Virus record (IMG/VR): IMGVR_UViG_3300037088_000882
Location: 1-64,000 of that record
Source of the DNA: a virus
Direction: 5' to 3' (one strand)
DNA length: 64,000 bases
Numbering within the stretch: position 1 is the first letter of the stretch; each line of letters opens with the position of its first letter. A program made the position numbers and the translations under genes. The notes under the pieces were generated by a model. The model did not search any database. It saw nothing but the letters and a program-made list of their open reading frames with translations, and was not told the DNA's origin. Below are positions 1-64,000 of this stretch, in pieces.

Positions 1-1002
1 ATGGTATTTAAGGGCTTTCTTAGCATGCATGCTAATTTTGCGGGTAAGCTTTTTGTATTTAAGACTGTTAATAATAAGGAATACGATTTAATAAAGTATT
101 ATTCTGGATCTTTGGACAGGCCTAATTATGAAAGCATATTTAATTCCTATTATATGGCTTTTAGTGTTTTTATGGTAGGTCAGGAAAATGTCATTATAAA
201 TCGTGATGAGTATATTAAAAAGCTATATCAATTTTTTATTTCTATGCCTGCTGTTTTTTGTAAGGAGATTCTTAAAGAACTCGAATTATTGAAAGTTAAA
301 ATGTACTTAGCTTTAGAGTTTGTTGAAGGATTTTCTTATGCTTTTCAATATCGAAGATTGTGGAAGATTTTAGGCTTAAATTTTTTAAGTGGTATTGCTG
401 GATCTGAGAATCTTGGTTTAAATGTTTTTCAGGAAAATTGGATTTATTTAAATAAAACTCTTGATGAGGAAGAAGCTTATAACCAGCAGTTTTCTTTTGC
501 TGTTTTAATAGCATCGGCCTCCAATGCAAAGGGAGCCAAGCAATTGAGAGCGAAGCATGATGCTAGCTTACAAACCATGGAAGATAAGAGGAAGAAATTA
601 TCGAGAGAAGGTCCAATTAAAAGTACTAATTGGACTGCTATGGGATGGGCAGCTCCTGTGGATACTGCTGAGGAACTTGTGGCTGAACTTGAACGCCAAA
701 TGCACGGTTTGAAAGATCGGCACGATAAATTTATTGATGATTATTTACATCAATTAGAGAAAAATGCTGAAGAGCATAATCGAAAGGCTCAGGAAAAAAT
801 TGAGGAATCTAATAAGAAACATGAAGGCGAAAAACCTTTAAGTGGTGAACAAAGAGTACTTACTCCAAAAGAGATGTCAGAATTAATGTCTCAAAAGAGT
901 AATAATCTTATTATTCTTCCTCCTGAAGATGTAGCAACGCCTGAAGATAAAGAGCGTTATTTATCAAAAGTTGGTGGAAAAGTTTTAACCGGTAGGAAAT
1001 AA
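1..1002 (+). CDS. Uncharacterised protein upstream of tape measure (possibly 5'-truncated)
   Basis: This open frame of 333 codons begins at the first base of the window, so the true start may lie upstream. Its position just before the tape measure gene (2-nt gap) is where contractile-tail phages often encode tail assembly or chaperone proteins, but I recognise no domain. The N-terminal half is rich in aromatic and hydrophobic residues. From about residue 175 it becomes highly charged (Lys/Glu rich, probably helical or coiled coil) and ends in a basic tail. A tail assembly role is inferred from location only. Confidence 0.6.
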   Translation: MVFKGFLSMHANFAGKLFVFKTVNNKEYDLIKYYSGSLDRPNYESIFNSYYMAFSVFMVGQENVIINRDEYIKKLYQFFISMPAVFCKEILKELELLKVKMYLALEFVEGFSYAFQYRRLWKILGLNFLSGIAGSENLGLNVFQENWIYLNKTLDEEEAYNQQFSFAVLIASASNAKGAKQLRAKHDASLQTMEDKRKKLSREGPIKSTNWTAMGWAAPVDTAEELVAELERQMHGLKDRHDKFIDDYLHQLEKNAEEHNRKAQEKIEESNKKHEGEKPLSGEQRVLTPKEMSELMSQKSNNLIILPPEDVATPEDKERYLSKVGGKVLTGRK

Positions 1003-1004
1003 AT

Positions 1005-4000
1005 ATGGCTGATCCGACCCCTGCAAATATGAAAGCAATGGAAGAAGCGCTAAAAAAAGTACAGCGCCAACTGGAAAATGTTGAGAAAGCCACTAAAAAG
1101 ACAACGCAAAATATTAATAAGAATTTCCAAAATGCTGCAGGTGGTACTGAATATTTTGGAAAAAGATTAGAATATGCTGAAGAGACTATAGACGATATAG
1201 CCAAGAATATGAAGAAAATCCATCTGGAAAAAGGATTGCCAGTAGGGAAAGTTATTATAGTAAACAAGCAGATGGCTGTTCTTCAAAAAAGAATTGAACA
1301 TATTAAAAATTTGAAGGGGCCTTTTAATGCTGCTTCTTTAGATAAACAGAAAAAAAGAATTGCTACGATAACGAAAGAAGCTGTTTCTCTAAATAAAAAT
1401 GTTTCTGGTGGTGTAAAAGTATCAACTCAGCGATTTGCTGATATGGCCGAGGGTGCTGGATCTTTTAAAGATTTATTTCATTCTTTAAAAGGTTCTCCTA
1501 AGGATATGCTAAAAACAGCAGAAGGGGCTGGAGAAGTTGCAGATAAATTAAAAAGTATGGGAGGAATGGCTAAAGGTTTAGGTAGTGCTCTTGGAGGAGT
1601 TTCTAAAATCTTTGGAGGTCCAGCGGGTATAGCTATGGCTGCGGGGAAAGCCTTATTTGATATAACTGTACAAGCAGATACCTTTGTTAAAAATGCTAAT
1701 AAAGGGTTTGCTAGTATTCGTGGACCTGATATTATGACGAGTGATGTTGAAGGGCAATTTAAGGAATTTAATGACCAGATTTATAACGCTTCTGCTAATA
1801 TTAGGGATGGCTTAAATGCAGATGCCATAAGAGGTTTTATGGAAGCCTTGAGTCAATCTGGTTATAATATAACTAGGTTACAAGGGGGCCTTACCACTTA
1901 TAGAACCGCTGTGGATGTAGCAGCAAAAGCCAGTAAAAGTTTAGGGGTTGATATAGTTCAGGTTGGTGCTTATATGGGCACTTTACTGAATGATTTTAGA
2001 GAGGATTTAGCAGAAGTCGATAAATCTTTTGTTCAAGTTGCTTTTGACGCTAAAAAATCAGGTATGTCAACTAATAATTTTTGGAATACCGTTCAGAATG
2101 CTACAGCATCTTTAACTCTTTATGGTGTTAAAATTGATTCGGCAGGAAAGTTACTTAAAACTTTCAGTCAAAATCAAATAGGGGGTGTAAAAGATGCCGA
2201 GGCTGCTGCCCAGGATATGTTATCTGTATTTAAATCTACCGATCGTGCTCAAAGTGCTTTAATCATGCAGATGTCTAAGTCTGGAGGGTTCGATCTTGCA
2301 GGGGCCTTTCAAAAAAAGGCTGGAGAACAAGGGACTAAAGCAACTAAAATAAAAGAAGAAATTAAACTTGTTGAAGCTAAGCCCAGAACTGAAGAAAATT
2401 TATCTGCTTTGGATAAATTGCATACTGATCTTGTAAATGCTGAAAAAGATCAAGCTAATTATACAAAAGCAACGATTTTGGCCCAAAAAGGAGATTATGT
2501 TGGATTAGGTACTTATTTTGGGGATTTGGCCAATAATGTATCCGATATAGTTCCAGCCTTGCTTAAAGGTATGATTCCTGGGTTAACTAATATAGGTAAG
2601 ATAGATGAGCATAATTTGGCTGTTTTAGAAAAGACGAGTCAATTAACAGGGTTATCTGTTCCGGCTTTACGAACAATTGTTAAGAATGCTCAATTTGTAA
2701 ATAAGGAATTAAGTGATCTTTCGGATTACATGGGTGATTTTGGTGGTAAATTAATTGATGCCACGGATGAGACAAAAAAAGGTATTGGGGATGCTATAAC
2801 TGAAATGGATAGTGGTAATGAAAAAGGTTTTGAAGATCTTAATAACGCTTTATTACAAGCTGGAATGGATCCAGTCCAGGCTAAGGAAATGGCAAATTTA
2901 GCTAAAAGTAATGAAGTTATTAGGGCTATTCTTAAGAAGACTTTAGTGCAGGATAAAGTTGTTGCTAAAAAAGAATTGGTTAATTTACAAAAGACACTTA
3001 AATCGGATGATGTTAGTAATAAGGCTGCTTTTAATAGCATTGATGACCAAAAGGCCTCTGCTGCAGAAATGTCTAAGAAAAGTGATGATACCTTTAAAAA
3101 GATAACTTCTTTGACTCTTTCAAGCCAAGAGACCATGGATATCATGGGAGATGAGGCTAAATACCGTTTATATAGTACTACTTTATTTAAAGGTATGAAT
3201 AAAGGTATAGGCTTTATAGCTAAATTTTTGACTAAGGCTTTTGGAAGTAAAGTTAAAGGTGTTGATGAGTATATAAGTCCTGAAGAAGAAGAAAAAATGC
3301 AACAGGACGCTTCAGATAAAATTACAAATGAAATAAAAAATGTAAAACCTGATGATGTTACAAAAGCTGTTGATGATCTTAATAAAAAGTTTCCCAAGGA
3401 TGCTAAATTAAGTCCTTCTCTAATGCAGGCTATAGTTGGTCATGAATCTGGTGGAAATGCTATGGCCGTTCCTAAAGATAAAACAGGGAATGTCTTATCT
3501 ACTGCTCGTGGTCCAATGCAAGTTATTAAAGATACTGCACAAAGGGTTGTTAAAGAATCAGGAGACGTTCTGGGAGTTAAGGGAGGTAAAAGTGGAACTT
3601 TACCTACTTATGGATCAGATTATAAAATGACTGCTCCAGGAACAGTCGACCTTACAGATACTAAAACAGGATTAGCTGTTGGAGGTCGAGTACTTCAAAA
3701 AGAGTTAACTAAATATGGTGGAGATCCAAAGAAAGCTATTGCCGCTTATTTTCAAGGTGACACAGTTGTAGATAATGCAATAAAGGCAGATAGTAAAGAT
3801 TGGATGAGTCATTTAGTTAATGATAAGGGTGAAAATGTATCTTCTCAAGTTGCTGCTTACATAAATGATGTTAATAAGCGTATTATGGATTCAGCCATAG
3901 GATCTACTCCTACGGCTACTCCTACAAAAGCTACCATGGGAATGCCTGAAAGGGTGACCTCTCCTGGTATTGTTCAGCTACATTCTGGAGAATCTATTTT

Positions 4001-4202
4001 TCCTAGTGCTGGTAATTCTAGAATGCGGACAACACCTCTTTTAAATGGAGGTGCTATGAATAGTGCTTTAGGCGGAGCTGTAGGTGGTGGAGGGAAAACC
4101 ATTAATATAAACGTTTCGGCTACAGAAAAAGATCTGGCCCAAAGAATAGCTAATGAAGTTAGAGGAGTACTATATAAAGAACAATTGACAGGAATGGCAT
4201 AA
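1005..4202 (+). CDS. Tail tape measure protein with lytic transglycosylase domain
   Basis: Long Ala/Lys/Gly-rich helical protein of 1065 residues, typical of tape measure proteins that set tail length and are ejected first. Residues 1-60 are predicted coiled coil, and about 185-220 is a Gly/Ala-rich hydrophobic stretch that could insert in membrane. A soluble lytic transglycosylase (SLT/goose-lysozyme-like) domain lies near the C-terminus: catalytic Glu814 in GHESGG, GPMQV at 836-840, and AAYFQGD at 913-919 in place of the usual AAYNAG. This would cut peptidoglycan during infection. The last 70 residues resemble the GESIFP...ININV tail common in tape measures. The start follows an AGGA site near 990. 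The enzyme call is strong; 'tape measure' rests on length, composition and gene order. Confidence 0.88.
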   Translation: MADPTPANMKAMEEALKKVQRQLENVEKATKKTTQNINKNFQNAAGGTEYFGKRLEYAEETIDDIAKNMKKIHLEKGLPVGKVIIVNKQMAVLQKRIEHIKNLKGPFNAASLDKQKKRIATITKEAVSLNKNVSGGVKVSTQRFADMAEGAGSFKDLFHSLKGSPKDMLKTAEGAGEVADKLKSMGGMAKGLGSALGGVSKIFGGPAGIAMAAGKALFDITVQADTFVKNANKGFASIRGPDIMTSDVEGQFKEFNDQIYNASANIRDGLNADAIRGFMEALSQSGYNITRLQGGLTTYRTAVDVAAKASKSLGVDIVQVGAYMGTLLNDFREDLAEVDKSFVQVAFDAKKSGMSTNNFWNTVQNATASLTLYGVKIDSAGKLLKTFSQNQIGGVKDAEAAAQDMLSVFKSTDRAQSALIMQMSKSGGFDLAGAFQKKAGEQGTKATKIKEEIKLVEAKPRTEENLSALDKLHTDLVNAEKDQANYTKATILAQKGDYVGLGTYFGDLANNVSDIVPALLKGMIPGLTNIGKIDEHNLAVLEKTSQLTGLSVPALRTIVKNAQFVNKELSDLSDYMGDFGGKLIDATDETKKGIGDAITEMDSGNEKGFEDLNNALLQAGMDPVQAKEMANLAKSNEVIRAILKKTLVQDKVVAKKELVNLQKTLKSDDVSNKAAFNSIDDQKASAAEMSKKSDDTFKKITSLTLSSQETMDIMGDEAKYRLYSTTLFKGMNKGIGFIAKFLTKAFGSKVKGVDEYISPEEEEKMQQDASDKITNEIKNVKPDDVTKAVDDLNKKFPKDAKLSPSLMQAIVGHESGGNAMAVPKDKTGNVLSTARGPMQVIKDTAQRVVKESGDVLGVKGGKSGTLPTYGSDYKMTAPGTVDLTDTKTGLAVGGRVLQKELTKYGGDPKKAIAAYFQGDTVVDNAIKADSKDWMSHLVNDKGENVSSQVAAYINDVNKRIMDSAIGSTPTATPTKATMGMPERVTSPGIVQLHSGESIFPSAGNSRMRTTPLLNGGAMNSALGGAVGGGGKTININVSATEKDLAQRIANEVRGVLYKEQLTGMA

Positions 4203-4206
4203 TAAC

Positions 4207-4962
4207 ATGGGTAATCAAATACAGTCAGTAGGACTCGAAAATTATCTAAATTCTGCAGCATCTGATCAAAATTATATACAGAATATTCAGAGTTATTTAT
4301 ATAATTCCCAGGCCGTGACCTCGGCCCCTGATAAAGTTAAATTTATTATTCAGACAGTAGATGGAAATGGCCGTCCTTTTAAATATGTGGTTAATGGCTA
4401 TAATATTGTTGGAATTAAACTGACTATTAACCCTTCATCGGTAAGTGTTAATTTGGCAAAAATGATAAATAGAACCCAGACCATGTCGAGTTGGGTAGAG
4501 GATCATTGGGGAGAAGAGCTTGATACAATTACTTTTCAAGGAAGCAGTGCAGGATTTATTTGGGAAGGTCCGACGCCTTACATTAAAACTCCTCAGGGAG
4601 TGACTCAAACTGCCCAAGAAGTCCGTACAATATTTAACCAATATAACGATATTGCAGATCTTGGAAGTACTGAACCTCATGGAGTTGGTGATAATAGTGG
4701 ATTGACCGTAAAGAGACGTCGAGATACAGTATCTTATAATGAGTTTAGGCAATTGATGCAGTTGATGAATGCTAATGGGGCTTCTTTCGATACTCGAGGC
4801 TTAGTTTCGGATAGGTTATTTATTCAATTAAGTTATGATTATGCTAGTTATCTGGGGTATTTTGAAAGCTTTGACTTAACAGAGAGTGCTGATACTCCTT
4901 TTAGATTTATTTACACGATCACTTTTAAGGCTGAAAAAACAGTTTATTCTTTTTTGAGTTAA
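4207..4962 (+). CDS. Tail/baseplate protein, paralogue of the next gene
   Basis: 251 residues between tape measure and hub, the usual place for tail-tube-to-baseplate connector proteins. It contains an INPSS motif followed by a beta-rich region, an RRR-x2-VSY segment, and a C-terminal LSYDY-x4-LGYF...PFRF pattern. The same ordered motifs occur in the following 269-residue protein, so the two are diverged tandem duplicates. The INPxS plus beta-sheet arrangement recalls the N-terminal part of XkdP/gp53-type baseplate proteins, but no LysM motif is visible. The function is inferred from context. Confidence 0.7.
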   Translation: MGNQIQSVGLENYLNSAASDQNYIQNIQSYLYNSQAVTSAPDKVKFIIQTVDGNGRPFKYVVNGYNIVGIKLTINPSSVSVNLAKMINRTQTMSSWVEDHWGEELDTITFQGSSAGFIWEGPTPYIKTPQGVTQTAQEVRTIFNQYNDIADLGSTEPHGVGDNSGLTVKRRRDTVSYNEFRQLMQLMNANGASFDTRGLVSDRLFIQLSYDYASYLGYFESFDLTESADTPFRFIYTITFKAEKTVYSFLS

Positions 4963-4966
4963 AATT

Positions 4967-5776
4967 ATGAGCCAAATAAGACCCGATCCGGCTAATGCTC
5001 GTGACCAAATCAGACGTGATATGGATATCTTTTTAGCAGGTATCCAGACTTCAGATTATTCTCAATTGTATGGTCTTTCAGGATCAGATTTGCTTGTGGA
5101 GGCGGGAGCTCCGATTACGGAATCTCTGCCTGCTCCAGATCCTAATCTTACAGGGGCTCTTTCTGCTGCGTTACCTATGACTTTATCAACCTGTGATAGT
5201 AATGGTAATCGAATACAGATAACTTTATTAATTAATCCTTCGAGTATGAACCATAATAAAACATCATCGGTATATGCTAATTATACGAGAAGTGGTTTTG
5301 TGACACAGTTATGGGGCCCTAATCAAGATTTAATAACATCTAATGGTACTACTGCAGCATTTATGGTAGAAGGAACTGGATTAACAACTATAAGTCGACG
5401 TCGATCCTTTGCCTATAAGAATTTTCTGGCTTTTTTGTACGCTTATAGAAACAATGGTTATAATCTCGTTGATCCTACAGCACTTAAAGCGTCTTTAACT
5501 CGAGTGATAGGTGTTATTCATGGCGTTGAGTTAAGTTACGACAATCAAATTTTTTTGGGTCATTTCAATAACTTTACGATCGATGAAGTCGCAGAAAAAC
5601 CTTTTCTTTTTGATTATAATTTTGAATTTGTTGTAAGTTCATTGTCTAATGATTATAATGAAATTAGAGGGCATTTTTCTAAGATCCCGACTTATGGTGA
5701 GGAGACTAATCCAGTCAGATTAATATCTGATTTAAATGTTCTATTAAATACGTCTACAACTAAGAATATAGGTTAA
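4967..5776 (+). CDS. Tail/baseplate protein, tandem paralogue of the previous gene
   Basis: 269 residues, 4 nt after its paralogue. It shares INPSS, the SRRRSFAY segment, LSYD-x5-LGHF and a PFLFDYNFEF C-terminal strand with the upstream protein, and adds about 60 N-terminal residues. Both probably form ring or connector subunits at the tail-tube/baseplate junction. No enzyme motif, signal peptide or transmembrane segment is visible. Its operon position just before the hub gene supports a baseplate role. Confidence 0.7.
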   Translation: MSQIRPDPANARDQIRRDMDIFLAGIQTSDYSQLYGLSGSDLLVEAGAPITESLPAPDPNLTGALSAALPMTLSTCDSNGNRIQITLLINPSSMNHNKTSSVYANYTRSGFVTQLWGPNQDLITSNGTTAAFMVEGTGLTTISRRRSFAYKNFLAFLYAYRNNGYNLVDPTALKASLTRVIGVIHGVELSYDNQIFLGHFNNFTIDEVAEKPFLFDYNFEFVVSSLSNDYNEIRGHFSKIPTYGEETNPVRLISDLNVLLNTSTTKNIG

Positions 5777-5778
5777 GT

Positions 5779-8037
5779 ATGGCAAATGATCTTAATGGGA
5801 TATTTACTTTAAAAGAATTTTATAATCGTGGTGTAACAAAACTTGCTCCCGATGTCTTGGTTTATATAGGAGGAAGTCTTACAACAACAGTTATAGCTCC
5901 AGTTTCAAGTAATAATGGGAATCTTTCTTTTAATGACGGTATAACAACAGTATCCGTTCAAAATAATGTTGATCCTCCAGGAAGCTCTTCTGCAAATATA
6001 GAAATTGTTACTCCAATATATGGGCCAAATTCTAAATATTGGGCTTTGTTTCCAGGGCCTGATCCAAATGATCCTAATAGTAATCCTGTGCGAGCTCCTT
6101 TATTTTCTCCTATGATGGAAGTGAAAATTTATTTCAAAGGGAGATATTTAGTTAACGGTCAGCCTAAATATTATCCAAGTTTCTGGGGATTTATTGTTAA
6201 TGTAGATGAAAGTTATAGTGGAGGAGTTTATAAAATTGGATTAGTTTGTGCTGATATGCTTCATTGGTTACATTACAGTACTTTGAACGTACATCCTGAT
6301 GTGGCAACCAATCAGGTTGCTGGAGGAAATCTTGACTTGAGTGTATGGGGTACTACTTTCAATACAAGTAACCCTTATCAGATTATTTATTCTCTGATAG
6401 TGTTAATGGGGTGGGATAGTTTTGTAGTTCCTTCATGGGTTGCTCAGAAAACCGCTCCAGATAGTATATGGCCAGTAAATCCTTTTGATCAAGCTCCTGG
6501 AATAATGAATTATTGGAAACAGCGTTTTGCAACAATGGGCAATTTATTGAAATTGTATGGAATTAACGGTAAACAAGTTGATAAAAATGGGATACAGACA
6601 AGGCAACCAGAAGTTAACGTGATGAATACAGGTGGCGATTCTTATGTTGGCCAAGGAGTCGCTCCTAAAGACTCTAATCAGTATACTATTGATGGAGGTT
6701 TTTTGAGGGAGTTTAGCGTTTTTGGTGACCTTGGGCAAATGGGTCAGTTTGAAAATTCTGAGTATATGACTAAACTCGATATTGCTACTAACGTGAAGAC
6801 CCGAAGTGACTTTGAGTTTTTTCAGGATGTGAATGGTAATTTTGTTTTTAAACCTCCTTTTTATAATATGAATGTTAAGGGCTTATTACCCTATACCCTG
6901 TTGCCTAGTGACATTATTAGTTATTCCGTTAATCAGGATACCGAGGGAATTGTAACATCAATGACAGTGCTAACACCCATGGATCCTTTATTTAAGTATT
7001 TGACTTTTGGTCAGGGTGTGGGGTTTTTCATGGATGTAAACCTTACTAAAAGATTTGGTGTCCGTCATGTAGAACATAGGATGGAATATATAAAAGACGG
7101 TAATATGGCCAAGGCATTTGCTGTCGGTCAAATGACCTTAATCAATGCAAAGACCCTTACAGGAACCGTAACTATTCCAGGACGACCTGAAATGAGACTT
7201 GGGTATCCAGTTTATATCGAGCATCGAGATAGTTTCCATTATGTGAAAGCCATTAATCACAGTTTTGATTATGGGGGTTCTTTTGTTACAACCTTATCTT
7301 TAGAGACTGAACGTAAAAAAGTTTACAATCTGGATAATTTGTTTAATAGTCCTGCACAAAAAGGATCTCCCTATATTGATACTGTTTTTAGACTAGATAA
7401 ATCAGCTCCGACTCCAACTGATTCAAATTCTATTGTTCAGTCAAATCCTAAAGATGTTTTAAGAGAATCCTTATTACGGTCTGAAAATAGAATTGTTTCT
7501 TCAGATCCAGGTGGGTATGTTATAAGCTCAAGAGCCACGGATCAGGAATTATCAACGACTACAACAACAATACCTTATACAGATGGCGATGGCTATCAAT
7601 TAATAGGTGGTTTTCCATACGGAAGAAATCTTGATCCTGTTCTTATTTCAAGTGAGACTGTCGGGCCTCCCATTTTTAAAGATGTTTATCTTACAACCAT
7701 GGCAAGGCCTTTGTATCAAAGTGAGTCAGATGCTATGGGAACTCTTTTCTTTGATAATCAAGAAGGGGCTGTCCCTGCTTATTTAAATACGGGATCAGAA
7801 ACTCCGAGAATTTTAGGAACAATTGATGTTATAGATCCTACTGCAGTATCTAATTTGGAGACAATATTTACGCCAGCACAAGCTGCTATAAGTAATAATG
7901 ATCGATTAGCGGATACTGTTTCTACAGGAGTTAATAATACTATGGTTAATATGAAAGATGGAGTACAAAATGTTCCATTTAGTGGTGAAAATAGAATTAC
8001 ATCTGATTTAGGGTACTCGTTTAATTTTGGTAAATAA
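5779..8037 (+). CDS. Baseplate hub protein (gp27/late-control-D-like)
   Basis: 752 residues. The N-terminal half carries a hub-type pattern (SPMMEVKIYFKGRY, then PSFWGFIVNVDESYSGG and IGLVCADMLHWL). Near residues 475-515 is a second hub hallmark, RPEMRLGYPVYIEHRDSFHY followed by INHSFDYGGSF. These resemble the gp27/VgrG N-terminal/phage late control D fold that forms the trimeric ring holding the spike. The C-terminal ~240 residues are Asn/Ser/Thr-rich and may be a phage-specific extension. It lies directly upstream of the gp5-like spike gene, the expected order. Confidence 0.78.
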   Translation: MANDLNGIFTLKEFYNRGVTKLAPDVLVYIGGSLTTTVIAPVSSNNGNLSFNDGITTVSVQNNVDPPGSSSANIEIVTPIYGPNSKYWALFPGPDPNDPNSNPVRAPLFSPMMEVKIYFKGRYLVNGQPKYYPSFWGFIVNVDESYSGGVYKIGLVCADMLHWLHYSTLNVHPDVATNQVAGGNLDLSVWGTTFNTSNPYQIIYSLIVLMGWDSFVVPSWVAQKTAPDSIWPVNPFDQAPGIMNYWKQRFATMGNLLKLYGINGKQVDKNGIQTRQPEVNVMNTGGDSYVGQGVAPKDSNQYTIDGGFLREFSVFGDLGQMGQFENSEYMTKLDIATNVKTRSDFEFFQDVNGNFVFKPPFYNMNVKGLLPYTLLPSDIISYSVNQDTEGIVTSMTVLTPMDPLFKYLTFGQGVGFFMDVNLTKRFGVRHVEHRMEYIKDGNMAKAFAVGQMTLINAKTLTGTVTIPGRPEMRLGYPVYIEHRDSFHYVKAINHSFDYGGSFVTTLSLETERKKVYNLDNLFNSPAQKGSPYIDTVFRLDKSAPTPTDSNSIVQSNPKDVLRESLLRSENRIVSSDPGGYVISSRATDQELSTTTTTIPYTDGDGYQLIGGFPYGRNLDPVLISSETVGPPIFKDVYLTTMARPLYQSESDAMGTLFFDNQEGAVPAYLNTGSETPRILGTIDVIDPTAVSNLETIFTPAQAAISNNDRLADTVSTGVNNTMVNMKDGVQNVPFSGENRITSDLGYSFNFGK

Positions 8038-8051
8038 GATAAGGTAAATAA

Positions 8052-9998
8052 ATGGGAACTCCAACAAGACAATACAGACAGGGTGAAAAACCCCATTCCG
8101 TATTTAGTAATTTTAATGGGCCTAATAAGTTCAACCAATACTTTTATATACGTGCTGGTGTCATAGAAGAAGTCGATATAGATAAATATCAAATGACCAT
8201 ACGCTGGTATGGTAGTGATGGGGCTAGAAGTAGAGTTCCGATAAGTTTCCCTTACATGGGCCCTGCTGGATGTATTGCAACACTCCCCGAAAAAGGGGCC
8301 ATGGGTATTTTTGGTTTTTATGACGAGGGTGATGGAAAAGGATCACCTTTATGCCTTTCTTATCTTGCTGCAGGTCTTGCTTCGGCCTTAAATTTTAACA
8401 CAGTAAAAATCTTACCAGATTCTTTATCTACAAGTGATATAAATGAAGTCGATTTTAAGTTTAGAAAATTAACTCCAGGTGATATCTCCATTACATCTCC
8501 TGCGGGTGGAATGGTTTTTTTAAACAATACTGTGGAGATTCACGATAATAGTCAGGACTCCATAATAATTCGAGATGATGACCAGGCTATTATTTCTACC
8601 TCTGTGACAAATTTTACTTTTGCTGATGGTGTTTCTATAAGTTCGGGACCTGCTTTAAGAAACAGTTTAGTTCTATATGATAGCCAGGGAAACAAACTTC
8701 CAAACAATGGAAGTGCCGTCCCTCAACCAAGTGGGAAAGACAATATCTATATCGTCCCTCAAGGACAGGATATTACTTACGACACTCAATTTTATACTGA
8801 GTATCGGGTTGATGTCTCGGACATGGCTAATGGGATTCTGGACAATAATGATGTAAATGGCTCAGCAAATCTTTCGGATCATGATCCTGTCGTTCGAATG
8901 GCCCTTGGTAATTACATTGGTCCTGATATTCGTGACCCCCAATTATATGGAAATGTCCTTAAAGCAAAAGTATTTCTTTCTGATAAAGATCAAAAAGGGA
9001 ATTTTACTTTAGGTAAAGCCCTTGATGATAATAACATGGATGAGCCTGGAAAGATAGGACTTGCTTATTCATTGCACTTCCCGAAGTCCGGGGCCTTTGT
9101 AGGGGTTGATAAAGAAGGGCATTACATTTTAAATCTTCCTGCTTCTGCAGCTAATCAGTTAGGTGCAGGGCGATCGATGTCTATTCTTGCTCAAGGTAAT
9201 TTAAAGGAGATATGGGGATCTACGGCCCTTGATAACAATTCTTGGGATCTAACTACTCGAGGTGGAGTTCGATGGAATTTAGGGGCTCATAATCTTAACG
9301 AGGCTGGACAGAGTTATAGCATTCAAGCAACTAACGGGATAAGCATTACAGTAAACAGTGCTGATAATAACGGTTTTGCTAAGACAGAGCTTTATAAGGC
9401 TAATATTTCTCAGGTAGTTTCTGGTGATAAGCAGCAGACCTGTGTTAATTACACATCGACGATTAATGGGTTGAAAGTTGAAAATATTACTGGCTCTTCT
9501 ACTGAATCTGTTCAAAGCGATAAAAGTATAAATGTTTTGGGAGTGATGTCAGAAACTGTGGTTAAAGAGATGCAAGGTAAGTTTGGTGTCAGAAAGACTA
9601 CGATTACAACAGGTAATGATGAGCTAACGGTTATTAGAGGCGATATTACCGAGACAATAACTACTTTTGGAAAAAGATCGACTCTTGTTACTGCAGGAAG
9701 TATCGAAGAAAATCTTTTGACTGGTACATATAAGACCTTTGTTGGAGGCGGAAGTTACGAAATTAGTGTTGGTACTGGAACAATAAAAATATCTACGGCT
9801 GTTGGAGCAATCACAATGTCCGGGACCAATGTTGCGATTACAGGTAATGTCGCTGTTCAGATTAATGCGCCTATTGTCCAGGTTGGAAATGGCGCCGCAA
9901 TAGGAGGTGTTGTATCGGGATTCCCGGGAATCTTCTCGCATTTTGATTATACAACAGGAGTTCCATTAAAAGGTTCGATGAAGGTGAGTGTTGGCTAA
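8052..9998 (+). CDS. Baseplate spike, gp5-like OB-fold plus beta-helix
   Basis: 648 residues. Residues ~35-110 match the gp5/gpV OB-fold: short strands with DKYQMTIRWYG, PISFPYMGPAG and a closing GDGKGSPLCLSYL. The centre is a long beta-rich region. The C-terminal ~130 residues are a repetitive Gly/Thr/Ile/Val array (runs such as GTGTIKISTAVGAITMSG and APIVQVGNGAAIG) typical of the triple-stranded beta-helix needle that pierces the outer membrane. No lysozyme domain is fused here; that activity appears to sit in the tape measure. Preceded by AAGG and overlapping the next gene at TAATG. Confidence 0.85.
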   Translation: MGTPTRQYRQGEKPHSVFSNFNGPNKFNQYFYIRAGVIEEVDIDKYQMTIRWYGSDGARSRVPISFPYMGPAGCIATLPEKGAMGIFGFYDEGDGKGSPLCLSYLAAGLASALNFNTVKILPDSLSTSDINEVDFKFRKLTPGDISITSPAGGMVFLNNTVEIHDNSQDSIIIRDDDQAIISTSVTNFTFADGVSISSGPALRNSLVLYDSQGNKLPNNGSAVPQPSGKDNIYIVPQGQDITYDTQFYTEYRVDVSDMANGILDNNDVNGSANLSDHDPVVRMALGNYIGPDIRDPQLYGNVLKAKVFLSDKDQKGNFTLGKALDDNNMDEPGKIGLAYSLHFPKSGAFVGVDKEGHYILNLPASAANQLGAGRSMSILAQGNLKEIWGSTALDNNSWDLTTRGGVRWNLGAHNLNEAGQSYSIQATNGISITVNSADNNGFAKTELYKANISQVVSGDKQQTCVNYTSTINGLKVENITGSSTESVQSDKSINVLGVMSETVVKEMQGKFGVRKTTITTGNDELTVIRGDITETITTFGKRSTLVTAGSIEENLLTGTYKTFVGGGSYEISVGTGTIKISTAVGAITMSGTNVAITGNVAVQINAPIVQVGNGAAIGGVVSGFPGIFSHFDYTTGVPLKGSMKVSVG

Positions 9999-10609
9999 TG
10001 CCTTTAATACCTGCACAGATGCAATCTTTGATACAGCTTAAGGCTGCATCTCAGTTAATGGCTGGGAGTAAGTTACCTGATATAATCTCGGCTGTGTCCA
10101 TGGCAACGTGTCAGTATTTAATGGCTGTTTCTGTTGTGAATAGCACAAATATAGTTGTGGGTCCAGGAGCTGGAACTCAGACTGGGACGGTAACAGGATT
10201 ATTTCCACAAGCAATGTCGGCTCTTATGTTTTTCAGAGCGTCGTCTCAAGGGCTTGTGGGAAGAGATTTGCCTAAATTATTTGATGCTGTTTCTTTTGGA
10301 GTCACGACATCTGTTATGACCTCCGTATTGGTTCAAGGAACCGTGATTGGAGGAGGGCCAGGCACTGGAACAGGTAAGATCTTAGGGTTGGTTCCAACGG
10401 GCTTGGAAGCGTTTATTTTGGCTCAGGAAATCTTTAGATTAATTTCGGGATCTAAAATAAGAGAGATTGTATCTTCAATGGCTTTTGGGATATGTAACCA
10501 TATTACGACTACGGGTATAGTCATATTGACTGATATAGGGGCTTTTACACCGCCCCCTGTTGGTCCTGTGCCAATACCCGCAGCACCAGGAATAGGAAGA
10601 TTAGTTTAA
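9998..10609 (+). CDS. Triple-repeat glycine-rich protein next to the spike
   Basis: 203 residues built from three tandem ~60-residue repeats. Each has a helical A/L-rich part ending in a G-[SR]-[KD]-[LI] step followed by an amphipathic helix. The first two continue into a glycine loop (GPGAGTQTGTVTGL, GPGTGTGKILGL), while the third ends in a Pro-rich tail. I do not recognise the family. The gene overlaps the spike gene by 1 nt and precedes the largest baseplate gene, so a structural or spike-associated role is likely. The repeats could form a small trimer-like unit within one chain; that is inference. Confidence 0.7.
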   Translation: MPLIPAQMQSLIQLKAASQLMAGSKLPDIISAVSMATCQYLMAVSVVNSTNIVVGPGAGTQTGTVTGLFPQAMSALMFFRASSQGLVGRDLPKLFDAVSFGVTTSVMTSVLVQGTVIGGGPGTGTGKILGLVPTGLEAFILAQEIFRLISGSKIREIVSSMAFGICNHITTTGIVILTDIGAFTPPPVGPVPIPAAPGIGRLV

Positions 10610-10611
10610 TC

Positions 10612-13600
10612 ATGACGACTCCTTTAAACACCATACTATCGTATCAGTCATTGGATCTAACTCCTTTTGAGATTCGGGGAGTTAAATCTGGGATGAATAA
10701 CGCTTATTCCACAGGCCCTGTTTATGATGGAGGTGTCTATAATCCTCCTAACAGTACCGTACTTGGAAGTGATGGCTCTTTTAGTCCTCTGGATAGTACT
10801 GTTAGGAATTTTACAGGATTTAGTGCGTCATCTCTTCAAGTTGCAGATAAAGTCATTGCAAATGACACTACTTTTACGGTAACTGGAATATTGAGTTCGA
10901 ATAGTTTTGGTTTGAATGCAATACCTACTTTTGAAGGTATTTATCAAATCATCCTTAATTTAGGTTCGAGGGATTACATTGTTGAACCAGATTCTTTAAA
11001 GAATACTTTAACTGGCCTTGCATCTTTTACAAGTGGCAGTAAGGTAGTAGATGGTACATCAACATTATGGTCATCTCAACTTGCTCCTGGAGACTTTATA
11101 AAGGCTGATTATTATCAACAATATTATAAGATTGACCATACAGTAAGTAATACGTCTTTAGTTCTTACCTCTCCCTTTGCAGGAGATACTTCGAGTACCT
11201 CTTATACTGCAAAAAGGTGGGCTATTGGTCGAACTGATATTCAGTATTCGAATAATGATGTTACGCTCGACACTAAATCAGGACGTTGGAAATATGATGC
11301 TACAACGGGAAGTGAAATCTCAACCTCTTTAAGTTTGAGCCCTCTGGCTGATGGCATTGATTTAGCCTTTACTAAGACTATCGTTCAAAATGCTCCTGAT
11401 CTTATGGACATTGCAGTTGTAACCAATAAGGTTTTTTCACAAAAGACCCAATACGATACTTTTCAATACTCACTTCCTGTCGTACCTTATCCTGAAGAAT
11501 CTTTTTCGTTGAAGATCAATGATATTCCTCAAGTTAGGAATCAGGATTATGCCTTAAATTATACTCAGAATCCTATTTACTCTCCACCGCCTCCACCTAG
11601 TCAGCGTTTTGTTGCCAATTTAATGTTTTTAAAAGAATTAGATGCAACACCTAGCACGTCCGTGACCGAGACGGGAAATTTTTATATCATTGATGCTCAA
11701 GGAAAACCAGTTAATGAGATATTGCCAGGTTCGGAGCATATAAATATTGGTGGTTTCGATCAGGTTGTCTACAGGGATTATATTCTTGAACCAAATGCAG
11801 GTGCTATTGATGCCATAGAATCTGTTATAGGGGAACCCATTGTTAAGTATGTAGCGACAGATTACAGTGATAAAATCAATCATGGTTTTAGCGTAACCCT
11901 TAATGGGAATCCTCAAAAGGTATCTTATCCAGCAGAATCTACAGATGATATTTTATTTCAATTTGATTTTGGTAGATTAAAGCCAGCTGCTCAAGATCAT
12001 CCCGGGATCGGAGATGTCTACGAAGTTAATTACATGGTTGAGGCGACTACTCAAACTCAAGTTATAAAAGTCACTACTGGGACTAGTTCATTACAGACTG
12101 CTCTATTTCCTATAGAACAAGGTTCAATATTTCTACAAAAAAATCAAATATATCTCAATGAGGATGTTGATTTTGCAGTCAGTTATCTTACTGGATGGGT
12201 TTATTTTGTTAATCCCTTAGTTCCTGGGGACTTAATCGATATTACCTATACTCCTTTATCTAAGCAAGTTAACGACTTAACATACTCAGATGGGACATCT
12301 TACTGTACTGTTTTAGATTCTCGATTACAAGTAAACGGTACGAGTTTTCAGTTTGGTATGTTAAATACTCGCATAGATGCTTCTTCTATTAATGTTTTAC
12401 GTGTTTTTAATGAGAGTCGAGAAGCTGAATATTCTTTGGCTGGTATAAAGGTTGCTTCTGGAGGAATTATTCAGCTAAGCCCTGATACTTTGAATGTTTC
12501 TATTGGAATAAGTCCAACTGATGTGGTCCTAGCTGATTATATTTTTCCAAATGAAACTACTGAATATGCTCCTATTTTTCAGAATTTATTACAGATTAAA
12601 CAAGGAACATCCTTTTTTTACTTTGAGGGTATCGATTTAACTTCAGAAATAATACCGGGTACCGTGGTCAGTGCAAAGATGCCTGATGGGGCCACTCAAT
12701 TTTTCTTTTTGGTAAATAATGTTTCTTATGATCTTGTGGGAACAAAAGTTTCTCTCGCGTCTCCTATTCCAGCAGATTTAACTAACCCAAAAGTTTTTGT
12801 TGCTGATGACTCGGTTAATTTTTATAGTGTGGGATATGCAGCAAATCCTATAATTTCTGGTTCAACAAATATCTCCTTTGTAAACGCGAATATAGTTAAT
12901 TTATTTAGAAGTAAGACACTTATAGAAATTGGAGGGGCCCTTTATCAGGCTTTATCTGCCTCTTATGATCCTGTCTCAAAAACTACAATTGTTTCATTAA
13001 CTTCTGAAGTAACAACTGATTATACTAATGTTGGAATTCTTTCAAGTATCCAATACAGTGATAGCCCTGTTTATCTTGCTGGGGATACAGAAATAATTCC
13101 TTCGATGCCTATAATAACATTAGTTAAACAACCTGTGTTTACAATGACTATGACTAATGCCAGTGATCGCATTTTACAGGTAACCTCTGATTCCTCAGGA
13201 CTCACTGTAGATGGTACAGCATATCCTTATAGTTCAAACACATACATTTCTGATATGTCCGCATCAATATCCTCAGCAAACATTGCCGGTTTGGTTTTAA
13301 ATACTTATGTACCTGGATGGCAGTCTAATAAAATTATTTCTGGACAAAATCTTTCAGTTTATACCGATTCAAATACTTTGTTAAATGCTTCTGATGCTTT
13401 ACGTTATCGTTATGATGGTATTGGGAGTTTTATTGACACGACTTCTTTTACGATTAGTAATGCAGGTACAATTTTATTAACTAACCCTTTAAGTATGCTC
13501 GATCGATATGAACTTGATTATATGGGAAGAAAATATCTTTATGATAATCAGGTGAAATATTCTTTGAGGTATTTTGTAACCTTACCTGCTAAGTCAAAGG

Positions 13601-16512
13601 TAACAGCTTCTTTTCAATATAATAATTTGGATCAATTCTATATTCAGGTTCTTGATCAAAGGCAGTTTTTTGAGCAAGTCACTATCCCGAGAATGACTAA
13701 TGAGGCTATTCAACTAAATGGGAATGTAGGTCAAGGTGGGCAGGTCTCGGGTGATTCGGGAGGTCAGCCTTCTGATGGAGGCATTGCGGGGGATGAGTAT
13801 AGAAGAAAAGATGCTGAAATAGAATGTCGAGTATTCAAGAACATTTACGACTTTTTTGAACATCGTCTTGAAGCTTTTGGTAATGAGATGGATGCTGCAA
13901 CGGGACTTAGGATCTTTAATAATGATGGTTATTTCTCAGATTCTGAACAACTTGCAGCTTTTAAATCAGTTAACAGGATATTTCCTTTTCCTGATTATAC
14001 GAATATGGAACCAGTAAAGGTTAATCCTTTAACTGGGTATTTTTTTGATACCAAAGCCTTTTTCACATACAATAGTACGGGTGTTCATAGTGTTGGTGGA
14101 AAGACTCGTTGGAAAAGTCAGTTAAATTCAGGCGATTTTATCGGACGTTACGATTCTACTCAAGTTTACTCTATTGCTACAGTTGTCTCGGATTCTTCAT
14201 TAGTTTTATCAACTCCTTTTCAACAGCCTACCACAACTCGGCGCCGTGGGGATAAGTACACTGCTTCAGCTGCATTTCCCCTTTACGATGATGATGGATA
14301 TCTTGGACCTAAGCTTATAGGATCTGAGAGTGAAGATTTTAGCTTATCTGATGGGGATGTTTTTGATATTTATATGAGCCTTAATCATCCTGATTTTGCT
14401 CATCATCAATATGTTTTTAACGATCCTCCTTATCCGTCTTCTTTATTTTTACCAGGAGTGGATGAACTTAGTGCAAATTCGGTTGCACAGATTTTATCAA
14501 ATAATATTCCAGGTCTTATTGTTACTGCTGAAACAGTCTTGGATGATACTCAGACATTTGGTTATCGTACAGGATTAGTTTTAAGAACAAAAGACAGGAC
14601 AAATAATATTTATACTGGGAACGGCCAAGCGGTCGAAAAGCTTGGTTTTGGGTTTAATACGTATGCTTATGGAAACTGGGATAGGACAGATCATTTTCCT
14701 GAGACTGTTGCTGATTCTTCCGAAATTAGAGGCTTAAGAAGTGAAATTGCTAATGATATAGGTCCTTTACTTTCAGTCCCTAATAAAATTCATCGAGTAG
14801 ATTCTACAAATATAGTCTTTGTAAATGACTTACTAGGAAATCTGATTCCATCAAATTCTCGAATTATTTCACAAGTTGAGATTCCTCGGTTATTTGTTGA
14901 AATAGCATCTGAGCAACAAATTTTACAAGAGCATTTAGCCTCTTATGTTAATACACAGCAAGCGCTAATAAAAGCTATTGACGCAGATACAAGTGCTTAT
15001 GCTTATTTTGCTTATGATACGAATATAATTTCGACTTATGAAGGTAAAGAGGCTCCATGGGCTTGGGCTCTTGATTTTTCTGAACAAAGTCAGATAATCC
15101 ATGGGGTTGATAGTACAGGGATAGGTGTCCCAATAGTTGGTCCTGGAGACACGACTATTGCTAGTCAAAATTCTTTCATTCTTTACCATCCAGGTTTAAA
15201 TGATCTTCGAATTTTAAATTCTGGTAATCTTGCCAATCCTTATTATCCTGTTGTGGTTTATGAAAATAATGGACAAGTTGTTGATGGTACCTGGACAAAT
15301 ATGGATCCAACAGTATCCTCTGAGTATAGTTTGCCTAATGCAGCTATTTTTACTGTGAGCTCTGCTGCTTTAATGACTATTGCTCCTGATCCCCTTTTCA
15401 CGACTCCTAATGTGAATGCAACTGCTACCTCGTTAGGTTTTAATTGGACATCTTCGGTTTTTAGTGATTGGTCATTTATGTATGTTAATTATCCAAATCT
15501 ATCGGATATGGTTAATGTTGTTAATAATAGTCCTGGATTTTTTGTAACGCCTGGAATTTATAGTTTGAATTACGATTATACAGACTTAAGTAATTCAGGA
15601 ACTGTTCCACAGATTATATATACTGGCCCTAATTCTCCAGCTTTTAGTTTTTATTATAACAGAGCTGATACAACCGCTTATTATGATATTGATACGACTG
15701 CAATTGTGATAACTAAGTATCAGGATGTTAATTTTGTTTCTAGAGATGAGTTTCTTTATACCTCTTATCCAACTCTAGGCCAGTTAGAAACAGGCCTAAG
15801 AGGAGTCTCGGACACTTCTGTGGAGACCATGTTCGATCCATCTTATTCTTATGGGAGTCTAGCTTCGGATAGCGGTACAGTTAGCAGAACCTCTCCTGGA
15901 ACTTATACTTTATTCCCAGCAGCAGTGCCATTATTTACTGTTGATTTTGATATGCAAAATGCTAGTTATGCGACAAATCCTACTTCTTTAATTTTAAGCT
16001 GGTTTACTAATAGTGTTTTTCAGTCTAATGCCTTTGATTATGGCACTGAAACCATATATGATCTTAAAGCAAGTATAAATAATAGTATGGCTTCATTAAT
16101 GGCTTATGGCCCTTCTTTATATGATGCTGATTTTGCCGCTTCTTTTAATAATGCAACAGGGTTTATTTTTCCATCTGCAAATTTTTCTCGAGGTCTTAGA
16201 GATTGTACCGTTGCTTATCAAACTATCTCGGATAGAATTTTAAATAATCGAGACTCCTCTGATACTGTACGAATAGGTTATCTTACAGATAGAACTGATT
16301 ATTTAGGCTTAAGTAGAGAAAATCAAATAAAAAATGATGTTGTTACTGAGCAAATCTTAAGGAATTCAGATGGCGGGCCAAGCGATTTATACGTATGGGC
16401 TAATAATAGATTTAATAGGAGGCAAGGGTGTTACTCGAGACTCAATCAGATTCAACAACAAATAGCATCAAATCAGTCGGCTCTGAATATAAACAAGAGC
16501 CTGACACAGTAG
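10612..16512 (+). CDS. Giant baseplate/tail surface protein
   Basis: 1966 residues, the largest gene here. It is beta-rich with no signal peptide. It contains at least two copies of a module with the pattern V-x-G-x-T-x-W-x-S-x-L-x-x-GDFI...SL-V-L-x-[ST]-PF (about residues 142-195 and 1161-1215). It also has several strand-turn-strand modules where an 'x-VNG-x-V-x-DY' type hairpin is followed by 'GD-x-I-D-I-x-Y' (e.g. near 510-550), a Pro-rich hinge (about 325-332) and a Gly/Ser-rich linker near 1040-1060. Such multi-domain proteins form the outer wedge or fibre network. The exact structural counterpart is unknown. Confidence 0.75.
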   Translation: MTTPLNTILSYQSLDLTPFEIRGVKSGMNNAYSTGPVYDGGVYNPPNSTVLGSDGSFSPLDSTVRNFTGFSASSLQVADKVIANDTTFTVTGILSSNSFGLNAIPTFEGIYQIILNLGSRDYIVEPDSLKNTLTGLASFTSGSKVVDGTSTLWSSQLAPGDFIKADYYQQYYKIDHTVSNTSLVLTSPFAGDTSSTSYTAKRWAIGRTDIQYSNNDVTLDTKSGRWKYDATTGSEISTSLSLSPLADGIDLAFTKTIVQNAPDLMDIAVVTNKVFSQKTQYDTFQYSLPVVPYPEESFSLKINDIPQVRNQDYALNYTQNPIYSPPPPPSQRFVANLMFLKELDATPSTSVTETGNFYIIDAQGKPVNEILPGSEHINIGGFDQVVYRDYILEPNAGAIDAIESVIGEPIVKYVATDYSDKINHGFSVTLNGNPQKVSYPAESTDDILFQFDFGRLKPAAQDHPGIGDVYEVNYMVEATTQTQVIKVTTGTSSLQTALFPIEQGSIFLQKNQIYLNEDVDFAVSYLTGWVYFVNPLVPGDLIDITYTPLSKQVNDLTYSDGTSYCTVLDSRLQVNGTSFQFGMLNTRIDASSINVLRVFNESREAEYSLAGIKVASGGIIQLSPDTLNVSIGISPTDVVLADYIFPNETTEYAPIFQNLLQIKQGTSFFYFEGIDLTSEIIPGTVVSAKMPDGATQFFFLVNNVSYDLVGTKVSLASPIPADLTNPKVFVADDSVNFYSVGYAANPIISGSTNISFVNANIVNLFRSKTLIEIGGALYQALSASYDPVSKTTIVSLTSEVTTDYTNVGILSSIQYSDSPVYLAGDTEIIPSMPIITLVKQPVFTMTMTNASDRILQVTSDSSGLTVDGTAYPYSSNTYISDMSASISSANIAGLVLNTYVPGWQSNKIISGQNLSVYTDSNTLLNASDALRYRYDGIGSFIDTTSFTISNAGTILLTNPLSMLDRYELDYMGRKYLYDNQVKYSLRYFVTLPAKSKVTASFQYNNLDQFYIQVLDQRQFFEQVTIPRMTNEAIQLNGNVGQGGQVSGDSGGQPSDGGIAGDEYRRKDAEIECRVFKNIYDFFEHRLEAFGNEMDAATGLRIFNNDGYFSDSEQLAAFKSVNRIFPFPDYTNMEPVKVNPLTGYFFDTKAFFTYNSTGVHSVGGKTRWKSQLNSGDFIGRYDSTQVYSIATVVSDSSLVLSTPFQQPTTTRRRGDKYTASAAFPLYDDDGYLGPKLIGSESEDFSLSDGDVFDIYMSLNHPDFAHHQYVFNDPPYPSSLFLPGVDELSANSVAQILSNNIPGLIVTAETVLDDTQTFGYRTGLVLRTKDRTNNIYTGNGQAVEKLGFGFNTYAYGNWDRTDHFPETVADSSEIRGLRSEIANDIGPLLSVPNKIHRVDSTNIVFVNDLLGNLIPSNSRIISQVEIPRLFVEIASEQQILQEHLASYVNTQQALIKAIDADTSAYAYFAYDTNIISTYEGKEAPWAWALDFSEQSQIIHGVDSTGIGVPIVGPGDTTIASQNSFILYHPGLNDLRILNSGNLANPYYPVVVYENNGQVVDGTWTNMDPTVSSEYSLPNAAIFTVSSAALMTIAPDPLFTTPNVNATATSLGFNWTSSVFSDWSFMYVNYPNLSDMVNVVNNSPGFFVTPGIYSLNYDYTDLSNSGTVPQIIYTGPNSPAFSFYYNRADTTAYYDIDTTAIVITKYQDVNFVSRDEFLYTSYPTLGQLETGLRGVSDTSVETMFDPSYSYGSLASDSGTVSRTSPGTYTLFPAAVPLFTVDFDMQNASYATNPTSLILSWFTNSVFQSNAFDYGTETIYDLKASINNSMASLMAYGPSLYDADFAASFNNATGFIFPSANFSRGLRDCTVAYQTISDRILNNRDSSDTVRIGYLTDRTDYLGLSRENQIKNDVVTEQILRNSDGGPSDLYVWANNRFNRRQGCYSRLNQIQQQIASNQSALNINKSLTQ

Positions 16513-16655
16513 AGGAAGTCCTTTATTGGAAAAAAGCCAGTAAAGAAAGCCCTATTGCCCAGACCTTGGAAGAAATGACGGGATTACTTGGGCATGTTAT
16601 TACTGTGTATAGTAAAGATATGGAAAAACAATTAAATAAATTAAAGAGATTTTAA
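16428..16655 (+). CDS. Small charged protein with GTG start overlapping the giant gene
   Basis: 75 residues starting with GTG at 16428, preceded by a perfect AGGAGG at 16418-16423. The ribosome binding site and start lie inside the end of the previous gene, giving an 85-nt overlap in a different frame. The product is acidic at its N-terminus and helical with a basic C-terminal tail (KQLNKLKRF). The strong binding site and tight join to the next gene (1 nt) argue that it is real. Function unknown; possibly a baseplate assembly factor. Confidence 0.7.
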   Translation: MLLETQSDSTTNSIKSVGSEYKQEPDTVEEVLYWKKASKESPIAQTLEEMTGLLGHVITVYSKDMEKQLNKLKRF

Positions 16656-16656
16656 T

Positions 16657-18435
16657 ATGCCTACATCAAGTATGGATTTTCAAGGTAAGATAACGACGTA
16701 TCCTTATGTAGCTCCTTCATCAACTGTGACACAAGGAACTTCATCAGGTTCATCGGGTTCTTCCTCCTCGTCCTCTGTAAGTAGTAATACCATATCTGGA
16801 CTAGAATCTTTTATTGCTCAAGCAGAAAAAGCTATTACTTTAATTCCAACCAGTGTGGGGTCAACGGGAACTCCTGGGGCTTTTTCTGTAGGTAATGATA
16901 GTTGGGCTACCGCCTCGATTGCAGATTTGACTTTTATAAAGACCATGACAAATAATTTGAATCAAGCTTTAAAAGGTTTGAATGCCTTAGTTTCTGTATT
17001 GACTAAAGTTCTTAGAATTGTTCAACTGTTTATCAGTGGGTTTAATTCTTTTTCTAAATTAATATTGGCCGCAATAAACTACACTCAGACTCAATTAAAT
17101 AAATACGCTAATGATGCCTTAAAATTTGGGCTTTATGTAAATATTGTAGCTCCACCTGCTTTTTATTCAAAGAATCCTAATGATACCAATACAGTCATGA
17201 AGTCTCGGGGAGGGTTTGATGGATTTATTTCGAGATTACAGGGATCTTTAAATGACACTTCAGATAAGAATCGGCCAACATTTAACGATACTTCTTTAGT
17301 AGGGGGCTGGGTTATACTTCTTGATGCAGAATCGACAGATAAAATATTTACTGGATTACAGCAGTTAACCTCGATGTTTGATTTCATGCATTTGTTTGGA
17401 CTGAATTTAGCTCCTCCTGCTCCAAAAAATCTTCAAGGGAAATGTGGCCTTTTCCAAAAGCCTGGTGATACTACTAAGAATTTTGGAATTCAAGTTCAAT
17501 GGGATCAAAATTATATGTCTTCTGCTTTCCTGCTTTCTAGGAGTCAGAGTCCTGGAGGAGTTCTAAAAACAGTTCCTTATGTTCCTACTTGTTTAATGGA
17601 TAATAAAGAAACAGGCGAGCAAGGCTTAATTACCGTAGCAAAGGATTTAATTGCTGATCTTTTTGCAGGGGTTCCTTATACGCCTCCTACAAAAGATGAA
17701 ATCGTTTATGAAGACCCATCCTTTCCTGCCGTTTTGATTTCGAATCCAGGATTCTCTACAACGGTGAGTTATATAGACACAAACATTCCAGATGGTGTTC
17801 CTTGCCTTTATTACGTGGCCCAGGCTTGTGGTGAGGGTGGCCTTATTAAAGGCCCGTACTCAACTGAATTATGCGTCCCTATAAAGAAATGTAATGATGC
17901 TTTCAATGTGGCGGATATAATAGCTCAGCCCAATGCTCGATTCGAATTTATCTCTGTTGGAGGAATGGGGCAATTAGGGAAATGGTCTTCAATTCAAATG
18001 ACCGCAATGATTCCATGGTTTGTTGAAATAATAGGTGAATTGAATAAGCTTATCAATGCTGTAAAAGGAATGATTAAGAGTGCTTCCGATTCTTTTCTGG
18101 ATTTTCTTAATCAGATTGCAGCAAAAGTGCAATTATTTATAAATATTATAAATACTATTGCATACATTATAGATGCTTTTAAGACTTTTATTTTGGGTGA
18201 GTCCATAAGTTTTCTGGAACTTCCTCCCGTTATTGGAGGGATGTCTAATTTTGTTCAAAGAATAAAAAATGCTAAACCTCCAGTAGTTAATGGGCAACAA
18301 CAAAATTTTAGTGGCCCAGACGGTATTTCTATTGGAGTTGTTTTTACTTATGGTGCTGGAGGAGCAGATGTGGCTCTAGCACAAACAATAGCAAAGAGTT
18401 TGAGTTTCATTACATCTCTTTTTGTGTCAAAGTAG
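16657..18435 (+). CDS. Structural protein with Ser-rich N-terminus and fibronectin-like middle
   Basis: 592 residues. A Ser/Gly-rich N-terminal linker (about residues 20-50) leads into a helical segment (VLTKVLRIVQLFISGFNSF). A beta-rich middle (about 255-410) has an Ig/FN3-like pattern with conserved Cys-containing strands (e.g. CLYYVAQACGEGG). Hydrophobic helices follow around 450-515 (LFINIINTIAYIIDAF). Placement between baseplate genes suggests a baseplate wedge component. I cannot name the family. Confidence 0.65.
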   Translation: MPTSSMDFQGKITTYPYVAPSSTVTQGTSSGSSGSSSSSSVSSNTISGLESFIAQAEKAITLIPTSVGSTGTPGAFSVGNDSWATASIADLTFIKTMTNNLNQALKGLNALVSVLTKVLRIVQLFISGFNSFSKLILAAINYTQTQLNKYANDALKFGLYVNIVAPPAFYSKNPNDTNTVMKSRGGFDGFISRLQGSLNDTSDKNRPTFNDTSLVGGWVILLDAESTDKIFTGLQQLTSMFDFMHLFGLNLAPPAPKNLQGKCGLFQKPGDTTKNFGIQVQWDQNYMSSAFLLSRSQSPGGVLKTVPYVPTCLMDNKETGEQGLITVAKDLIADLFAGVPYTPPTKDEIVYEDPSFPAVLISNPGFSTTVSYIDTNIPDGVPCLYYVAQACGEGGLIKGPYSTELCVPIKKCNDAFNVADIIAQPNARFEFISVGGMGQLGKWSSIQMTAMIPWFVEIIGELNKLINAVKGMIKSASDSFLDFLNQIAAKVQLFINIINTIAYIIDAFKTFILGESISFLELPPVIGGMSNFVQRIKNAKPPVVNGQQQNFSGPDGISIGVVFTYGAGGADVALAQTIAKSLSFITSLFVSK

Positions 18436-18441
18436 GTTATT

Positions 18442-20085
18442 ATGGCAGAATCTGCACAAGTTTTACAAACAACAACGTCAGATCTTAATAGAGTTGCTCA
18501 ATTTATTGCGGGTAATACCGTTTCTAATATGCGTCTTGAACAGACTCGTATTAATAAAAGGATTTTGATTAATCAGGATCGTTTATTGAGGCTTAGAAGT
18601 AATGAAAATTTAATTAAGGCTAGAATATATAATAATGTCGATCAGGCTGAAATACAGTCTAATTTAGCTGCTGGTGCAAATACTCAAGTTGATCCTTCCC
18701 AGGCAATGAGGGTCCCTTCCATAGCTCCTACCCCGGATCGGGGCATTGCTACGGCAAAATTTAAAGCTTATACGTCGATGTACGGTATTGCTCAGCTTGA
18801 TGCTGAAATTAATAGGGTCAATAATGATGTCATGACCGTGCAGGCTCAGATTAGAAGTGATCAAAAAGCTTTAATTCAAATACAAGCAGCTATTGATACC
18901 GCGATACAGAATAAGCCGAAGAGCTTTTTAGACTCTGCTCTTGGTAGGGTAGTTCTTCCTTCAGCAGAAGATCTCCAGAAGGATAAACTTGCAAAGTCTC
19001 GTATTTATAACCTTGTTTTTTTACAGCAGTTAAGTACTCTTTATTTAAATTATACCACATCTGCTACTTTAACTAAGATTGAGGGAACATCTGAGACTCA
19101 AACGGCTCTTCAACTTCAGCGTGGATTTCCTGATGAAGTAAAACTTCCTGAGACATTAATAAGCATTAGATCCAAGTTCTGGGCTCATGGTCAGCAATTC
19201 CAGGATAATACGGGATCTGATACGGATATTAATTTTGTGAGAGGTTCTGATGCTTTAAATTTTGATGATCCTGGCAGTGACCAGAATATAGTTGTTTTAG
19301 ATAAATGGGTATCTATTTTAAGAAATGTTGGGAAAAACACTAAAATAACCACAGATGTGGCTCAATTTATTAAAGATAATGTAGTTATCACTAATAATAC
19401 TACTGTATCTGAAGGCATTGAAAGAAAACCAGATCCAACATTATCTACAAGTAATTCTATGAACATAAGGACTCAAAGTTACCCTGCTACGGCGGTGGCT
19501 TTAGGGCCTTTGTATATTGGTTCATTTGAGATTCCTTCTATTACAGAATCTGTTAGGAAATGGTGGAAAACTAAACAAACCCAATACACTCCTTTGCCTG
19601 CATGCCCGAATGTTGTTATTACGCCTGCTACCAATACTGATTTAAAAACCAGAAATGCTGAGGCAGCAAATCAAGCCCTTATAAATGCTGGACAAAGTGC
19701 TTTTGAAGATGCCCTTGTTTCTGCTCACATTTTACAGTTACAAACGCATGTGAAAAATACTCTGCCTAGTGATGCCCCAGACTGGGTCATACAATTTAAC
19801 ACTCTTTTTAACACTAATTATGTTGGACAGATAGCTTATCCTTTAATTACCGAAAACACTACCACTTATTTCCCTCAATATCAGGCCACCATTACGAGAG
19901 TCACAGCTACTCAGGCTAATATTAATCAGGCCTATGTCACTTCTCAAAATATTGCTAATTCACAAAGAAGTCCACAAACAAACACATATATAAGTGTTAT
20001 GACTTCTGGAAAAACGCCTTATGTAATTAATAATTCTGGTTCTTTGGTAATATATGAGTTCTGGACCGAAGTTAAAACGACTTAA
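18442..20085 (+). CDS. Coiled-coil baseplate-region protein
   Basis: 547 residues. Residues ~10-65 and ~120-160 are strongly helical with heptad-like spacing (RLEQTRINKRILINQDRLL; INRVNNDVMTVQAQI). The rest is mixed, ending in a beta-rich tail. No catalytic motif or export signal. It follows its neighbour by 6 nt and is preceded by TAGG. A structural role in the baseplate is inferred from the operon only. Confidence 0.6.
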   Translation: MAESAQVLQTTTSDLNRVAQFIAGNTVSNMRLEQTRINKRILINQDRLLRLRSNENLIKARIYNNVDQAEIQSNLAAGANTQVDPSQAMRVPSIAPTPDRGIATAKFKAYTSMYGIAQLDAEINRVNNDVMTVQAQIRSDQKALIQIQAAIDTAIQNKPKSFLDSALGRVVLPSAEDLQKDKLAKSRIYNLVFLQQLSTLYLNYTTSATLTKIEGTSETQTALQLQRGFPDEVKLPETLISIRSKFWAHGQQFQDNTGSDTDINFVRGSDALNFDDPGSDQNIVVLDKWVSILRNVGKNTKITTDVAQFIKDNVVITNNTTVSEGIERKPDPTLSTSNSMNIRTQSYPATAVALGPLYIGSFEIPSITESVRKWWKTKQTQYTPLPACPNVVITPATNTDLKTRNAEAANQALINAGQSAFEDALVSAHILQLQTHVKNTLPSDAPDWVIQFNTLFNTNYVGQIAYPLITENTTTYFPQYQATITRVTATQANINQAYVTSQNIANSQRSPQTNTYISVMTSGKTPYVINNSGSLVIYEFWTEVKTT

Positions 20086-20113
20086 TAATGTTCTAATAAG
20101 AGAATCATGAATT

Positions 20114-20836
20114 ATGTCTTTCGATTTAAATTTATCCACTGTATGCGACCATAGAATCGATAAAGAATCTGTGTCATTAGAATCTGACCAGAGGTCTATT
20201 CGATCCTTGCAACCTATTGCGTCATCTAATGTAGCTGTTTTTGCATCCAGTACCCAATTATCGAAGGGTCTTTATAGTTTAGTCTTTGATTCGACAGAAA
20301 ATATTCCAATAAACCAGACTCGAAAGGTTTATTTGGCCTATAAATGGAGATCACCTGAAGATTTTTTTCAATTAAGTTACAACACTCTTAGCAATTATTG
20401 CCCAAAATGTGTGGGATTAAATCAGGTAGATGACGTGAGTTATGATGCTAATGGCGATTTTTACACACTTAGGAATGAGCCATTATTGCTTCAAAATCTC
20501 GAAAAATTCACGGTCACGGAATTACAAAGCAATCCTTTTCAATTATTTGTAGGTACTAATCTGGTAAAATTACTTGGTCAAAGAATCTCAGATACAAGTT
20601 ATATGTCGACGAAAATAACTCAAGAAATAAATACGGCTTTGCAAGCCTTGAAAAGCTTACAGGATCAACAACGTTTTACGAAAAGGCCTGTTACAAGTGG
20701 AGAGCTTTTGGATAAAGTAGTCAGTATAAAAGTTAATTTCGATCAAGCTGATCCAAGTATTTTACGAGCTTTTGTTGTTGCTCAGGCTAAGTCAGGGAAA
20801 AGTGTGAATTTCACTCAATTTTTAAAGATTGCTTAA
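20114..20836 (+). CDS. Baseplate wedge protein, gp25-like position
   Basis: 240 residues. An N-terminal beta-rich part with one CPKC pair (about residues 98-101) leads into a region resembling gp25-type wedge subunits: SNPFQLFVGTNLVKLLGQRI, a helix, then RPVTSGELLDKVVSIKVNFD. The next gene encodes a baseplate J/gp6-like protein, the classical gp25-gp6 neighbour pair. In T4, gp25 joins the wedge to the sheath. The similarity is by pattern only. The CxxC suggests a possible metal or disulfide site with no partner pair visible. Confidence 0.6.
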   Translation: MSFDLNLSTVCDHRIDKESVSLESDQRSIRSLQPIASSNVAVFASSTQLSKGLYSLVFDSTENIPINQTRKVYLAYKWRSPEDFFQLSYNTLSNYCPKCVGLNQVDDVSYDANGDFYTLRNEPLLLQNLEKFTVTELQSNPFQLFVGTNLVKLLGQRISDTSYMSTKITQEINTALQALKSLQDQQRFTKRPVTSGELLDKVVSIKVNFDQADPSILRAFVVAQAKSGKSVNFTQFLKIA

Positions 20837-20852
20837 AAAGGATGAAGCTGTA

Positions 20853-23800
20853 ATGTCAATCATTGCTCCAATTATATTACTTCCTACTCCGAATAATTAT
20901 ACCACTGATATAAGCACTCAAACTTTATCTGGAACAACCGATCCTAATTCGGTTGGTATACAAGTAAATGGCTCGACTTTTGGAGTGTCATATACTCCTG
21001 GAGAGACCATATGGGCATGGGCTGGAACTTTATCTTTAGGTGTTAATGTCCTAAATATTGTTGCCATTGAAAAAACAACGAATAGTTTGAGCCCAGCAAC
21101 TACCATACAAATTACTCTAGTACAGAGTGGCTCGTTTGTAACAGTCTCCCCTCCTACTGGAATCCAGTTAAAACAATTTAAAAGCCAAATTCAAGTATTA
21201 AATGTTAAAAATCCCGAGGCCCAGACCCTGGGTTATAACTTTTATGTTAGCACACAAAGTGGTGGGATAAATAATACTTATGCAAAAATGAATTCAGTAC
21301 TTGTTACTGAATACTCTTTTTATGATGACCAAACTAAGTTATTGAGTAATGCTGTGGATACGGTTGGAAACATTAGAGTTACGACGACAACAGAAGAAGT
21401 CGATCGCATTTATTATTACTCTTACACATTTGATCAAACTACCTATATAAATTTGGTGAATGCTGGTTCGCTTCCTGCGGTAACCTTTTCACAAGATACC
21501 CCATTCTTCTTTGTGGTAACTGCAGTTATCTATGACCCAGTCCTGGGCCAGGTCTCGGAAAGTGCTTTTTCTGCAGAATTACAGGGATCTCCTATTACAA
21601 TTACCACAGGGCTTCAGGATCTGCCTGCTCGTACTCAGAATGATATAATCCTTACTTTTAGCCAAGAATTACTTACATCGAATGCAGGAATTGATACAAA
21701 GCCTGGTACGGTACTTCGGGATATGATGGATCCTATTTCGGAAGAAATGGCTCGAGTCTACGTAATCCAGGATTTCTTGTCTAACGCTTTAGGTGTGAGT
21801 ACCTTATTAGATTTTGATGATCCTAACCATACTGGATCCAGTGCTCCTGTTAGCTCTACCTTGAATAAACAGGCACTGAAAATGGCCTTGAATTTATCTA
21901 ATGATGGAGATGTCCAAAAGCTTATTGATAGTCAGTTCGATAAATTGGCTTCAAATGTTAATACAATTCGATTAGGTGCTACGCCTGCGGTCGGAACAGT
22001 AACCTTTTATCTACAAACAGCTCCTGTAAGAAATATGACCGTGAATCAGGGAGCTATTATTTCATCACTTGGTAATTTGGACCAGGGAATACCTTCTCAA
22101 AATTACACTGTTTTAGAGACTAAAACTTTAGATTACACGAATAAGGCTCAATTTTTTAATACCATAAGCAATCGTTATGAGTTGATTGTGAATGTTCAGG
22201 CTTCAACTCCTGGATCTGCCGGTAATACTGACTCTTATACGATTACTTCTATTTCATCTGGGGCTGATTCAGATTTCCAAGTAGAAAATCCGACTCCTAT
22301 AAGTTTTGGCCAGGATGTGGAAACCAATTACGAGCTTTCAACTCGAATCGAATTGGCTCTTTTTGCCGATACAGGTACAGCGGGCGGTTATGCAAAAACT
22401 GCTATCTCTGTTCCAAGTGTTCGTAATGTCCAGGTCATAGATGCTGGTGATCCCTTAATGATTCGAGATTATGATCCGATTAGGAATATCCATGTTGGTG
22501 GAAAAGTTGATCTCTATATCCAAGGGCGAGCGGTTAAGCAGGTATCCGATCAAATTGCTTTTTCTTTTGAAAGTGTAGGTGGACAAGGAACTCAGACGGG
22601 AGAATTATTTAATGTGGTAAATGCTCCTGCTTTTCAGTTCAAGTCTGAGAATCCCCGGGTCGGGCCTCATACCCCTATATTTGATGTTAGCAAAGTTCAT
22701 AATGCTACAAAAGGTAAAGATTACGATCTAACTAATTATCAGATCATAGATAACGGGGATACCATAGATCTTGATGAGACACTTGCAACGAACATTTCTA
22801 TTGGATTGGCATCTACTGATGTTGTTCGAGTTGACTATAAATTTAGAAGTTCAGATACTTTCATACTACAGCATCAGCCTGTACTCGGTATAAGTTCGGT
22901 TGTAGGGCAGATTTCAGGCCCTCTGACCTCGGATAACTGGGATTTGGTACAACTCCAGGACCCCTTAGATGAAGGTGGTTCTACAATAGCCCAGGACTCT
23001 ATTAGAATTAAATTTGCTAATAATCTCCCTCTGACACAGTTTCAGACAATTACGGATGAGTCTCATGTCCTGATCCTGGATCAGAATGAATCTTTGAATT
23101 TTATAGGGGCAGATCCGGAGTCCATTGTAATTAAGAACACGACTCGTACAATAACGTATGTCCAAAACACGGACTATAGGGTCATCCCAGGGACAGATAC
23201 TGTAGCCACGGCAGTTTTACTTATAGAGTCTGGTTCGATTCAAAATGGCCAGGAAGTTTTAATAAGCTATATCGCCATTGAAAATTTCATTATTACCTAC
23301 ACAACTAATAGCCTATTGGAAACCGTCCAGTTAAAAGTAAACACTATGAAGCATGCTTGTGCTGACGCCATTGTGAAACAGGATATCCAAAATGGTGTCG
23401 ACATGACCTTTACTGTGGTATCTAAAATATCAGCTACTGATGTTACAACAACTTCTCAGGTAATCAATCTTTTAGATTCTCAGATACGGACTGCTTTGAG
23501 TAATCTTGTTAACCAGCTTGGCGTGGGAGGTTCCCTAACTCAAAGTGCTGTTATTAAGGCTGTTCAGTCGATAAGTGATGTAAATTACATGATATTACCT
23601 ATGTCTCGTATGGTTAAGTCGGATAACTCCTTTATAGCTCGAGATCAGGTAGGTAAAACACAGTTTCAGATTTTTAATGAAGACGTAGTAAAATCTTATA
23701 TTACTGTGGTACCTGTGTTAACCTACAGCACAATTGCAGGCGGTGGTTCGGAAAACGCCTTTAGAGGGGTATTTGAGAACAGTTTACCTCTTGTCCTTCA

Positions 23801-24020
23801 GTCTGATCCTTTAGATGTCTCTGGAGGCTATGGCCGTGCTTATATTCAAGCCGATGGTAAGCTGGTCGTAAGTACCAAGGATGGTCAATTACCTGATACT
23901 AAGAATTATGAAGTTGCATATTTTGTGTTTGGTGAAAAGGGATCCAAAGATATTAATGCAGAATCAATTGAGAGTTTAATATTAGGGAATGTGGATATCC
24001 ATATTGTTACCCCTAGTTAA
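20853..24020 (+). CDS. Baseplate wedge protein, baseplate J / gp6-like
   Basis: About 1055 residues. The core (about residues 260-560) matches the baseplate J/gp47 family: GTVLRDMMDPISEEMARVY, then VGTVTFYLQTAP, a STPGSAGNT turn, and the ELSTRIELALFADTGTAGGY helix with VRNVQVIDAGDP. This fold forms the iris/dimer of the inner baseplate. N-terminal beta domains (~1-230) and C-terminal modules with the 'NTDYRV...GQEVLISY' hairpin are additions. I chose ATG 20853, because AAAGGA lies about 10 nt upstream. A TTG at 20829 would also be in frame but lacks a good site. Confidence 0.85.
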   Translation: MSIIAPIILLPTPNNYTTDISTQTLSGTTDPNSVGIQVNGSTFGVSYTPGETIWAWAGTLSLGVNVLNIVAIEKTTNSLSPATTIQITLVQSGSFVTVSPPTGIQLKQFKSQIQVLNVKNPEAQTLGYNFYVSTQSGGINNTYAKMNSVLVTEYSFYDDQTKLLSNAVDTVGNIRVTTTTEEVDRIYYYSYTFDQTTYINLVNAGSLPAVTFSQDTPFFFVVTAVIYDPVLGQVSESAFSAELQGSPITITTGLQDLPARTQNDIILTFSQELLTSNAGIDTKPGTVLRDMMDPISEEMARVYVIQDFLSNALGVSTLLDFDDPNHTGSSAPVSSTLNKQALKMALNLSNDGDVQKLIDSQFDKLASNVNTIRLGATPAVGTVTFYLQTAPVRNMTVNQGAIISSLGNLDQGIPSQNYTVLETKTLDYTNKAQFFNTISNRYELIVNVQASTPGSAGNTDSYTITSISSGADSDFQVENPTPISFGQDVETNYELSTRIELALFADTGTAGGYAKTAISVPSVRNVQVIDAGDPLMIRDYDPIRNIHVGGKVDLYIQGRAVKQVSDQIAFSFESVGGQGTQTGELFNVVNAPAFQFKSENPRVGPHTPIFDVSKVHNATKGKDYDLTNYQIIDNGDTIDLDETLATNISIGLASTDVVRVDYKFRSSDTFILQHQPVLGISSVVGQISGPLTSDNWDLVQLQDPLDEGGSTIAQDSIRIKFANNLPLTQFQTITDESHVLILDQNESLNFIGADPESIVIKNTTRTITYVQNTDYRVIPGTDTVATAVLLIESGSIQNGQEVLISYIAIENFIITYTTNSLLETVQLKVNTMKHACADAIVKQDIQNGVDMTFTVVSKISATDVTTTSQVINLLDSQIRTALSNLVNQLGVGGSLTQSAVIKAVQSISDVNYMILPMSRMVKSDNSFIARDQVGKTQFQIFNEDVVKSYITVVPVLTYSTIAGGGSENAFRGVFENSLPLVLQSDPLDVSGGYGRAYIQADGKLVVSTKDGQLPDTKNYEVAYFVFGEKGSKDINAESIESLILGNVDIHIVTPS

Positions 24021-24034
24021 GAAAGAGATATAAA

Positions 24035-27000
24035 ATGGCTGACAATTACGGAACAGGCGTTTCTTTTGTAGATCAAGTAACAGGGTATAATTATGATACG
24101 GTAGTTTTCCAAAAAGGAAAACCTCCGCTTGATACTGAATTAAATGCCGTCCAGCAGATTCGAAATCTTCTGGACCAGCGGGAGCATTCTACATTGCCTT
24201 CAGGATGGCTTACCCTAAAGCCTTTTTATACTAGTTCCTTATTATCAAATAGCTTTTACACGCAAGATCCTTCGGCGCCTACTCCTGAATATGCCTTGGT
24301 AAATGGTGACGTTCTACATATCACAAATACTGCAACAACAATTTCGAATACCAATTTAGTCGAACTTGGAGCACCTCCTCCAACAGGGAATCAGGTAAAT
24401 GGCATTTTCTTGGAAGTGTGGAGGGCATTATTATCTCCTGTAACAAGTACGAATCGTCCTGTACCTGAGACTATTATAAGTGCCTTAAAAGATATCAGTG
24501 TTATAGATAAGAATACGGCTTGGGCGGTTGGAGAAAATGGCCTTATATTAGCCACTCCTGATGCGGGCCAGACTTGGGCAATTCAGTTAATTGATTCAAA
24601 GAATACTTTAAATGGAGTTTTCTTTGTAACATCGACAATTGGATGGCTTGTAGGAACCAATGGTTGTATAGCTCGAACAACTTCGGGCGGGCAACGCTGG
24701 AATGTTTTAGCCACGGGATTTAATCAAGATCTTAATAGTATCTACGCCGCTTCTCAGCTGAATGCCTGGGCGGTTGGTAATTCAGGAGTGATTCTGAATA
24801 CTTCTAATGCAGTAACCTGGCTGGCTCAGACAAGTGGTGTGAGTGTTGATTTGAACTCAGTTTATTTTTCGACTTTAAATCCTCTTATTGGTTGGGTAGT
24901 TGGAAAAAATGGAACCATTTTAAGAACAACTGATGGTGGAGCAAACTGGATTAAAGTGGCCAGTGGTACTACAATTGATTTGAATTCAGTTTTTTTCTAT
25001 AATTTGAATGAAGGGTTTGCTGTAGGAAATGCTGGTACGATACTTAAGTCTACTGATGGTGGACGAACTTGGATCGGATTATCCTCTGGAGTTACGGTAG
25101 ATTTAACCGATGTGGCCATGACCCCGAGTCTTGATCAACAAGTTGTTGGTGAAGAAGTAACTTCTCAATTTACTGGGTCTAATAAAAATTTCGTTACGAT
25201 GAATGCCCCTATTACAGTGGGTGACGGTAAAGGGACAATAACAAATGTTCCTGCTGATGTTATAGTTACTGTCAATGGTGTTCAGGTTGGTGTTGATGTA
25301 GTTGTTGGAGCTACAGGCCAAATTGTTTTGGCCTTGCCTCCTCGAGCTTGTGATACGGTAAAAGTGACTTATTATTATAGAATCACCAATAATGTTTTTC
25401 GTGGGAACGCTTACGTGTCGGGAAAAACTGGAACTGTTTTATACTCAGGAGATGTTGGAGCTACTTGGGTTCCTCAATCTTCGGGAGTGTTTTATGATTT
25501 AAATGCTGTTGCTTTTGCTGATTTAAAAGATGGGTGGCTTGTAGGTCTTTCATCTATAATACGTCATACCATGGACTCGGGAACGACTTGGTTACCTCAA
25601 TCAAGTAATATTCCGTACCGACAAATACAGAGAGTGTTTCTTGAAGGTAATATTCTGGTTGGGGGTGGGTCAGGTTATCTTCCTGATGATTCTATACATC
25701 CTGATGTGAATATAGAAACTACTGAGCGTGTTCAAATTCAATATGCTATTCGTACTGTGAATAACGTAGATCCACTTAATTTCCCTGATTCAGGGCTTGG
25801 ATCTCAAGTAGTCTTATCTATTGGGCCAAACGCATCAGGAACGTTTGCTTATGAGAATATGGGCTCTATTAATGGGGATTATGGCCTATGGAGAGCCAAG
25901 TGTGCAAACACTGTTGATGGGTACTGTTATGCTATTCCAATGTTTTTCGTAAATAGACGTAATGCTTCTGATTATAATCCTTCAAGTAATTCAAATGGCA
26001 CGACAAATTATACCACTGATGCAATACGACTAGATCTTCTTAGTGCTAGTAATGTTGTTGATTCGGATATTTTAGATGTTAGAAGAATGATCCAGGTTCC
26101 TGCTGTTGCAGAATTGTTGGATGCATCCTTTGAGCAGCTTATGGACGGTCGATTAAAAACAAGGATGGCTCTTGATACGGTTGGTGGAGATAAATTCGGA
26201 ACTGAGATTTTTCAACTGGATAGAGTAGGACCTGGAAGTTTTGGGTCTTTAATTCCTAATGCCTTATTTAAGGATGCCGTGGATGGAAATATCTCTTCTC
26301 AAGTATCCCTGAGCCCTGTGACTTACCCTATTTTAGTTCCTGCTTCAAGACCTGTTCCTCCTACTCAGACTTTTACAGATAGTAGTGGTGTGTTCCATCC
26401 TAATTCCATGTATTATTCAGCAGTCTATCAAGATACTACTCGACCTATTCCAGGATTTTTTGAAGGGTTTGGCACTAAGCAGTTAACGTTTACCTTTGAT
26501 AGCTCTGCCAATACTCAGGCCGAGGATCCGGGCTTATCTGGTCTAAATTACTTTATCAATACCACTCAGGTGAATGTAAGTTCTCTTGCTTTAACTCATG
26601 TTCCAAGTAAACCTGGTCTAGTGAAAAACACTCGTACAGGAAGTATTGATTTTTATTATCAAGGAGTCTTTGATTCTGAGACTTCTGGTCGAGTTATTGA
26701 ACAGTGGCCTTCGGATGCTGGTGCAGGATATATTAATTATGCTGTTGTTTATCCAGGTAGTGACGTGGCTACGCCTGAGACCAAGACCATGGCCTCTACT
26801 GTTGAGTTACATTATTTTATAAAGACTGATAGCAGTAATGTGCTCGGTACAGATACATTAGTTTTATCTTCTATTCTTGCTCCTCCCGATGCATCAACAG
26901 CATATAATATTTTATCTGTTTCTAAGTTAAATAACGTGACTGCAGGATACTCTTATAAGATTAAGGATATTGTTTTTCCTACGATTACAACAATTAATTT

Positions 27001-28075
27001 GCAGACTGCTCCAGGATTCCCTTTTATAACGGGAACAGTTTTTGAAGTGGTTGGTCAATGTCTTTCTTCAGTCATAAATGGCTATAAAAATAGGAATGGA
27101 GCTTCAGTTAATTTCACTCAGAGTGAGAAAAAAATTGGAACTTTCTGTTCTTCCGTGCTTCTTACTGATACTAATAGGGATATACATAATACGATCACCC
27201 TTACTCTACCAAACAATGATACAATTATAGGGGTTTCTTCAACTGATTCGACTGGGGCTGTAGGTTCGATTTTACCCTTTTGTTGGGCTGCGCCTGTTGC
27301 AGGTAGTTCTTATGGGAGTATTCACCCAATTAAAATCTTAAGTGATTTTACAAATAATTCTATTGTTTTTAATATAATAGATAATGCTTCAATAACGACC
27401 TCTCCTACTTCTGTTACTGTACAGGTTTTGACAAGACAGAATAATTTGCCCTATAGTGTGGAAAATTCTACTGATAGTTTGCAAATTGGCTATAGTTATA
27501 TACCATATCAGTCTATTTCGGAATTACCTACGACCTTGACTGCTCAGATTGCTCTTAAGCCTACAGTGGTTAACGTTTCCACTTTAGGTACTGGAGGAAG
27601 CGTTTTTACACGGGAACCTTATCAACAACCTTTAATTAATATTCCTGTGAATGATCCTTTGATTCCAGATGATAATAGTTTTTATAACATTGAGCCGTTA
27701 CGTTTTGCTAACTTTTCGATTGATGGGGGATTTGCTCAGTTACCTGCATATGTTCCAGGTAATCTAAATGGATCTTTAGTTTTATCTGAGCCTACAAAGG
27801 ATAATCAATCACGGTATTATTATGGAATAAGTTCAAGAGAGTTTAATTTCCGAACTGAGGGTTTACTGACTCCTGCGGCACGTAAGGTTTTTGCAGGACT
27901 TCTTGGTCGAGTTCTTACTTCTTCCGATAATAAGTTACTTCGAGGAGAGTATGTTTTGATAATAGTGTCGAAGAATGAATCTTTGAGTTTAGAAAATTCG
28001 GCAGGTTTCACGGCCAATGCTAATAGTGTAATAGCAATTTACAGATTACCTAATCGACCAATTGTAAGGATTTAA
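24035..28075 (+). CDS. Baseplate/fibre protein with inserted Ycf48/BNR-like beta-propeller
   Basis: 1346 residues. The N-terminal FLEVWR (125-130) and the ETTERVQIQY block (from 561) are adjacent in its paralogue at 61772, but here they are separated by ~430 residues. The insert holds seven repeats of the type GW-x-VG-x-x-G-x-I-x-x-T-x-D-G-G-x-x-W (first near 161, last near 499), i.e. a seven-bladed Ycf48/BNR-like propeller. Between blades 5 and 6 is a further ~90-residue beta module (about 365-455). After the insert the protein realigns with its paralogue (YAIPMFFVNRRN, LRRM-like segments). Probably a surface-exposed baseplate or fibre component; sugar binding by the propeller is inference. 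Confidence 0.8.
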   Translation: MADNYGTGVSFVDQVTGYNYDTVVFQKGKPPLDTELNAVQQIRNLLDQREHSTLPSGWLTLKPFYTSSLLSNSFYTQDPSAPTPEYALVNGDVLHITNTATTISNTNLVELGAPPPTGNQVNGIFLEVWRALLSPVTSTNRPVPETIISALKDISVIDKNTAWAVGENGLILATPDAGQTWAIQLIDSKNTLNGVFFVTSTIGWLVGTNGCIARTTSGGQRWNVLATGFNQDLNSIYAASQLNAWAVGNSGVILNTSNAVTWLAQTSGVSVDLNSVYFSTLNPLIGWVVGKNGTILRTTDGGANWIKVASGTTIDLNSVFFYNLNEGFAVGNAGTILKSTDGGRTWIGLSSGVTVDLTDVAMTPSLDQQVVGEEVTSQFTGSNKNFVTMNAPITVGDGKGTITNVPADVIVTVNGVQVGVDVVVGATGQIVLALPPRACDTVKVTYYYRITNNVFRGNAYVSGKTGTVLYSGDVGATWVPQSSGVFYDLNAVAFADLKDGWLVGLSSIIRHTMDSGTTWLPQSSNIPYRQIQRVFLEGNILVGGGSGYLPDDSIHPDVNIETTERVQIQYAIRTVNNVDPLNFPDSGLGSQVVLSIGPNASGTFAYENMGSINGDYGLWRAKCANTVDGYCYAIPMFFVNRRNASDYNPSSNSNGTTNYTTDAIRLDLLSASNVVDSDILDVRRMIQVPAVAELLDASFEQLMDGRLKTRMALDTVGGDKFGTEIFQLDRVGPGSFGSLIPNALFKDAVDGNISSQVSLSPVTYPILVPASRPVPPTQTFTDSSGVFHPNSMYYSAVYQDTTRPIPGFFEGFGTKQLTFTFDSSANTQAEDPGLSGLNYFINTTQVNVSSLALTHVPSKPGLVKNTRTGSIDFYYQGVFDSETSGRVIEQWPSDAGAGYINYAVVYPGSDVATPETKTMASTVELHYFIKTDSSNVLGTDTLVLSSILAPPDASTAYNILSVSKLNNVTAGYSYKIKDIVFPTITTINLQTAPGFPFITGTVFEVVGQCLSSVINGYKNRNGASVNFTQSEKKIGTFCSSVLLTDTNRDIHNTITLTLPNNDTIIGVSSTDSTGAVGSILPFCWAAPVAGSSYGSIHPIKILSDFTNNSIVFNIIDNASITTSPTSVTVQVLTRQNNLPYSVENSTDSLQIGYSYIPYQSISELPTTLTAQIALKPTVVNVSTLGTGGSVFTREPYQQPLINIPVNDPLIPDDNSFYNIEPLRFANFSIDGGFAQLPAYVPGNLNGSLVLSEPTKDNQSRYYYGISSREFNFRTEGLLTPAARKVFAGLLGRVLTSSDNKLLRGEYVLIIVSKNESLSLENSAGFTANANSVIAIYRLPNRPIVRI

Positions 28076-28076
28076 T

Positions 28077-28439
28077 ATGCTGACTACAACAAAATCGACG
28101 AATTTCGGTATAGAAATTCAGGATTCAACGGTTTCCATTCTTCCAGGGACCGCGAGGATTGGAAATAGACTCTACCCTTTTACTGGGACTCGAACGACCT
28201 ACACTCAAATGTTGAGTTTTGGTCCTACAGATGTAAATAAATACCAGAATATTCTTCTTTATTTAAACGATCCAACTGGAGTGCCTAATTTAGCCAGTGC
28301 CGTATCGTTGCCTGTATCAAGTCCTACTGATTTGAATATTCCTGAAATGCCTGATTCATCTGGATTTCCTATAAGTTTATTCACTCTTTTATCTCCAGAT
28401 GGAACAAATGCGACACTCGTCTCATATACGGCTATTTAA
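28077..28439 (+). CDS. Small protein ending the first structural block
   Basis: 120 residues, 1 nt after the propeller protein. It begins with TTKSTNFGIEIQDSTVSILPG, a short beta-rich pattern like the tip or foldon-adjacent parts of fibre proteins. It has no cysteine, export signal or enzyme motif. The stop codon abuts the stop of the convergent small zinc-ribbon gene. Probably a fibre-associated or baseplate accessory protein; family unknown. Confidence 0.6.
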   Translation: MLTTTKSTNFGIEIQDSTVSILPGTARIGNRLYPFTGTRTTYTQMLSFGPTDVNKYQNILLYLNDPTGVPNLASAVSLPVSSPTDLNIPEMPDSSGFPISLFTLLSPDGTNATLVSYTAI

Positions 28440-28616
28440 TTACCATAAGGGCTTTTGGTAGCCATTTTTTGAGTAATTCCCGTTTACACTTCCTTTGCTT
28501 TTATCCCGTTCCGAAAGGGGCCTTGTTTCAGGGCTCCCGCATCCGGGACAAAGATCTGCACCCGTCTTATCTCTGAATGTTTTTCCACAGTCAATGCAAA
28601 CTTTCTCACTGGACAT
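28440..28616 (-). CDS. 58-residue zinc-ribbon protein
   Basis: Starts at ATG 28616 with an AAGGAGC site 6 nt upstream and ends at TAA 28440. The N-terminal half is a compact four-cysteine zinc ribbon (VCIDCGKTF...LCPGCGS); the C-terminal half is polar (SERDKSKGS...). Similar mini zinc ribbons act as regulators or as accessory subunits; no specific role can be assigned. Its stop directly touches the stop of the converging structural gene. Confidence 0.7.
   Translation of the reverse strand: MSSEKVCIDCGKTFRDKTGADLCPGCGSPETRPLSERDKSKGSVNGNYSKNGYQKPLW
28449..28472 (+). terminator. Possible weak terminator after the structural operon
   Basis: A short GGCT/AGCC stem followed by ATTTTTT lies just past the end of the (+) structural block. 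The stem is only 4-5 bp and the region also codes for the C-terminus of the convergent zinc-ribbon protein, so this is tentative. Confidence 0.3.
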
Positions 28617-28628
28617 AAATGCTCCTTT

Positions 28629-28745
28629 TTAATGTTTTAAGGCTATTGCTTTAGACACTATAACTGAAGCTACGAGAAGGAAGATCACTATAAGGACGAT
28701 TGCTTCCATTATAGTGACCCCTTTTTTGTTTTTGAGTTTAATCAT
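28629..28745 (-). CDS. 38-residue prepilin-like membrane peptide
   Basis: Starts at ATG 28745, 8 nt after the stop of the upstream exported-protein gene, probably by translational coupling because no clear binding site is seen. The sequence has the layout of a type IV prepilin N-terminus: a basic leader, the cleavage-like junction KKG/VTIME with Glu at +5, then an uninterrupted hydrophobic helix (AIVLIVIFLLVASVIVS) and a short basic tail. There is no globular domain. It could be a pilin-like decoy, a membrane peptide, or a remnant of a longer pilin; the resemblance is clear but function is unproven. Confidence 0.55.
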   Translation of the reverse strand: MIKLKNKKGVTIMEAIVLIVIFLLVASVIVSKAIALKH

Positions 28746-28753
28746 AGTCAATT

Positions 28754-30274
28754 TTATTTAATAAATATTTTTGATCTGTATGTGTTATTTATGTTTGATA
28801 TTTGAATTAGACATTCTCCCGAGCAAGGGATTTTAATATTAGAATTATTTAATAAGGTTTGATAAATAAGTCGCCCTTGCAAATTCAGAACTGTTAAATG
28901 GTAAACATCTTTGTCGAAAGATGTAAGATGAAAGATTGTTTGGCCATTTATTTTTATTGCTTTTTCAGCGTAAATTTTATTCCCCGTGTTTATGGCTACA
29001 GGAGGAGGACTAGTGAAATGAAAAGAAATTGTATCTGGTACTGAGCCTCCCAAGTATACACATATTAGACCTGATCCAGTATCTATAGGTGAGAAAGTCC
29101 ATACACTATCATTAGCTGGAATTTTACTTGTCCTAACACCATTGGTGATGGACCAATCGGCTTTTAAACAAACCCATTGATTATTATCTATACGTCTGCC
29201 TTGGACTTGTAGTGACGTACTTTGGCCGGTGAGTAAATTTAGATTTTTTATAACCTGGCTATTTCCAGTGGTAATTCTGAGTGAGTCATAAAAAGATAAT
29301 ACTATAAAAGCTTTTGCCGTTTTAGTCATTTTTCCTAATGAGTCAGTTACCGTTAGAGTGACTGAATCAATACCAAAAGCTGAAGGATTCCATGCATAAG
29401 ATAAGGCTGTTCGACTCAACTGTACAGAAGTAGAATTTCCGATTTTTATGTATTGATATTGAATCCCTGCTGGTACTGTAGAAGTCCATGTTATTTGTTG
29501 CGGTGTTCCGATATATGCGATTAATGATGTGTTCGTTATAGATACGGTAGGAAGAGGGGCAGATATATTAAAAGAATCAGATGCAACATTATTAAAAGTG
29601 TCGGCATTCCAAGCACATATTTTGAAATTAACCCGGCCTATGTCAGTAGAGGTTGGAGTCCAGGAATAAGTGGATGATGTAGGACTAAGAGTGTCGAGTC
29701 TTGTAAAAGGTCTACCACTATGGCTTATCCATATAGATTGGGCTGTCACGGCAACGGTATCTTTTGTGATCCACTGGAATATAATTGGAGTTTTAATATA
29801 AGAATTTGGAGGAGTGGTTATTGAGATTGATGGAGGTTTTTCTAGTGCTCCTGATCCCATCATTGATAATGGCCAATGTTTACATATGTAAACTAAACTA
29901 TCTACGAGGCTGTCCTTGAGATCTAGTAACCAATATGCTTTATTATGAATTGTAATTACACCTGTCCAATAATCTCCTGCAGTAATTGTATGAGTAAGAG
30001 TTTTAGCTGATGATACGCCATTAGCCACAAAAGTTTTTATAGTATCATAAAAAATACTATCTGGACCGTATGGGTTGAGAGGCTTGTCATTAACGTCACA
30101 TACTTTACCCCGAAATGATACATAAAAATTCGTTTTTGAGGAGGTCCCGTACTGGACTATTGAATTTGATGCGTTAAAGATGTTTCCTGAAATTTTAAAA
30201 GTGAAACCTAATGCAGCTGAAGTAGAAAAGGACAGAAGAAACGTTAAGGTGATGGTGAGAATTAATTTATTCAC
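28754..30274 (-). CDS. Exported protein with Ig-like repeats and C-terminal sorting-like domain
   Basis: About 506 residues. I prefer GTG 30274, because the AAAGGAG at 30281-30287 directly abuts the ATG at 30280. The N-terminus is a signal peptide (LILTITLTFLLSFSTSAALG). The body has Ig-like beta modules (about residues 150-240 and 245-330) with repeated 'YSWTP-x-STDIG' and 'YAWNPSAFGID' motifs. The final ~75 residues (LTVLNLQGRLIYQTLL ... GECLIQISN ... FIK) resemble type IX secretion C-terminal sorting domains of Bacteroidota/Fibrobacterota. Likely secreted to or anchored on the host surface, e.g. for exclusion of other phages; that role is inference. Confidence 0.72.
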   Translation of the reverse strand: MNKLILTITLTFLLSFSTSAALGFTFKISGNIFNASNSIVQYGTSSKTNFYVSFRGKVCDVNDKPLNPYGPDSIFYDTIKTFVANGVSSAKTLTHTITAGDYWTGVITIHNKAYWLLDLKDSLVDSLVYICKHWPLSMMGSGALEKPPSISITTPPNSYIKTPIIFQWITKDTVAVTAQSIWISHSGRPFTRLDTLSPTSSTYSWTPTSTDIGRVNFKICAWNADTFNNVASDSFNISAPLPTVSITNTSLIAYIGTPQQITWTSTVPAGIQYQYIKIGNSTSVQLSRTALSYAWNPSAFGIDSVTLTVTDSLGKMTKTAKAFIVLSFYDSLRITTGNSQVIKNLNLLTGQSTSLQVQGRRIDNNQWVCLKADWSITNGVRTSKIPANDSVWTFSPIDTGSGLICVYLGGSVPDTISFHFTSPPPVAINTGNKIYAEKAIKINGQTIFHLTSFDKDVYHLTVLNLQGRLIYQTLLNNSNIKIPCSGECLIQISNINNTYRSKIFIK

Positions 30275-30330
30275 AGGCATCTCCTTTCTTTTTGGGTTTG
30301 AGTGCCTATGACTATATTATACATGTTTTT
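30275..30330 (-). promoter_or_regulatory. Promoter/leader module, copy 1
   Basis: Minus-strand module ACATGTATAATAT, then TCATAGGCA, then CCAAAAAGAAAGGAG, immediately before the exported-protein start. The TATAAT (30316-30321) fits a sigma70 -10 box; no convincing -35 is seen. Nearly the same module precedes the gene starting at 31884, so it is a duplicated expression unit. Confidence 0.65.
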
Positions 30331-30365
30331 TTAAGAAAAGATTAGTATGTCGGAAAAATAGATTA

Positions 30366-30530
30366 TTATTTTTCTAAATCTAACTTGATTATTTTAACCG
30401 TATACCCTGTACGTTTGTAAGGTTCTGACATTTTCTCGGCATGCTTCAAGGTCGAGATCTCTCGAGTGATAAGTTTCCATCGATCTGCTACTTTATAACA
30501 GGCAATATAATTATCTGGCTCTTTACTCAT
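30366..30530 (-). CDS. 54-residue hypothetical protein
   Basis: ATG 30530 to TAA 30366, starting 4 nt after the stop of the 267-residue protein. The product is charged with no signal peptide (MSKEPDNYIACYKVADRW...). The pattern ACYKVADRWKLITREIS...RTGYTVKIIKL looks like a small alpha/beta domain. No strong binding site; translation is probably coupled to the upstream gene. Function unknown. Confidence 0.55.
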   Translation of the reverse strand: MSKEPDNYIACYKVADRWKLITREISTLKHAEKMSEPYKRTGYTVKIIKLDLEK

Positions 30531-30534
30531 ATAT

Positions 30535-31338
30535 TTAATATCCAAGTACAGGATGACTCTTAAGGTTCTTTATAAGTTCATGGCATACTTCAAAGGGCAT
30601 TTGCGGGGCCCCTTCCGTGATTATGTGGCCTGGACTGAGCTCGGGTGGCTCTTCTTCCCAGGCCTGGTCTCTTAGACCTGGACTTAGAATGACGGCTGGC
30701 ATATAAGTGAAAGCCCAACCTTCTCTAGGGTAGTCCATTTCTGGAGTCAGGTATGTTTTCGCTATAAACAGATTATTAGTTATTTTCTCTACTACCAGAA
30801 CCCCATAAATTAAATCCAAATATATGAATTTATCGGTTTCACAAAAATAAAAGGAATTCATGGTTAGTATTCTAAGGTAATCAGCAGGATTGGGGTTTGT
30901 AAATAAAGTTTTTTGAAAAGATATTCTAAGATATCGAAAATTCTCCTCGTTGTATCTTTCTTTGAATTGTTCGAAACAATGAGCTGTGTAGAAGAGATGG
31001 TCCAGGTAAGTCCCTGGCATACTGCCGTAAAGCCTTCCAAACTCAGTTTTATATGTAACTTCGAAATTAGTGTATGCACGTAATTTACGATCGAAATTAT
31101 AGAGGTTTACCCATTCTCCGTAATAAGTGTGGAGCTCAGTAAGGATGTATTCCATTAATCTTTTTCTTGCATTATCCGATATTTTGCTGACATCTTTATT
31201 TTTGAATTCTTTGAGGAAGGCTTTTTCTAAGCAAATATTAAGCATGGCTCTAGGGTATCGTTCCAAGGCCACGGTCTTGAAATGTTTGTTGAGATCAGCA
31301 ATGACCTCTTCGGGATTTCCATAAGGTTTGAAAGCCAT
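30535..31338 (-). CDS. Uncharacterised cytoplasmic protein
   Basis: 267 residues, helical and rich in aromatic residues, no export signal. The N-terminal 100 residues carry many charged helices (PYGNPEEVIADLNKHF, ARKRLMEYILTELHTYYGEW). The C-terminal part is mixed with a Pro/Glu loop (WEEEPPELSPGH). It lies 3 nt after the stop of the exported 180-residue protein, within one transcription unit. I do not recognise it. Confidence 0.6.
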   Translation of the reverse strand: MAFKPYGNPEEVIADLNKHFKTVALERYPRAMLNICLEKAFLKEFKNKDVSKISDNARKRLMEYILTELHTYYGEWVNLYNFDRKLRAYTNFEVTYKTEFGRLYGSMPGTYLDHLFYTAHCFEQFKERYNEENFRYLRISFQKTLFTNPNPADYLRILTMNSFYFCETDKFIYLDLIYGVLVVEKITNNLFIAKTYLTPEMDYPREGWAFTYMPAVILSPGLRDQAWEEEPPELSPGHIITEGAPQMPFEVCHELIKNLKSHPVLGY

Positions 31339-31341
31339 TAA

Positions 31342-31884
31342 TTAAAACCCAAGGTTTGCTTTTGATTCTCTGCGTTTGTTAATTGAATCATATTTCATAG
31401 AATTTCTAAATACAAAAGTAATTGGAGTTTTTTCATTGTAATAACTTGTAAGTACAAAGGTTCTTGTTTTAAATTCCCAGGTTATTTCTTGTTTTATGCC
31501 ATTTTCTTTAGTTTCTTCTTTTTTGTTTTCGAAACTGGTTTCAGATCCTAATCTTTCAACAAGTCTGTTATATAAAGTTTGAAGGCCTCCAATTTCGTGG
31601 CATTCTTCTTCATTATAAAAAATACCGATTGAATATAAAGTATCATCAAGAAAAGAGCATGCGGCGGCTGCGGCAGTTTTCATTACAGCAAGATACTGAT
31701 AGACACCTATTTCATGCTCGATATCTTTGGCAGGGAATTCTTCAGCATCTGGGTGAGCTTTTTTGAAATGCCCTAGAGTCATTCCTATTTTTAAATCCTC
31801 AAATTTAAAATCTTCTGATTTTTGGGAATAGCTTAAGCTGAATAAGAAGAGAGACGTTAAGATTAGACGTGGGATTGTTTTCAC
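31342..31884 (-). CDS. Exported small protein
   Basis: 180 residues starting at GTG 31884, preceded by AAAGGAAG. An N-terminal signal peptide (LILTSLFLFSLSYS/QKS) is visible. The mature part begins with FKFEDLKIGMTLGHFKKAHP, resembling small periplasmic 'SmpA/OmlA-like' or DUF4377-type folds in which 'IGMT' precedes a helix; this is a loose similarity. It shares the duplicated promoter/leader module with the exported protein at 28754-30274, so the two are probably co-regulated. Confidence 0.62.
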   Translation of the reverse strand: MKTIPRLILTSLFLFSLSYSQKSEDFKFEDLKIGMTLGHFKKAHPDAEEFPAKDIEHEIGVYQYLAVMKTAAAAACSFLDDTLYSIGIFYNEEECHEIGGLQTLYNRLVERLGSETSFENKKEETKENGIKQEITWEFKTRTFVLTSYYNEKTPITFVFRNSMKYDSINKRRESKANLGF

Positions 31885-31935
31885 AGGCTTCCTTTCTTTT
31901 TGGTTTAGAATGCCTATGAATATTATACATGTATT
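31885..31935 (-). promoter_or_regulatory. Promoter/leader module, copy 2
   Basis: ACATGTATAATAT, TCATAGGCA and CCAAAAAGAAAGGAAG on the minus strand, with TATAAT at 31922-31927. It matches the module at 30275-30330 almost base for base apart from small indels, and drives the second exported protein. Confidence 0.65.
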
Positions 31936-31964
31936 TTGAGAGAGGTATAGAGGATTTTTTTAGA

Positions 31965-32051
31965 TGGTACCGGAAGAGTGACTTGAACACTCACGGGATT
32001 GCTCCCAATAGATCTTGAATCTATCGCGTCTCCCAATTTCGCCATTCCGGC
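31965..32051 (-). tRNA. tRNA-Leu (CAA)
   Basis: Full class II cloverleaf: acceptor GCCGGAA/TTCCGGT, anticodon loop TTCAAGA (anticodon CAA, reads UUG), long variable arm, T-loop TTCAAGT, A73 and encoded CCA (31965-31967). Confidence 0.93.
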
Positions 32052-32084
32052 TTAAGTGGTCAGGACAGGTTTACGCCCTACGAT

Positions 32085-32162
32085 TTATGCCACACGCTTT
32101 TTCATTTTACTGTACAGTGTGGATCTATTAATATGAAGCATTTCAGCGATTTTTAAAGTGGG
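32085..32162 (-). pseudogene. Remnant of a helix-turn-helix protein C-terminus
   Basis: In frame from the 3' edge of the next tRNA to TAA 32085, the sequence reads TLKIAEMLHINRSTLYSKMK and then KRVA. This is a clear Fis/homing-endonuclease-type helix-turn-helix (IAEML-x-INRSTLY). No start or N-terminal domain remains: the frame enters the tRNA body. Probably the tail of a decayed homing endonuclease or regulator that once sat among the tRNAs. Confidence 0.5.
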
Positions 32163-32232
32163 ATTGGAGGAATTCGAATCCTCATTGTGTTGATTTTAAG
32201 TCAACTGCCTCTACCAGTTGGGCTACAATCCC
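32159..32232 (-). tRNA. Class I tRNA with UAA anticodon (Leu codon UUA)
   Basis: 74-nt cloverleaf with acceptor GGGATTG/CAATCCC, D-arm GCCC...GGC, anticodon arm GTTGA-CTTAAAA-TCAAC, 5-nt variable loop and T-arm GAGGA-TTCGAAT-TCCTC, A73, no encoded CCA. The anticodon TAA reads UUA, but leucine tRNAs normally have a long variable arm, and all four canonical Leu tRNAs in this cluster do. The anticodon arm resembles bacterial tRNA-Lys except for the anticodon, so its amino acid identity is uncertain. Confidence 0.85.
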
Positions 32233-32244
32233 TCAATATAAATC

Positions 32245-32270
32245 ACATGTCTACCAATTTCAACACCTGA
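32245..32270 (-). pseudogene. Fragment resembling a tRNA-Leu 5' half
   Basis: GTGTTGAAATTGGTAGACATG on the minus strand resembles the acceptor-D-arm junction and D-arm of the Leu tRNAs in this cluster (TGAAATTGGTAGAC), but no anticodon arm follows. It sits just upstream of the UAA tRNA and may be a relic of a replaced tRNA-Leu. Confidence 0.35.
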
Positions 32271-32280
32271 ATAGTAAAAA

Positions 32281-32363
32281 TGGAAGGGGCAAGATTTGAA
32301 CTTGCGAACTCCGAAGAGACGGGATTTACAGTCCCGGGCCTTTAACCACTCGACCACCCTTCC
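32281..32363 (-). tRNA. tRNA-Tyr (GTA)
   Basis: Class II cloverleaf: acceptor GGAAGGG/CCCTTCC, anticodon loop CTGTAAA, variable arm CTCTTCGGAG, T-loop TTCAAAT, A73. CCA is not encoded, so it needs the CCA-adding enzyme at 37351. Confidence 0.93.
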
Positions 32364-32370
32364 GTAAATT

Positions 32371-32456
32371 TGCGGATAAGAAGATTTGAACTTCTAAAAG
32401 GATTACTCCTCGCTGGTCTCTGAAACCAGTGTGTTTACCAATTCCACCATATCCGC
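32371..32456 (-). tRNA. tRNA-Leu (CAG)
   Basis: Class II cloverleaf: acceptor GCGGATA/TATCCGC, anticodon stem CTGGT/ACCAG with loop TTCAGAG, long variable arm, T-loop TTCAAAT, A73. Reads CUG. Confidence 0.92.
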
Positions 32457-32465
32457 GTAATATAT

Positions 32466-32620
32466 AGATTGCGTTCAAGTTACTAAAGCATTTACCCCTT
32501 TCGGGATACTTGTCGATTCTCAAGATCGATGCCTTACCAATTTGGCTATATTTCCATTCGGAAACACTCGGAGTCGAACCGAGATTAGTAATGTAGGCTT
32601 TAATTGTAAAAACGCAATCT
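32466..32620 (-). tRNA. Circularly permuted tRNA element A (UGA anticodon, Ser-like)
   Basis: In transcript order: 5' terminal strand AGATTGCGTT (32611-32620), TTTACA, helix strand ATTAAAGC, 13-nt joint with TACATTA, T-arm CTCGG-TTCGACT-CCGAG (32567-32583), acceptor 3' strand TGTTTCC, G73, a 3-nt loop AAT, acceptor 5' strand GGAAATA, D-arm GCC...GGC, anticodon arm TCGAT-CTTGAGA-ATCGA (32513-32529), CAAG, a GAAA-capped hairpin, helix strand GCTTTAGT, AACTTG, and terminal strand AACGCAATCT (32466-32475). All seven acceptor pairs form (one G-U). Anticodon TGA with G73 fits serine, whose synthetase reads the variable arm. The break lies in the variable region. Confidence 0.82.
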
Positions 32621-32627
32621 AATCTGG

Positions 32628-32711
32628 TGCGGTCGGTCTGATTTGAACAGGCATAGGATTGCTCCCACATGCACCTCAAGCATGCGTGGCTACCAATTAC
32701 ACCACGACCGC
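32628..32711 (-). tRNA. tRNA-Leu (GAG)
   Basis: Class II cloverleaf: acceptor GCGGTCG/CGACCGC, anticodon stem CATGC/GCATG with loop TTGAGGT, long variable arm, T-loop TTCAAAT, A73 and encoded CCA (32625-32627). Lies between the two permuted elements. Confidence 0.92.
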
Positions 32712-32720
32712 ATAATTTAT

Positions 32721-32863
32721 AAAGCCATATCCGAGTTATCAATGCTATCTTGATAGATTCTATTCTATTGCCTTTACCATTTGGCTATTCCCCCATAATT
32801 GGGGGAACGTGGAATCGAACCACGAATTTTTAATGTAAGCATCAACGGTAAAGATATGGCTTT
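32721..32863 (-). tRNA. Circularly permuted tRNA element B (6-nt anticodon loop)
   Basis: Same order as element A: terminal strand AAAGCCATATC (32853-32863), TTTACC, GTTGATGCT, joint TACATTAAAAATT, T-arm CGTGG-TTCGATT-CCACG (32808-32824), acceptor 3' TTCCCCC, A73, loop ATTAT, acceptor 5' GGGGGAA, D-arm GCC...GGC, anticodon arm ATAGA-ATAGAA-TCTAT (32753-32768), CAAGAT, AGCATTGAT, AACTCG and terminal strand GATATGGCTTT (32721-32731). The terminal 11 bp and acceptor 7 bp are perfect. The anticodon loop has six nucleotides, so the anticodon is ambiguous (AGA if T is position 33, TAG if A is). Confidence 0.78.
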
Positions 32864-32880
32864 AATTTCAAAGAACTTGG

Positions 32881-32966
32881 TGCGAATGTAGAGATTCGAA
32901 CTCTAAAGAGCTGTTAAGCTTCCAGATTCTAAGTCTGGCCCCTGCTACCAATTCGGGTACATTCGC
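32881..32966 (-). tRNA. tRNA-Leu (TAG)
   Basis: Class II cloverleaf: acceptor GCGAATG/CATTCGC, anticodon arm CCAGA-CTTAGAA-TCTGG, long variable arm, T-loop TTCGAAT, A73 and encoded CCA (32878-32880). Reads CUA and neighbours. Confidence 0.93.
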
Positions 32967-32975
32967 ATATATTTA

Positions 32976-33046
32976 AGACGGTGCCCAGGATCGAACTGGG
33001 GCTGTCGGTTTTGCGGACCGATGCCTTACCTCTTGGCTACACCGTC
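32976..33046 (-). tRNA. tRNA-Cys (GCA)
   Basis: Cloverleaf with acceptor GACGGTG/CACCGTC, anticodon loop CCGCAAA, T-loop TTCGATC and T73, the cysteine discriminator. Its 5' end overlaps the C-terminus of a 52-codon gene by 10 nt. Confidence 0.93.
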
Positions 33047-33195
33047 GGATAAAAGAATTTATCTAATTCAAAGACCTCGTTTAAACATATTTCATTGATT
33101 TTCTCATTTGTGAAATCAGGTTCTTGGCCTTCTTCTATGCACGAGAATTTAAATGGTACATTATCTCGTAATTCATGCCCTATTTTAATTTTCAT
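33037..33195 (-). CDS. 52-residue hypothetical protein
   Basis: ATG 33195 with GAGGGGA 5 nt upstream; ends at TAG 33037 inside the 5' end of tRNA-Cys. The product is acidic (KIKIGHELRDNVPFKFS...) with a single Cys near residue 19 and another near 37, and no membrane segment. It sits between a hairpin terminator and the tRNA cluster, so its mRNA would be the precursor of the tRNAs. Family unknown. Confidence 0.6.
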   Translation of the reverse strand: MKIKIGHELRDNVPFKFSCIEEGQEPDFTNEKINEICLNEVFELDKFFYPTV

Positions 33196-33220
33196 TTAAT
33201 CCCCTCAGTATAAAACAAAA

Positions 33221-33253
33221 AACCCTGCTTGATCTTTAGAACCAAGCAGGGTT
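33221..33253 (-). terminator. Strong hairpin terminator/attenuator, copy 1
   Basis: Perfect 11-bp stem (AACCCTGCTTG / CAAGCAGGGTT) with an 11-nt loop, followed on the minus strand by TTTTTTG. It lies between the promoter at 33375-33403 and the tRNA cluster, so it acts as a leader attenuator or partial terminator. A near copy lies at 40803-40834 in the same relation to a promoter and a tRNA. Confidence 0.85.
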
Positions 33254-33374
33254 TTGTTTATTTCTTTTTTAACTTTAGATCAAGACAAAATCCTACCCGG
33301 TCCCTTTAGATAGCTAAGGTAATATGATAGACACAAAGGTAAGGATTGAATAGTCTTATTGCTCATGATAACTA

Positions 33375-33403
33375 AATATAACACAGAAAAAATAAAAAGT
33401 CAA
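33375..33403 (-). promoter_or_regulatory. Sigma70 promoter for the tRNA cluster
   Basis: Minus strand TTGACT (33398-33403), 17-bp spacer, TATATT (33375-33380). Downstream there is a possible 28-codon leader peptide, then the terminator hairpin, then the 52-residue gene and the tRNA array. Confidence 0.78.
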
Positions 33404-33411
33404 TTACTTTT

Positions 33412-35484
33412 TTAAGGTTCTACTGCTGTAAAGTCATTTTCAGGAACAGTGCTTTTATTTTTAGATCCGTATTTCCCAAGACGTGGCGAAATAAGAGAGT
33501 CTTCGGAAATAAACCCCATAAGAGCTGAAGTTAAAGCTTGCTCACTAAGATATTCTTTTATTACCTGATCTTTATTCAAAACTTTAAAAAGTTTCATAAC
33601 ATGAGATACTTTGCATAATGCCACTTGTCGATAGGCACTAAGAACATCTTTTTTGATAGCATTAGAGTACATAACATTATGTTGTTTTTGATGAAATTCT
33701 GCAGTTTCTTGTATGATTGGGGATTCTTCATTAAAAAATACTGCGGATCCCATATGTCCGTCTTCAAAACGGTGTTCATCTTTATAGAAGCATATATTTA
33801 CTTCATGTTGCATATCATTTTTTCCTACAGGGACAATTATTGGCATATCTTTTTTAATTTTTATTTCTATACTAGGAGTAGAATCTCCTGTGCTTTTTGC
33901 CTTTTTAACTCGAATACGTCGCCAAATTTGTTGAGAACCATCTATTGCTACGCCAGTTTTTTTCTCACCTGTATCGCTACCTTTACCCTCACTACTCCCT
34001 TTACTTACGCCATTTAAAAAGCTCTCCCCCTCTTGGCTAGAGTCGATGAGACCGGTACTTTTTTGGTTTACAGGAACTTCTTCGTCAGTAGGGTCTTTTT
34101 TTATTTTTGATTTATTGGAATAATCTATGACATGGATACTATCGGCAAACCTATTACCGTATTTATCTAAAATTCTTTTTAGAAGAGCTTCATTGCCAGC
34201 AATTAGATCATCGCTGTCTCTGTCTTTATGTAATTCTTTGATTGTGTTAACTATTTCTTCTGGCATGTTTTTTATAAACAGGAGTCCCCAATATTCCATA
34301 GGAAGTTCAATACTTTTTTTCCCGTTTCCAGTAAAGAATAAATTTGATCGGCTTTGATCAGGGAAGACGCCCCAATCTGTCTCTTGTGTGTGAATCTGGG
34401 GTTCTATAATAATAGTTAATCGATTTTGAATTTCTTTGTCAATTATTCCGAAATTTCTAAAATTTGATATATGAGAATTAAAATTATATAGCTCTCCTTT
34501 ATACATAACAGCAATGAAACCACTTTCTAGAGCATAGCCGTGACATACAGGACGGGCACCTTCCCAAAGGTACCAGCTAATTTTAAGTTTGCCATCTTCG
34601 AGATAGAAGGTATCTGCTGTTTTAAGTTTACCTATTTTTGGGGCAATAACTTTAGCTTCTGTTATGTAATACTTAGCTCCATGGCATATCCTGGTATTTC
34701 CCCTGGTAGTATTATATTTTTGTAATTTTTCATTGAATTCTTTTTCGCATCGCGGCCATTCATCTCGATTAGCTTTTCCATAATTAAATTCTTTAACACT
34801 AACTTGAATATTGTCCAGATTAAAAAAACGTGTATTAATATAACGTGTCAAATTTGAGGTATACCCTTTTTCCGATTGCATGTATGTGTCAGTTTTTGAG
34901 TCGTTCCCCATAAGAATGATGCAGGTTCCATGATCTCTAACCCATTTTGGAGCAACTAAAGACCAATCAATTTCATCCTCTTCCCATTCTACTGACATAG
35001 GGTCGATAACGGTTGCTATCTCATCGTTAAATTCCCAACTGGAAATGCTATAGGCTTTTTCCTCTATGTCATAATACATTCGTATCATTGATCCAATACC
35101 GTTTTGGTAAGATATGTATACAACACCAGCCCCATTCCATGGCAGAAGAGATATTCTACATCCAATACCAAAATTTGTGTGAATGACTCTATCATTTTCA
35201 TTCATTTCCTGCATGACTGCTTTACCGCTGGATTGTATGTTTGTAAAATATTTTTTAAGTTGTTCTGCGGACATGCCATCCCCATCGTCGCAAATCATAT
35301 GACGGTAAACACCCTCTTTAGTAACCGATTGCCATTCAACTCCAAACTCTACTTTTTTAGCATGGGCTTCAATGGCATTCATTAAGACTTCACGGGCCCA
35401 TTGATAAGGTTGGCAAAAACGGTATGTTCTGAGAATAAAATCTGTGGCATTTTCCATGCCAATGGGGAAGCTTTTGGAAGACAT
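33412..35484 (-). CDS. GHKL (HSP90-like) ATPase, rIIA-like
   Basis: 690 residues. The N-terminal GHKL/Bergerat ATP-binding fold is clear: N-box with Glu32 and Asn36 (REVLMNAIEA), G1 box DDGDGM (66-71) and G2 box NFGIG (104-108). Length and N-terminal position of the ATPase match phage rIIA proteins, membrane-associated factors of T4-type phages that affect lysis inhibition and exclusion by lambda rex. The C-terminal ~250 residues are charged with a Ser/Gly-rich linker near 490-510. No rIIB gene is evident in this window. The ATPase call is strong and the rIIA assignment moderate. Confidence 0.8.
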   Translation of the reverse strand: MSSKSFPIGMENATDFILRTYRFCQPYQWAREVLMNAIEAHAKKVEFGVEWQSVTKEGVYRHMICDDGDGMSAEQLKKYFTNIQSSGKAVMQEMNENDRVIHTNFGIGCRISLLPWNGAGVVYISYQNGIGSMIRMYYDIEEKAYSISSWEFNDEIATVIDPMSVEWEEDEIDWSLVAPKWVRDHGTCIILMGNDSKTDTYMQSEKGYTSNLTRYINTRFFNLDNIQVSVKEFNYGKANRDEWPRCEKEFNEKLQKYNTTRGNTRICHGAKYYITEAKVIAPKIGKLKTADTFYLEDGKLKISWYLWEGARPVCHGYALESGFIAVMYKGELYNFNSHISNFRNFGIIDKEIQNRLTIIIEPQIHTQETDWGVFPDQSRSNLFFTGNGKKSIELPMEYWGLLFIKNMPEEIVNTIKELHKDRDSDDLIAGNEALLKRILDKYGNRFADSIHVIDYSNKSKIKKDPTDEEVPVNQKSTGLIDSSQEGESFLNGVSKGSSEGKGSDTGEKKTGVAIDGSQQIWRRIRVKKAKSTGDSTPSIEIKIKKDMPIIVPVGKNDMQHEVNICFYKDEHRFEDGHMGSAVFFNEESPIIQETAEFHQKQHNVMYSNAIKKDVLSAYRQVALCKVSHVMKLFKVLNKDQVIKEYLSEQALTSALMGFISEDSLISPRLGKYGSKNKSTVPENDFTAVEP

Positions 35485-35588
35485 AAAAATTATCCTTTCA
35501 CTAGTAGTACTAGGGATTGGTTAAAGTAAAAAATAAACTAAGATAAAACTTGAGTTTAAAACACAAGGTTTATCCATAACATTAAAAT

Positions 35589-36416
35589 TTATGGGAATAT
35601 GACCATTTCGTTTGAAACAGGTATAGATCGATCCTCTTTTTTACTTTTATTACTACTTTTCGCTGAATATATAATGTCAATTCCTTGTAAATTATTTCCG
35701 TTGAATAGCGATTCAGTCGCAGATAGTCTATCTATGGACAAGCACCAAGCTTTTTTAGTATTTAAAAAGTCTCTTAAACGTTCAAGATCTTTTAGGCCAA
35801 AGTCACAATTATACCATTTTTTTCCGTATTTAATATAAGGAGGGTCTGCGTAGATGAAATCGAATGGCACATTGTTTAGGAAAGTTTCGAAATCCTCACA
35901 AGAAACGGAAAGGATTTTATCTTTTAACAACATTCTTGTCCGTTCGATTTTTCTTATGATATTTGGAGGATTCCAGTATACGTCAACATTCCAGGCACTT
36001 TTTTGATCCCACCCTCCGATTGGCAAAGACTCTGTAATAAAGCCGTTGTATGAGGTTTTATTAAGGAAGATTACTTTAAATGTTTTTTCTAAGTTTGTTG
36101 TTGGTTCACTGTGAAAAATATTTTTGTAGGTTTCTAAATTAACAACTTGAGTTGTAATTGCTTTATAAAGGGCTTCAAATTCAGAGTTTTTTGAGGCTTT
36201 AAAAAATTTCCAAAATGACCCTACATCTTTATTAGCGTCATTAAGATGGAATTTCCATAAAGGAAAATCCTTTGCCATGTTAATTAATGACCCGCCTCCT
36301 CCGACAAAAGGTTCAGCTACTGTCCATTCTGATGTGCGGGCTTCAGGATATGTGTTTTTTATCATTAAGTCTATTTTTTTCATTAGCCTTAATTTACCGC
36401 CGGGGTATCTTAGCAT
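35589..36416 (-). CDS. dam: DNA adenine-N6 methyltransferase (Dam/D12 class)
   Basis: 275 residues with the D12-class motif order: RYPGGK (3-8), the SAM-binding EPFVGGGG block, LNDAN, NKTSYNGF and the catalytic DPPY at 191-194. Such enzymes methylate adenine, classically in GATC, protecting phage DNA from restriction. A full-length single-domain enzyme with all motifs intact. Target specificity cannot be read directly. A short AT-rich gap separates it from the upstream gene at 36542. Confidence 0.92.
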   Translation of the reverse strand: MLRYPGGKLRLMKKIDLMIKNTYPEARTSEWTVAEPFVGGGGSLINMAKDFPLWKFHLNDANKDVGSFWKFFKASKNSEFEALYKAITTQVVNLETYKNIFHSEPTTNLEKTFKVIFLNKTSYNGFITESLPIGGWDQKSAWNVDVYWNPPNIIRKIERTRMLLKDKILSVSCEDFETFLNNVPFDFIYADPPYIKYGKKWYNCDFGLKDLERLRDFLNTKKAWCLSIDRLSATESLFNGNNLQGIDIIYSAKSSNKSKKEDRSIPVSNEMVIFP

Positions 36417-36541
36417 TTATTATCCAATTCGGGTTGTGGAGTGAAAATAACGCTTTATATATAATACTCGAATTATATATAAATATAAAAATAAATCGTT
36501 TAGAATCTACGAAAGGTAGGTAATATCAGGATGGGGAGTTT

Positions 36542-36859
36542 TCAGATTTTTATTTCTATAGGTTTTAAGATCATTGATTCGTCTTCTCCTGCATATACTA
36601 CAGGGATTTCTGGGTACAGCTTTTTTAATTTATTTGCAAGTTCTATTCCCCAGGTATTAAGTTTTTTTGCTTTGCCTTTTTTGAATGTTGAATAATCTGA
36701 TTCGAAGCAAGTATCGTAATATCTTATCCAAGATTCAAATTCGTTGATTAATTCTTGAGGCAGTTTTAACTCTTCGTAATCAATCATGCCACCAAGATTC
36801 TCCCATATACCAGAACTTGAGAAGTCTGGCATTACTTTTAGCTTTGTTATCTCATTCAT
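36542..36859 (-). CDS. Hypothetical protein
   Basis: 105 residues, ATG overlapping the end of the upstream gene by 8 nt. It begins with KLKVMPDFSSSGIWENLGGM and has LPQELINEFESWIRYYDTCF and helix-rich segments. Similar short proteins with the 'PDFSSSGIW' start occur in many phages and bacteria, but I know no function. No membrane or metal motif. Confidence 0.6.
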   Translation of the reverse strand: MNEITKLKVMPDFSSSGIWENLGGMIDYEELKLPQELINEFESWIRYYDTCFESDYSTFKKGKAKKLNTWGIELANKLKKLYPEIPVVYAGEDESMILKPIEIKI

Positions 36860-37214
36860 GATTTTCCTTTAAATAAGTGGAGCTACGGGGATTTGAACCC
36901 CGAACTTTCAGCTTGCAAAGCTGACACTCTTCCAATTGAGTTATAGCCCCATTATTTTCTATCTGAATTTCAGATTTCCAGTCTTTTTGTTTCTTTTCCT
37001 GCATTGTTAAACTTCCACCACTTTCCCAGGCAGTACGCCTTGGGTTTCCACACATATCACAGCTACATAGTTTTGTAGTATTTCTAAGTATGTAAGAGAA
37101 ATACCTCAATGTTTTTTCTGTAGGCTTTGAAGAACATAACAATCCTTGAGCACGTTTCTTCCCCTTATTGGCCCCAATAAGGAAACGTTCTCTACGATCT
37201 TTTGGATGAGACAT
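36852..37214 (-). CDS. Cys-rich zinc-binding-like protein overlapping tRNA-Ala
   Basis: Start chosen at ATG 37214, preceded by AAAGGG, rather than the upstream ATG at 37241. The N-terminus is basic (SHPKDRRERFLIGANKGKKR) and a CSCDMCGNPRR motif follows (about residues 63-73 from this start), a compact zinc-knuckle pattern seen in a widespread phage/bacterial small-protein family of unknown function. The frame continues through the whole tRNA-Ala gene (36878-36950), so the last ~30 residues are encoded by tRNA sequence. Confidence 0.6.
   Translation of the reverse strand: MSHPKDRRERFLIGANKGKKRAQGLLCSSKPTEKTLRYFSYILRNTTKLCSCDMCGNPRRTAWESGGSLTMQEKKQKDWKSEIQIENNGAITQLEECQLCKLKVRGSNPRSSTYLKENHE
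36878..36950 (-). tRNA. tRNA-Ala (TGC)
   Basis: Cloverleaf with acceptor GGGGCTA/TAGCTCC including the G3-U70 alanine identity pair, anticodon loop TTTGCAA, T-loop TTCAAAT and A73. CCA not encoded. Embedded in the reading frame of the preceding gene. Confidence 0.95.
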
Positions 37215-37287
37215 AATGTACCCTTTTCTAGCGTCACTCACTGACGCATGATAGTGGATATCATTATGTGCTCCTTTCTTTAAAATA

Positions 37288-37360
37288 AGCCGATGAGAGG
37301 GCTCAAACCTCCAACTTGCTGATTACAAATCAGCTACTCTATCAATTGAGTTACACCGGC
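37288..37360 (-). tRNA. tRNA-Thr (TGT)
   Basis: Cloverleaf with acceptor GCCGGTG/CATCGGC, anticodon arm GCTGA-TTTGTAA-TCAGC, T-loop TTTGAGC. Its 5' strand overlaps the final codons of the CCA-adding enzyme gene by 10 nt. T73; CCA not encoded. Confidence 0.93.
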
Positions 37361-38661
37361 GTATGAACATATACGTTTTTAATATACTCCAAAGCATCTT
37401 CTTGATTCAAGATCGTCCCCTCGAGTTGTTGGTCCTCGATATCGGTTAAGATAATACCGAACTCTGGGCCTTGTTTAAAGCCCATATTAAGCAAATCCTT
37501 ACCAGTCACGATTCTTGGAGGACGAATTTCTTCTGGCTCATAAGTCTTGAGCTTTTCGATAACGAAATCATAGTTCTCAAGATTCCTATGCGATGATAAA
37601 CAATCTACCCGATGAAGAGCTAAATGATCTTCAATATTAGGTAGAGCCAGAAATCTTTTCAGTCGAGAAACTCTCATTTTCTTCACATGCATAAATTTCA
37701 TGTGGTTTTCGACTAAGTCTGAAATTCGAGTTACGAAATCATTTGAAAATTTCAACCTTTTCAAAATTCCCCAAGCAATATACTTACCCTTGATATCGTG
37801 GCCACTAAACCTTATACGGTCCTCGAAGGTTTGAGTAGGTGGCTTACCCACATCATGCAATAAGGTTGCCATTCTCACCTCAATAGAAGCCTCAGTAGGA
37901 AGATTTTCAAGAGCTTTTATCGTATGCTCGAGAACATCTCCTTCGGGGTGGTATTGAGGTGGTTGCTCACAACCCTTCATGGCCCGGACCTCGGGCAGGA
38001 TATGATCGATTAATCCAGTATCAAAAAGAAGGTTTACTGCCTTCCTGTAATTACCTGCCATAAGAATCTTAGTAAGTTCATCTGCAACTCTCTCGGCCGA
38101 GACCTGGGTTATTTCAAAGGCATGCCTTTGAACTGCCTCTATGGTGCCTGGATCGATTTTGAAATCAAACCTGGCAGAAAAACGTACAACTCTCATCATA
38201 CGTAATTTATCCTCAGCAATACGGTCATCAGGATTACCTATAAGCTTTATGATACCCTTATGAAGATCTTCAATACCTCCAACAGAATCGTAAATCTTAT
38301 CTTCAATTGGGTCATAGAACATCCCATTGATGGTAAGGTCCCTACGTTGAGCATCCTCTTCCATGGTGCAAAAAGAAACGCTATCGGGCCGTCGACCATC
38401 CGAGTACACTCCATCAGTCCTATAAGTAGCTACTTCGACTTCCTGGCCTTCATGGACGACTACAATGACTCCGAAAGCTTTGCCAACTGCAAGAGTCTTA
38501 TCGAATAATTGCTCGACCATTTCGGGACGTGCGTTAGTGGCTATGTCGATATCAGTTGAAGTCCTTTGTAAGAGCATGTCTCGGACATAGCCTCCAGCAA
38601 AGAGAGCTTCATAGCCATGGTCTCGTAATTTTTTAACTACATATAATGCTTGTTGTAACAT
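37351..38661 (-). CDS. cca: CCA-adding tRNA nucleotidyltransferase with HD domain
   Basis: 436 residues, full-length class II nucleotidyltransferase. Motif A GGYVRD (23-28) precedes the metal-binding DIDI (37-40), with RRDLTIN (106-112) and the EDKLRMMRVVRFSARF nucleotide-selection helix. An HD hydrolase domain with H269/D270 (LLHDVGK) and FSGHD follows. It adds or repairs the 3' CCA of tRNAs; most tRNA genes here lack CCA, which explains why a phage would carry it. It could instead be a poly(A) polymerase relative. Ends inside tRNA-Thr. Confidence 0.9.
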   Translation of the reverse strand: MLQQALYVVKKLRDHGYEALFAGGYVRDMLLQRTSTDIDIATNARPEMVEQLFDKTLAVGKAFGVIVVVHEGQEVEVATYRTDGVYSDGRRPDSVSFCTMEEDAQRRDLTINGMFYDPIEDKIYDSVGGIEDLHKGIIKLIGNPDDRIAEDKLRMMRVVRFSARFDFKIDPGTIEAVQRHAFEITQVSAERVADELTKILMAGNYRKAVNLLFDTGLIDHILPEVRAMKGCEQPPQYHPEGDVLEHTIKALENLPTEASIEVRMATLLHDVGKPPTQTFEDRIRFSGHDIKGKYIAWGILKRLKFSNDFVTRISDLVENHMKFMHVKKMRVSRLKRFLALPNIEDHLALHRVDCLSSHRNLENYDFVIEKLKTYEPEEIRPPRIVTGKDLLNMGFKQGPEFGIILTDIEDQQLEGTILNQEDALEYIKNVYVHTPV

Positions 38662-38662
38662 A

Positions 38663-38974
38663 TTATCCTATTTTGATATTTTCTTCTTCAATTTTAACCC
38701 CTTGTTTTTCAAGGGATTTGAGATCTCTTTCCAGTTCCTTTATATCTTGTTTTTTATGCTCCAAAACATATATGATAAATCTTTTTATAGCTATGGCATC
38801 TTCATCTGAAACTTGAACAGTTGAATAGCTTGAAAATTGTATCTCTGATTTTGTTGGATCATCTTTTTTATAGCACAGTATTCGTGTGTTTGCACTACCG
38901 CCTGTGAAAGAATATTCAATGCCTTCTGAAAAAAAAGATCCAGTACAGACATGCATAATATTAACATTTTTCAT
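38663..38974 (-). CDS. Hypothetical protein
   Basis: 103 residues starting 1 nt after its neighbour's end. The N-terminal half is beta-like with Cys residues (IMHVCTGSFFSEG, NTRILCYKKDD), the C-terminal ~45 residues a charged coiled coil (FIIYVLEHKKQDIKELERDL...). No known domain recognised. Co-transcribed with the CCA-adding enzyme. Confidence 0.55.
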   Translation of the reverse strand: MKNVNIMHVCTGSFFSEGIEYSFTGGSANTRILCYKKDDPTKSEIQFSSYSTVQVSDEDAIAIKRFIIYVLEHKKQDIKELERDLKSLEKQGVKIEEENIKIG

Positions 38975-38997
38975 ATTTTATCCTATTTAAATTTGGG

Positions 38998-39071
38998 GTG
39001 GAAGACGGGGCTTGAACCCGCAACCACTGGCTTCACAGGCCAGGGCTCTAGCCAATTGAGCTACCTCCACC
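38998..39071 (-). tRNA. tRNA-His (GTG)
   Basis: Cloverleaf with anticodon arm CTGGC-CTGTGAA-GCCAG, acceptor GTGGAGG/CTTCCAC and C73, with a templated G at -1 (39071) opposite C73, the histidine hallmark. T-loop TTCAAGC. It lies 6 nt from the gene for Thg1, the enzyme family that adds G-1. Confidence 0.94.
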
Positions 39072-39077
39072 ATAAAA

Positions 39078-39767
39078 TCAGTCTTCTCTTACTTGAACAA
39101 ATTTTTCGATGTATTCTCGATCTTTAGTGAAAATCGGAATGTTTAAATCTACATCCCCATTAACAACACAAAAACCACGTTTCCGCACAACTGGATATTT
39201 ATCGAAATTTATTCCTTTTTTCTGGAATAGTAACTCTTGTATTTCCTTACAAGAGACTTTATTTAATTCCTTGTGTGAAAAGTTTTCTCGCCCTGCCATC
39301 TGGATTGAGTTCCTGGTGGCATCCACTTGTCTCCATATGAAATAGTTTACTACCTCATCCTGAGGAATTGAAAAAACTCTACTATCAAAACAGACGTTGC
39401 TTCCATAGAGTCGAGAAAAGACTGCACTGGCCAAGGAAGCTGATATTGAAATCATTTTTCGTGCATCGTATCCGAACCAGGCATCTGTCGAGATCTTTTT
39501 ATAATCTGTTAAAAGAAAGCTTATTTCGTCGGATTGGCAGTAACAAAAACCGCACCCTTGAATGTCAGCTAATACCGTATTAGCAGTTGCGATCATTTGC
39601 TCGGTAAACTCCATGGACCATCCTTTTCCGAATCTTTTTCTGGTGATGGTGTGGAAGGCCCGGCCATCGATCCTGAGTATTACCGGAATCCGTCTTGGTA
39701 AAGTCCAAGCTGAGACTGATTCATAACGCTTCATGCGATCGCCTAGGTCTAACCTATCACTACTCAT
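39078..39767 (-). CDS. Thg1-like tRNA-His guanylyltransferase / 3'-5' polymerase
   Basis: 229 residues of the Thg1 family, which adds nucleotides in the reverse 3'-5' direction, classically G-1 on tRNA-His; bacterial and archaeal Thg1-like proteins also repair 5'-truncated tRNAs. Metal-binding Asp34 lies in RIDGRAFH, and the second signature SDEISF gives Ser79/Asp80/Glu81. ARKMISISASLAS follows as expected. The tRNA-His gene is immediately downstream. Because tRNA-His already encodes G-1, a repair role (TLP) is at least as likely as the His-specific one. Start overlaps the 84-residue gene. Confidence 0.9.
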   Translation of the reverse strand: MSSDRLDLGDRMKRYESVSAWTLPRRIPVILRIDGRAFHTITRKRFGKGWSMEFTEQMIATANTVLADIQGCGFCYCQSDEISFLLTDYKKISTDAWFGYDARKMISISASLASAVFSRLYGSNVCFDSRVFSIPQDEVVNYFIWRQVDATRNSIQMAGRENFSHKELNKVSCKEIQELLFQKKGINFDKYPVVRKRGFCVVNGDVDLNIPIFTKDREYIEKFVQVRED

Positions 39768-40014
39768 TTTTATTCCGATCTGTTATATAAGATTTAAGTC
39801 TTTTAATTATCCCATTTCCTGTTTCTATACCGTAGAAATCATTCACACAGTTATGGATTCTTTCTACGATTCGATCTGATTTTGATCCTTGTTTTACTGC
39901 GTTTTCGTAATAATCAATCCAGTCTACAAGCATGTTGTTTTTTTGCAGTACTTCTAACACAAATTCAAGAGGTAGCCCTATAGATGATACTACAAAATGG
40001 ATTCCTCTAACCAC
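39760..40014 (-). CDS. Small protein preceding Thg1
   Basis: 84 residues from a GTG at 40014, with no good binding site. A 17-codon leader ORF ends in TAG overlapping this GTG, so translation may be coupled. The sequence is helical (LPLEFVLEVLQKNNMLVDW...) with a basic C-terminus, and overlaps the Thg1 start by 8 nt. The function is unknown; a Thg1 partner is possible from the overlap alone. Confidence 0.5.
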   Translation of the reverse strand: MVRGIHFVVSSIGLPLEFVLEVLQKNNMLVDWIDYYENAVKQGSKSDRIVERIHNCVNDFYGIETGNGIIKRLKSYITDRNKNE

Positions 40015-40096
40015 TATTTTTTTATCGGTCGAGTATCCTGAGAACTGTGATACGTTGCGTTTAGCATGAAGCTATTACCCTTCTATTATACATAAA

Positions 40097-40182
40097 TGGC
40101 GGAGGCGAGACGAGTCGAACGTCCAAGGCCTTTCGGCCGGCGGTTTTCAAGACCGCTGAATTACCAGTTATCCTACGCCTCC
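40097..40182 (-). tRNA. tRNA-Ser (TGA)
   Basis: Ordinary class II tRNA: acceptor GGAGGCG/CGCCTCC, anticodon loop CTTGAAA, variable arm around GGCCGAAAGGCC, T-loop TTCGACT, G73 and encoded CCA (40097-40099). It carries the same anticodon as permuted element A. Confidence 0.93.
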
Positions 40183-40192
40183 ATATATCTCA

Positions 40193-40265
40193 AGCCCACA
40201 TCCTGGATCGAACAGGAGACCTCATCCTTACCAAGGATGTGCTCTACCAACTGAGCTATGTGGGC
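40193..40265 (-). tRNA. tRNA-Thr (GGT)
   Basis: Cloverleaf with acceptor GCCCACA/TGTGGGC, anticodon arm CATCC-TTGGTAA-GGATG and T-loop TTCGATC; T73, CCA not encoded. Lies 3 nt beyond the following gene's stop. Confidence 0.94.
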
Positions 40266-40268
40266 ATA

Positions 40269-40709
40269 TTACCTTAACCCGTAAAGGTACAGCAATCCTG
40301 CCCATCCACTTGGAAGGCATTCTGGTGCTGTTTCTAATTTCTTTCCGTATTTCACAGCCATTTCTAAAAAATACTTAGCATGAAAGAATGCCTCTAACAT
40401 TGGCCGAGTGTGTTTGAGCCATTCCTTATTATGTTTTGAATCAAATACTTTACCAGTTCCTTCCTGGTATATTTGATCGAAGTCATCATTAAACATAACT
40501 CCTACAGGAGCTAAACTTTTTAAAGTTTCTATTATCTTTTGAGTGCTTCCCTGTATGCCGTATACTTTAAAAGAGGAATGGTAGAAACGGTAAACGTAAT
40601 CCTCATAACACCAATGGTCATTAATATCTTCCAGGAGCTTTTCAAGCTCGGGGAGTCTTGCCTTGATATTTACCAAGAGGTCTTTACTAAGATCTTGTCT
40701 CTCACTCAT
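40269..40709 (-). CDS. Hypothetical protein
   Basis: 146 residues from ATG 40709, preceded by AGGGAG. An upstream ATG at 40901 is in frame but would read through a terminator and a tRNA, so it is rejected. The product is helical with many aromatic residues (INDHWCYEDYVYRFYHSSF, RPMLEAFFHAKYFLEMAVKY). Such proteins recur in bacteria and phages, but I know no function. Confidence 0.65.
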   Translation of the reverse strand: MSERQDLSKDLLVNIKARLPELEKLLEDINDHWCYEDYVYRFYHSSFKVYGIQGSTQKIIETLKSLAPVGVMFNDDFDQIYQEGTGKVFDSKHNKEWLKHTRPMLEAFFHAKYFLEMAVKYGKKLETAPECLPSGWAGLLYLYGLR

Positions 40710-40729
40710 AAGAACTCCCTTTTTAAAGA

Positions 40730-40791
40730 TGGCAGGAGTGGATCGAACCCCCATCGTCGGTTTTGGAGACCGGGTGCTTAGCGACACTCCT
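40730..40791 (-). tRNA. 59-nt mini tRNA-Trp-like element (CCA anticodon)
   Basis: Acceptor AGGAGTG/CACTCCT is perfect, followed by G73 and encoded CCA (40730-40732). The anticodon region CGGT-CTCCAAA-ACCG is that of bacterial tRNA-Trp. The D-arm is cut to about 11 nt (GCTAAGC) and the T-stem 3' strand is missing, leaving at most a 3-bp GAT/ATC stem. Total length 59 nt plus CCA versus ~73 nt normally. It may be a decayed tRNA-Trp or a functional minimal tRNA; the intact acceptor and CCA favour recent decay or function. Confidence 0.65.
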
Positions 40792-40802
40792 ATAAAACAA
40801 AA

Positions 40803-40834
40803 AACCCCGCCGAATCTTTCGATCGAGCAGGGTT
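40803..40834 (-). terminator. Hairpin terminator/attenuator, copy 2
   Basis: AACCCTGCT pairs with GGCGGGGTT (9 bp with G-U pairs), then TTTTTTG on the minus strand. It closely resembles the terminator at 33221-33253 and likewise lies between a sigma70 promoter and a tRNA. Confidence 0.8.
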
Positions 40835-40970
40835 TGATTTGAAACACTTTATTTTTACTTAACCTTACTCGATCTCCAATATAGTATGCCAATGTGCCCA
40901 TGATGTCGATGTGGTGGCCATTGCATTATTAGAGGATGATGTAGTAAGATTAATTGTTTTCATGGTTATA

Positions 40971-40999
40971 ATTATACTATATATTTCGGTTCGTGTCAA
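40971..40999 (-). promoter_or_regulatory. Consensus sigma70 promoter
   Basis: Minus strand TTGACA (40994-40999), exactly 17 bp, TATAAT (40971-40976): a perfect consensus. Downstream is a possible ~32-codon leader (MKTINLTTSSS...), the terminator hairpin, the mini tRNA-Trp and the gene at 40269-40709. Confidence 0.9.
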
Positions 41000-41009
41000 T
41001 ATTTTTAAT

Positions 41010-41468
41010 TTATTTCATATTTCTGCTTTTGAACTCTTCTATTATTTGTAAATGATCAAAAGCCATTTTTTCAGGTAATTCTGATATACGGAACCATTTA
41101 GCCTCTTTAGCGTCATCTCTAGCCTCTACTGCATCAATAAGTTTCTTGCTGTATGGGATGAGGGCATAATAGACAACAGACACTACTCGGCCTCTCGGGT
41201 CTCGGCCTGGGTCTCCAAAAGTTTTAAATTGTTTTAGAGGGATATTTTTTAAATCCTTGGTAGACAGAGATGTTTCTTCTTTTAATTCTCTGTAGGCGGC
41301 TTCTTCAAGGGTTTCTCCTGAGTCCAAATAGCCTCCAGGTATTGCCCACATATCTTTAAATGGGTTATTCACACGTTTTATGAGTAATATGTTTACCCAT
41401 TTTCTTATTGGGGTCATGATCACAATATCAACTGTTACGTTTTGTTTTTCGTATTTTCTTTTATTCAT
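41010..41468 (-). CDS. Nudix hydrolase, ADP-ribose pyrophosphatase-like
   Basis: 152 residues with a Nudix box at 46-65 (G-x5-E-x7-REL-x-EE, Gly later replaced by Ser). The neighbouring segment TFGDPGRDPRGRVVSVVYYA is characteristic of ADP-ribose pyrophosphatase/NrtR-type Nudix proteins linked to NAD metabolism. It would hydrolyse ADP-ribose or related nucleotides. No HTH extension, so it is an enzyme rather than an NrtR regulator. Fits with the NadD-like and nicotinamidase-like genes in this region. Confidence 0.88.
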   Translation of the reverse strand: MNKRKYEKQNVTVDIVIMTPIRKWVNILLIKRVNNPFKDMWAIPGGYLDSGETLEEAAYRELKEETSLSTKDLKNIPLKQFKTFGDPGRDPRGRVVSVVYYALIPYSKKLIDAVEARDDAKEAKWFRISELPEKMAFDHLQIIEEFKSRNMK

Positions 41469-41488
41469 ATATTACCTTTGTTAAGAGA

Positions 41489-41525
41489 GGAAGTCCGAGA
41501 GACTGGAGGAAAAACTCGGACTTCC
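41489..41525 (-). ncRNA. Perfect hairpin in the leader of the Nudix gene
   Basis: GGAAGTCCGAG pairs perfectly with CTCGGACTTCC (11 bp, 15-nt loop). It lies between a TATAAT box (41566-41571, no clear -35) and the Nudix ATG, without a T-run, so it is an mRNA leader structure rather than a terminator. A possible 31-codon ORF overlaps it. Confidence 0.6.
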
Positions 41526-41582
41526 AAGAGCACCAGCATTTGACGCTGCTGTAGCTCCATAATTTATTATACTGTATTGCTA

Positions 41583-41741
41583 CTATCGATCTGAAATACG
41601 CTCTCTGGTTGAAAATCTATATTCACATTCAACACATTTTCTACGCCTTCGGATATATGTGGCATAATCACGGGAATCTATTACTATGGTTTTGCCTTTA
41701 CATTTTGGGCAAACAAGGTTTTTACGGTTGAGGTTTAACAT
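41583..41741 (-). CDS. 52-residue NrdR-like zinc ribbon
   Basis: ATG 41741 to TAG 41583. The sequence LVCPKCKGKTIVIDSR ... YIRRRRKCVECEYRFSTRERI follows the zinc-ribbon domain of the ribonucleotide reductase repressor NrdR closely (CPxC, VIDSR, IRRRRxC-x2-C, RFxTxER). The ATP-cone domain of NrdR is absent, so this is a stand-alone ribbon that could bind DNA or interfere with host NrdR. Overlaps the start of a second small zinc-ribbon gene by 20 nt. Confidence 0.7.
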   Translation of the reverse strand: MLNLNRKNLVCPKCKGKTIVIDSRDYATYIRRRRKCVECEYRFSTRERISDR

Positions 41742-41871
41742 CTGGTATCCTATCTTCGATCGTTACTATTGCGTGACATTGAGGACACGTAAGTTTTTTA
41801 GGGTTAAAAAGAATAGGTTCTAATTTTTCTTCTTCTGAAAGGGCTCCACAAAAACCGCATTTGTATTTCAT
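41722..41871 (-). CDS. 49-residue zinc-ribbon protein
   Basis: ATG 41871 to TAA 41722, with two CxxC pairs (CGFC near residue 5 and CPQC near 29) separated by an acidic linker. It starts within the stop of the upstream gene (TGACATG), consistent with coupled translation, and overlaps the NrdR-like gene. Possibly a small regulator; family unclear. Confidence 0.6.
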   Translation of the reverse strand: MKYKCGFCGALSEEEKLEPILFNPKKLTCPQCHAIVTIEDRIPDVKPQP

Positions 41872-41872
41872 G

Positions 41873-42148
41873 TCACTTATTCCCTATCTCATTATTGGCG
41901 TCTAAAGACATAAGTGTGTTAGATGAAGCATCCTGTGACGTTCTTATTTCTTCACAATATCCTGAGCATTCCGTTACTACCCAATAAAGGCCGTCTTGCT
42001 TTTTTTCCTTAGTGAATTTATTACATACAGAGAAAGGGTCCCCAGCAATGAGAACACATGAAGCACACCTAGTTTCTCTACGTACTTCTCCTACGTGTCG
42101 AGCTGCGAGGCGAAAAGATGAATCGACTGGAATAAAGATGTAGTTCAC
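41873..42148 (-). CDS. Cys-rich small protein
   Basis: 91 residues from GTG 42148. It contains CASC, then VCNKF and ECSGYC, four to five cysteines that could bind a metal. Part of a run of tiny cysteine-rich genes downstream of dCMP deaminase. Function unknown. Confidence 0.55.
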   Translation of the reverse strand: MNYIFIPVDSSFRLAARHVGEVRRETRCASCVLIAGDPFSVCNKFTKEKKQDGLYWVVTECSGYCEEIRTSQDASSNTLMSLDANNEIGNK

Positions 42149-42153
42149 GGTTT

Positions 42154-42729
42154 TTATTCATATTGCTGGACGGTTTGATCTAAATGCTCGATCGGTATAT
42201 TTGCTTTCTTTAACATATCAATTGATTCTTGTGCTTTTTGGTAAAGTTTTTTTGCAATGATTTTAGAAACTCCTATGCTTATAAGCATCATGGTGCAGGT
42301 TCTGCATGGGGTCATTGATACGTATACCATGGAACCATCTAAAGAGATTCCTCGACGAGCTGCTTGTAATATAGCATTTTGCTCTGCATGAATAGTTCGA
42401 ATACAGTGTTGTGATGGTGGCATCTCATATCGACTTTTAGCTGAGTTGTATGTGTGTGTATCTTTTCTTACTTGCATAATTATTTCTGCATCGTTGAATG
42501 CAGGCCACCCATTAACTCCAATCGTTTCATCTACAAATCTAATATGTTCTTCCATTTCATGCCCATATTTATCACAATGATCAAATCCTGGTGGGCTTCC
42601 AGCATATCCTGTGGTAAGTATTTGGTTATTCTTTACAAAGACGCATCCAGGTTTACCTCGATCGCAGGTAGACCTTTGAGATATTGAATCGACGACACTC
42701 ATGAAATATTCAGTCCAAGTAGGTCTCAT
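42154..42729 (-). CDS. dCMP deaminase
   Basis: 191 residues. The zinc-dependent deaminase core is intact: HAEQ with His114/Glu116 and PCRTC with Cys142/Cys145. N-terminal DRGKPGC and GYAGSPPGFDHCD are typical of phage/T4-type dCMP deaminases, which convert dCMP to dUMP for dTMP synthesis. A longer insert between residues 60 and 105 is common in this family. It overlaps the AAA+ ATPase gene by 4 nt (ATGA). Confidence 0.93.
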   Translation of the reverse strand: MRPTWTEYFMSVVDSISQRSTCDRGKPGCVFVKNNQILTTGYAGSPPGFDHCDKYGHEMEEHIRFVDETIGVNGWPAFNDAEIIMQVRKDTHTYNSAKSRYEMPPSQHCIRTIHAEQNAILQAARRGISLDGSMVYVSMTPCRTCTMMLISIGVSKIIAKKLYQKAQESIDMLKKANIPIEHLDQTVQQYE

Positions 42730-44081
42730 TTTTTAAATCCTAAACTTTTTGGTTCTTTGAAATGATTTTCGCATAATTTCTTATGGTCCTTAATAGCTGT
42801 TAAAATGGTATATGTCTCTTCATTTGTTATATTGTTACGTTTAAACTTCATTTTAGCCAGTTTTACGAACTCCGCTACAAAAGCCATACTCGAACCCTCT
42901 AATTCTTTAGCAAGGTCTCTAAGGGCTTCTTCTGATGTTATGTGGCTTGTGTAATCTATGCTGATATTGTAATACTTCAATAATTTATATATGTTATCCG
43001 GTGTAGGCTTTTCAACCTTATAGATTTTATCGAAGCGACCTGGTCGCCCTATTAATGCTTCATGTAAAATATCTGGAAAATTGGTGGTAGCAAAAAGAAT
43101 AATATCATCGAATTGGTCTACTCCGTCCATCCCTTTGAGAAGGCTGTGTAGTGAAATGCTTCCATAGTCCTTATCCATTTCACCGCTTTGAAAGGCCACA
43201 AATTTATCTATATCTTCCAAGACACATACACGAGGTTTTACTTCTTCTGGATAGAGTAAATAATCTATGCTGCTTTCATGTATATTATCAAAATTCAAAG
43301 TGCCATCCCGTTCAATTGCTCTTCTTATATCAAAATGCTCGAGTCCGTAATACTCACAAACTTTACGAATAAGAAGAGTTTTGCCATTGCCTGGGCTACC
43401 TGCAAGCATGTATCCACGACGCCATGCTAATTTAAGATCGTTTTTATAAAGATCTCGACTGATTAAAAAGTTATCGATATCTTCTCGAATATTCTTTAGT
43501 ATTTCATCTGGCAGAAAGATTGAATTAAAAGCATCCTTATCGCAGTTTTGTTCGGTAAGTTTTATTGCTCTGAGTTTTTTTGAGAATCTTTTAATAAAAG
43601 AGGTGATAGTGCTTTCATTCCACTCTTTATTTTTAGGGTCAAAGACAATCCATATATTGTTTGTGCTGCTAGATACGTAGGATTCATCGTAACTTAAGTA
43701 GTAAACTCCAGGCTCGATCTCGGCAAAACCGTTAGGGCATCGTAAGTCTAACCCGAGATTATTCCCATAAATATTTACATATGAAAAAGCAATTCCACCA
43801 TATGAGGATATTTTTGGGCCTATGTATGTTTCTAATCTCTTTGTATCAAAAGGATTATTCATCAATAAGCTATTCTCAGATAGACCGTATTTATTTAAGA
43901 TTAAGGCTATGCGGTTGAAATAGACTAAATCTGTGAGTGGGTCGTAAAGGGGTAGAATTTTTGGAATGTTTTTGATTTTTAAACCTAATTTAGGTTTTAC
44001 ATTACGTTGAGGCTTCCACCCTAGTCCTATTCCTGGTGGTGTGGCAACAGCTTGAGTTGTTTTACAGTATTGAGGATTCAT
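42726..44081 (-). CDS. AAA+ ATPase
   Basis: 451 residues. Walker A GSPGNGKT (228-235), Walker B VCVLEDID (285-292), sensor 1 ATTNFPDIL and the GRPGRFDKIYKVEKP second-region motif place it in the classic AAA (FtsH/BCS1/Pex-like) group. An N-terminal ~200-residue domain of unknown fold may select substrates. It could remodel a protein complex; it is fused in operon order to the protein kinase gene, overlapping by 4 nt. Confidence 0.88.
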   Translation of the reverse strand: MNPQYCKTTQAVATPPGIGLGWKPQRNVKPKLGLKIKNIPKILPLYDPLTDLVYFNRIALILNKYGLSENSLLMNNPFDTKRLETYIGPKISSYGGIAFSYVNIYGNNLGLDLRCPNGFAEIEPGVYYLSYDESYVSSSTNNIWIVFDPKNKEWNESTITSFIKRFSKKLRAIKLTEQNCDKDAFNSIFLPDEILKNIREDIDNFLISRDLYKNDLKLAWRRGYMLAGSPGNGKTLLIRKVCEYYGLEHFDIRRAIERDGTLNFDNIHESSIDYLLYPEEVKPRVCVLEDIDKFVAFQSGEMDKDYGSISLHSLLKGMDGVDQFDDIILFATTNFPDILHEALIGRPGRFDKIYKVEKPTPDNIYKLLKYYNISIDYTSHITSEEALRDLAKELEGSSMAFVAEFVKLAKMKFKRNNITNEETYTILTAIKDHKKLCENHFKEPKSLGFKK

Positions 44082-45766
44082 GACATTTTTACCTTATAAA
44101 GTTTAGTTCCATCCGCAAAGTATACTTCCACGCCATTATGGTATAACCTTGTTGATGAATTGATTGGTGAATTTTTTATTTCCTTTTTATGGTCCTTATC
44201 TCTAAATAATACTGTTTTATCATCGTCGGCTAAAATATTTAATCCATTTTCTAGTGAGATAAAATTAACTGCCCCAGGACCCGTCATGGGTTCTATCCAA
44301 ACTGAATATTTTGAGAAATTTTCATTAAAGATCAATATGTACTGCCAAAAATTTCCACCTTTTTCTACAATAAGAACAGAGGTGTGTCCTTCATGTTTTG
44401 CATCTATTATTCGAAACCCATTTAACTCGCTTACCAGAATATTGACGCAATGTCCCGGACTGTAGGGTACAGCAAGATGGCATTTCATGAAATCGTCTTG
44501 AGTTATTATGCCAGGGAAGATCTTATAGGAAGGGCATAGGTTGCTTACGGGCTTAGTTTGATGTAGGAGTCTACCTAATCGTTCAAAAGAGTTCTCTACG
44601 AGTTCTCCGTTGTTTATAGAATAGATTAAACCATTCGCACCAAACATTGCTTCAGCTGACATGACACTTACAGGTTTTTTAGATAAATCATAGAAGCATA
44701 TTTGCCCATCTAATCCTGGATGACCTATAATTGGGTCTTCTCCATAAATAGATAACATTTCAAGATTGTTTCGGCCAGTTTTAGTGAAATTAAATACTTG
44801 TTTATCCTCTTTATAAACCCCTGAATTTGTTATGGCATAACGGGTTTTATCGAAGAAGTAAATTTTTTGTATTGTTGATGAGAATTCTTTTACCAGTTCC
44901 ACTATAAAGCCTCCTTGACTGGAGACTGACTTTCCTTGAGAAATTGCAATAGAAACCAAATCAGCATAAGGAGGAATTGATCTTTCTCCTTTACTGAAAA
45001 CAGCCTTGTACCAATCAAGATGTTTTTTAGGAATTACTGAGAAATCCTGGCAGGACTTGGGTAAAGTTACGTCTTTATCGAAAACTGAGATTCCCTTATC
45101 CATTCTTTTACCCCATTCAGCAGGAGCAAAATTAGGATGAAAACCTTTATAAGGGTGTATGCCAACATACATCTGGAAGGTAACTACTGCAAAACTAAAC
45201 CAGTCAGTAAGTTCAGTGAACACCCCTTGAGGAGCCTGTCGGTCTCGTACGGATTCCATCAAGGCCATGGCCGGGAATGACGGAGTTTTCCAAGAATCCA
45301 CATCGATACAATAAACAATTTTCATGTCACTGCTTATTAGAAAATTCATTTCATTATAATCGACTATAAGAAATTTGTTTTTATGAACAAATTCTAATGT
45401 TTTTTGCATGCCCGAGATCATTTCAATTATATCTTTGGGGCTAATGTTTTTTTCATCTCTGAAGTTTTTAGTAAAAATTTTACACAGAAATTCTGTGCTG
45501 TCGACATAGGGCATGGTAAACCCTATAGGCATCATATCTTTTGGATCATATAAGGGCTCGATGGGGGCGAGAATATTGTCTCTATTAAGGGTCCCGAGTT
45601 CCTGGATCTTGGCCACAGGGATCATTTGTTTAGGGTCGTGGTATATTTTATAAGCTATTGAATCCTTACAATAAACAACGCCTTGGCCTCCCGCAGCTTT
45701 ATAATCTTTATCGGTAAGGGTTATAATTCCACTTTTCTTTTTTACTTTGGTTACTTTTGAATTCAT
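44078..45766 (-). CDS. Protein kinase-like protein
   Basis: 562 residues. N-terminal kinase fold: Gly-rich loop AAGGQGVVY (24-32), likely ATP-binding Lys40 (AYKIY), a catalytic-loop-like VDYNEMNF with Asp136 and Asn141, DVD (155-157) in the DFG place, and TDWFSFAVVTFQMYVGIHPY in the C-lobe. The usual HRD is replaced, so the active site is atypical. The last ~250 residues look like a beta-rich repeat (propeller-like) domain. It forms a set with the PP2C and VWA genes, as in TerY-P triads. Confidence 0.78.
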   Translation of the reverse strand: MNSKVTKVKKKSGIITLTDKDYKAAGGQGVVYCKDSIAYKIYHDPKQMIPVAKIQELGTLNRDNILAPIEPLYDPKDMMPIGFTMPYVDSTEFLCKIFTKNFRDEKNISPKDIIEMISGMQKTLEFVHKNKFLIVDYNEMNFLISSDMKIVYCIDVDSWKTPSFPAMALMESVRDRQAPQGVFTELTDWFSFAVVTFQMYVGIHPYKGFHPNFAPAEWGKRMDKGISVFDKDVTLPKSCQDFSVIPKKHLDWYKAVFSKGERSIPPYADLVSIAISQGKSVSSQGGFIVELVKEFSSTIQKIYFFDKTRYAITNSGVYKEDKQVFNFTKTGRNNLEMLSIYGEDPIIGHPGLDGQICFYDLSKKPVSVMSAEAMFGANGLIYSINNGELVENSFERLGRLLHQTKPVSNLCPSYKIFPGIITQDDFMKCHLAVPYSPGHCVNILVSELNGFRIIDAKHEGHTSVLIVEKGGNFWQYILIFNENFSKYSVWIEPMTGPGAVNFISLENGLNILADDDKTVLFRDKDHKKEIKNSPINSSTRLYHNGVEVYFADGTKLYKVKMS

Positions 45767-45988
45767 TTAATCCCATCCATAGGAACGAATTTCTTGAGCT
45801 ATGCTTCTTAGGCTGTCTTCAGTCTTTTCTCTTTGATGCCCAAATACTTCGTAACCACTGTCGATTAATGGTGTAGGGTCTAAAAAAGCGTCGGCTATAC
45901 CTTCTAATATGTTAGCTGGAGTCATACCTACACTGATCCATGTTTGTACGGTTTTACGAATTAAGAGTTTTTCTTCTGTTAAAGTCAT
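45767..45988 (-). CDS. Hypothetical protein
   Basis: 73 residues, acidic and helical, with no cysteine or membrane segment. Begins LTEEKLLIRKTVQTWISVG. It ends exactly where the kinase gene begins, so it is part of the same transcript. Function unknown. Confidence 0.6.
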   Translation of the reverse strand: MTLTEEKLLIRKTVQTWISVGMTPANILEGIADAFLDPTPLIDSGYEVFGHQREKTEDSLRSIAQEIRSYGWD

Positions 45989-45991
45989 ATG

Positions 45992-46435
45992 TTATCCGTA
46001 ATAGGCAGATAGGAGCCATTTAGGTTTTTCATCCGTATTAAGATGAGTTTTACAAAATTCTGTGAAAGCTTTTAGATTCTCTTCTTTTACCTCTAAATGA
46101 TAAGGAATTTCAAGAGCAGCATCCCATTCTGTGCTTAATTTTGTTTTGAGAACTGATAAAATTGGGCTTGGTTCATCTCCGTAACCTTGATAGATTAATT
46201 CTACTGGAAGTGGGTGGGCTTTCTTGAACCCGTTTTTATGGTTATAGTATTCATCACATTTTTCATCTTGTATCCCATTTAGAAAATTCCCCTTTTCGTC
46301 AAATACTCTAAAAGGAGGAATATAGCCACAAACAGCGTTAAACCACCAATCCTCAATATCATCCGACCAAGGATATTCTGTTTCATTATCTAATACGATA
46401 CCAAAACAAATTGTTGCCCGTGCATCTGAGCCCAT
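45992..46435 (-). CDS. Hypothetical protein
   Basis: 147 residues preceded by AGGAGGA. The start GSDARATICFGIVLDNETEYPW and DIEDWWFN motif recur in phage hypothetical proteins of this size; no function is known to me. It has several Cys and Trp residues and no export signal. Confidence 0.62.
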   Translation of the reverse strand: MGSDARATICFGIVLDNETEYPWSDDIEDWWFNAVCGYIPPFRVFDEKGNFLNGIQDEKCDEYYNHKNGFKKAHPLPVELIYQGYGDEPSPILSVLKTKLSTEWDAALEIPYHLEVKEENLKAFTEFCKTHLNTDEKPKWLLSAYYG

Positions 46436-46443
46436 GATTCCTC

Positions 46444-46542
46444 CTAAATATTATATAGAATGCATAGTGTGATAAAAGCCATAGTAAATAAACCTGCTAT
46501 GGCCGAGATTAAATGCTTTTCTAAAAACTTTTTATATGGCAT
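46444..46542 (-). CDS. 32-residue membrane peptide
   Basis: ATG 46542 overlaps the TGA of the lipoprotein gene (TGATG), a coupled start. The sequence is a basic N-terminus (PYKKFLEKH) followed by one hydrophobic helix (LISAIAGLFTMAFITLCILY). It might be a small membrane anchor or toxin-like peptide; confidence is limited because it is short. Confidence 0.45.
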   Translation of the reverse strand: MPYKKFLEKHLISAIAGLFTMAFITLCILYNI

Positions 46543-47096
46543 CAATCCCCGCCTCCTCCGCCACCACCAGCATCTCCTGAAGCGTCACCTGAGGGGCTTT
46601 CTGTGGCCGTTTCAGGTGCTGGAGAGGGGGCTTCATGATCTACTTCGGGAGCAGGTGATGGTAATGCATGGTCAACCTCTGTGACAGGTGTTGGGGTAGA
46701 TGGTGTTGTAGCTTGTCCAACTTCTGTAATAGGCTCTGAGGCCACAGGAGCACTATGGTCGACTTCTATCTCAGGGGATCCATTAGGGTTATTAGTGACA
46801 TCAACCTCTTGTTCTAACCCTTTTACTTCTTCAATTTTTTCTATTTGGTTATTATTTTGAACAGGGGATTGAGTTGATCGAGACCATATTACGGCATTGT
46901 AATTATTGCTTATTGGAGTTCTCGATGTTGTGTAATAATAATCGTTATTTGAATTACAGATGATGTAATAATATAACCAGGAATCATCTGATTGTTGGGC
47001 CCGATAAACCTTTACTTGTTCTTTTGCTGCTTGATGAACTGGTTTTGATTCACAAGCAATTAGTAACATAAAAGCAATGAGAATAAAGTTTTTCAT
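46542..47096 (-). CDS. Probable lipoprotein with acidic Pro-rich repeats
   Basis: 184 residues. The N-terminus has a lipobox (LIAFMLLIAC/ES) with cysteine 14 or so as the lipidation site. The mature part begins with a small Tyr-rich domain (WLYYYIICNSNNDYYY). The C-terminal ~90 residues are low-complexity Glu/Pro/Ser/Thr, with EVDH repeated four times and PSPAP units, ending in a Gly-rich run. The gene overlaps its upstream neighbour (ATGA). Probably displayed on the host envelope; superinfection exclusion is possible. Confidence 0.65.
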   Translation of the reverse strand: MKNFILIAFMLLIACESKPVHQAAKEQVKVYRAQQSDDSWLYYYIICNSNNDYYYTTSRTPISNNYNAVIWSRSTQSPVQNNNQIEKIEEVKGLEQEVDVTNNPNGSPEIEVDHSAPVASEPITEVGQATTPSTPTPVTEVDHALPSPAPEVDHEAPSPAPETATESPSGDASGDAGGGGGGGD

Positions 47097-47587
47097 GCTA
47101 CCTTCCTTTCTTCGAAGATTTTGGATTTTTGATGCATATATTCAACAAGGGATAAGGCTATGGTACTTAGTAAAAAAATAACGTGTATAGAGCATTTTAC
47201 TATGACTTCTCGGTCAGATGTAGCATTAGAATCAATGAAGACTTTCAGTAAATGTATGGATGACACACCGATGAGGGACATCCCAATTTTAACTTTTAAA
47301 TAACCACTGCTGATATGTTCGGAATTATCGGTCATTTTTTCAACAAAGGCATGATAACTACCTGTGATAATGATTCTGACCAGGTTGGCTATCATAACAA
47401 TATCGACCAGAGAGAGGACGGCCATCATCATTAAATTTTCATCCATATGATGAAAATCTTTGCCTAATAAATAAACACTTTCGACGAATTTAACTGCATA
47501 AAATACTTGACAGATAATCAGGCCTAAGTAAAACGGGACTAATAGCCATTTACTGCTTTTGATTATTGCTTGAATACCCTTACTCAT
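47093..47587 (-). CDS. UPF0114/YqhA-type membrane protein
   Basis: About 164 residues from ATG 47587, with GAGG upstream; a GTG at 47599 is also in frame but less likely. Residues WLLVPFYLGLIICQVFY and DIVMIANLVRIIITGSYHAF match the UPF0114/YqhA family, and three to four hydrophobic helices are visible. Bacterial members are inner-membrane proteins of unknown function. Start overlaps the end of the 172-residue gene. Confidence 0.75.
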   Translation of the reverse strand: MSKGIQAIIKSSKWLLVPFYLGLIICQVFYAVKFVESVYLLGKDFHHMDENLMMMAVLSLVDIVMIANLVRIIITGSYHAFVEKMTDNSEHISSGYLKVKIGMSLIGVSSIHLLKVFIDSNATSDREVIVKCSIHVIFLLSTIALSLVEYMHQKSKIFEERKVA

Positions 47588-48098
47588 TATTATCCTCACT
47601 TTTTATGACTTTTGTAATAGAGTTCCTTCTCACAATTGCTATAAGATCGTAATCAGTAAACCTCTCTAATTCTTTATGTACAAGTTCGAGAACCTGGTCA
47701 TGGGTCTCGGCCACTACGAACTGGGTTGTAGTTGTTAAAGCTATTGAACTTACAATAGATACTCCATCTGAATCACTCCCGATTTTAGGTTTTGCCTGTT
47801 CTTTTATTGATCCTTTACTTAAATCTGGGTGCTCGTAGACAATCTCGTAAGAATACATTATACTACCTTTCTTTGTCTTTTTTATCGAGTATATTGGATT
47901 TCCTCTAATAAGTGAAATTAGTAGGGAAAATTGATGACTCTTTATTTCTTTTCTGGCATAACTTAAAACCAGCTCCTGGGAATCTGCCGCGATATATTCC
48001 GTTATTTTTTTATAATAAAGGGCATTTTTTGAAACCTGTTCAGCAACAGTTCCTTTGCTTAGATCGGGGCATTCATAAGTTAATTCGTAAAGGGTCAT
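47580..48098 (-). CDS. Protein with an internal duplication
   Basis: 172 residues formed by two similar halves. Each begins YE-[LI]-x-YE-x-PDLSKG-[TS]-[VI]-x-EQ and contains a further match ending in RGNPI/RRNSI. The second copy has an extra SSIALTTTTQ segment. The gene overlaps its neighbours by a few bases on both sides. Family unknown; a tandem-domain binding protein is likely. Confidence 0.6.
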   Translation of the reverse strand: MTLYELTYECPDLSKGTVAEQVSKNALYYKKITEYIAADSQELVLSYARKEIKSHQFSLLISLIRGNPIYSIKKTKKGSIMYSYEIVYEHPDLSKGSIKEQAKPKIGSDSDGVSIVSSIALTTTTQFVVAETHDQVLELVHKELERFTDYDLIAIVRRNSITKVIKSEDNNE

Positions 48099-48994
48099 TT
48101 TTTATAAAGCCCATTTGTAATTATGTAATTAAATAATTCCTCGGGAATAAGCTTTAATATTTGCTCTTTAATTCCATTATCAGCAAGGTACTCATGCTCA
48201 GAGGACTCGAAAAGGTTACGTACTTTAGTCGAGGACATTTCTGCTAAAGGTTTATCTGGAAGCAGGTAAATGTGTGGTTGTTTTAAAAACCAATTAACTT
48301 TAGCAACATCAAAAGAAATCCCGGCTCTCGGGATGACAATAAAACGAATCATTCGTTCAAGGTATTCATAATTATACCAGGAATCAAAAGTTAAGGCGTT
48401 ATCTAGGCCTATTGCCATTGAAAATTCGTATTGGTCTCCAGCAAGGTTTTTAGATATGGATTTAACAAGGTGATAGGTTTCTCCTTGAAATTGGTTATCA
48501 ATTTCATAAGAAGAGACCCTTATTCGGGCATCTTGTTTTACGAGAATTTTGAGCATTTCAAGGCGCTGTTTTGCGGAAGCAAGTTTCTTATTATCCATGT
48601 GGGCTGCACAGGGCATTAACCATACCTCATCGAAGTTTCGGCTGAAAGAGAGAATAGCTTGAGCTGCTTGAAGATGCCCGTAGTGAGGAGGATTGAAAGC
48701 TCCACCTAATATGGCAACTTTAGTTTTTCGTCCCAAGGTTTTATATTGTAATTGACGTCTGTTTATTTTAACTAAAGTGTTATCAATAAGCTCTTTAGGG
48801 GACCATTCGTTCTCATTACAGAGTTGAAGAACCGAGCATAACAAATCACCAGTCTCTTCTTTAAGATTGGGGACATCGATATATCTGCTTAACTCGATTG
48901 TTTCTCGAAGAATGTCATCAATTCTTTCTTTAAGAGGAGTTCGGCCAAAGTTGTTAACGAAAACTTCATTGATCTTTTTTATCGATTCTTCCAT
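48095..48994 (-). CDS. MazG-like domain fused to nicotinate/NMN adenylyltransferase
   Basis: 299 residues. The N-terminal ~85 residues have the all-alpha MazG-type metal sites EXXE (Glu31-Glu34) and EXXD (Glu47-Asp50). From ~90 an HIGH-type nucleotidyltransferase follows: GGAFNPPHYGH (97-107), with SSTKVR (254-259) as the ISSTxxR motif, i.e. NadD/NMN adenylyltransferase making NAD from the mononucleotide. A fusion of pyrophosphohydrolase and NAD synthesis is unusual. Overlaps the downstream gene (ATGA). Confidence 0.86.
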   Translation of the reverse strand: MEESIKKINEVFVNNFGRTPLKERIDDILRETIELSRYIDVPNLKEETGDLLCSVLQLCNENEWSPKELIDNTLVKINRRQLQYKTLGRKTKVAILGGAFNPPHYGHLQAAQAILSFSRNFDEVWLMPCAAHMDNKKLASAKQRLEMLKILVKQDARIRVSSYEIDNQFQGETYHLVKSISKNLAGDQYEFSMAIGLDNALTFDSWYNYEYLERMIRFIVIPRAGISFDVAKVNWFLKQPHIYLLPDKPLAEMSSTKVRNLFESSEHEYLADNGIKEQILKLIPEELFNYIITNGLYKK

Positions 48995-49000
48995 TTTTCC

Positions 49001-49399
49001 TCATTCCGTTATTTTTTTCAAGTCCTCCGCACGTTTATCTACGGTCGCTTTCTTATTATACATATTTATCGTAATGAAATCTTTGTTGGATACCAGATCC
49101 CATAACCCGCATGTTTTAAGATTGTTTATAATTGAGAATAAGAAAGTTTTATTTCGAACCCATCTACGTTCAGGTTTATTAAAATCATAATAAGAGATTT
49201 TACTTAGGAATTTTACATCAGGAGGTTGCATTTCGATAGTGTTTGTGCTATCAAAATAGAAAAGTTTTAGAGATAACTCTTTATCTTTGAACCATTTAAT
49301 AATTTCGATAATAGGGTAGTTCATGACGACACAGCTTTTTTGACCTTTGTACAAACCTCTTAAAGTAAATACTGAATCGATTATAGCTGTAGGGAACAT
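49001..49399 (-). CDS. Hypothetical protein
   Basis: 132 residues with AGGTAAGG upstream of the start. Mixed alpha/beta with many hydrophobic and aromatic residues and a basic C-terminus. No recognisable domain. It sits between the HTH operon and the NadD fusion gene. Confidence 0.55.
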   Translation of the reverse strand: MFPTAIIDSVFTLRGLYKGQKSCVVMNYPIIEIIKWFKDKELSLKLFYFDSTNTIEMQPPDVKFLSKISYYDFNKPERRWVRNKTFLFSIINNLKTCGLWDLVSNKDFITINMYNKKATVDKRAEDLKKITE

Positions 49400-49401
49400 A
49401 A

Positions 49402-50172
49402 TTACCTTACCTCTCGTATTTCAATTACAGACGGATTGGTACATTCGACAAATTCAAGATTTGCTCGGCCTAGTGTGTTTAGGTTATTAACGAAGCACTT
49501 TAAAAGACTTTTTGATTCTTCGGAATGGCTGTCTGCGGGAAATTGAAAAAGGGTGACATACAATTTAAATTTTACAGATCTTTCCGCTTTTAATTTGGAG
49601 AAGAAGTTCTTTAAACTGGGATCAAGGCTCATTACGTATTCTTTGAATTTTAAATGCTTTATCCGTTGTACAAATTCTATTCGTTCTGATTTTGTCATGT
49701 CCTCCCAATTAACTGGAAGCATTTTAGAGAAATCGCTTTTAGTTTCTTTTTTAACGGACTCTTTTATTTCTATTTCACTTGCGATTACGGGCTCAATAAC
49801 AGGAAAACTAAAATCGGAAAGAATTTGAGCCCCTTTCTTTAAATCTTTCTTGGGTTGTTCGGGATCTTGCTGAGTGATGGGTTTTGTTTTTGCTATTTCT
49901 TTAACTGAAGCATCCCAGAACTCTTTTGTTACAAAAAACCGTTCCTTACAAAATTTGTAATATCCGTGTTCTTTTTCATTTACGTAATAGGAACAGCATT
50001 CTCTTTTAAGTGCCTTTGCTGGCTCTTTATTTAATGTTAACATACCGCATTCAAAATCTTTTTGAGCCATGTCTGGATATTTAGCACAAAACCCTTTATA
50101 AAGGGTATCTAAAGGGACTCCAACAATTTTAAAGCTTTTACAAAAGTTTATTAGGTTATTTTTTTGTTTCAT
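49402..50172 (-). CDS. Hypothetical protein with central linker
   Basis: 256 residues. A basic, Cys-containing N-terminal domain (ECCSYYVNEKEHGYYKFCKE, perhaps metal-binding) is followed by a Pro/Lys-rich linker (about 95-150) and a helical C-terminal domain. Overlaps the upstream HTH gene by 4 nt (ATGA). Its partner relation to the HTH protein is inferred from the overlap. Confidence 0.55.
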   Translation of the reverse strand: MKQKNNLINFCKSFKIVGVPLDTLYKGFCAKYPDMAQKDFECGMLTLNKEPAKALKRECCSYYVNEKEHGYYKFCKERFFVTKEFWDASVKEIAKTKPITQQDPEQPKKDLKKGAQILSDFSFPVIEPVIASEIEIKESVKKETKSDFSKMLPVNWEDMTKSERIEFVQRIKHLKFKEYVMSLDPSLKNFFSKLKAERSVKFKLYVTLFQFPADSHSEESKSLLKCFVNNLNTLGRANLEFVECTNPSVIEIREVR

Positions 50173-50723
50173 CTGAATCCCCTTGTGAAATGAGGGAGCC
50201 TCACCTCGTGTAATTTATACAGATTTTTATTTATTAAAGAAAAAAGTTCGAAATAATAATGGGCTTGAGAGCCTTCATGAGTCTTACTTAGTTTTGTCAA
50301 GCATTTGCAAAAACGATGTCTGATCTTAACTTGACTCATCGCATGTTCTTTTTTAAACTTAAAAATAACGTTAATTCTTCGAGCTGTTTCAGATTGGCAT
50401 GTTGTGGTCAACATTGACTTTAAGATCTCTATTTCAAGAGGATTGAATATTTTAGAAAGATCGTTTTCAAGATTTTCTGTGTTAAAAGAATTTATTTCTT
50501 TCATGAATAAGAATCTGGTTCTTATTCTTTTCATTCGACTTGAGATAGCTCCTTGAGTCACTCCGAGTAGTCTAGCTATTTCTCTTTGGTCTATTTTCTT
50601 GATAACATGATAAACAAATAAGTCTTGTTCTGATTTCGGCAGCTTATGAAAAAACTCAGGATTTTCTTCAAATGTTTGACGGAGAAAATTAATACGGCCC
50701 TTTACGGTTATTGTATCGTTCAT
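50169..50723 (-). CDS. DNA-binding protein with sigma-like HTH domains
   Basis: 184 residues. Residues ~28-70 form a sigma70 region 4-like helix-turn-helix (LPKSEQDLFVYHVI, then REIARLLGVTQGAISSRMKR). A second, weaker HTH-like unit follows at ~92-140 (FNPLEIEILKSMLTTTCQSE...). It may direct transcription of phage genes or act as an anti-host regulator. No region 2 is present, so it is not a complete sigma factor. Confidence 0.65.
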   Translation of the reverse strand: MNDTITVKGRINFLRQTFEENPEFFHKLPKSEQDLFVYHVIKKIDQREIARLLGVTQGAISSRMKRIRTRFLFMKEINSFNTENLENDLSKIFNPLEIEILKSMLTTTCQSETARRINVIFKFKKEHAMSQVKIRHRFCKCLTKLSKTHEGSQAHYYFELFSLINKNLYKLHEVRLPHFTRGFR

Positions 50724-50739
50724 AGATTATGATACTGTT

Positions 50740-51165
50740 TTATTTCCCTTCATAAAAGAAATATTTTTCACAGAGTGGGCAACGAATTTTTTCTCCCACA
50801 GGAGGTGTTTCAGATCTATGTGCAAATCCGTCATCCCCTATTACAAGAGCCCAGCAATCACCAATTTCCTCACCTTGAGCATCAAATTTTCCGGAAAGTT
50901 TAAAACCGGCATTTATTTTTTTCATTTCTCGAATTATTAGATTTATAGCTTCGACCATACCGTAGTTTTTTTCTGACCCATCCCATTTGATTCCTGAGTA
51001 ATCTTCAGTTAATTCAAGATCAATGTGAACATAATCATCGTTGATTTTCCATTCGGGGTGGTCTCGTGTGTCTTCCCCTAGAAATTCATTAATTGCTTTT
51101 AATTCATTTATGTTTAACTCATTACCAAATTTAAGAACTCCAGAAAATTGAGTTGTATACCCCAT
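50740..51165 (-). CDS. Hypothetical protein with C-terminal CPLC knuckle
   Basis: 141 residues, preceded by AAAGAAAGG. It starts MGYTTQFSGVLKFG, a pattern shared by phage proteins of similar size, and ends with CPLCEKYFFY, a lone CxxC pair. The fold is unknown. It lies immediately downstream of the structured RNA candidate at 51193-51300. Confidence 0.6.
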   Translation of the reverse strand: MGYTTQFSGVLKFGNELNINELKAINEFLGEDTRDHPEWKINDDYVHIDLELTEDYSGIKWDGSEKNYGMVEAINLIIREMKKINAGFKLSGKFDAQGEEIGDCWALVIGDDGFAHRSETPPVGEKIRCPLCEKYFFYEGK

Positions 51166-51192
51166 TGTTAGACCTTTCTTTAAATAATTAGA

Positions 51193-51300
51193 GCATCTTT
51201 ACACGCCAATGCAAAATGCCGAGTGTGTCAGCTACACCTGTGACCCGGCCTCCGTATCGTGTAGAGAACTTTTCTATCACATCTACTAATGTAAAGATGC
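51193..51300 (-). ncRNA. Structured RNA candidate with long terminal helix
   Basis: On the minus strand GCATCTTTACA and TGTAAAGATGC form a perfect 11-bp closing helix around ~86 nt. Inside, GTAGA/TCTAC and GCCGGGT/ACTCGGC helices and a CTACAC/GTGTAG alternative are possible. It fills the gap between the PP2C gene and the next gene, with no T-run, so it is not a simple terminator. No known family recognised. It could be a processed ncRNA or an mRNA leader. Confidence 0.6.
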
Positions 51301-51302
51301 CC

Positions 51303-52112
51303 TTAAATTGATATTGCAGCGATTCCTATATCATCACTATGAGACCAGTTTTTTCCTAATAAGCTTTTTTTAAGAAATCCCATTGTTCTTTTTACAAAGA
51401 CTCCCTGGGTATTTGGGAAATCCATAACTTCTAACATCATTTGCTGGTCGAAGACTGGGTCCTTGTTATGGTTTAGGTAATGATCGAGTCCATCAGTTGT
51501 GACCGCTATTATGTCACCAGGGCCAGGATTTACCACGGTACAAAAAGGATGGTCGAATGGGTTATCTGTTATGAAAGGCTCGTCTTTACCTAGTTCTCCT
51601 TCAGTCCTACGAACTGTATTATCTGGACCGAGTTTTTTTATGTAATCGTCTCGAGATGTAATCAAATAGAAAGGAGCATTTGTTTGGGGGTATTCAATTT
51701 TTATGTATTCAATGCAGTCTTTATCTCTCTTTTTATGTAATATGTACCCATCTCCCCATCCAAATAAATAGGTAAGATTGTCGTGAACGGATACTATCAT
51801 TAAGAGAGTAGCTTGTAAGGAGTTTATGCTTATAGGGTATAATTTTCTGATTTCATCGGCACGTTTTATAATACTATTCCCTAATAGAGGTGCTAAGGTA
51901 TTTATTTTTACTTCAAAAAACAGATCATGAAAAGATTGTAGAACATATCGAGATACATGGCAAAGAATTTGAGATCCAATTTCTGAATTCTCGGCAGAGG
52001 AGCAACCATCGGATATGATTGCATAATGTAGGTTTTTATAAGTTCCAGATAAAGCGTAGTCTTGGCAAACTTGGTGAGTGGTACCTATTTCAAAATATGA
52101 GTCGGTATTCAT
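51303..52112 (-). CDS. PP2C-family serine/threonine phosphatase
   Basis: 269 residues. Metal-binding SDGCSS (Asp35), an internal VTTDGLDHY motif, and a C-terminal SDDIGI (Asp260-261) are the PP2C signature positions. The N-terminal QVCQDYAL matches the 'xNQD' strand. It would remove phosphates placed by the kinase at 44078. Adjacent and nearby genes include a VWA protein, as in TerY-P systems. Overlaps the HAD-like gene by 4 nt. Confidence 0.85.
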   Translation of the reverse strand: MNTDSYFEIGTTHQVCQDYALSGTYKNLHYAIISDGCSSAENSEIGSQILCHVSRYVLQSFHDLFFEVKINTLAPLLGNSIIKRADEIRKLYPISINSLQATLLMIVSVHDNLTYLFGWGDGYILHKKRDKDCIEYIKIEYPQTNAPFYLITSRDDYIKKLGPDNTVRRTEGELGKDEPFITDNPFDHPFCTVVNPGPGDIIAVTTDGLDHYLNHNKDPVFDQQMMLEVMDFPNTQGVFVKRTMGFLKKSLLGKNWSHSDDIGIAAISI

Positions 52113-52483
52113 TTTGGCCTCTTTAAAAAGAGAAAAGGAGTTGTAAAGTAATCTCCATAAATTTCTGTGTCATCTATATGGAGGTCAATTTTTTGTGCTT
52201 TACAGTAGTCGGCTTTTGTTTTATTCCATAATTTTTTACTTAACCAAGGTTCTCCATTTTTATCGTATCGAACGGGAGTTCCTTTTCTTTTGTGGTAAGA
52301 AGTAATAGAAAAGACTTTATTGAAGCTTATTCCTAAAGCCTTTAACTTTTTTCGAAAAGCAGGTGAATCTTCTTCTCCTGTAATAATGTGTACTTTATGC
52401 CCTGCCTCGACAAGCGTGTTTGTTAATACTCGGAAGACTTCATAGGCATCCAAGATTCCATGGAAATCGAAACCAAAGTTCAT
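52109..52483 (-). CDS. HAD-like phosphatase/hydrolase
   Basis: 124 residues. DFHG in place of DxDG at residues 6-9, IITG as motif II and IDLHIDDTEIYGDY as the acidic motif IV point to the haloacid dehalogenase fold, in a short version common in phages. The nucleophile Asp and the acid pair are present. The substrate is unknown; nucleotide or end-healing roles occur in relatives. Starts within the stop of the 52-residue gene. Confidence 0.7.
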   Translation of the reverse strand: MNFGFDFHGILDAYEVFRVLTNTLVEAGHKVHIITGEEDSPAFRKKLKALGISFNKVFSITSYHKRKGTPVRYDKNGEPWLSKKLWNKTKADYCKAQKIDLHIDDTEIYGDYFTTPFLFLKRPK

Positions 52484-52638
52484 TTTTTACCCTTTATCCT
52501 TGCTTTGTATTCTTTAATTTCTTCTTCTGTTGGATCCCAATCTAATAGTCCAAGAGAGTCATCAATTTCCCATTGTTCCCTTGCAGATCGATCATTGTAA
52601 TTTGAGGGCCTTTGTAATGCACGGTCAACGCTACTCAT
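52480..52638 (-). CDS. 52-residue hypothetical protein
   Basis: ATG 52638 to TGA 52480 (ATGA overlap with the HAD gene). Charged, with DDSLGLLDWDPTEEEIKEYK and a basic tail, probably helical. It resembles small phage accessory peptides. No function known. Confidence 0.6.
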   Translation of the reverse strand: MSSVDRALQRPSNYNDRSAREQWEIDDSLGLLDWDPTEEEIKEYKARIKGKK

Positions 52639-52645
52639 ATTATTC

Positions 52646-53419
52646 CTATCTGGTTAAAATAAGAGGCCTTATAAGGTTTGTCTTATTGTTAATGTGTATT
52701 TTGATATGCGTTTTAGTTAATTCAGTTGCTGGAATTTTTCTTCCAAGAATATCAAATAATTCTCCGTTTGTTGTACAAGATTTAATTGATTGCACAGGGC
52801 TATTTATTGTTGATGTGATCCCATAAAAATCTGTTGTTCCGTCTGTTTGCAAGTACCAGTGAAGGACGACAGCTTGTGTGTAGTTTCGACAATCAGCATA
52901 TGCAGGGGGCATCATAGGGTCACAGCTTGTCCCTATAACAGTGGTCATAGATACTAAGACGTATTTTTTCTGACTTGTCTGTGCTATAAGAGGAGAAGTC
53001 CAATTGATCTTCCAACAGCTTCCTGGGAAATAACAAGAATTGTTTGTATCTATTAGTAGCCACGGGCTTTTACAATACCTTGTGGTATCTATTTTTAAAA
53101 AACTGTTTGTATCTTTAAGATCTAAACTTTTTAAAGAAATAATTTCACTTAATTTTAATTTTGAAGTGTAAAAAGGTTTTACAGAATTTATTATCTCACA
53201 GGGACAATAATACATACAGGTTCCACAATCATGAGAAAAAAACATAAGATCAGCAGAATCTATAGAAGTTGAACAATGTGCAGTTATTTTTGGTGAGAAA
53301 ACCTTTGCCGATGTGAAATTGATTGCTGTATTCATTTGAAGAGTGCCAACTCCAGAAATGATTTTTGCATTAGATAAGGTAAAAAGAACGAATAGACCTA
53401 AAAGCATTGAACGTAACAT
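52646..53419 (-). CDS. Exported Cys-rich protein with C-terminal sorting-like domain
   Basis: 257 residues. Preceded by AAAGGAG. A signal peptide is visible (LLGLFVLFTLSNA/KIISG). The middle holds several cysteines (HCSTSID, CGTCMYYCPC, YCKSPW, CYFPGSCW) likely to form disulfides. The end (GELFDILGRKIPATEL...NLIRPLILTR) resembles type IX secretion C-terminal domains, like the protein at 28754. Probably exported to the host surface; it may act in exclusion or adhesion. Confidence 0.68.
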   Translation of the reverse strand: MLRSMLLGLFVLFTLSNAKIISGVGTLQMNTAINFTSAKVFSPKITAHCSTSIDSADLMFFSHDCGTCMYYCPCEIINSVKPFYTSKLKLSEIISLKSLDLKDTNSFLKIDTTRYCKSPWLLIDTNNSCYFPGSCWKINWTSPLIAQTSQKKYVLVSMTTVIGTSCDPMMPPAYADCRNYTQAVVLHWYLQTDGTTDFYGITSTINSPVQSIKSCTTNGELFDILGRKIPATELTKTHIKIHINNKTNLIRPLILTR

Positions 53420-53461
53420 ACTAATACTCCTTTGATTATGTGAAAGATATATAGGAATATA

Positions 53462-54439
53462 TTATCTTACAGATAACCCGTAAATACTTAAAGGACTATA
53501 TTGGTCCTCTTGGTAATTTTTTTGCTCTTGTTTCTCGTCTTCTTCATGTTGTTTTTTACACTCGTTAAACAGTTTTGTAAGCAGGGCAATATCCTTAGTA
53601 GTGACAGACTTTTTTATTGCCGTAATCAAATCTTTAAAAATACGGTCGTAATGAAACCGTCTTCCAGCAAGAATGAGCATCGTTTCTGCTCGATCTATTA
53701 TGGAGAGTTTCCCCTTTTTTTCAATTCGGTGCAATTTAATGTCAAGTTCTGCAAGAGCTTTTAAATCACCGTCTCTTGGCTGTATTATACGGCTTAAATT
53801 ATGGTGAATAGCATTTTTATCCATGAAAACTGTTAATGGGTCCCATTTATCCTTCTGGTAAGGATATAATGGATCATAGAGTTTTTTGGTGATGTTACTC
53901 AAGATGTAGGCCCGAGCATACACATCTTCATCTTTAAATAAGTTGAAACAATCACCTTGAATGTCACTGATTACCTTTGAAAGTCTTGATAGACTTTTGA
54001 GTAATGGGTCCTCATATCTACGTAGATGGTAAACAGCTTGTTCGCTATAGGCGTAGATCTCGTATATTTGTTTGTAAGGGCCTCTAACTTGACCAAGGAG
54101 TCCGGTAATATCAAGGAAGCCGTCAAAGGCATCAAAATCAACTTTTTCTGGCTCTAAAGAGTCCTCTTTCATAAGGCCATGGCAATGGTGGTTTATTGCG
54201 ATTCCCCAAGAAGATACAGTGCCCCAAGTGACTGGGTTTGAGGCACTAGATCCTATAATCCAATGAGCTGCATTATGGTTTTGACCGAGAAAGGCATCCC
54301 ATAAATCACCAACGAAGGAGACTAAGGTCTCTGGGTATCCATAGTCCTCAGAATGGTCTTTTAGCTGATTTCCTAAACAAACCATCTGATTTATATCGTA
54401 AAATAATCCGCTAAGTCTTTCTTCGTTTGATAAGCCCAT
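53462..54439 (-). CDS. Uncharacterised helical protein
   Basis: 325 residues, almost all helical, with many Trp/Tyr/His residues (INHHCHGLM, GPYKQIYEIYAY) and a charged Gln/Glu/Lys-rich tail (KQHEEDEKQEQKNYQEDQ). No motif recognised. It lies 8 nt downstream of the VWA gene and may act with it. Confidence 0.55.
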   Translation of the reverse strand: MGLSNEERLSGLFYDINQMVCLGNQLKDHSEDYGYPETLVSFVGDLWDAFLGQNHNAAHWIIGSSASNPVTWGTVSSWGIAINHHCHGLMKEDSLEPEKVDFDAFDGFLDITGLLGQVRGPYKQIYEIYAYSEQAVYHLRRYEDPLLKSLSRLSKVISDIQGDCFNLFKDEDVYARAYILSNITKKLYDPLYPYQKDKWDPLTVFMDKNAIHHNLSRIIQPRDGDLKALAELDIKLHRIEKKGKLSIIDRAETMLILAGRRFHYDRIFKDLITAIKKSVTTKDIALLTKLFNECKKQHEEDEKQEQKNYQEDQYSPLSIYGLSVR

Positions 54440-54447
54440 TTTTCTCC

Positions 54448-55221
54448 TTAAAACTTGAAACTTACAGGTTGAGATGCTCCGCCCGTACCAAGAGCTTGGC
54501 TCTGGCTGGAAACACTTTGACTTACAAATTGAGCCAATTTGGCCAATTTTCCTGCAGTTGCATCTCCTATAGAGATGTACTCATCGAGTCCGGCATTGAT
54601 ACGAAAGTTTTCAAGATAGCTTTTCATACTTGTATTAGCGTCATTGACACCAATTAGTATTGTACGAAGAGATTCTACGATACCTTCTGACCGTACCCTG
54701 GCTATGGCATCCTTAATTTCTCCTGGGTTTTGAACTTTTTGCGAGGCATTTTCTTCCCCATCGGTTAAAATGAAAAGAATAGCATTGCACAGGAATTTTT
54801 GTTTGTACAGCTTTTTTCCGTAATCATACAGAGCATCAACTGCTTCCATTGACCCATCATTAAGGGGAGTTCCACCATTGGGAGATAGGGCCCCTTTAAA
54901 TTGAGCTGGGTCAAGAGTGCTTAAAAGAGAAAAGCCATGGAGTTCTTCAATACAAGGCTGGTTACCGTATTTTGAATTGAAAGTCGTTGTACGGTACAAA
55001 AGATTCTCCGCTCGAGGAGACTTCTTACAAGCATCAACACTAACAGCAAGCATGTCTTCCAAGGCTGCTTTAAAGGCCGCAACGGAACCAGATTGATCCG
55101 TGGCCATCTGAACAATTGTATATTCCGAGGCTCCGAGTTTATCGATACTGACATTGGTGTATTGAAATCCGTGTACGGTTTTATTTACGTCGTCCACGGA
55201 GAGTCCTGCTAATTTAGGCAT
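54448..55221 (-). CDS. VWA-domain protein (TerY-like)
   Basis: 257 residues, AAGGAG upstream. The metal-ion-dependent adhesion site is intact: DQSGS (Asp42, Ser44, Ser46), Thr118 in GGTPL and Asp154 in LTDGEEN. Stand-alone VWA proteins of this size are typical of TerY in tellurium-resistance/TerY-P systems, where they pair with a kinase and a PP2C phosphatase; both are encoded here. The C-terminal ~40 residues are Ser/Gln/Gly-rich and flexible. Confidence 0.88.
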   Translation of the reverse strand: MPKLAGLSVDDVNKTVHGFQYTNVSIDKLGASEYTIVQMATDQSGSVAAFKAALEDMLAVSVDACKKSPRAENLLYRTTTFNSKYGNQPCIEELHGFSLLSTLDPAQFKGALSPNGGTPLNDGSMEAVDALYDYGKKLYKQKFLCNAILFILTDGEENASQKVQNPGEIKDAIARVRSEGIVESLRTILIGVNDANTSMKSYLENFRINAGLDEYISIGDATAGKLAKLAQFVSQSVSSQSQALGTGGASQPVSFKF

Positions 55222-55297
55222 GTTTTCTCCTTATAGTTTCATATTTAAAATTTTTTTCACATTGATCGCACCACATATGGTCCATCATTATTCTCGA

Positions 55298-56089
55298 TTA
55301 CTTAAAAAAAGTGTCTGTCCGAGATACTCTCATTCCTTTGGCTATCATTTCGGTTACGAAATCAGTACCCAATTTCTCGAAACCAGTTACACTGGACGAG
55401 GCATCTTCAAGAAGAACGAATTTCTTGATCTGATCTTCCGAAAATTCAGCAGCCACGTCCCGAACAGTATTGGCCACACAATGGGATAAGGCTTCACCAG
55501 AAATGAGAATGTCATCATACCCTTTAAGAGTGCTGATAAATCGTGTGTTTAATCCAGTAGTGATATCGTCCGATCGTGGGACATCCCCCTTAACAGCTGA
55601 ATAGTGCTCTGTAAATGGATTCGATCCTTTGGTTAAACGGGGAGCCATAGCACTATATTGAATTTCCCATTCCGTTACAGCTTTGTAGAGTACGGGAACA
55701 AGGGTCTGGCCGATAGACCCTATAATGCAATGAGGTGGCCATATGCACAGTGCATAGCGTTTATTGGCTGCGAGAGTAGTTACGTATTCTAAAGCCCAAT
55801 CTTTCCAACTTGGGTTTTTAGGGCGCCATTTGCTCGTAGTTACATCATCTACTGAAATAATTGTGAAAGGGGTAGGTTCTTTACCTGTGGCATCCTGCCA
55901 GAACAAAGGATGAGATATATGCATTCTATAATGACTGTCAAGAGTAAGTTGAATTTCGTCGATATCTCTGCCGTATTTGGTGATCATTTTTGCAATACGC
56001 TCCATATCCTTAGTTGCCCCGGTAACTGGCAGAGCTCCACCTTCGGCAAAATCGACTTGGCCATCAATCGTTAAAAGACATACGGTCAT
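55298..56089 (-). CDS. Nicotinamidase/isochorismatase-like hydrolase
   Basis: 263 residues. The cysteine hydrolase triad is readable: Asp9 in DGQVDF, Lys154 and nucleophile Cys204 in ALSHCVANT. Metal ligands probably include Asp51 and His53 (LTLDSHY). The IWPPHCIIGS segment resembles nicotinamidase loops. The likely reaction is nicotinamide to nicotinate, feeding NAD synthesis; the protein is longer than most PncA, so another amide substrate is possible. Confidence 0.8.
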   Translation of the reverse strand: MTVCLLTIDGQVDFAEGGALPVTGATKDMERIAKMITKYGRDIDEIQLTLDSHYRMHISHPLFWQDATGKEPTPFTIISVDDVTTSKWRPKNPSWKDWALEYVTTLAANKRYALCIWPPHCIIGSIGQTLVPVLYKAVTEWEIQYSAMAPRLTKGSNPFTEHYSAVKGDVPRSDDITTGLNTRFISTLKGYDDILISGEALSHCVANTVRDVAAEFSEDQIKKFVLLEDASSSVTGFEKLGTDFVTEMIAKGMRVSRTDTFFK

Positions 56090-56108
56090 AAAACCTCCTG
56101 AAAGAATG

Positions 56109-56504
56109 TTATTTGGATTTGATTTTTTTATTGGTAATATTTAAAGAGCAGTTTTTAGAAAGTTCTGGAATAACTTTTATAAATCCCCAAGCTTTATCTG
56201 GATGCAGTGTTTTAAAATCCTGCTCATCCCAATAATAGTCATCAGAGACATAAAAAGGCCCAGTTTCATGTTGAGCTCCATAAAGGACACGGTATTTTAG
56301 ATGCTCAGGTTTGTAAACTCTGTATGAACCATCGCTAATGTCTAAGAAATGAAGATGGCCATCCATGTCGATAAGGAGACATTCAGGATCTCGGTATGGT
56401 CCATAAAGAACTCTTAATGGTTCTTTCTTTCCTTTTACAGAAATAACCCACATACCAGGATATATTTCTTGATCTTCATCTATAACTTTTAATTTTTTAT
56501 CCAT
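56109..56504 (-). CDS. Hypothetical protein
   Basis: 131 residues with AAAGGAGC upstream. Beta-rich (MWVISVKGKKEPLRVLYGPY, CLLIDMDGHLHF), with a basic Lys/Asn-rich tail. Possibly an SH3-like or small beta-barrel fold; no family assigned. First gene of the minus-strand transcript that faces the (+) structural block. Confidence 0.55.
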   Translation of the reverse strand: MDKKLKVIDEDQEIYPGMWVISVKGKKEPLRVLYGPYRDPECLLIDMDGHLHFLDISDGSYRVYKPEHLKYRVLYGAQHETGPFYVSDDYYWDEQDFKTLHPDKAWGFIKVIPELSKNCSLNITNKKIKSK

Positions 56505-56630
56505 ATGGCTCCTTTTATACCTTAGCCTATTATACTAATTTTCTGCCATTAGTTATACTTATTTCATAATAATCATTTAATTTTGGTTTGATAATGGATT
56601 CCCTTACTTAAAAACTCACAGAAATAAAAC
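56505..56630 (-). promoter_or_regulatory. Divergent promoter region
   Basis: Divergent 126-bp gap. On the minus strand a TATAAT box lies at about 56528-56533, upstream of the 131-residue gene; no strong -35 is seen. On the plus strand TTGATA near 56588 is a possible -35 for the structural genes, but no clear -10 was found, so a phage-specific late promoter is possible. Confidence 0.4.
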
Positions 56631-59600
56631 ATGGCTATCTATACACCAAATCCTGAACAACTCGGCCGACGTCGTTTCCCGGATAATAAAGCCTTTAGAA
56701 AGCAACTTTCTAACCTGGCTGACAATGTCCTGGGGCAAATGCAAGGCCTTCTTGCCAGTAATTACCCCAGTGATCCTAATACTAACCTGGCTGTGTTTTA
56801 TAAAGTTCTTTCTCGAGAAGCTGCCCGACTCCAGCTCGGGATAAATGCTATAAATGACGATAAACAGTACACACTGACCCGCCCTCAATTCTTGCAACAG
56901 GTCTTAGGGGAACGTCTTGGCCTGGGGTCTCGGATAGCTCCAACGAATTATGATGACCAATCTTATAGAAATTATCTTCTCTCAATTAAGAATGCCTACT
57001 TGGTAGGCAGCTTAAAAGATAATATCGAGGCCCTGGCCTCGGAATTTACAGGTCAAACTGTTAATATTCGGGAACTTTACCTTGAAGCTCGAGATCCTCA
57101 TTCTTCTTTGGATGTTGCTACTTCAGCTAATATGATGGTGGTCAATGTTTTAATTGATACCCTAAGGGCTGGAACTGATTTAGCTACTTTATCACAAGAT
57201 TTAAACTTTTTTGTTGGTTTAGTTCGTCCTGCTCACGTTTTATACGATACGAGATTCATATGGACTGAACAAATCGATGTGAATAAGGTTCACGATATAC
57301 TATTTGGAGATACTGGCGGTGGCTGTGTTCCTATTTATAATTATGATTATTTTACTGAACCCACTATTAAAGCTCTATTGGTATTCGAACTTCCTGGTCC
57401 TGTAGGGGCTTTAGGTTCAATTGAAGCTATCCATCATGATGATTATGTGTTCTATCTCAATAATTCAACAAGAGTTATATACGAACCAGGATATTCCAGG
57501 GCATTTGATGAAACGGGCCACGAAATCCCTTTTAACGACCTGGAGATCGGTAAATATGTCCGAATTACTTATCAAGAGATTCCTGGAAGCTTTAATTTCT
57601 GGTATCCTCCTACAGGTTTAATAACAACTTGGGCTTCTCAGTTTTATAAGAGTGTTTTTCAACGCCCTTTATTTCAAGAAACTGTGAAGAAGGTAATGGA
57701 CCGCAATGGACGCTTCCCTCTTCAAATAAAAACAACACCCACTACTGTATGCGATCGGTGGGTTCAGGATGCCTTACAGCCTTATTATGAAGATTTAAGA
57801 GGGAATTGTAACGTTGGTCGAGTTCAGCCTGCCTTTAATAAATTTATCTTACAAGCTCGAATGGGTTTTCCGAGATTAGATTGGCCTTATGATTCAAGTA
57901 CTGTTCATGATAAAGCCCTGTTAGGTAATGATTATATCTCTTTTATGCAGTACAGCCCTCTAACGGATGGATCCAGTCATGCTGCGGGTATAAATGACGT
58001 TTCAGTCAAATTTGATGGTACTTCTTTAAATAATGCTGTTACTTTAGTAGATGCTAGTACTGGCCGTGTAGAGCTTAATCAGACCCTGGCTTTCTGGGAT
58101 GGTACTTTTAGTCGATACCCGATGCCTGGGGATGTCTTTGATTTTAATTATCATTATTTAAGTGATAGTACGAATTTTGATGCCTCAACTTCCAAGGTTT
58201 ATGGAATAACTTACTGGCAACTCCCCTATGCTCCTCTTATTAAAGATTCTAGTGGGACCCTTGCTGATACAAGTAGTGTTGATTTATACGTTGATGGAAC
58301 TCATATTCCTGGGGCCCTTATATCTCTTGACCCGCTTCTTGGTCATGCAATTATTCAGTCGACACCAAGTTTTTGGAATTCTACATTAGGAAGAATTCCA
58401 GTTATAGGCGATACTTTTGAATTTGATTCCACATGGGGAGATCGATTTCAATACCCGGCCTTGTTTGATGATCTTGCAAGGCCAATGGATTATTGGATAG
58501 GGAATCCTTATGTAATAGTTTTAGATGGTACAGGTACGGGGAATATTGTTGATTCGAGTAGTGCTGCCACACATCCAGATCCTGTTCTGATTGGTTATCG
58601 ATTTAGAACTGATTTACTGCATCATGCTTCGGTTCTTAATTCGCCTGACACACTATTGCTTAATCAGTATCAAAAGCCAGCAACTCGTGCTTCCATAGTG
58701 AATCAGGAAGCGGTACTGAATCATTCCAATTATTTCTTCAGTCCTGAGTTCTTATACGATCAAAATCCTGTTACGAAGCCTTTAGGGGATGATTATCTCG
58801 ATAATGGTTTGGATCCTGTTTTAAAACTTAGGGAAGGTACTCCGACTTTTCAGCAGACCTTTTCTTATCAGCCTGGTCTTATTTATCAGAAGAAGTTGCA
58901 GGACATAAGGAAAAATCATCGTTTATTGATGTATGCTGATTTATTGCAGAAAGAATTTAGAGATGATGGTGAGAGCTTACCTCTAAGCAGTATTTGTGAA
59001 GATATTCTTACTTTTAAGACTCGTTTAGGTGAGGATGATTATAACGGTCCTTACGAATGTCAGCCATGGATTCTTTTTGACACTGTAGATGTTTCAACTC
59101 AGCCTGTTCAGATACCAGGTGATTATAAGGGAGTTCCTAATTTAAGAGTTGCTGATAAGCTTTTACGCCAAAATTTTATCCTTCGAGAAGTTGAACCTTC
59201 TGGGACGGCCACAGTATCTTATGAAGTAACTAATTCAGATGAGGTGGATCCTCCTACATCTTTTACTTTACCTTCGACTCTTGAAATTTTTTATAATGAT
59301 GATTACATCGATTTTCCATCCTTACCTGTTGTAGATCTCGATGATAATCTGGCAGGTATTGATGATATAACTTGTGTGGCTTATTTAGAAGATAATCCTA
59401 GTGTTGCAGTGCCTGTAACTATAACGTCAATAAATCCGACGGCTGGGATTGTTACAGTTGAATATCCAACAGCTACTACATACAGCGAGATTCATACGGT
59501 TACTGCAGAAGAATCTGCCGCAAATCAAATAAGGCTTTCAGGGTTTATTTATTCTGATGCTATTGCTGTGAGTATTGTACGTGGTGTATCTCAATATTTG

Positions 59601-60191
59601 GATGATGATTTTAGAATATCTGGACGCAGGTTATTTTGGTATTTTGGAAATCTTCAGAATCGAGTTCTTCCTGGGGATGAATTAAGGATATCTTATACCT
59701 ATAACCCCTTTGCAGGGGCAAAACTTGTTTTCACATACCATATCCAAAATGATGTTTCTGTTCCAGTAATAATTCGAGATTGGTCTCGAATTATGGATGA
59801 TAAATATGTTTTTGCTGGATTATGCCATGATGTCGAGGCAGTTAAAATAGGCCTGAATATGACCGAGTACTTGCCAGGTCTTGATGATGATAGCGACAGT
59901 ATAACAATACCATTTTTCAATACAAATACTCTTGAAATTGAAAAGCACGAATTTACGGGCCCTGTTTTCGAGACCTATGAGGCCATTGAGGATGAAATTG
60001 GAGCACCAGGTAATTTTTACAACTCACTTGTTCGGATCAAGAGATTTAGTGGAGATACTCCATTAAACTACTCTTCAACGTACAGTTTTATTAATGATAA
60101 ATTAGTTCGTTTCAGGAAAAAAACTTTTAGGGAACTAATGCCAGATCGAACATTTAAAACTACGAAAATTGTTGAAATGCTTCCAGTTTAG
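56631..60191 (+). CDS. Large baseplate/fibre structural protein
   Basis: 1186 residues. The N-terminal ~200 residues are helical (KQLSNLADNVLGQMQGLL, YRNYLLSIKNAYLVGSLK, then IEALASEFTGQ), like the attachment domain of tail-associated wedge proteins. A central part has at least two copies of a module ending in FW-[DN]-[GS]-T-x-[SG]-R-x-P-x-x-GD-x-F-x-F. Towards the C-terminus are beta hairpins of the same VNG/DY type as in the other structural genes. Opens the second (+) block. No enzyme domain visible. Confidence 0.72.
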   Translation: MAIYTPNPEQLGRRRFPDNKAFRKQLSNLADNVLGQMQGLLASNYPSDPNTNLAVFYKVLSREAARLQLGINAINDDKQYTLTRPQFLQQVLGERLGLGSRIAPTNYDDQSYRNYLLSIKNAYLVGSLKDNIEALASEFTGQTVNIRELYLEARDPHSSLDVATSANMMVVNVLIDTLRAGTDLATLSQDLNFFVGLVRPAHVLYDTRFIWTEQIDVNKVHDILFGDTGGGCVPIYNYDYFTEPTIKALLVFELPGPVGALGSIEAIHHDDYVFYLNNSTRVIYEPGYSRAFDETGHEIPFNDLEIGKYVRITYQEIPGSFNFWYPPTGLITTWASQFYKSVFQRPLFQETVKKVMDRNGRFPLQIKTTPTTVCDRWVQDALQPYYEDLRGNCNVGRVQPAFNKFILQARMGFPRLDWPYDSSTVHDKALLGNDYISFMQYSPLTDGSSHAAGINDVSVKFDGTSLNNAVTLVDASTGRVELNQTLAFWDGTFSRYPMPGDVFDFNYHYLSDSTNFDASTSKVYGITYWQLPYAPLIKDSSGTLADTSSVDLYVDGTHIPGALISLDPLLGHAIIQSTPSFWNSTLGRIPVIGDTFEFDSTWGDRFQYPALFDDLARPMDYWIGNPYVIVLDGTGTGNIVDSSSAATHPDPVLIGYRFRTDLLHHASVLNSPDTLLLNQYQKPATRASIVNQEAVLNHSNYFFSPEFLYDQNPVTKPLGDDYLDNGLDPVLKLREGTPTFQQTFSYQPGLIYQKKLQDIRKNHRLLMYADLLQKEFRDDGESLPLSSICEDILTFKTRLGEDDYNGPYECQPWILFDTVDVSTQPVQIPGDYKGVPNLRVADKLLRQNFILREVEPSGTATVSYEVTNSDEVDPPTSFTLPSTLEIFYNDDYIDFPSLPVVDLDDNLAGIDDITCVAYLEDNPSVAVPVTITSINPTAGIVTVEYPTATTYSEIHTVTAEESAANQIRLSGFIYSDAIAVSIVRGVSQYLDDDFRISGRRLFWYFGNLQNRVLPGDELRISYTYNPFAGAKLVFTYHIQNDVSVPVIIRDWSRIMDDKYVFAGLCHDVEAVKIGLNMTEYLPGLDDDSDSITIPFFNTNTLEIEKHEFTGPVFETYEAIEDEIGAPGNFYNSLVRIKRFSGDTPLNYSSTYSFINDKLVRFRKKTFRELMPDRTFKTTKIVEMLPV

Positions 60192-60254
60192 TAGGTGATA
60201 ATCTTTTAATACGTCGTGCCTTTTACTGAATGTACCCCTAAAGGAGATTTTAAA

Positions 60255-60842
60255 ATGATTTTTTTAGAGAAGTTGCATAAGGCATTTGAGCACACCTTTG
60301 GTGGATTTCTTCTAAGACAGGAAGAAAACACCAGAACCCTTCGTGGGGAATATCGCATAATATTAAGAGATGCCTCAACTGGTAAGATTCTTGAAGAGAG
60401 ACGAAACCACAATCTTATCGTTAATTCAGCTTCGATATTAATCGCTCGTCTTTTAAAAGACAGTAGTGAACCTTTAGGTGGAATAACTTATTTAGCAGTA
60501 GGCACAGGAGCTTCTGGATGGAATTTACAGAATCCTCCTCAACCTGTCCCTACCCAGACGCAGCTCTTTAACGAGATAGCACGTAAAGCTTTTACGACAC
60601 AGGATGTGACCTTTATTGACCCTACAACAGGTGACCCTACTGTGATTCCTACGAACGTTGTAGATTATACATGTACGTTTGCAGAAACGGAAGCTGTGGG
60701 GCCTATTGTAGAAATGGGAATGTTCGGTGGAGACGCTACAGATCTCGCTGATAGCGGGTCCATGGTCAATGACCGGAATTTTCCTGTCATTAATAAAACC
60801 AATTCAATGACGCTCACAATAATATTCAGGATTACAGCCTAA
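60255..60842 (+). CDS. Tail fibre-associated protein
   Basis: 195 residues from ATG 60255, whose AAAGGAG is 8 nt upstream; an upstream ATG at 60216 lacks one. Contains a pattern common in phage tail genes: NHNLIVNSASILIARLLKD, LAVGTGASGW, then TQLFNEIARKAF and VEMGMFGG. The exact role is unknown; a fibre or baseplate decoration protein is likely. Overlaps the next gene by 1 nt (TAATG). Confidence 0.68.
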   Translation: MIFLEKLHKAFEHTFGGFLLRQEENTRTLRGEYRIILRDASTGKILEERRNHNLIVNSASILIARLLKDSSEPLGGITYLAVGTGASGWNLQNPPQPVPTQTQLFNEIARKAFTTQDVTFIDPTTGDPTVIPTNVVDYTCTFAETEAVGPIVEMGMFGGDATDLADSGSMVNDRNFPVINKTNSMTLTIIFRITA

Positions 60843-61771
60843 TGATACAAGATCTGGGTGTATGTAAAGGACCTGGAAAGGCCCTTTGCGAAATAAGAAT
60901 TGGTCGGGATAAAATCAGGCTTGCTAAAGTCGGTCGATTCTTGTATGCTCTTTTAAATAATCGAGCAATTTTAGCCGCAGAATCTAAAAAAGACTTTATT
61001 TCAAAGAGTCTTCCTGTCCTGGCCTTGGCCATAAAAGACATGGCTAAGAAGGCCCAGATGGATACCATTAGATGGAACCCGATTAAACAGACAACGGATA
61101 TGGTAGATGAAGCAATAAATTGCATTAAAGACAATATTACTCCGGTTCAAGTATTTATGTTAGAACAGAAGCCAGATGAAATTGAAGATAACCATGAGAT
61201 CGAAGCAAGTGAACGCCTTAGTTTAGTCCAGAGGCTTGAAAATTATAGGAAAGATATGGATGACTTTGGGACAAACCTTGCTGGAATTAGGCAGACTTCT
61301 GGAGTTTTATTAAAGACAAGTCTTACTCCTAAGATGTGGGGGAGTAAGGAAGTGATGAAAGTTATCAATGAGATGCATTCGGAAAAAGAGGATATAGATA
61401 GTGGATTTGAGCTTGTAGAGGCTTGTATGGAGCATTCAAATGGGCATATTGATTTAATTCGAGCTTCTTTAAATAAAAAGACTGCTTCTAATAATTTAAT
61501 GCCTTTTGTAGGAAAAGTTATTGAGAGTTTCTCAACAACAAAATCCTTTATGTCTAAACTTGCTCAATCACTTCAAAGTCTTCATACAATCGATCGAGTA
61601 TTTAAGGCTCATACGGGTTATCCAGCTACTTGGTTTTTTGACCCAACAACATATATGGATTTTAATTTTGAGTATGGAAATTTGATAAGTAATTTGATAA
61701 AAACTGCATCAATTGAGTCCGAGATTGTTGAGCCCTTACTACTATGGAAAATCAAAACGGGAGCATGTTAA
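60842..61771 (+). CDS. Helical baseplate-block protein
   Basis: 309 residues, mostly helical and charged in the middle, with long amphipathic segments (LSLVQRLENYRKDMDDF). The N-terminus (DLGVCKGPGKALCEIRIGRDK) has two cysteines; the C-terminus is hydrophobic. Lies between two structural genes with 1-nt overlap and a 0-nt gap. Structural or assembly role inferred. Confidence 0.6.
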   Translation: MIQDLGVCKGPGKALCEIRIGRDKIRLAKVGRFLYALLNNRAILAAESKKDFISKSLPVLALAIKDMAKKAQMDTIRWNPIKQTTDMVDEAINCIKDNITPVQVFMLEQKPDEIEDNHEIEASERLSLVQRLENYRKDMDDFGTNLAGIRQTSGVLLKTSLTPKMWGSKEVMKVINEMHSEKEDIDSGFELVEACMEHSNGHIDLIRASLNKKTASNNLMPFVGKVIESFSTTKSFMSKLAQSLQSLHTIDRVFKAHTGYPATWFFDPTTYMDFNFEYGNLISNLIKTASIESEIVEPLLLWKIKTGAC

Positions 61772-64000
61772 ATGTCTGATTATTTAGGCCTGAACCAAAC
61801 CAGAGTATTAGATTCATCCAATCGTAGTTTTGAAGCAGTTGTTTATCAGAGGAAAAAACCGCCTCTATCCTGTGAAGTTAATTTCATGGGAAATCTCGAA
61901 TCTGCTCATCTGCGGGATGTTGCTGAATTGGTGGGCCCAAGTGGTTGGGTCTCGGTTGGAAATATTAAAGACAATGTCTCAGAGATCTCTGCTCGTTGTG
62001 GTGATGTTATAACTTCTCCTACTTACGGTGCTAATACTTTTAAACTCATGGCTACAGATAAAGGCCTCGTAACAGGGGAATTGGTTGCCTGGGTTAATGG
62101 AATGAAAGTTGTTGTTCAGGGTACAAATTCCCCTGACGAAAATAACGTAATCACATTACCTGCTCCTCCTTCTTTAAGTAATCGAGTTGATTTTGTGTTT
62201 CTGGAAGTATGGAGAAAATTGGTAACTCCTTCTGATGTTATTTATACCCATGGTAATGTCCTTTACGGTAGTGCAAACTATTTGAATGATCTTATTGATC
62301 CTGCTGCAAGTGTCGAAACAACTTTAAGAATTCAAGTTCAATATAGAATCAGAGTAGCTTCGGTAGATATCGATTCTTATCCTGAAGGCTTTGATCCTAA
62401 TCAAGTGTATGCTCAAGGTCCTCTGGCAAATCCTTTGACTTGTACAGGTGCTGCTTTTGTTCAGATGCCAGATGATCCAGGATTATGGAGAGCAGGACTT
62501 GGGGATTCAGCTGCACAACAAAGTTTGCAAACAGTTGATGGGTATACTTATGGTATTCCAATGTTTGCTATTTGCCGTAGGAATACTAGTCAGTTTAATC
62601 CTAATACACATACAAATGGTGCTGGATATGATCTGACTCATTATTTGAATGGCTGGACTTCCGATCGTCCCGATAATCTTTTCAGTGACTGGGTAGTTAC
62701 TGATGATATCATGGATATGAGACATACGATTAAAGCTGATAATTTAAGAGATAAATGTAATGAAGCTTTTCAAAAACTGATCAGTGGCAAACTCCGTGGA
62801 AAGATGCAAAAAAACACTTTAGGGGAAGATCGTTTTGAAAATGTTGCAGTGCAAATTGATGGCATAAGTTCAGCTGATCCTGGATGGTTTAATCGTATTA
62901 CGGTAGGAGATGGCATTCGAAGAACATTTTCAAATGCTGCTCTTACTCAAGAGCATGCTCTTATAGAAGTTCCTGCCTCAGGAACTTGGAATTCTTTAAG
63001 TACTATAGGTCTTGCAGCTGTATTTAATTACCCTATTGGAACTACTATTTATAATGTGGCTTCTGTATGGGCCCAGGTAGATCCTGTAACTCTCATACCT
63101 CTTACTTTAGGGGTTGATTATAATGTTACCTATAACGGATCAACGGCTGTAATCGATTTTAATCTTGGAAGTTCCTTTATTTTTGGTACCTCTTATACGC
63201 TCACAGTGGATTATACTATTCAATATCCTGCTGTGACCAATATAAGCGGTTATCCAAAAGATAGTGGTTTATATTACTTGCCTTATAAGTTTCTCGAATC
63301 TCGTATGGGAAGTGATTCTACCGTTGCTTTCCCGTTATCTGTAGGTTCAAGTGTAAATCTCCATGGTATATCTCCTGTGATTTCTTCTGATGGGACTTTT
63401 TCCAGTTCTGTTTTTAATAAAGGGGCTAATTCAACAGAGCCTTACGATTTTGGCATTCAAATGACGTATAGTTTATTAGGAAGTCCTTCAAATACTATCG
63501 TTATTCCTCGCAATATATGGGGTTATGAGATCTTAGGTGTTGTAAGTATCTACATTCCTAGTACACTTTCTTATCGACCTATTGTTACGGTAGCCAGAAA
63601 TGCTACTTCTTACAATATTGTTTATAGCGGTACGGTAGCTACAAGTAATCAAACAATTCAATTAGTCCTATATGTAGGTGCTTCGAATTTAAATCCAAGT
63701 GTCCCAAGTAAGTTTTTTCAGACAAATAAACAAGGTAAAGCAATAGTTGATACATTCCAGATGAAGGAATTAGTTCCAACTCAGGCAGCTACTGGACAAA
63801 CGACCTTTTATGTGGATGCTCATACCAGTGTTATTCAGGGTATTGCAAGCATAAGGAATCAGAGTGGGTATGGTATTGCTTATATTGACGGTACGATGAC
63901 AACAACCCTTACTAATAACGCCTTTTTACCTACAGATAATACATGTTCGAGAGCCACTATAACTTTTTCAGTTCCTCCTCCTAACGGATCTCTTATTGAG
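61772..64000 (+). CDS. Baseplate/fibre protein, propeller-less paralogue (3' end outside window)
   Basis: At least 743 residues, open to the window end. It aligns with the protein at 24035-28075 over the N-terminal half: FLEVWR (143-148) and ETTLRIQVQY (from 182) correspond to FLEVWR and ETTERVQIQY there, but only 33 residues separate them here, against 430 in the paralogue. The later IPMFAICRRNTSQFNPN and DDIMDMRHTI segments also match. C-terminal hairpin modules continue to the window edge. Probably a surface protein of the baseplate or fibre. Confidence 0.8.
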   Translation, partial: MSDYLGLNQTRVLDSSNRSFEAVVYQRKKPPLSCEVNFMGNLESAHLRDVAELVGPSGWVSVGNIKDNVSEISARCGDVITSPTYGANTFKLMATDKGLVTGELVAWVNGMKVVVQGTNSPDENNVITLPAPPSLSNRVDFVFLEVWRKLVTPSDVIYTHGNVLYGSANYLNDLIDPAASVETTLRIQVQYRIRVASVDIDSYPEGFDPNQVYAQGPLANPLTCTGAAFVQMPDDPGLWRAGLGDSAAQQSLQTVDGYTYGIPMFAICRRNTSQFNPNTHTNGAGYDLTHYLNGWTSDRPDNLFSDWVVTDDIMDMRHTIKADNLRDKCNEAFQKLISGKLRGKMQKNTLGEDRFENVAVQIDGISSADPGWFNRITVGDGIRRTFSNAALTQEHALIEVPASGTWNSLSTIGLAAVFNYPIGTTIYNVASVWAQVDPVTLIPLTLGVDYNVTYNGSTAVIDFNLGSSFIFGTSYTLTVDYTIQYPAVTNISGYPKDSGLYYLPYKFLESRMGSDSTVAFPLSVGSSVNLHGISPVISSDGTFSSSVFNKGANSTEPYDFGIQMTYSLLGSPSNTIVIPRNIWGYEILGVVSIYIPSTLSYRPIVTVARNATSYNIVYSGTVATSNQTIQLVLYVGASNLNPSVPSKFFQTNKQGKAIVDTFQMKELVPTQAATGQTTFYVDAHTSVIQGIASIRNQSGYGIAYIDGTMTTTLTNNAFLPTDNTCSRATITFSVPPPNGSLIE

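What the first reader, a model, noticed from the sequence alone, without database searches (positions are those of the whole stretch)
24035..28075. Beta-propeller inserted in a structural protein, with a second insertion inside it
Compared with the paralogue at 61772, FLEVWR and ETTxRxQxQY are 430 residues apart instead of 33. The extra ~400 residues hold seven Ycf48/BNR-like blades, and between blades 5 and 6 sits another ~90-residue beta module. It is a clear case of nested domain insertion between paralogues in one genome and may alter receptor binding.
Basis: seen in the sequence. Interest (0 to 1): 0.66.

Follow-up and report, generated by a model that had tools for sequence, protein, structure and literature searches.

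The report
Propeller nested in phage baseplate protein
A tail-tip protein of a large phage carries a seven-bladed propeller domain spliced into its middle, and one blade of that propeller carries a further small domain of a kind otherwise found in the tail sheath of related phages; about 26 related phages share the layout, some with a different domain in the same place, so it is a fixed part of their tails whose target is still unknown.

Summary
The gene at 24035-28075 (1346 aa) is a paralogue of the 1043-aa protein starting at 61772. The gap FLEVWR to ETTxRxQxQY is 430 versus 33 residues. The extra ~400 residues form a seven-bladed Ycf48-type propeller (Pfam PSII_BNR 1.8e-26; AF2 pLDDT mostly >90; best PDB matches Ycf48). 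One correction: the ~90-residue module lies inside blade 6, between strands A and B, not between blades 5 and 6. Some 26 other distinct phage sequences share the design. On a scaffold-only tree all carriers form one clade (100/100); their propeller-less paralogues form a second clade (with one short contig of unknown status). More distant relatives lack the propeller, so one gain is simplest; loss by the shorter paralogue is disfavoured. New here: the blade-6 site holds one of two unrelated modules, by lineage. Type A (the window's) is homologous to modules in the tail sheath of related carriers and of propeller-less phages; type B was found nowhere else in the records searched. The gene sits among baseplate wedge genes. 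A peripheral baseplate role (host-surface docking or wedge bracing) is the best reading. Receptor binding is unproven, and the propeller is not hypervariable.

The parts
24035..28075 (+). Propeller-bearing structural protein, 1346 aa, next to a Baseplate_J gene
   Evidence: ORF; homologues
24035..24436 (+). Scaffold N-terminal part (residues 1-134), shared with the paralogue; FLEVWR at 24407-24424
   Evidence: BLASTP 4e-11
24440..25633 (+). Inserted segment, residues about 136-533 (~398 aa)
   Evidence: absent from the paralogue and from propeller-less homologues
24485..25099 (+). Propeller blades 1-5 (residues 151-355)
   Evidence: blade HMM, AF2 strands, PSII_BNR
25103..25126 (+). Blade 6, strand A (residues 357-364)
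   Evidence: AF2 model
25130..25402 (+). Nested type A beta module (residues about 366-456) in the A-B loop of blade 6
   Evidence: AF2; HMM matches to tail sheath modules of relatives
25403..25492 (+). Blade 6, strands B-D (residues 457-486)
25499..25615 (+). Blade 7 (residues 489-527)
25634..26254 (+). Scaffold continuation (residues 534-740) shared with the paralogue; ETTERVQIQY starts at 25715
   Evidence: BLASTP 8e-30; A1
26255..28072 (+). C-terminal part (residues 741-1346), the least conserved part
   Evidence: 37% mean pairwise identity among type A carriers
61772..64000 (+). Propeller-less paralogue (continues to about 64903 in the record; 1043 aa)
20829..24020 (+). Baseplate J-like wedge protein (BW2 / T4 gp6 type) just upstream
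   Evidence: Pfam 4.9e-17, PHROG 5e-22
28077..28439 (+). Small 120-aa protein; homologues follow the propeller gene in the type A carriers checked
56631..60191 (+). 1186-aa baseplate protein, candidate BW3 (P2 gpI / T4 gp7 position)
   Evidence: weak PHROG match 0.005; gene order
60216..60842 (+). Candidate BW3TFN (wedge 3 - tail fibre network connector), 208 aa, upstream of the propeller-less paralogue
   Evidence: Pfam BW3TFN 1.2e-7, above cut-off

Best explanation
The protein belongs to a family of probable baseplate / tail-fibre-network proteins of large contractile phages. In one lineage the gene was duplicated, and the copy placed between the wedge genes gained a seven-bladed Ycf48-type propeller in a loop of its conserved scaffold. 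The A-B loop of blade 6 then became the site of a further beta module: type A, of the kind found in the tail sheath of related phages, in the window's lineage, and an unrelated type B in the sister lineage. In the virion the scaffold fixes the protein at the baseplate periphery and the propeller is held out as a rigid hub. By propeller topology (entry and exit on the D-A loop side, module in an A-B loop) the module should project from the face opposite the tether. The hub most likely serves contact with the host surface (weak glycan or envelope docking), possibly together with bracing of neighbouring wedges. SHOWN by sequence or prediction: architecture, insertion site, the two module types, homology of type A to sheath modules; a single gain is the most parsimonious history. 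INFERRED: baseplate location (gene order only), face geometry (topology, not coordinates), direction of the module's move (breadth of occurrence), and the docking function.
For: Paralogy and insert size. Seven blades in the window and in nearly all carriers; one marginal 19-residue hit among 65 propeller-less homologues. Ycf48-like by Pfam, NCBIfam, PDB sequence and Foldseek. Carriers one clade at 100/100 on trees that leave the insert out, and their paralogues in a second clade at 100/97. Of 23 carrier records searched, 18 hold two family members, one long and one short; 5 show only the long one. In the propeller-less relatives L055/L059 the J and candidate BW3 genes are adjacent and the copy found lies downstream of the 208-aa gene's homologue. 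The 208-aa neighbour matches BW3TFN, proteins that connect receptor-binding proteins to the baseplate (PMC10811340). Type A module in sheath proteins of carriers and of LR745208, Tunturi_5 (annotated tail sheath) and G026, and in a ~450-500-aa protein. Type B found only inside propellers. Precedents for phage baseplate propellers: phi11 RBP, phiKZ gp131C (PMC4901313).
Against: No direct evidence of virion location or ligand. The propeller is conserved nearly like the scaffold and was not seen lost, which fits a structural part as well as an adhesin. Window ORF 10612-16512 has tail-fibre PHROG matches, so host binding may be done elsewhere. The model's pTM is only 0.54, so domain-to-domain geometry is unreliable.
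Confidence: 0.5

Rival explanations
1. The propeller is a purely structural bracket: it braces neighbouring baseplate wedges or fibre bases and never touches the host; the nested module adds a protein-protein contact like the sheath's extra domains.
For: Conservation close to that of the scaffold and no loss seen in the carrier clade; the same type of module sits in sheath proteins, where extra domains have been proposed to stabilise neighbouring subunits (PMC9230969); gene lies between wedge genes.
Against: Several phage propeller matches are annotated as tail fibre or baseplate proteins and baseplate propellers of phi11 and phiKZ have been proposed to bind receptors (PMC4901313); the module's identity differs between lineages, which fits an exposed site better than a fixed interface.
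Confidence: 0.35
2. The propeller is an enzyme (glycosidase or depolymerase) that clears surface polysaccharide.
For: GH74 xyloglucanases are among the Foldseek matches; NCBIfam F510_1955 glycosylhydrolase match below cut-off.
Against: GH74 matches have low TM-scores (about 0.25) compared with Ycf48 (0.71-0.74 on the target); the glycosylhydrolase match is far below its cut-off (37.6 against 175 bits). Catalytic residues were not examined.
Confidence: 0.07
3. The propeller is ancestral and the shorter paralogue lost it.
For: Only that the long copies are one clade and the short copies another, so the root matters.
Against: All more distant family members checked lack the propeller; on the midpoint-rooted trees gain needs one event and loss at least two.
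Confidence: 0.03
4. Artefact: a chimeric assembly, or an in-frame self-splicing element.
For: None found.
Against: Same layout in 26 other distinct sequences, most from different samples; one open frame; predicted to fold as a propeller with module. Splicing-element motifs were not searched for.
Confidence: 0.01

Closest known systems
Ycf48 / HCF136 (PSII_BNR, PF14870)
   Same: Seven-bladed propeller with the same blade signature; best PDB matches by sequence (5ojp, 1.8e-14) and by fold (5ojr, 2xbg; TM 0.71-0.74 on the target)
   Different: Here an inserted domain of a phage structural protein, with a module inside blade 6; 91.8 bits against an NCBIfam Ycf48 cut-off of 326; no link to photosystem II seen
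phiKZ gp131C and phi11 Gp45 propellers
   Same: Beta-propellers of phage baseplate proteins; gp131C has seven blades and lies at the baseplate periphery (PMC4901313)
   Different: gp131C is a C-terminal domain; the phi11 propeller has five blades; no nested module is mentioned in the passages read; no phiKZ match in tblastn at 1e-5
Cyanophage gp7 (S-CAM9, S-SSM7 'baseplate wedge initiator')
   Same: A Ycf48-like stretch in a baseplate protein
   Different: No match of our scaffold profile to S-CAM9 gp7; in S-CAM9 the stretch is near the C-terminus of a 3884-aa protein and gives no PSII_BNR match in Pfam at 0.01
Extra Ig-like domains of phage tail sheath proteins
   Same: Type A module is homologous to sheath-resident modules of these phages; added beta domains in sheaths are known (PMC9230969)
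   Different: Here placed inside a propeller blade of a baseplate-region protein; an Ig-like fold of the module itself was not tested

Membership tests
Ycf48 / HCF136 | Seven-bladed propeller with PSII_BNR repeats | tested here: met
Ycf48 / HCF136 | Reaches the curated Ycf48 equivalog score | tested here: not met
   91.8 bits against 326; so a Ycf48-like fold, not a Ycf48 protein
Ycf48 / HCF136 | Photosystem II assembly function | not testable with these tools
   phage structural context makes it unlikely
Phage receptor-binding propeller | Propeller domain in a virion protein at the baseplate periphery | tested here: inconclusive
   propeller shown by prediction; location only from gene order
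Phage receptor-binding propeller | Binds a host-surface ligand | not testable with these tools
   no assay
Baseplate wedge / tail-fibre network protein | Gene in the wedge cluster (BW2-BW3-BW3TFN) | tested here: met
   Baseplate_J upstream; candidate BW3 and BW3TFN downstream, in the window beyond a 28-kb block
Baseplate wedge / tail-fibre network protein | Sequence match of the scaffold to a known wedge family | tested here: not met
   no Pfam, NCBIfam or PDB match of the scaffold; only an unnamed PHROG for the paralogue
Tail sheath module | Significant match of the nested module to modules in sheath proteins | tested here: met
   HMM E 3e-57 in G001's sheath and matches in the other records
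DUF2460 | Module reaches the Pfam family | tested here: inconclusive
   6 of 12 members match, best E 0.00095; the window's own copy does not match at E 1

The most novel reading that the evidence does not exclude
The A-B loop of blade 6 is a standing docking site for interchangeable virion modules: phages move domains between sheath and baseplate-region proteins and present different ones on one conserved propeller, so surface properties change without altering the wedge core.
Probability: 0.25. Interest if true: 0.6.

Novelty: new variant of a known kind. Interest (0 to 1): 0.42.

Why it matters
It gives a directional case of two-level domain insertion in a phage structural protein, with the empty counterpart kept in most of the same genomes. 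It also shows one beta module shared by tail sheath and baseplate-region proteins of related phages, and two unrelated modules at one loop in sister lineages. That makes the question of what added domains on phage tails do testable by comparing the lineages. Ycf48-type propellers, and propellers in phage tail proteins, are already known.

Tried and rejected
Loss by the short paralogue: disfavoured by parsimony. Homology between type A and type B modules: not detected (hhalign probability 0.8%); their folds were not compared. Recent copying of the module from sheath to propeller within single genomes: not supported, copies group by host protein rather than by genome, though the module tree is short and poorly resolved. 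Hypervariable-adhesin test: the propeller is not hypervariable. Face-by-face loop conservation gave no clear signal. Scaffold against PDB, Pfam and NCBIfam: no match. Homology of the C-terminal thirds of the two paralogues: weak only. Literature on this exact arrangement: none seen in seven searches, of which only short lists and passages were read.

Full report
OBSERVATION. The ORF at 24035-28075 encodes 1346 aa and that at 61772 encodes 1043 aa, running past the window end. The window is part of a 92,412-base virus record. The two proteins align over 1-135 and 534-739 of the long one (E 4e-11 and 8e-30) with no significant match in between.

FOLD. Pfam PSII_BNR matches at 1.8e-26 and Ycf48 chains are the best PDB sequence matches. 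An AlphaFold2 model of residues 1-756, from an alignment of 28 family members, has pLDDT mostly above 90 in the propeller but pTM 0.54, so domain placement is not reliable. Foldseek's best PDB matches are Ycf48 structures (TM 0.71-0.74 on the target) and a designed seven-blade protein, nvWrap-T, reaches 0.85. A blade HMM finds seven blades. The extra module (about 366-456) separates strand A from strand B of blade 6, so it is inside a blade, not between blades 5 and 6.

RELATIVES. A first scan found one close relative, with the same propeller and module (46% identity) and with both paralogues. A scan with a six-sequence scaffold alignment gave 79 viral and 15 genome-collection loci. L021-L052 carry blades; the gaps that could be measured there are 433-535 residues. 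Among 65 propeller-less family sequences checked, one gave a marginal 19-residue blade hit (E 0.0077) and the rest none. LR745208 (485 kb) and Tunturi_5 (308 kb) lack the propeller.

HISTORY. On an IQ-TREE of scaffold columns only, 27 carrier rows (the window's included) form one clade at 100/100 among 48 propeller-less rows. In a second tree, thinned of 16 rows and with paralogues taken from carrier records added, 14 such paralogues plus one MAG contig (L105, 8.9 kb, propeller status of its virus unknown) form a clade at 100/97. In 18 of 23 carrier records two family members were found, one long and one short; 5 records showed only the long one, and since records may be fragments this is not evidence of absence. 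In L055 and L059 the J-like and candidate BW3 genes are adjacent and the family member lies after the homologue of the 208-aa gene; in carriers the propeller gene lies directly after J. Both trees are rooted at the midpoint only. The simplest reading is duplication, then one gain of the propeller.

MODULES. At the blade-6 site the window's clade has a type A module (about 90 aa; two tandem copies in L028) and the other carriers a type B module (about 125-150 aa). The type A carriers form a supported clade; the grouping of all type B carriers is not well supported. Profiles of A and B do not align. A type B protein was also modelled, with the module at the same place in the blade order (Foldseek). 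Type A is homologous to modules in tail sheath proteins (Tunturi_5's is annotated tail sheath; G001's has a Phage_sheath_1C match below the cut-off) and in a ~450-500-aa protein, in carriers of both types and in propeller-less phages. The window's own record gave no module outside the propeller, but it is partial and its sheath gene was not identified. Type B was found only in the propellers. Module copies group mainly by host protein, with weak support on 88 columns. The sheath being the older home is inferred from its wider occurrence.

SETTING. Upstream is a Baseplate_J protein (BW2 type); the 1186-aa protein has a weak baseplate match; the 208-aa protein matches BW3TFN. In the Milano paper BW3TFN proteins are described as connecting receptor-binding proteins to the baseplate, and BW2/BW3 globular domains as linking wedges and attaching receptor-binding proteins (PMC10811340). 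The scaffold itself matches no named family.

FUNCTION. Mean pairwise identity in type A carriers: scaffold 56-58%, propeller 51%, module 48%, C-terminal part 37%, upstream J 59%; in type B: scaffold 62-63%, propeller 49%, module 48%, C-terminal part 47%, J 49%. So the propeller is moderately conserved, not hypervariable. phi11 and phiKZ propellers are precedents for baseplate propellers; for phiKZ receptor binding was speculated but not confirmed (PMC4901313). I hold host-surface docking and wedge bracing as close rivals, 0.5 to 0.35.

LIMITS. All carriers found are metagenomic; there are no virion data; coordinates of the models could not be inspected, so the face argument rests on propeller topology from general knowledge.

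Noticed in passing
window 28440-56630: A ~28-kb stretch of mostly minus-strand genes with 12 tRNAs separates two tail genes (120-aa and 1186-aa) whose homologues are adjacent in the relative G001; apart from the flanking 1186-aa gene, one ORF of the stretch had a BLASTP match in G001, weak (26%).
   Followed up: partly
window 31965-32966: Five Leu tRNAs with anticodons caa, taa, cag, gag and tag lie in one array.
   Followed up: no
L020:462-3290 (-) and L020:3859-5280 (-): Relative G001's tail sheath protein holds three type A modules and a nearby 474-aa protein one.
   Followed up: yes
L028:4078-6645: Tandem duplication of the type A module inside blade 6.
   Followed up: partly
L006:9346-12678: Next to the propeller-less homologue, Tunturi_5 has a gene annotated 'regulator of chromosome condensation', the name of another propeller family.
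   Followed up: no
L100, L105: Contigs binned as KSB1 bacterium and Altiarchaeales archaeon carry this family with the same gene order as the phages; probably phage contigs in MAG bins.
   Followed up: no
window 1005-4202: 1065-aa protein with a transglycosylase SLT domain.
   Followed up: no
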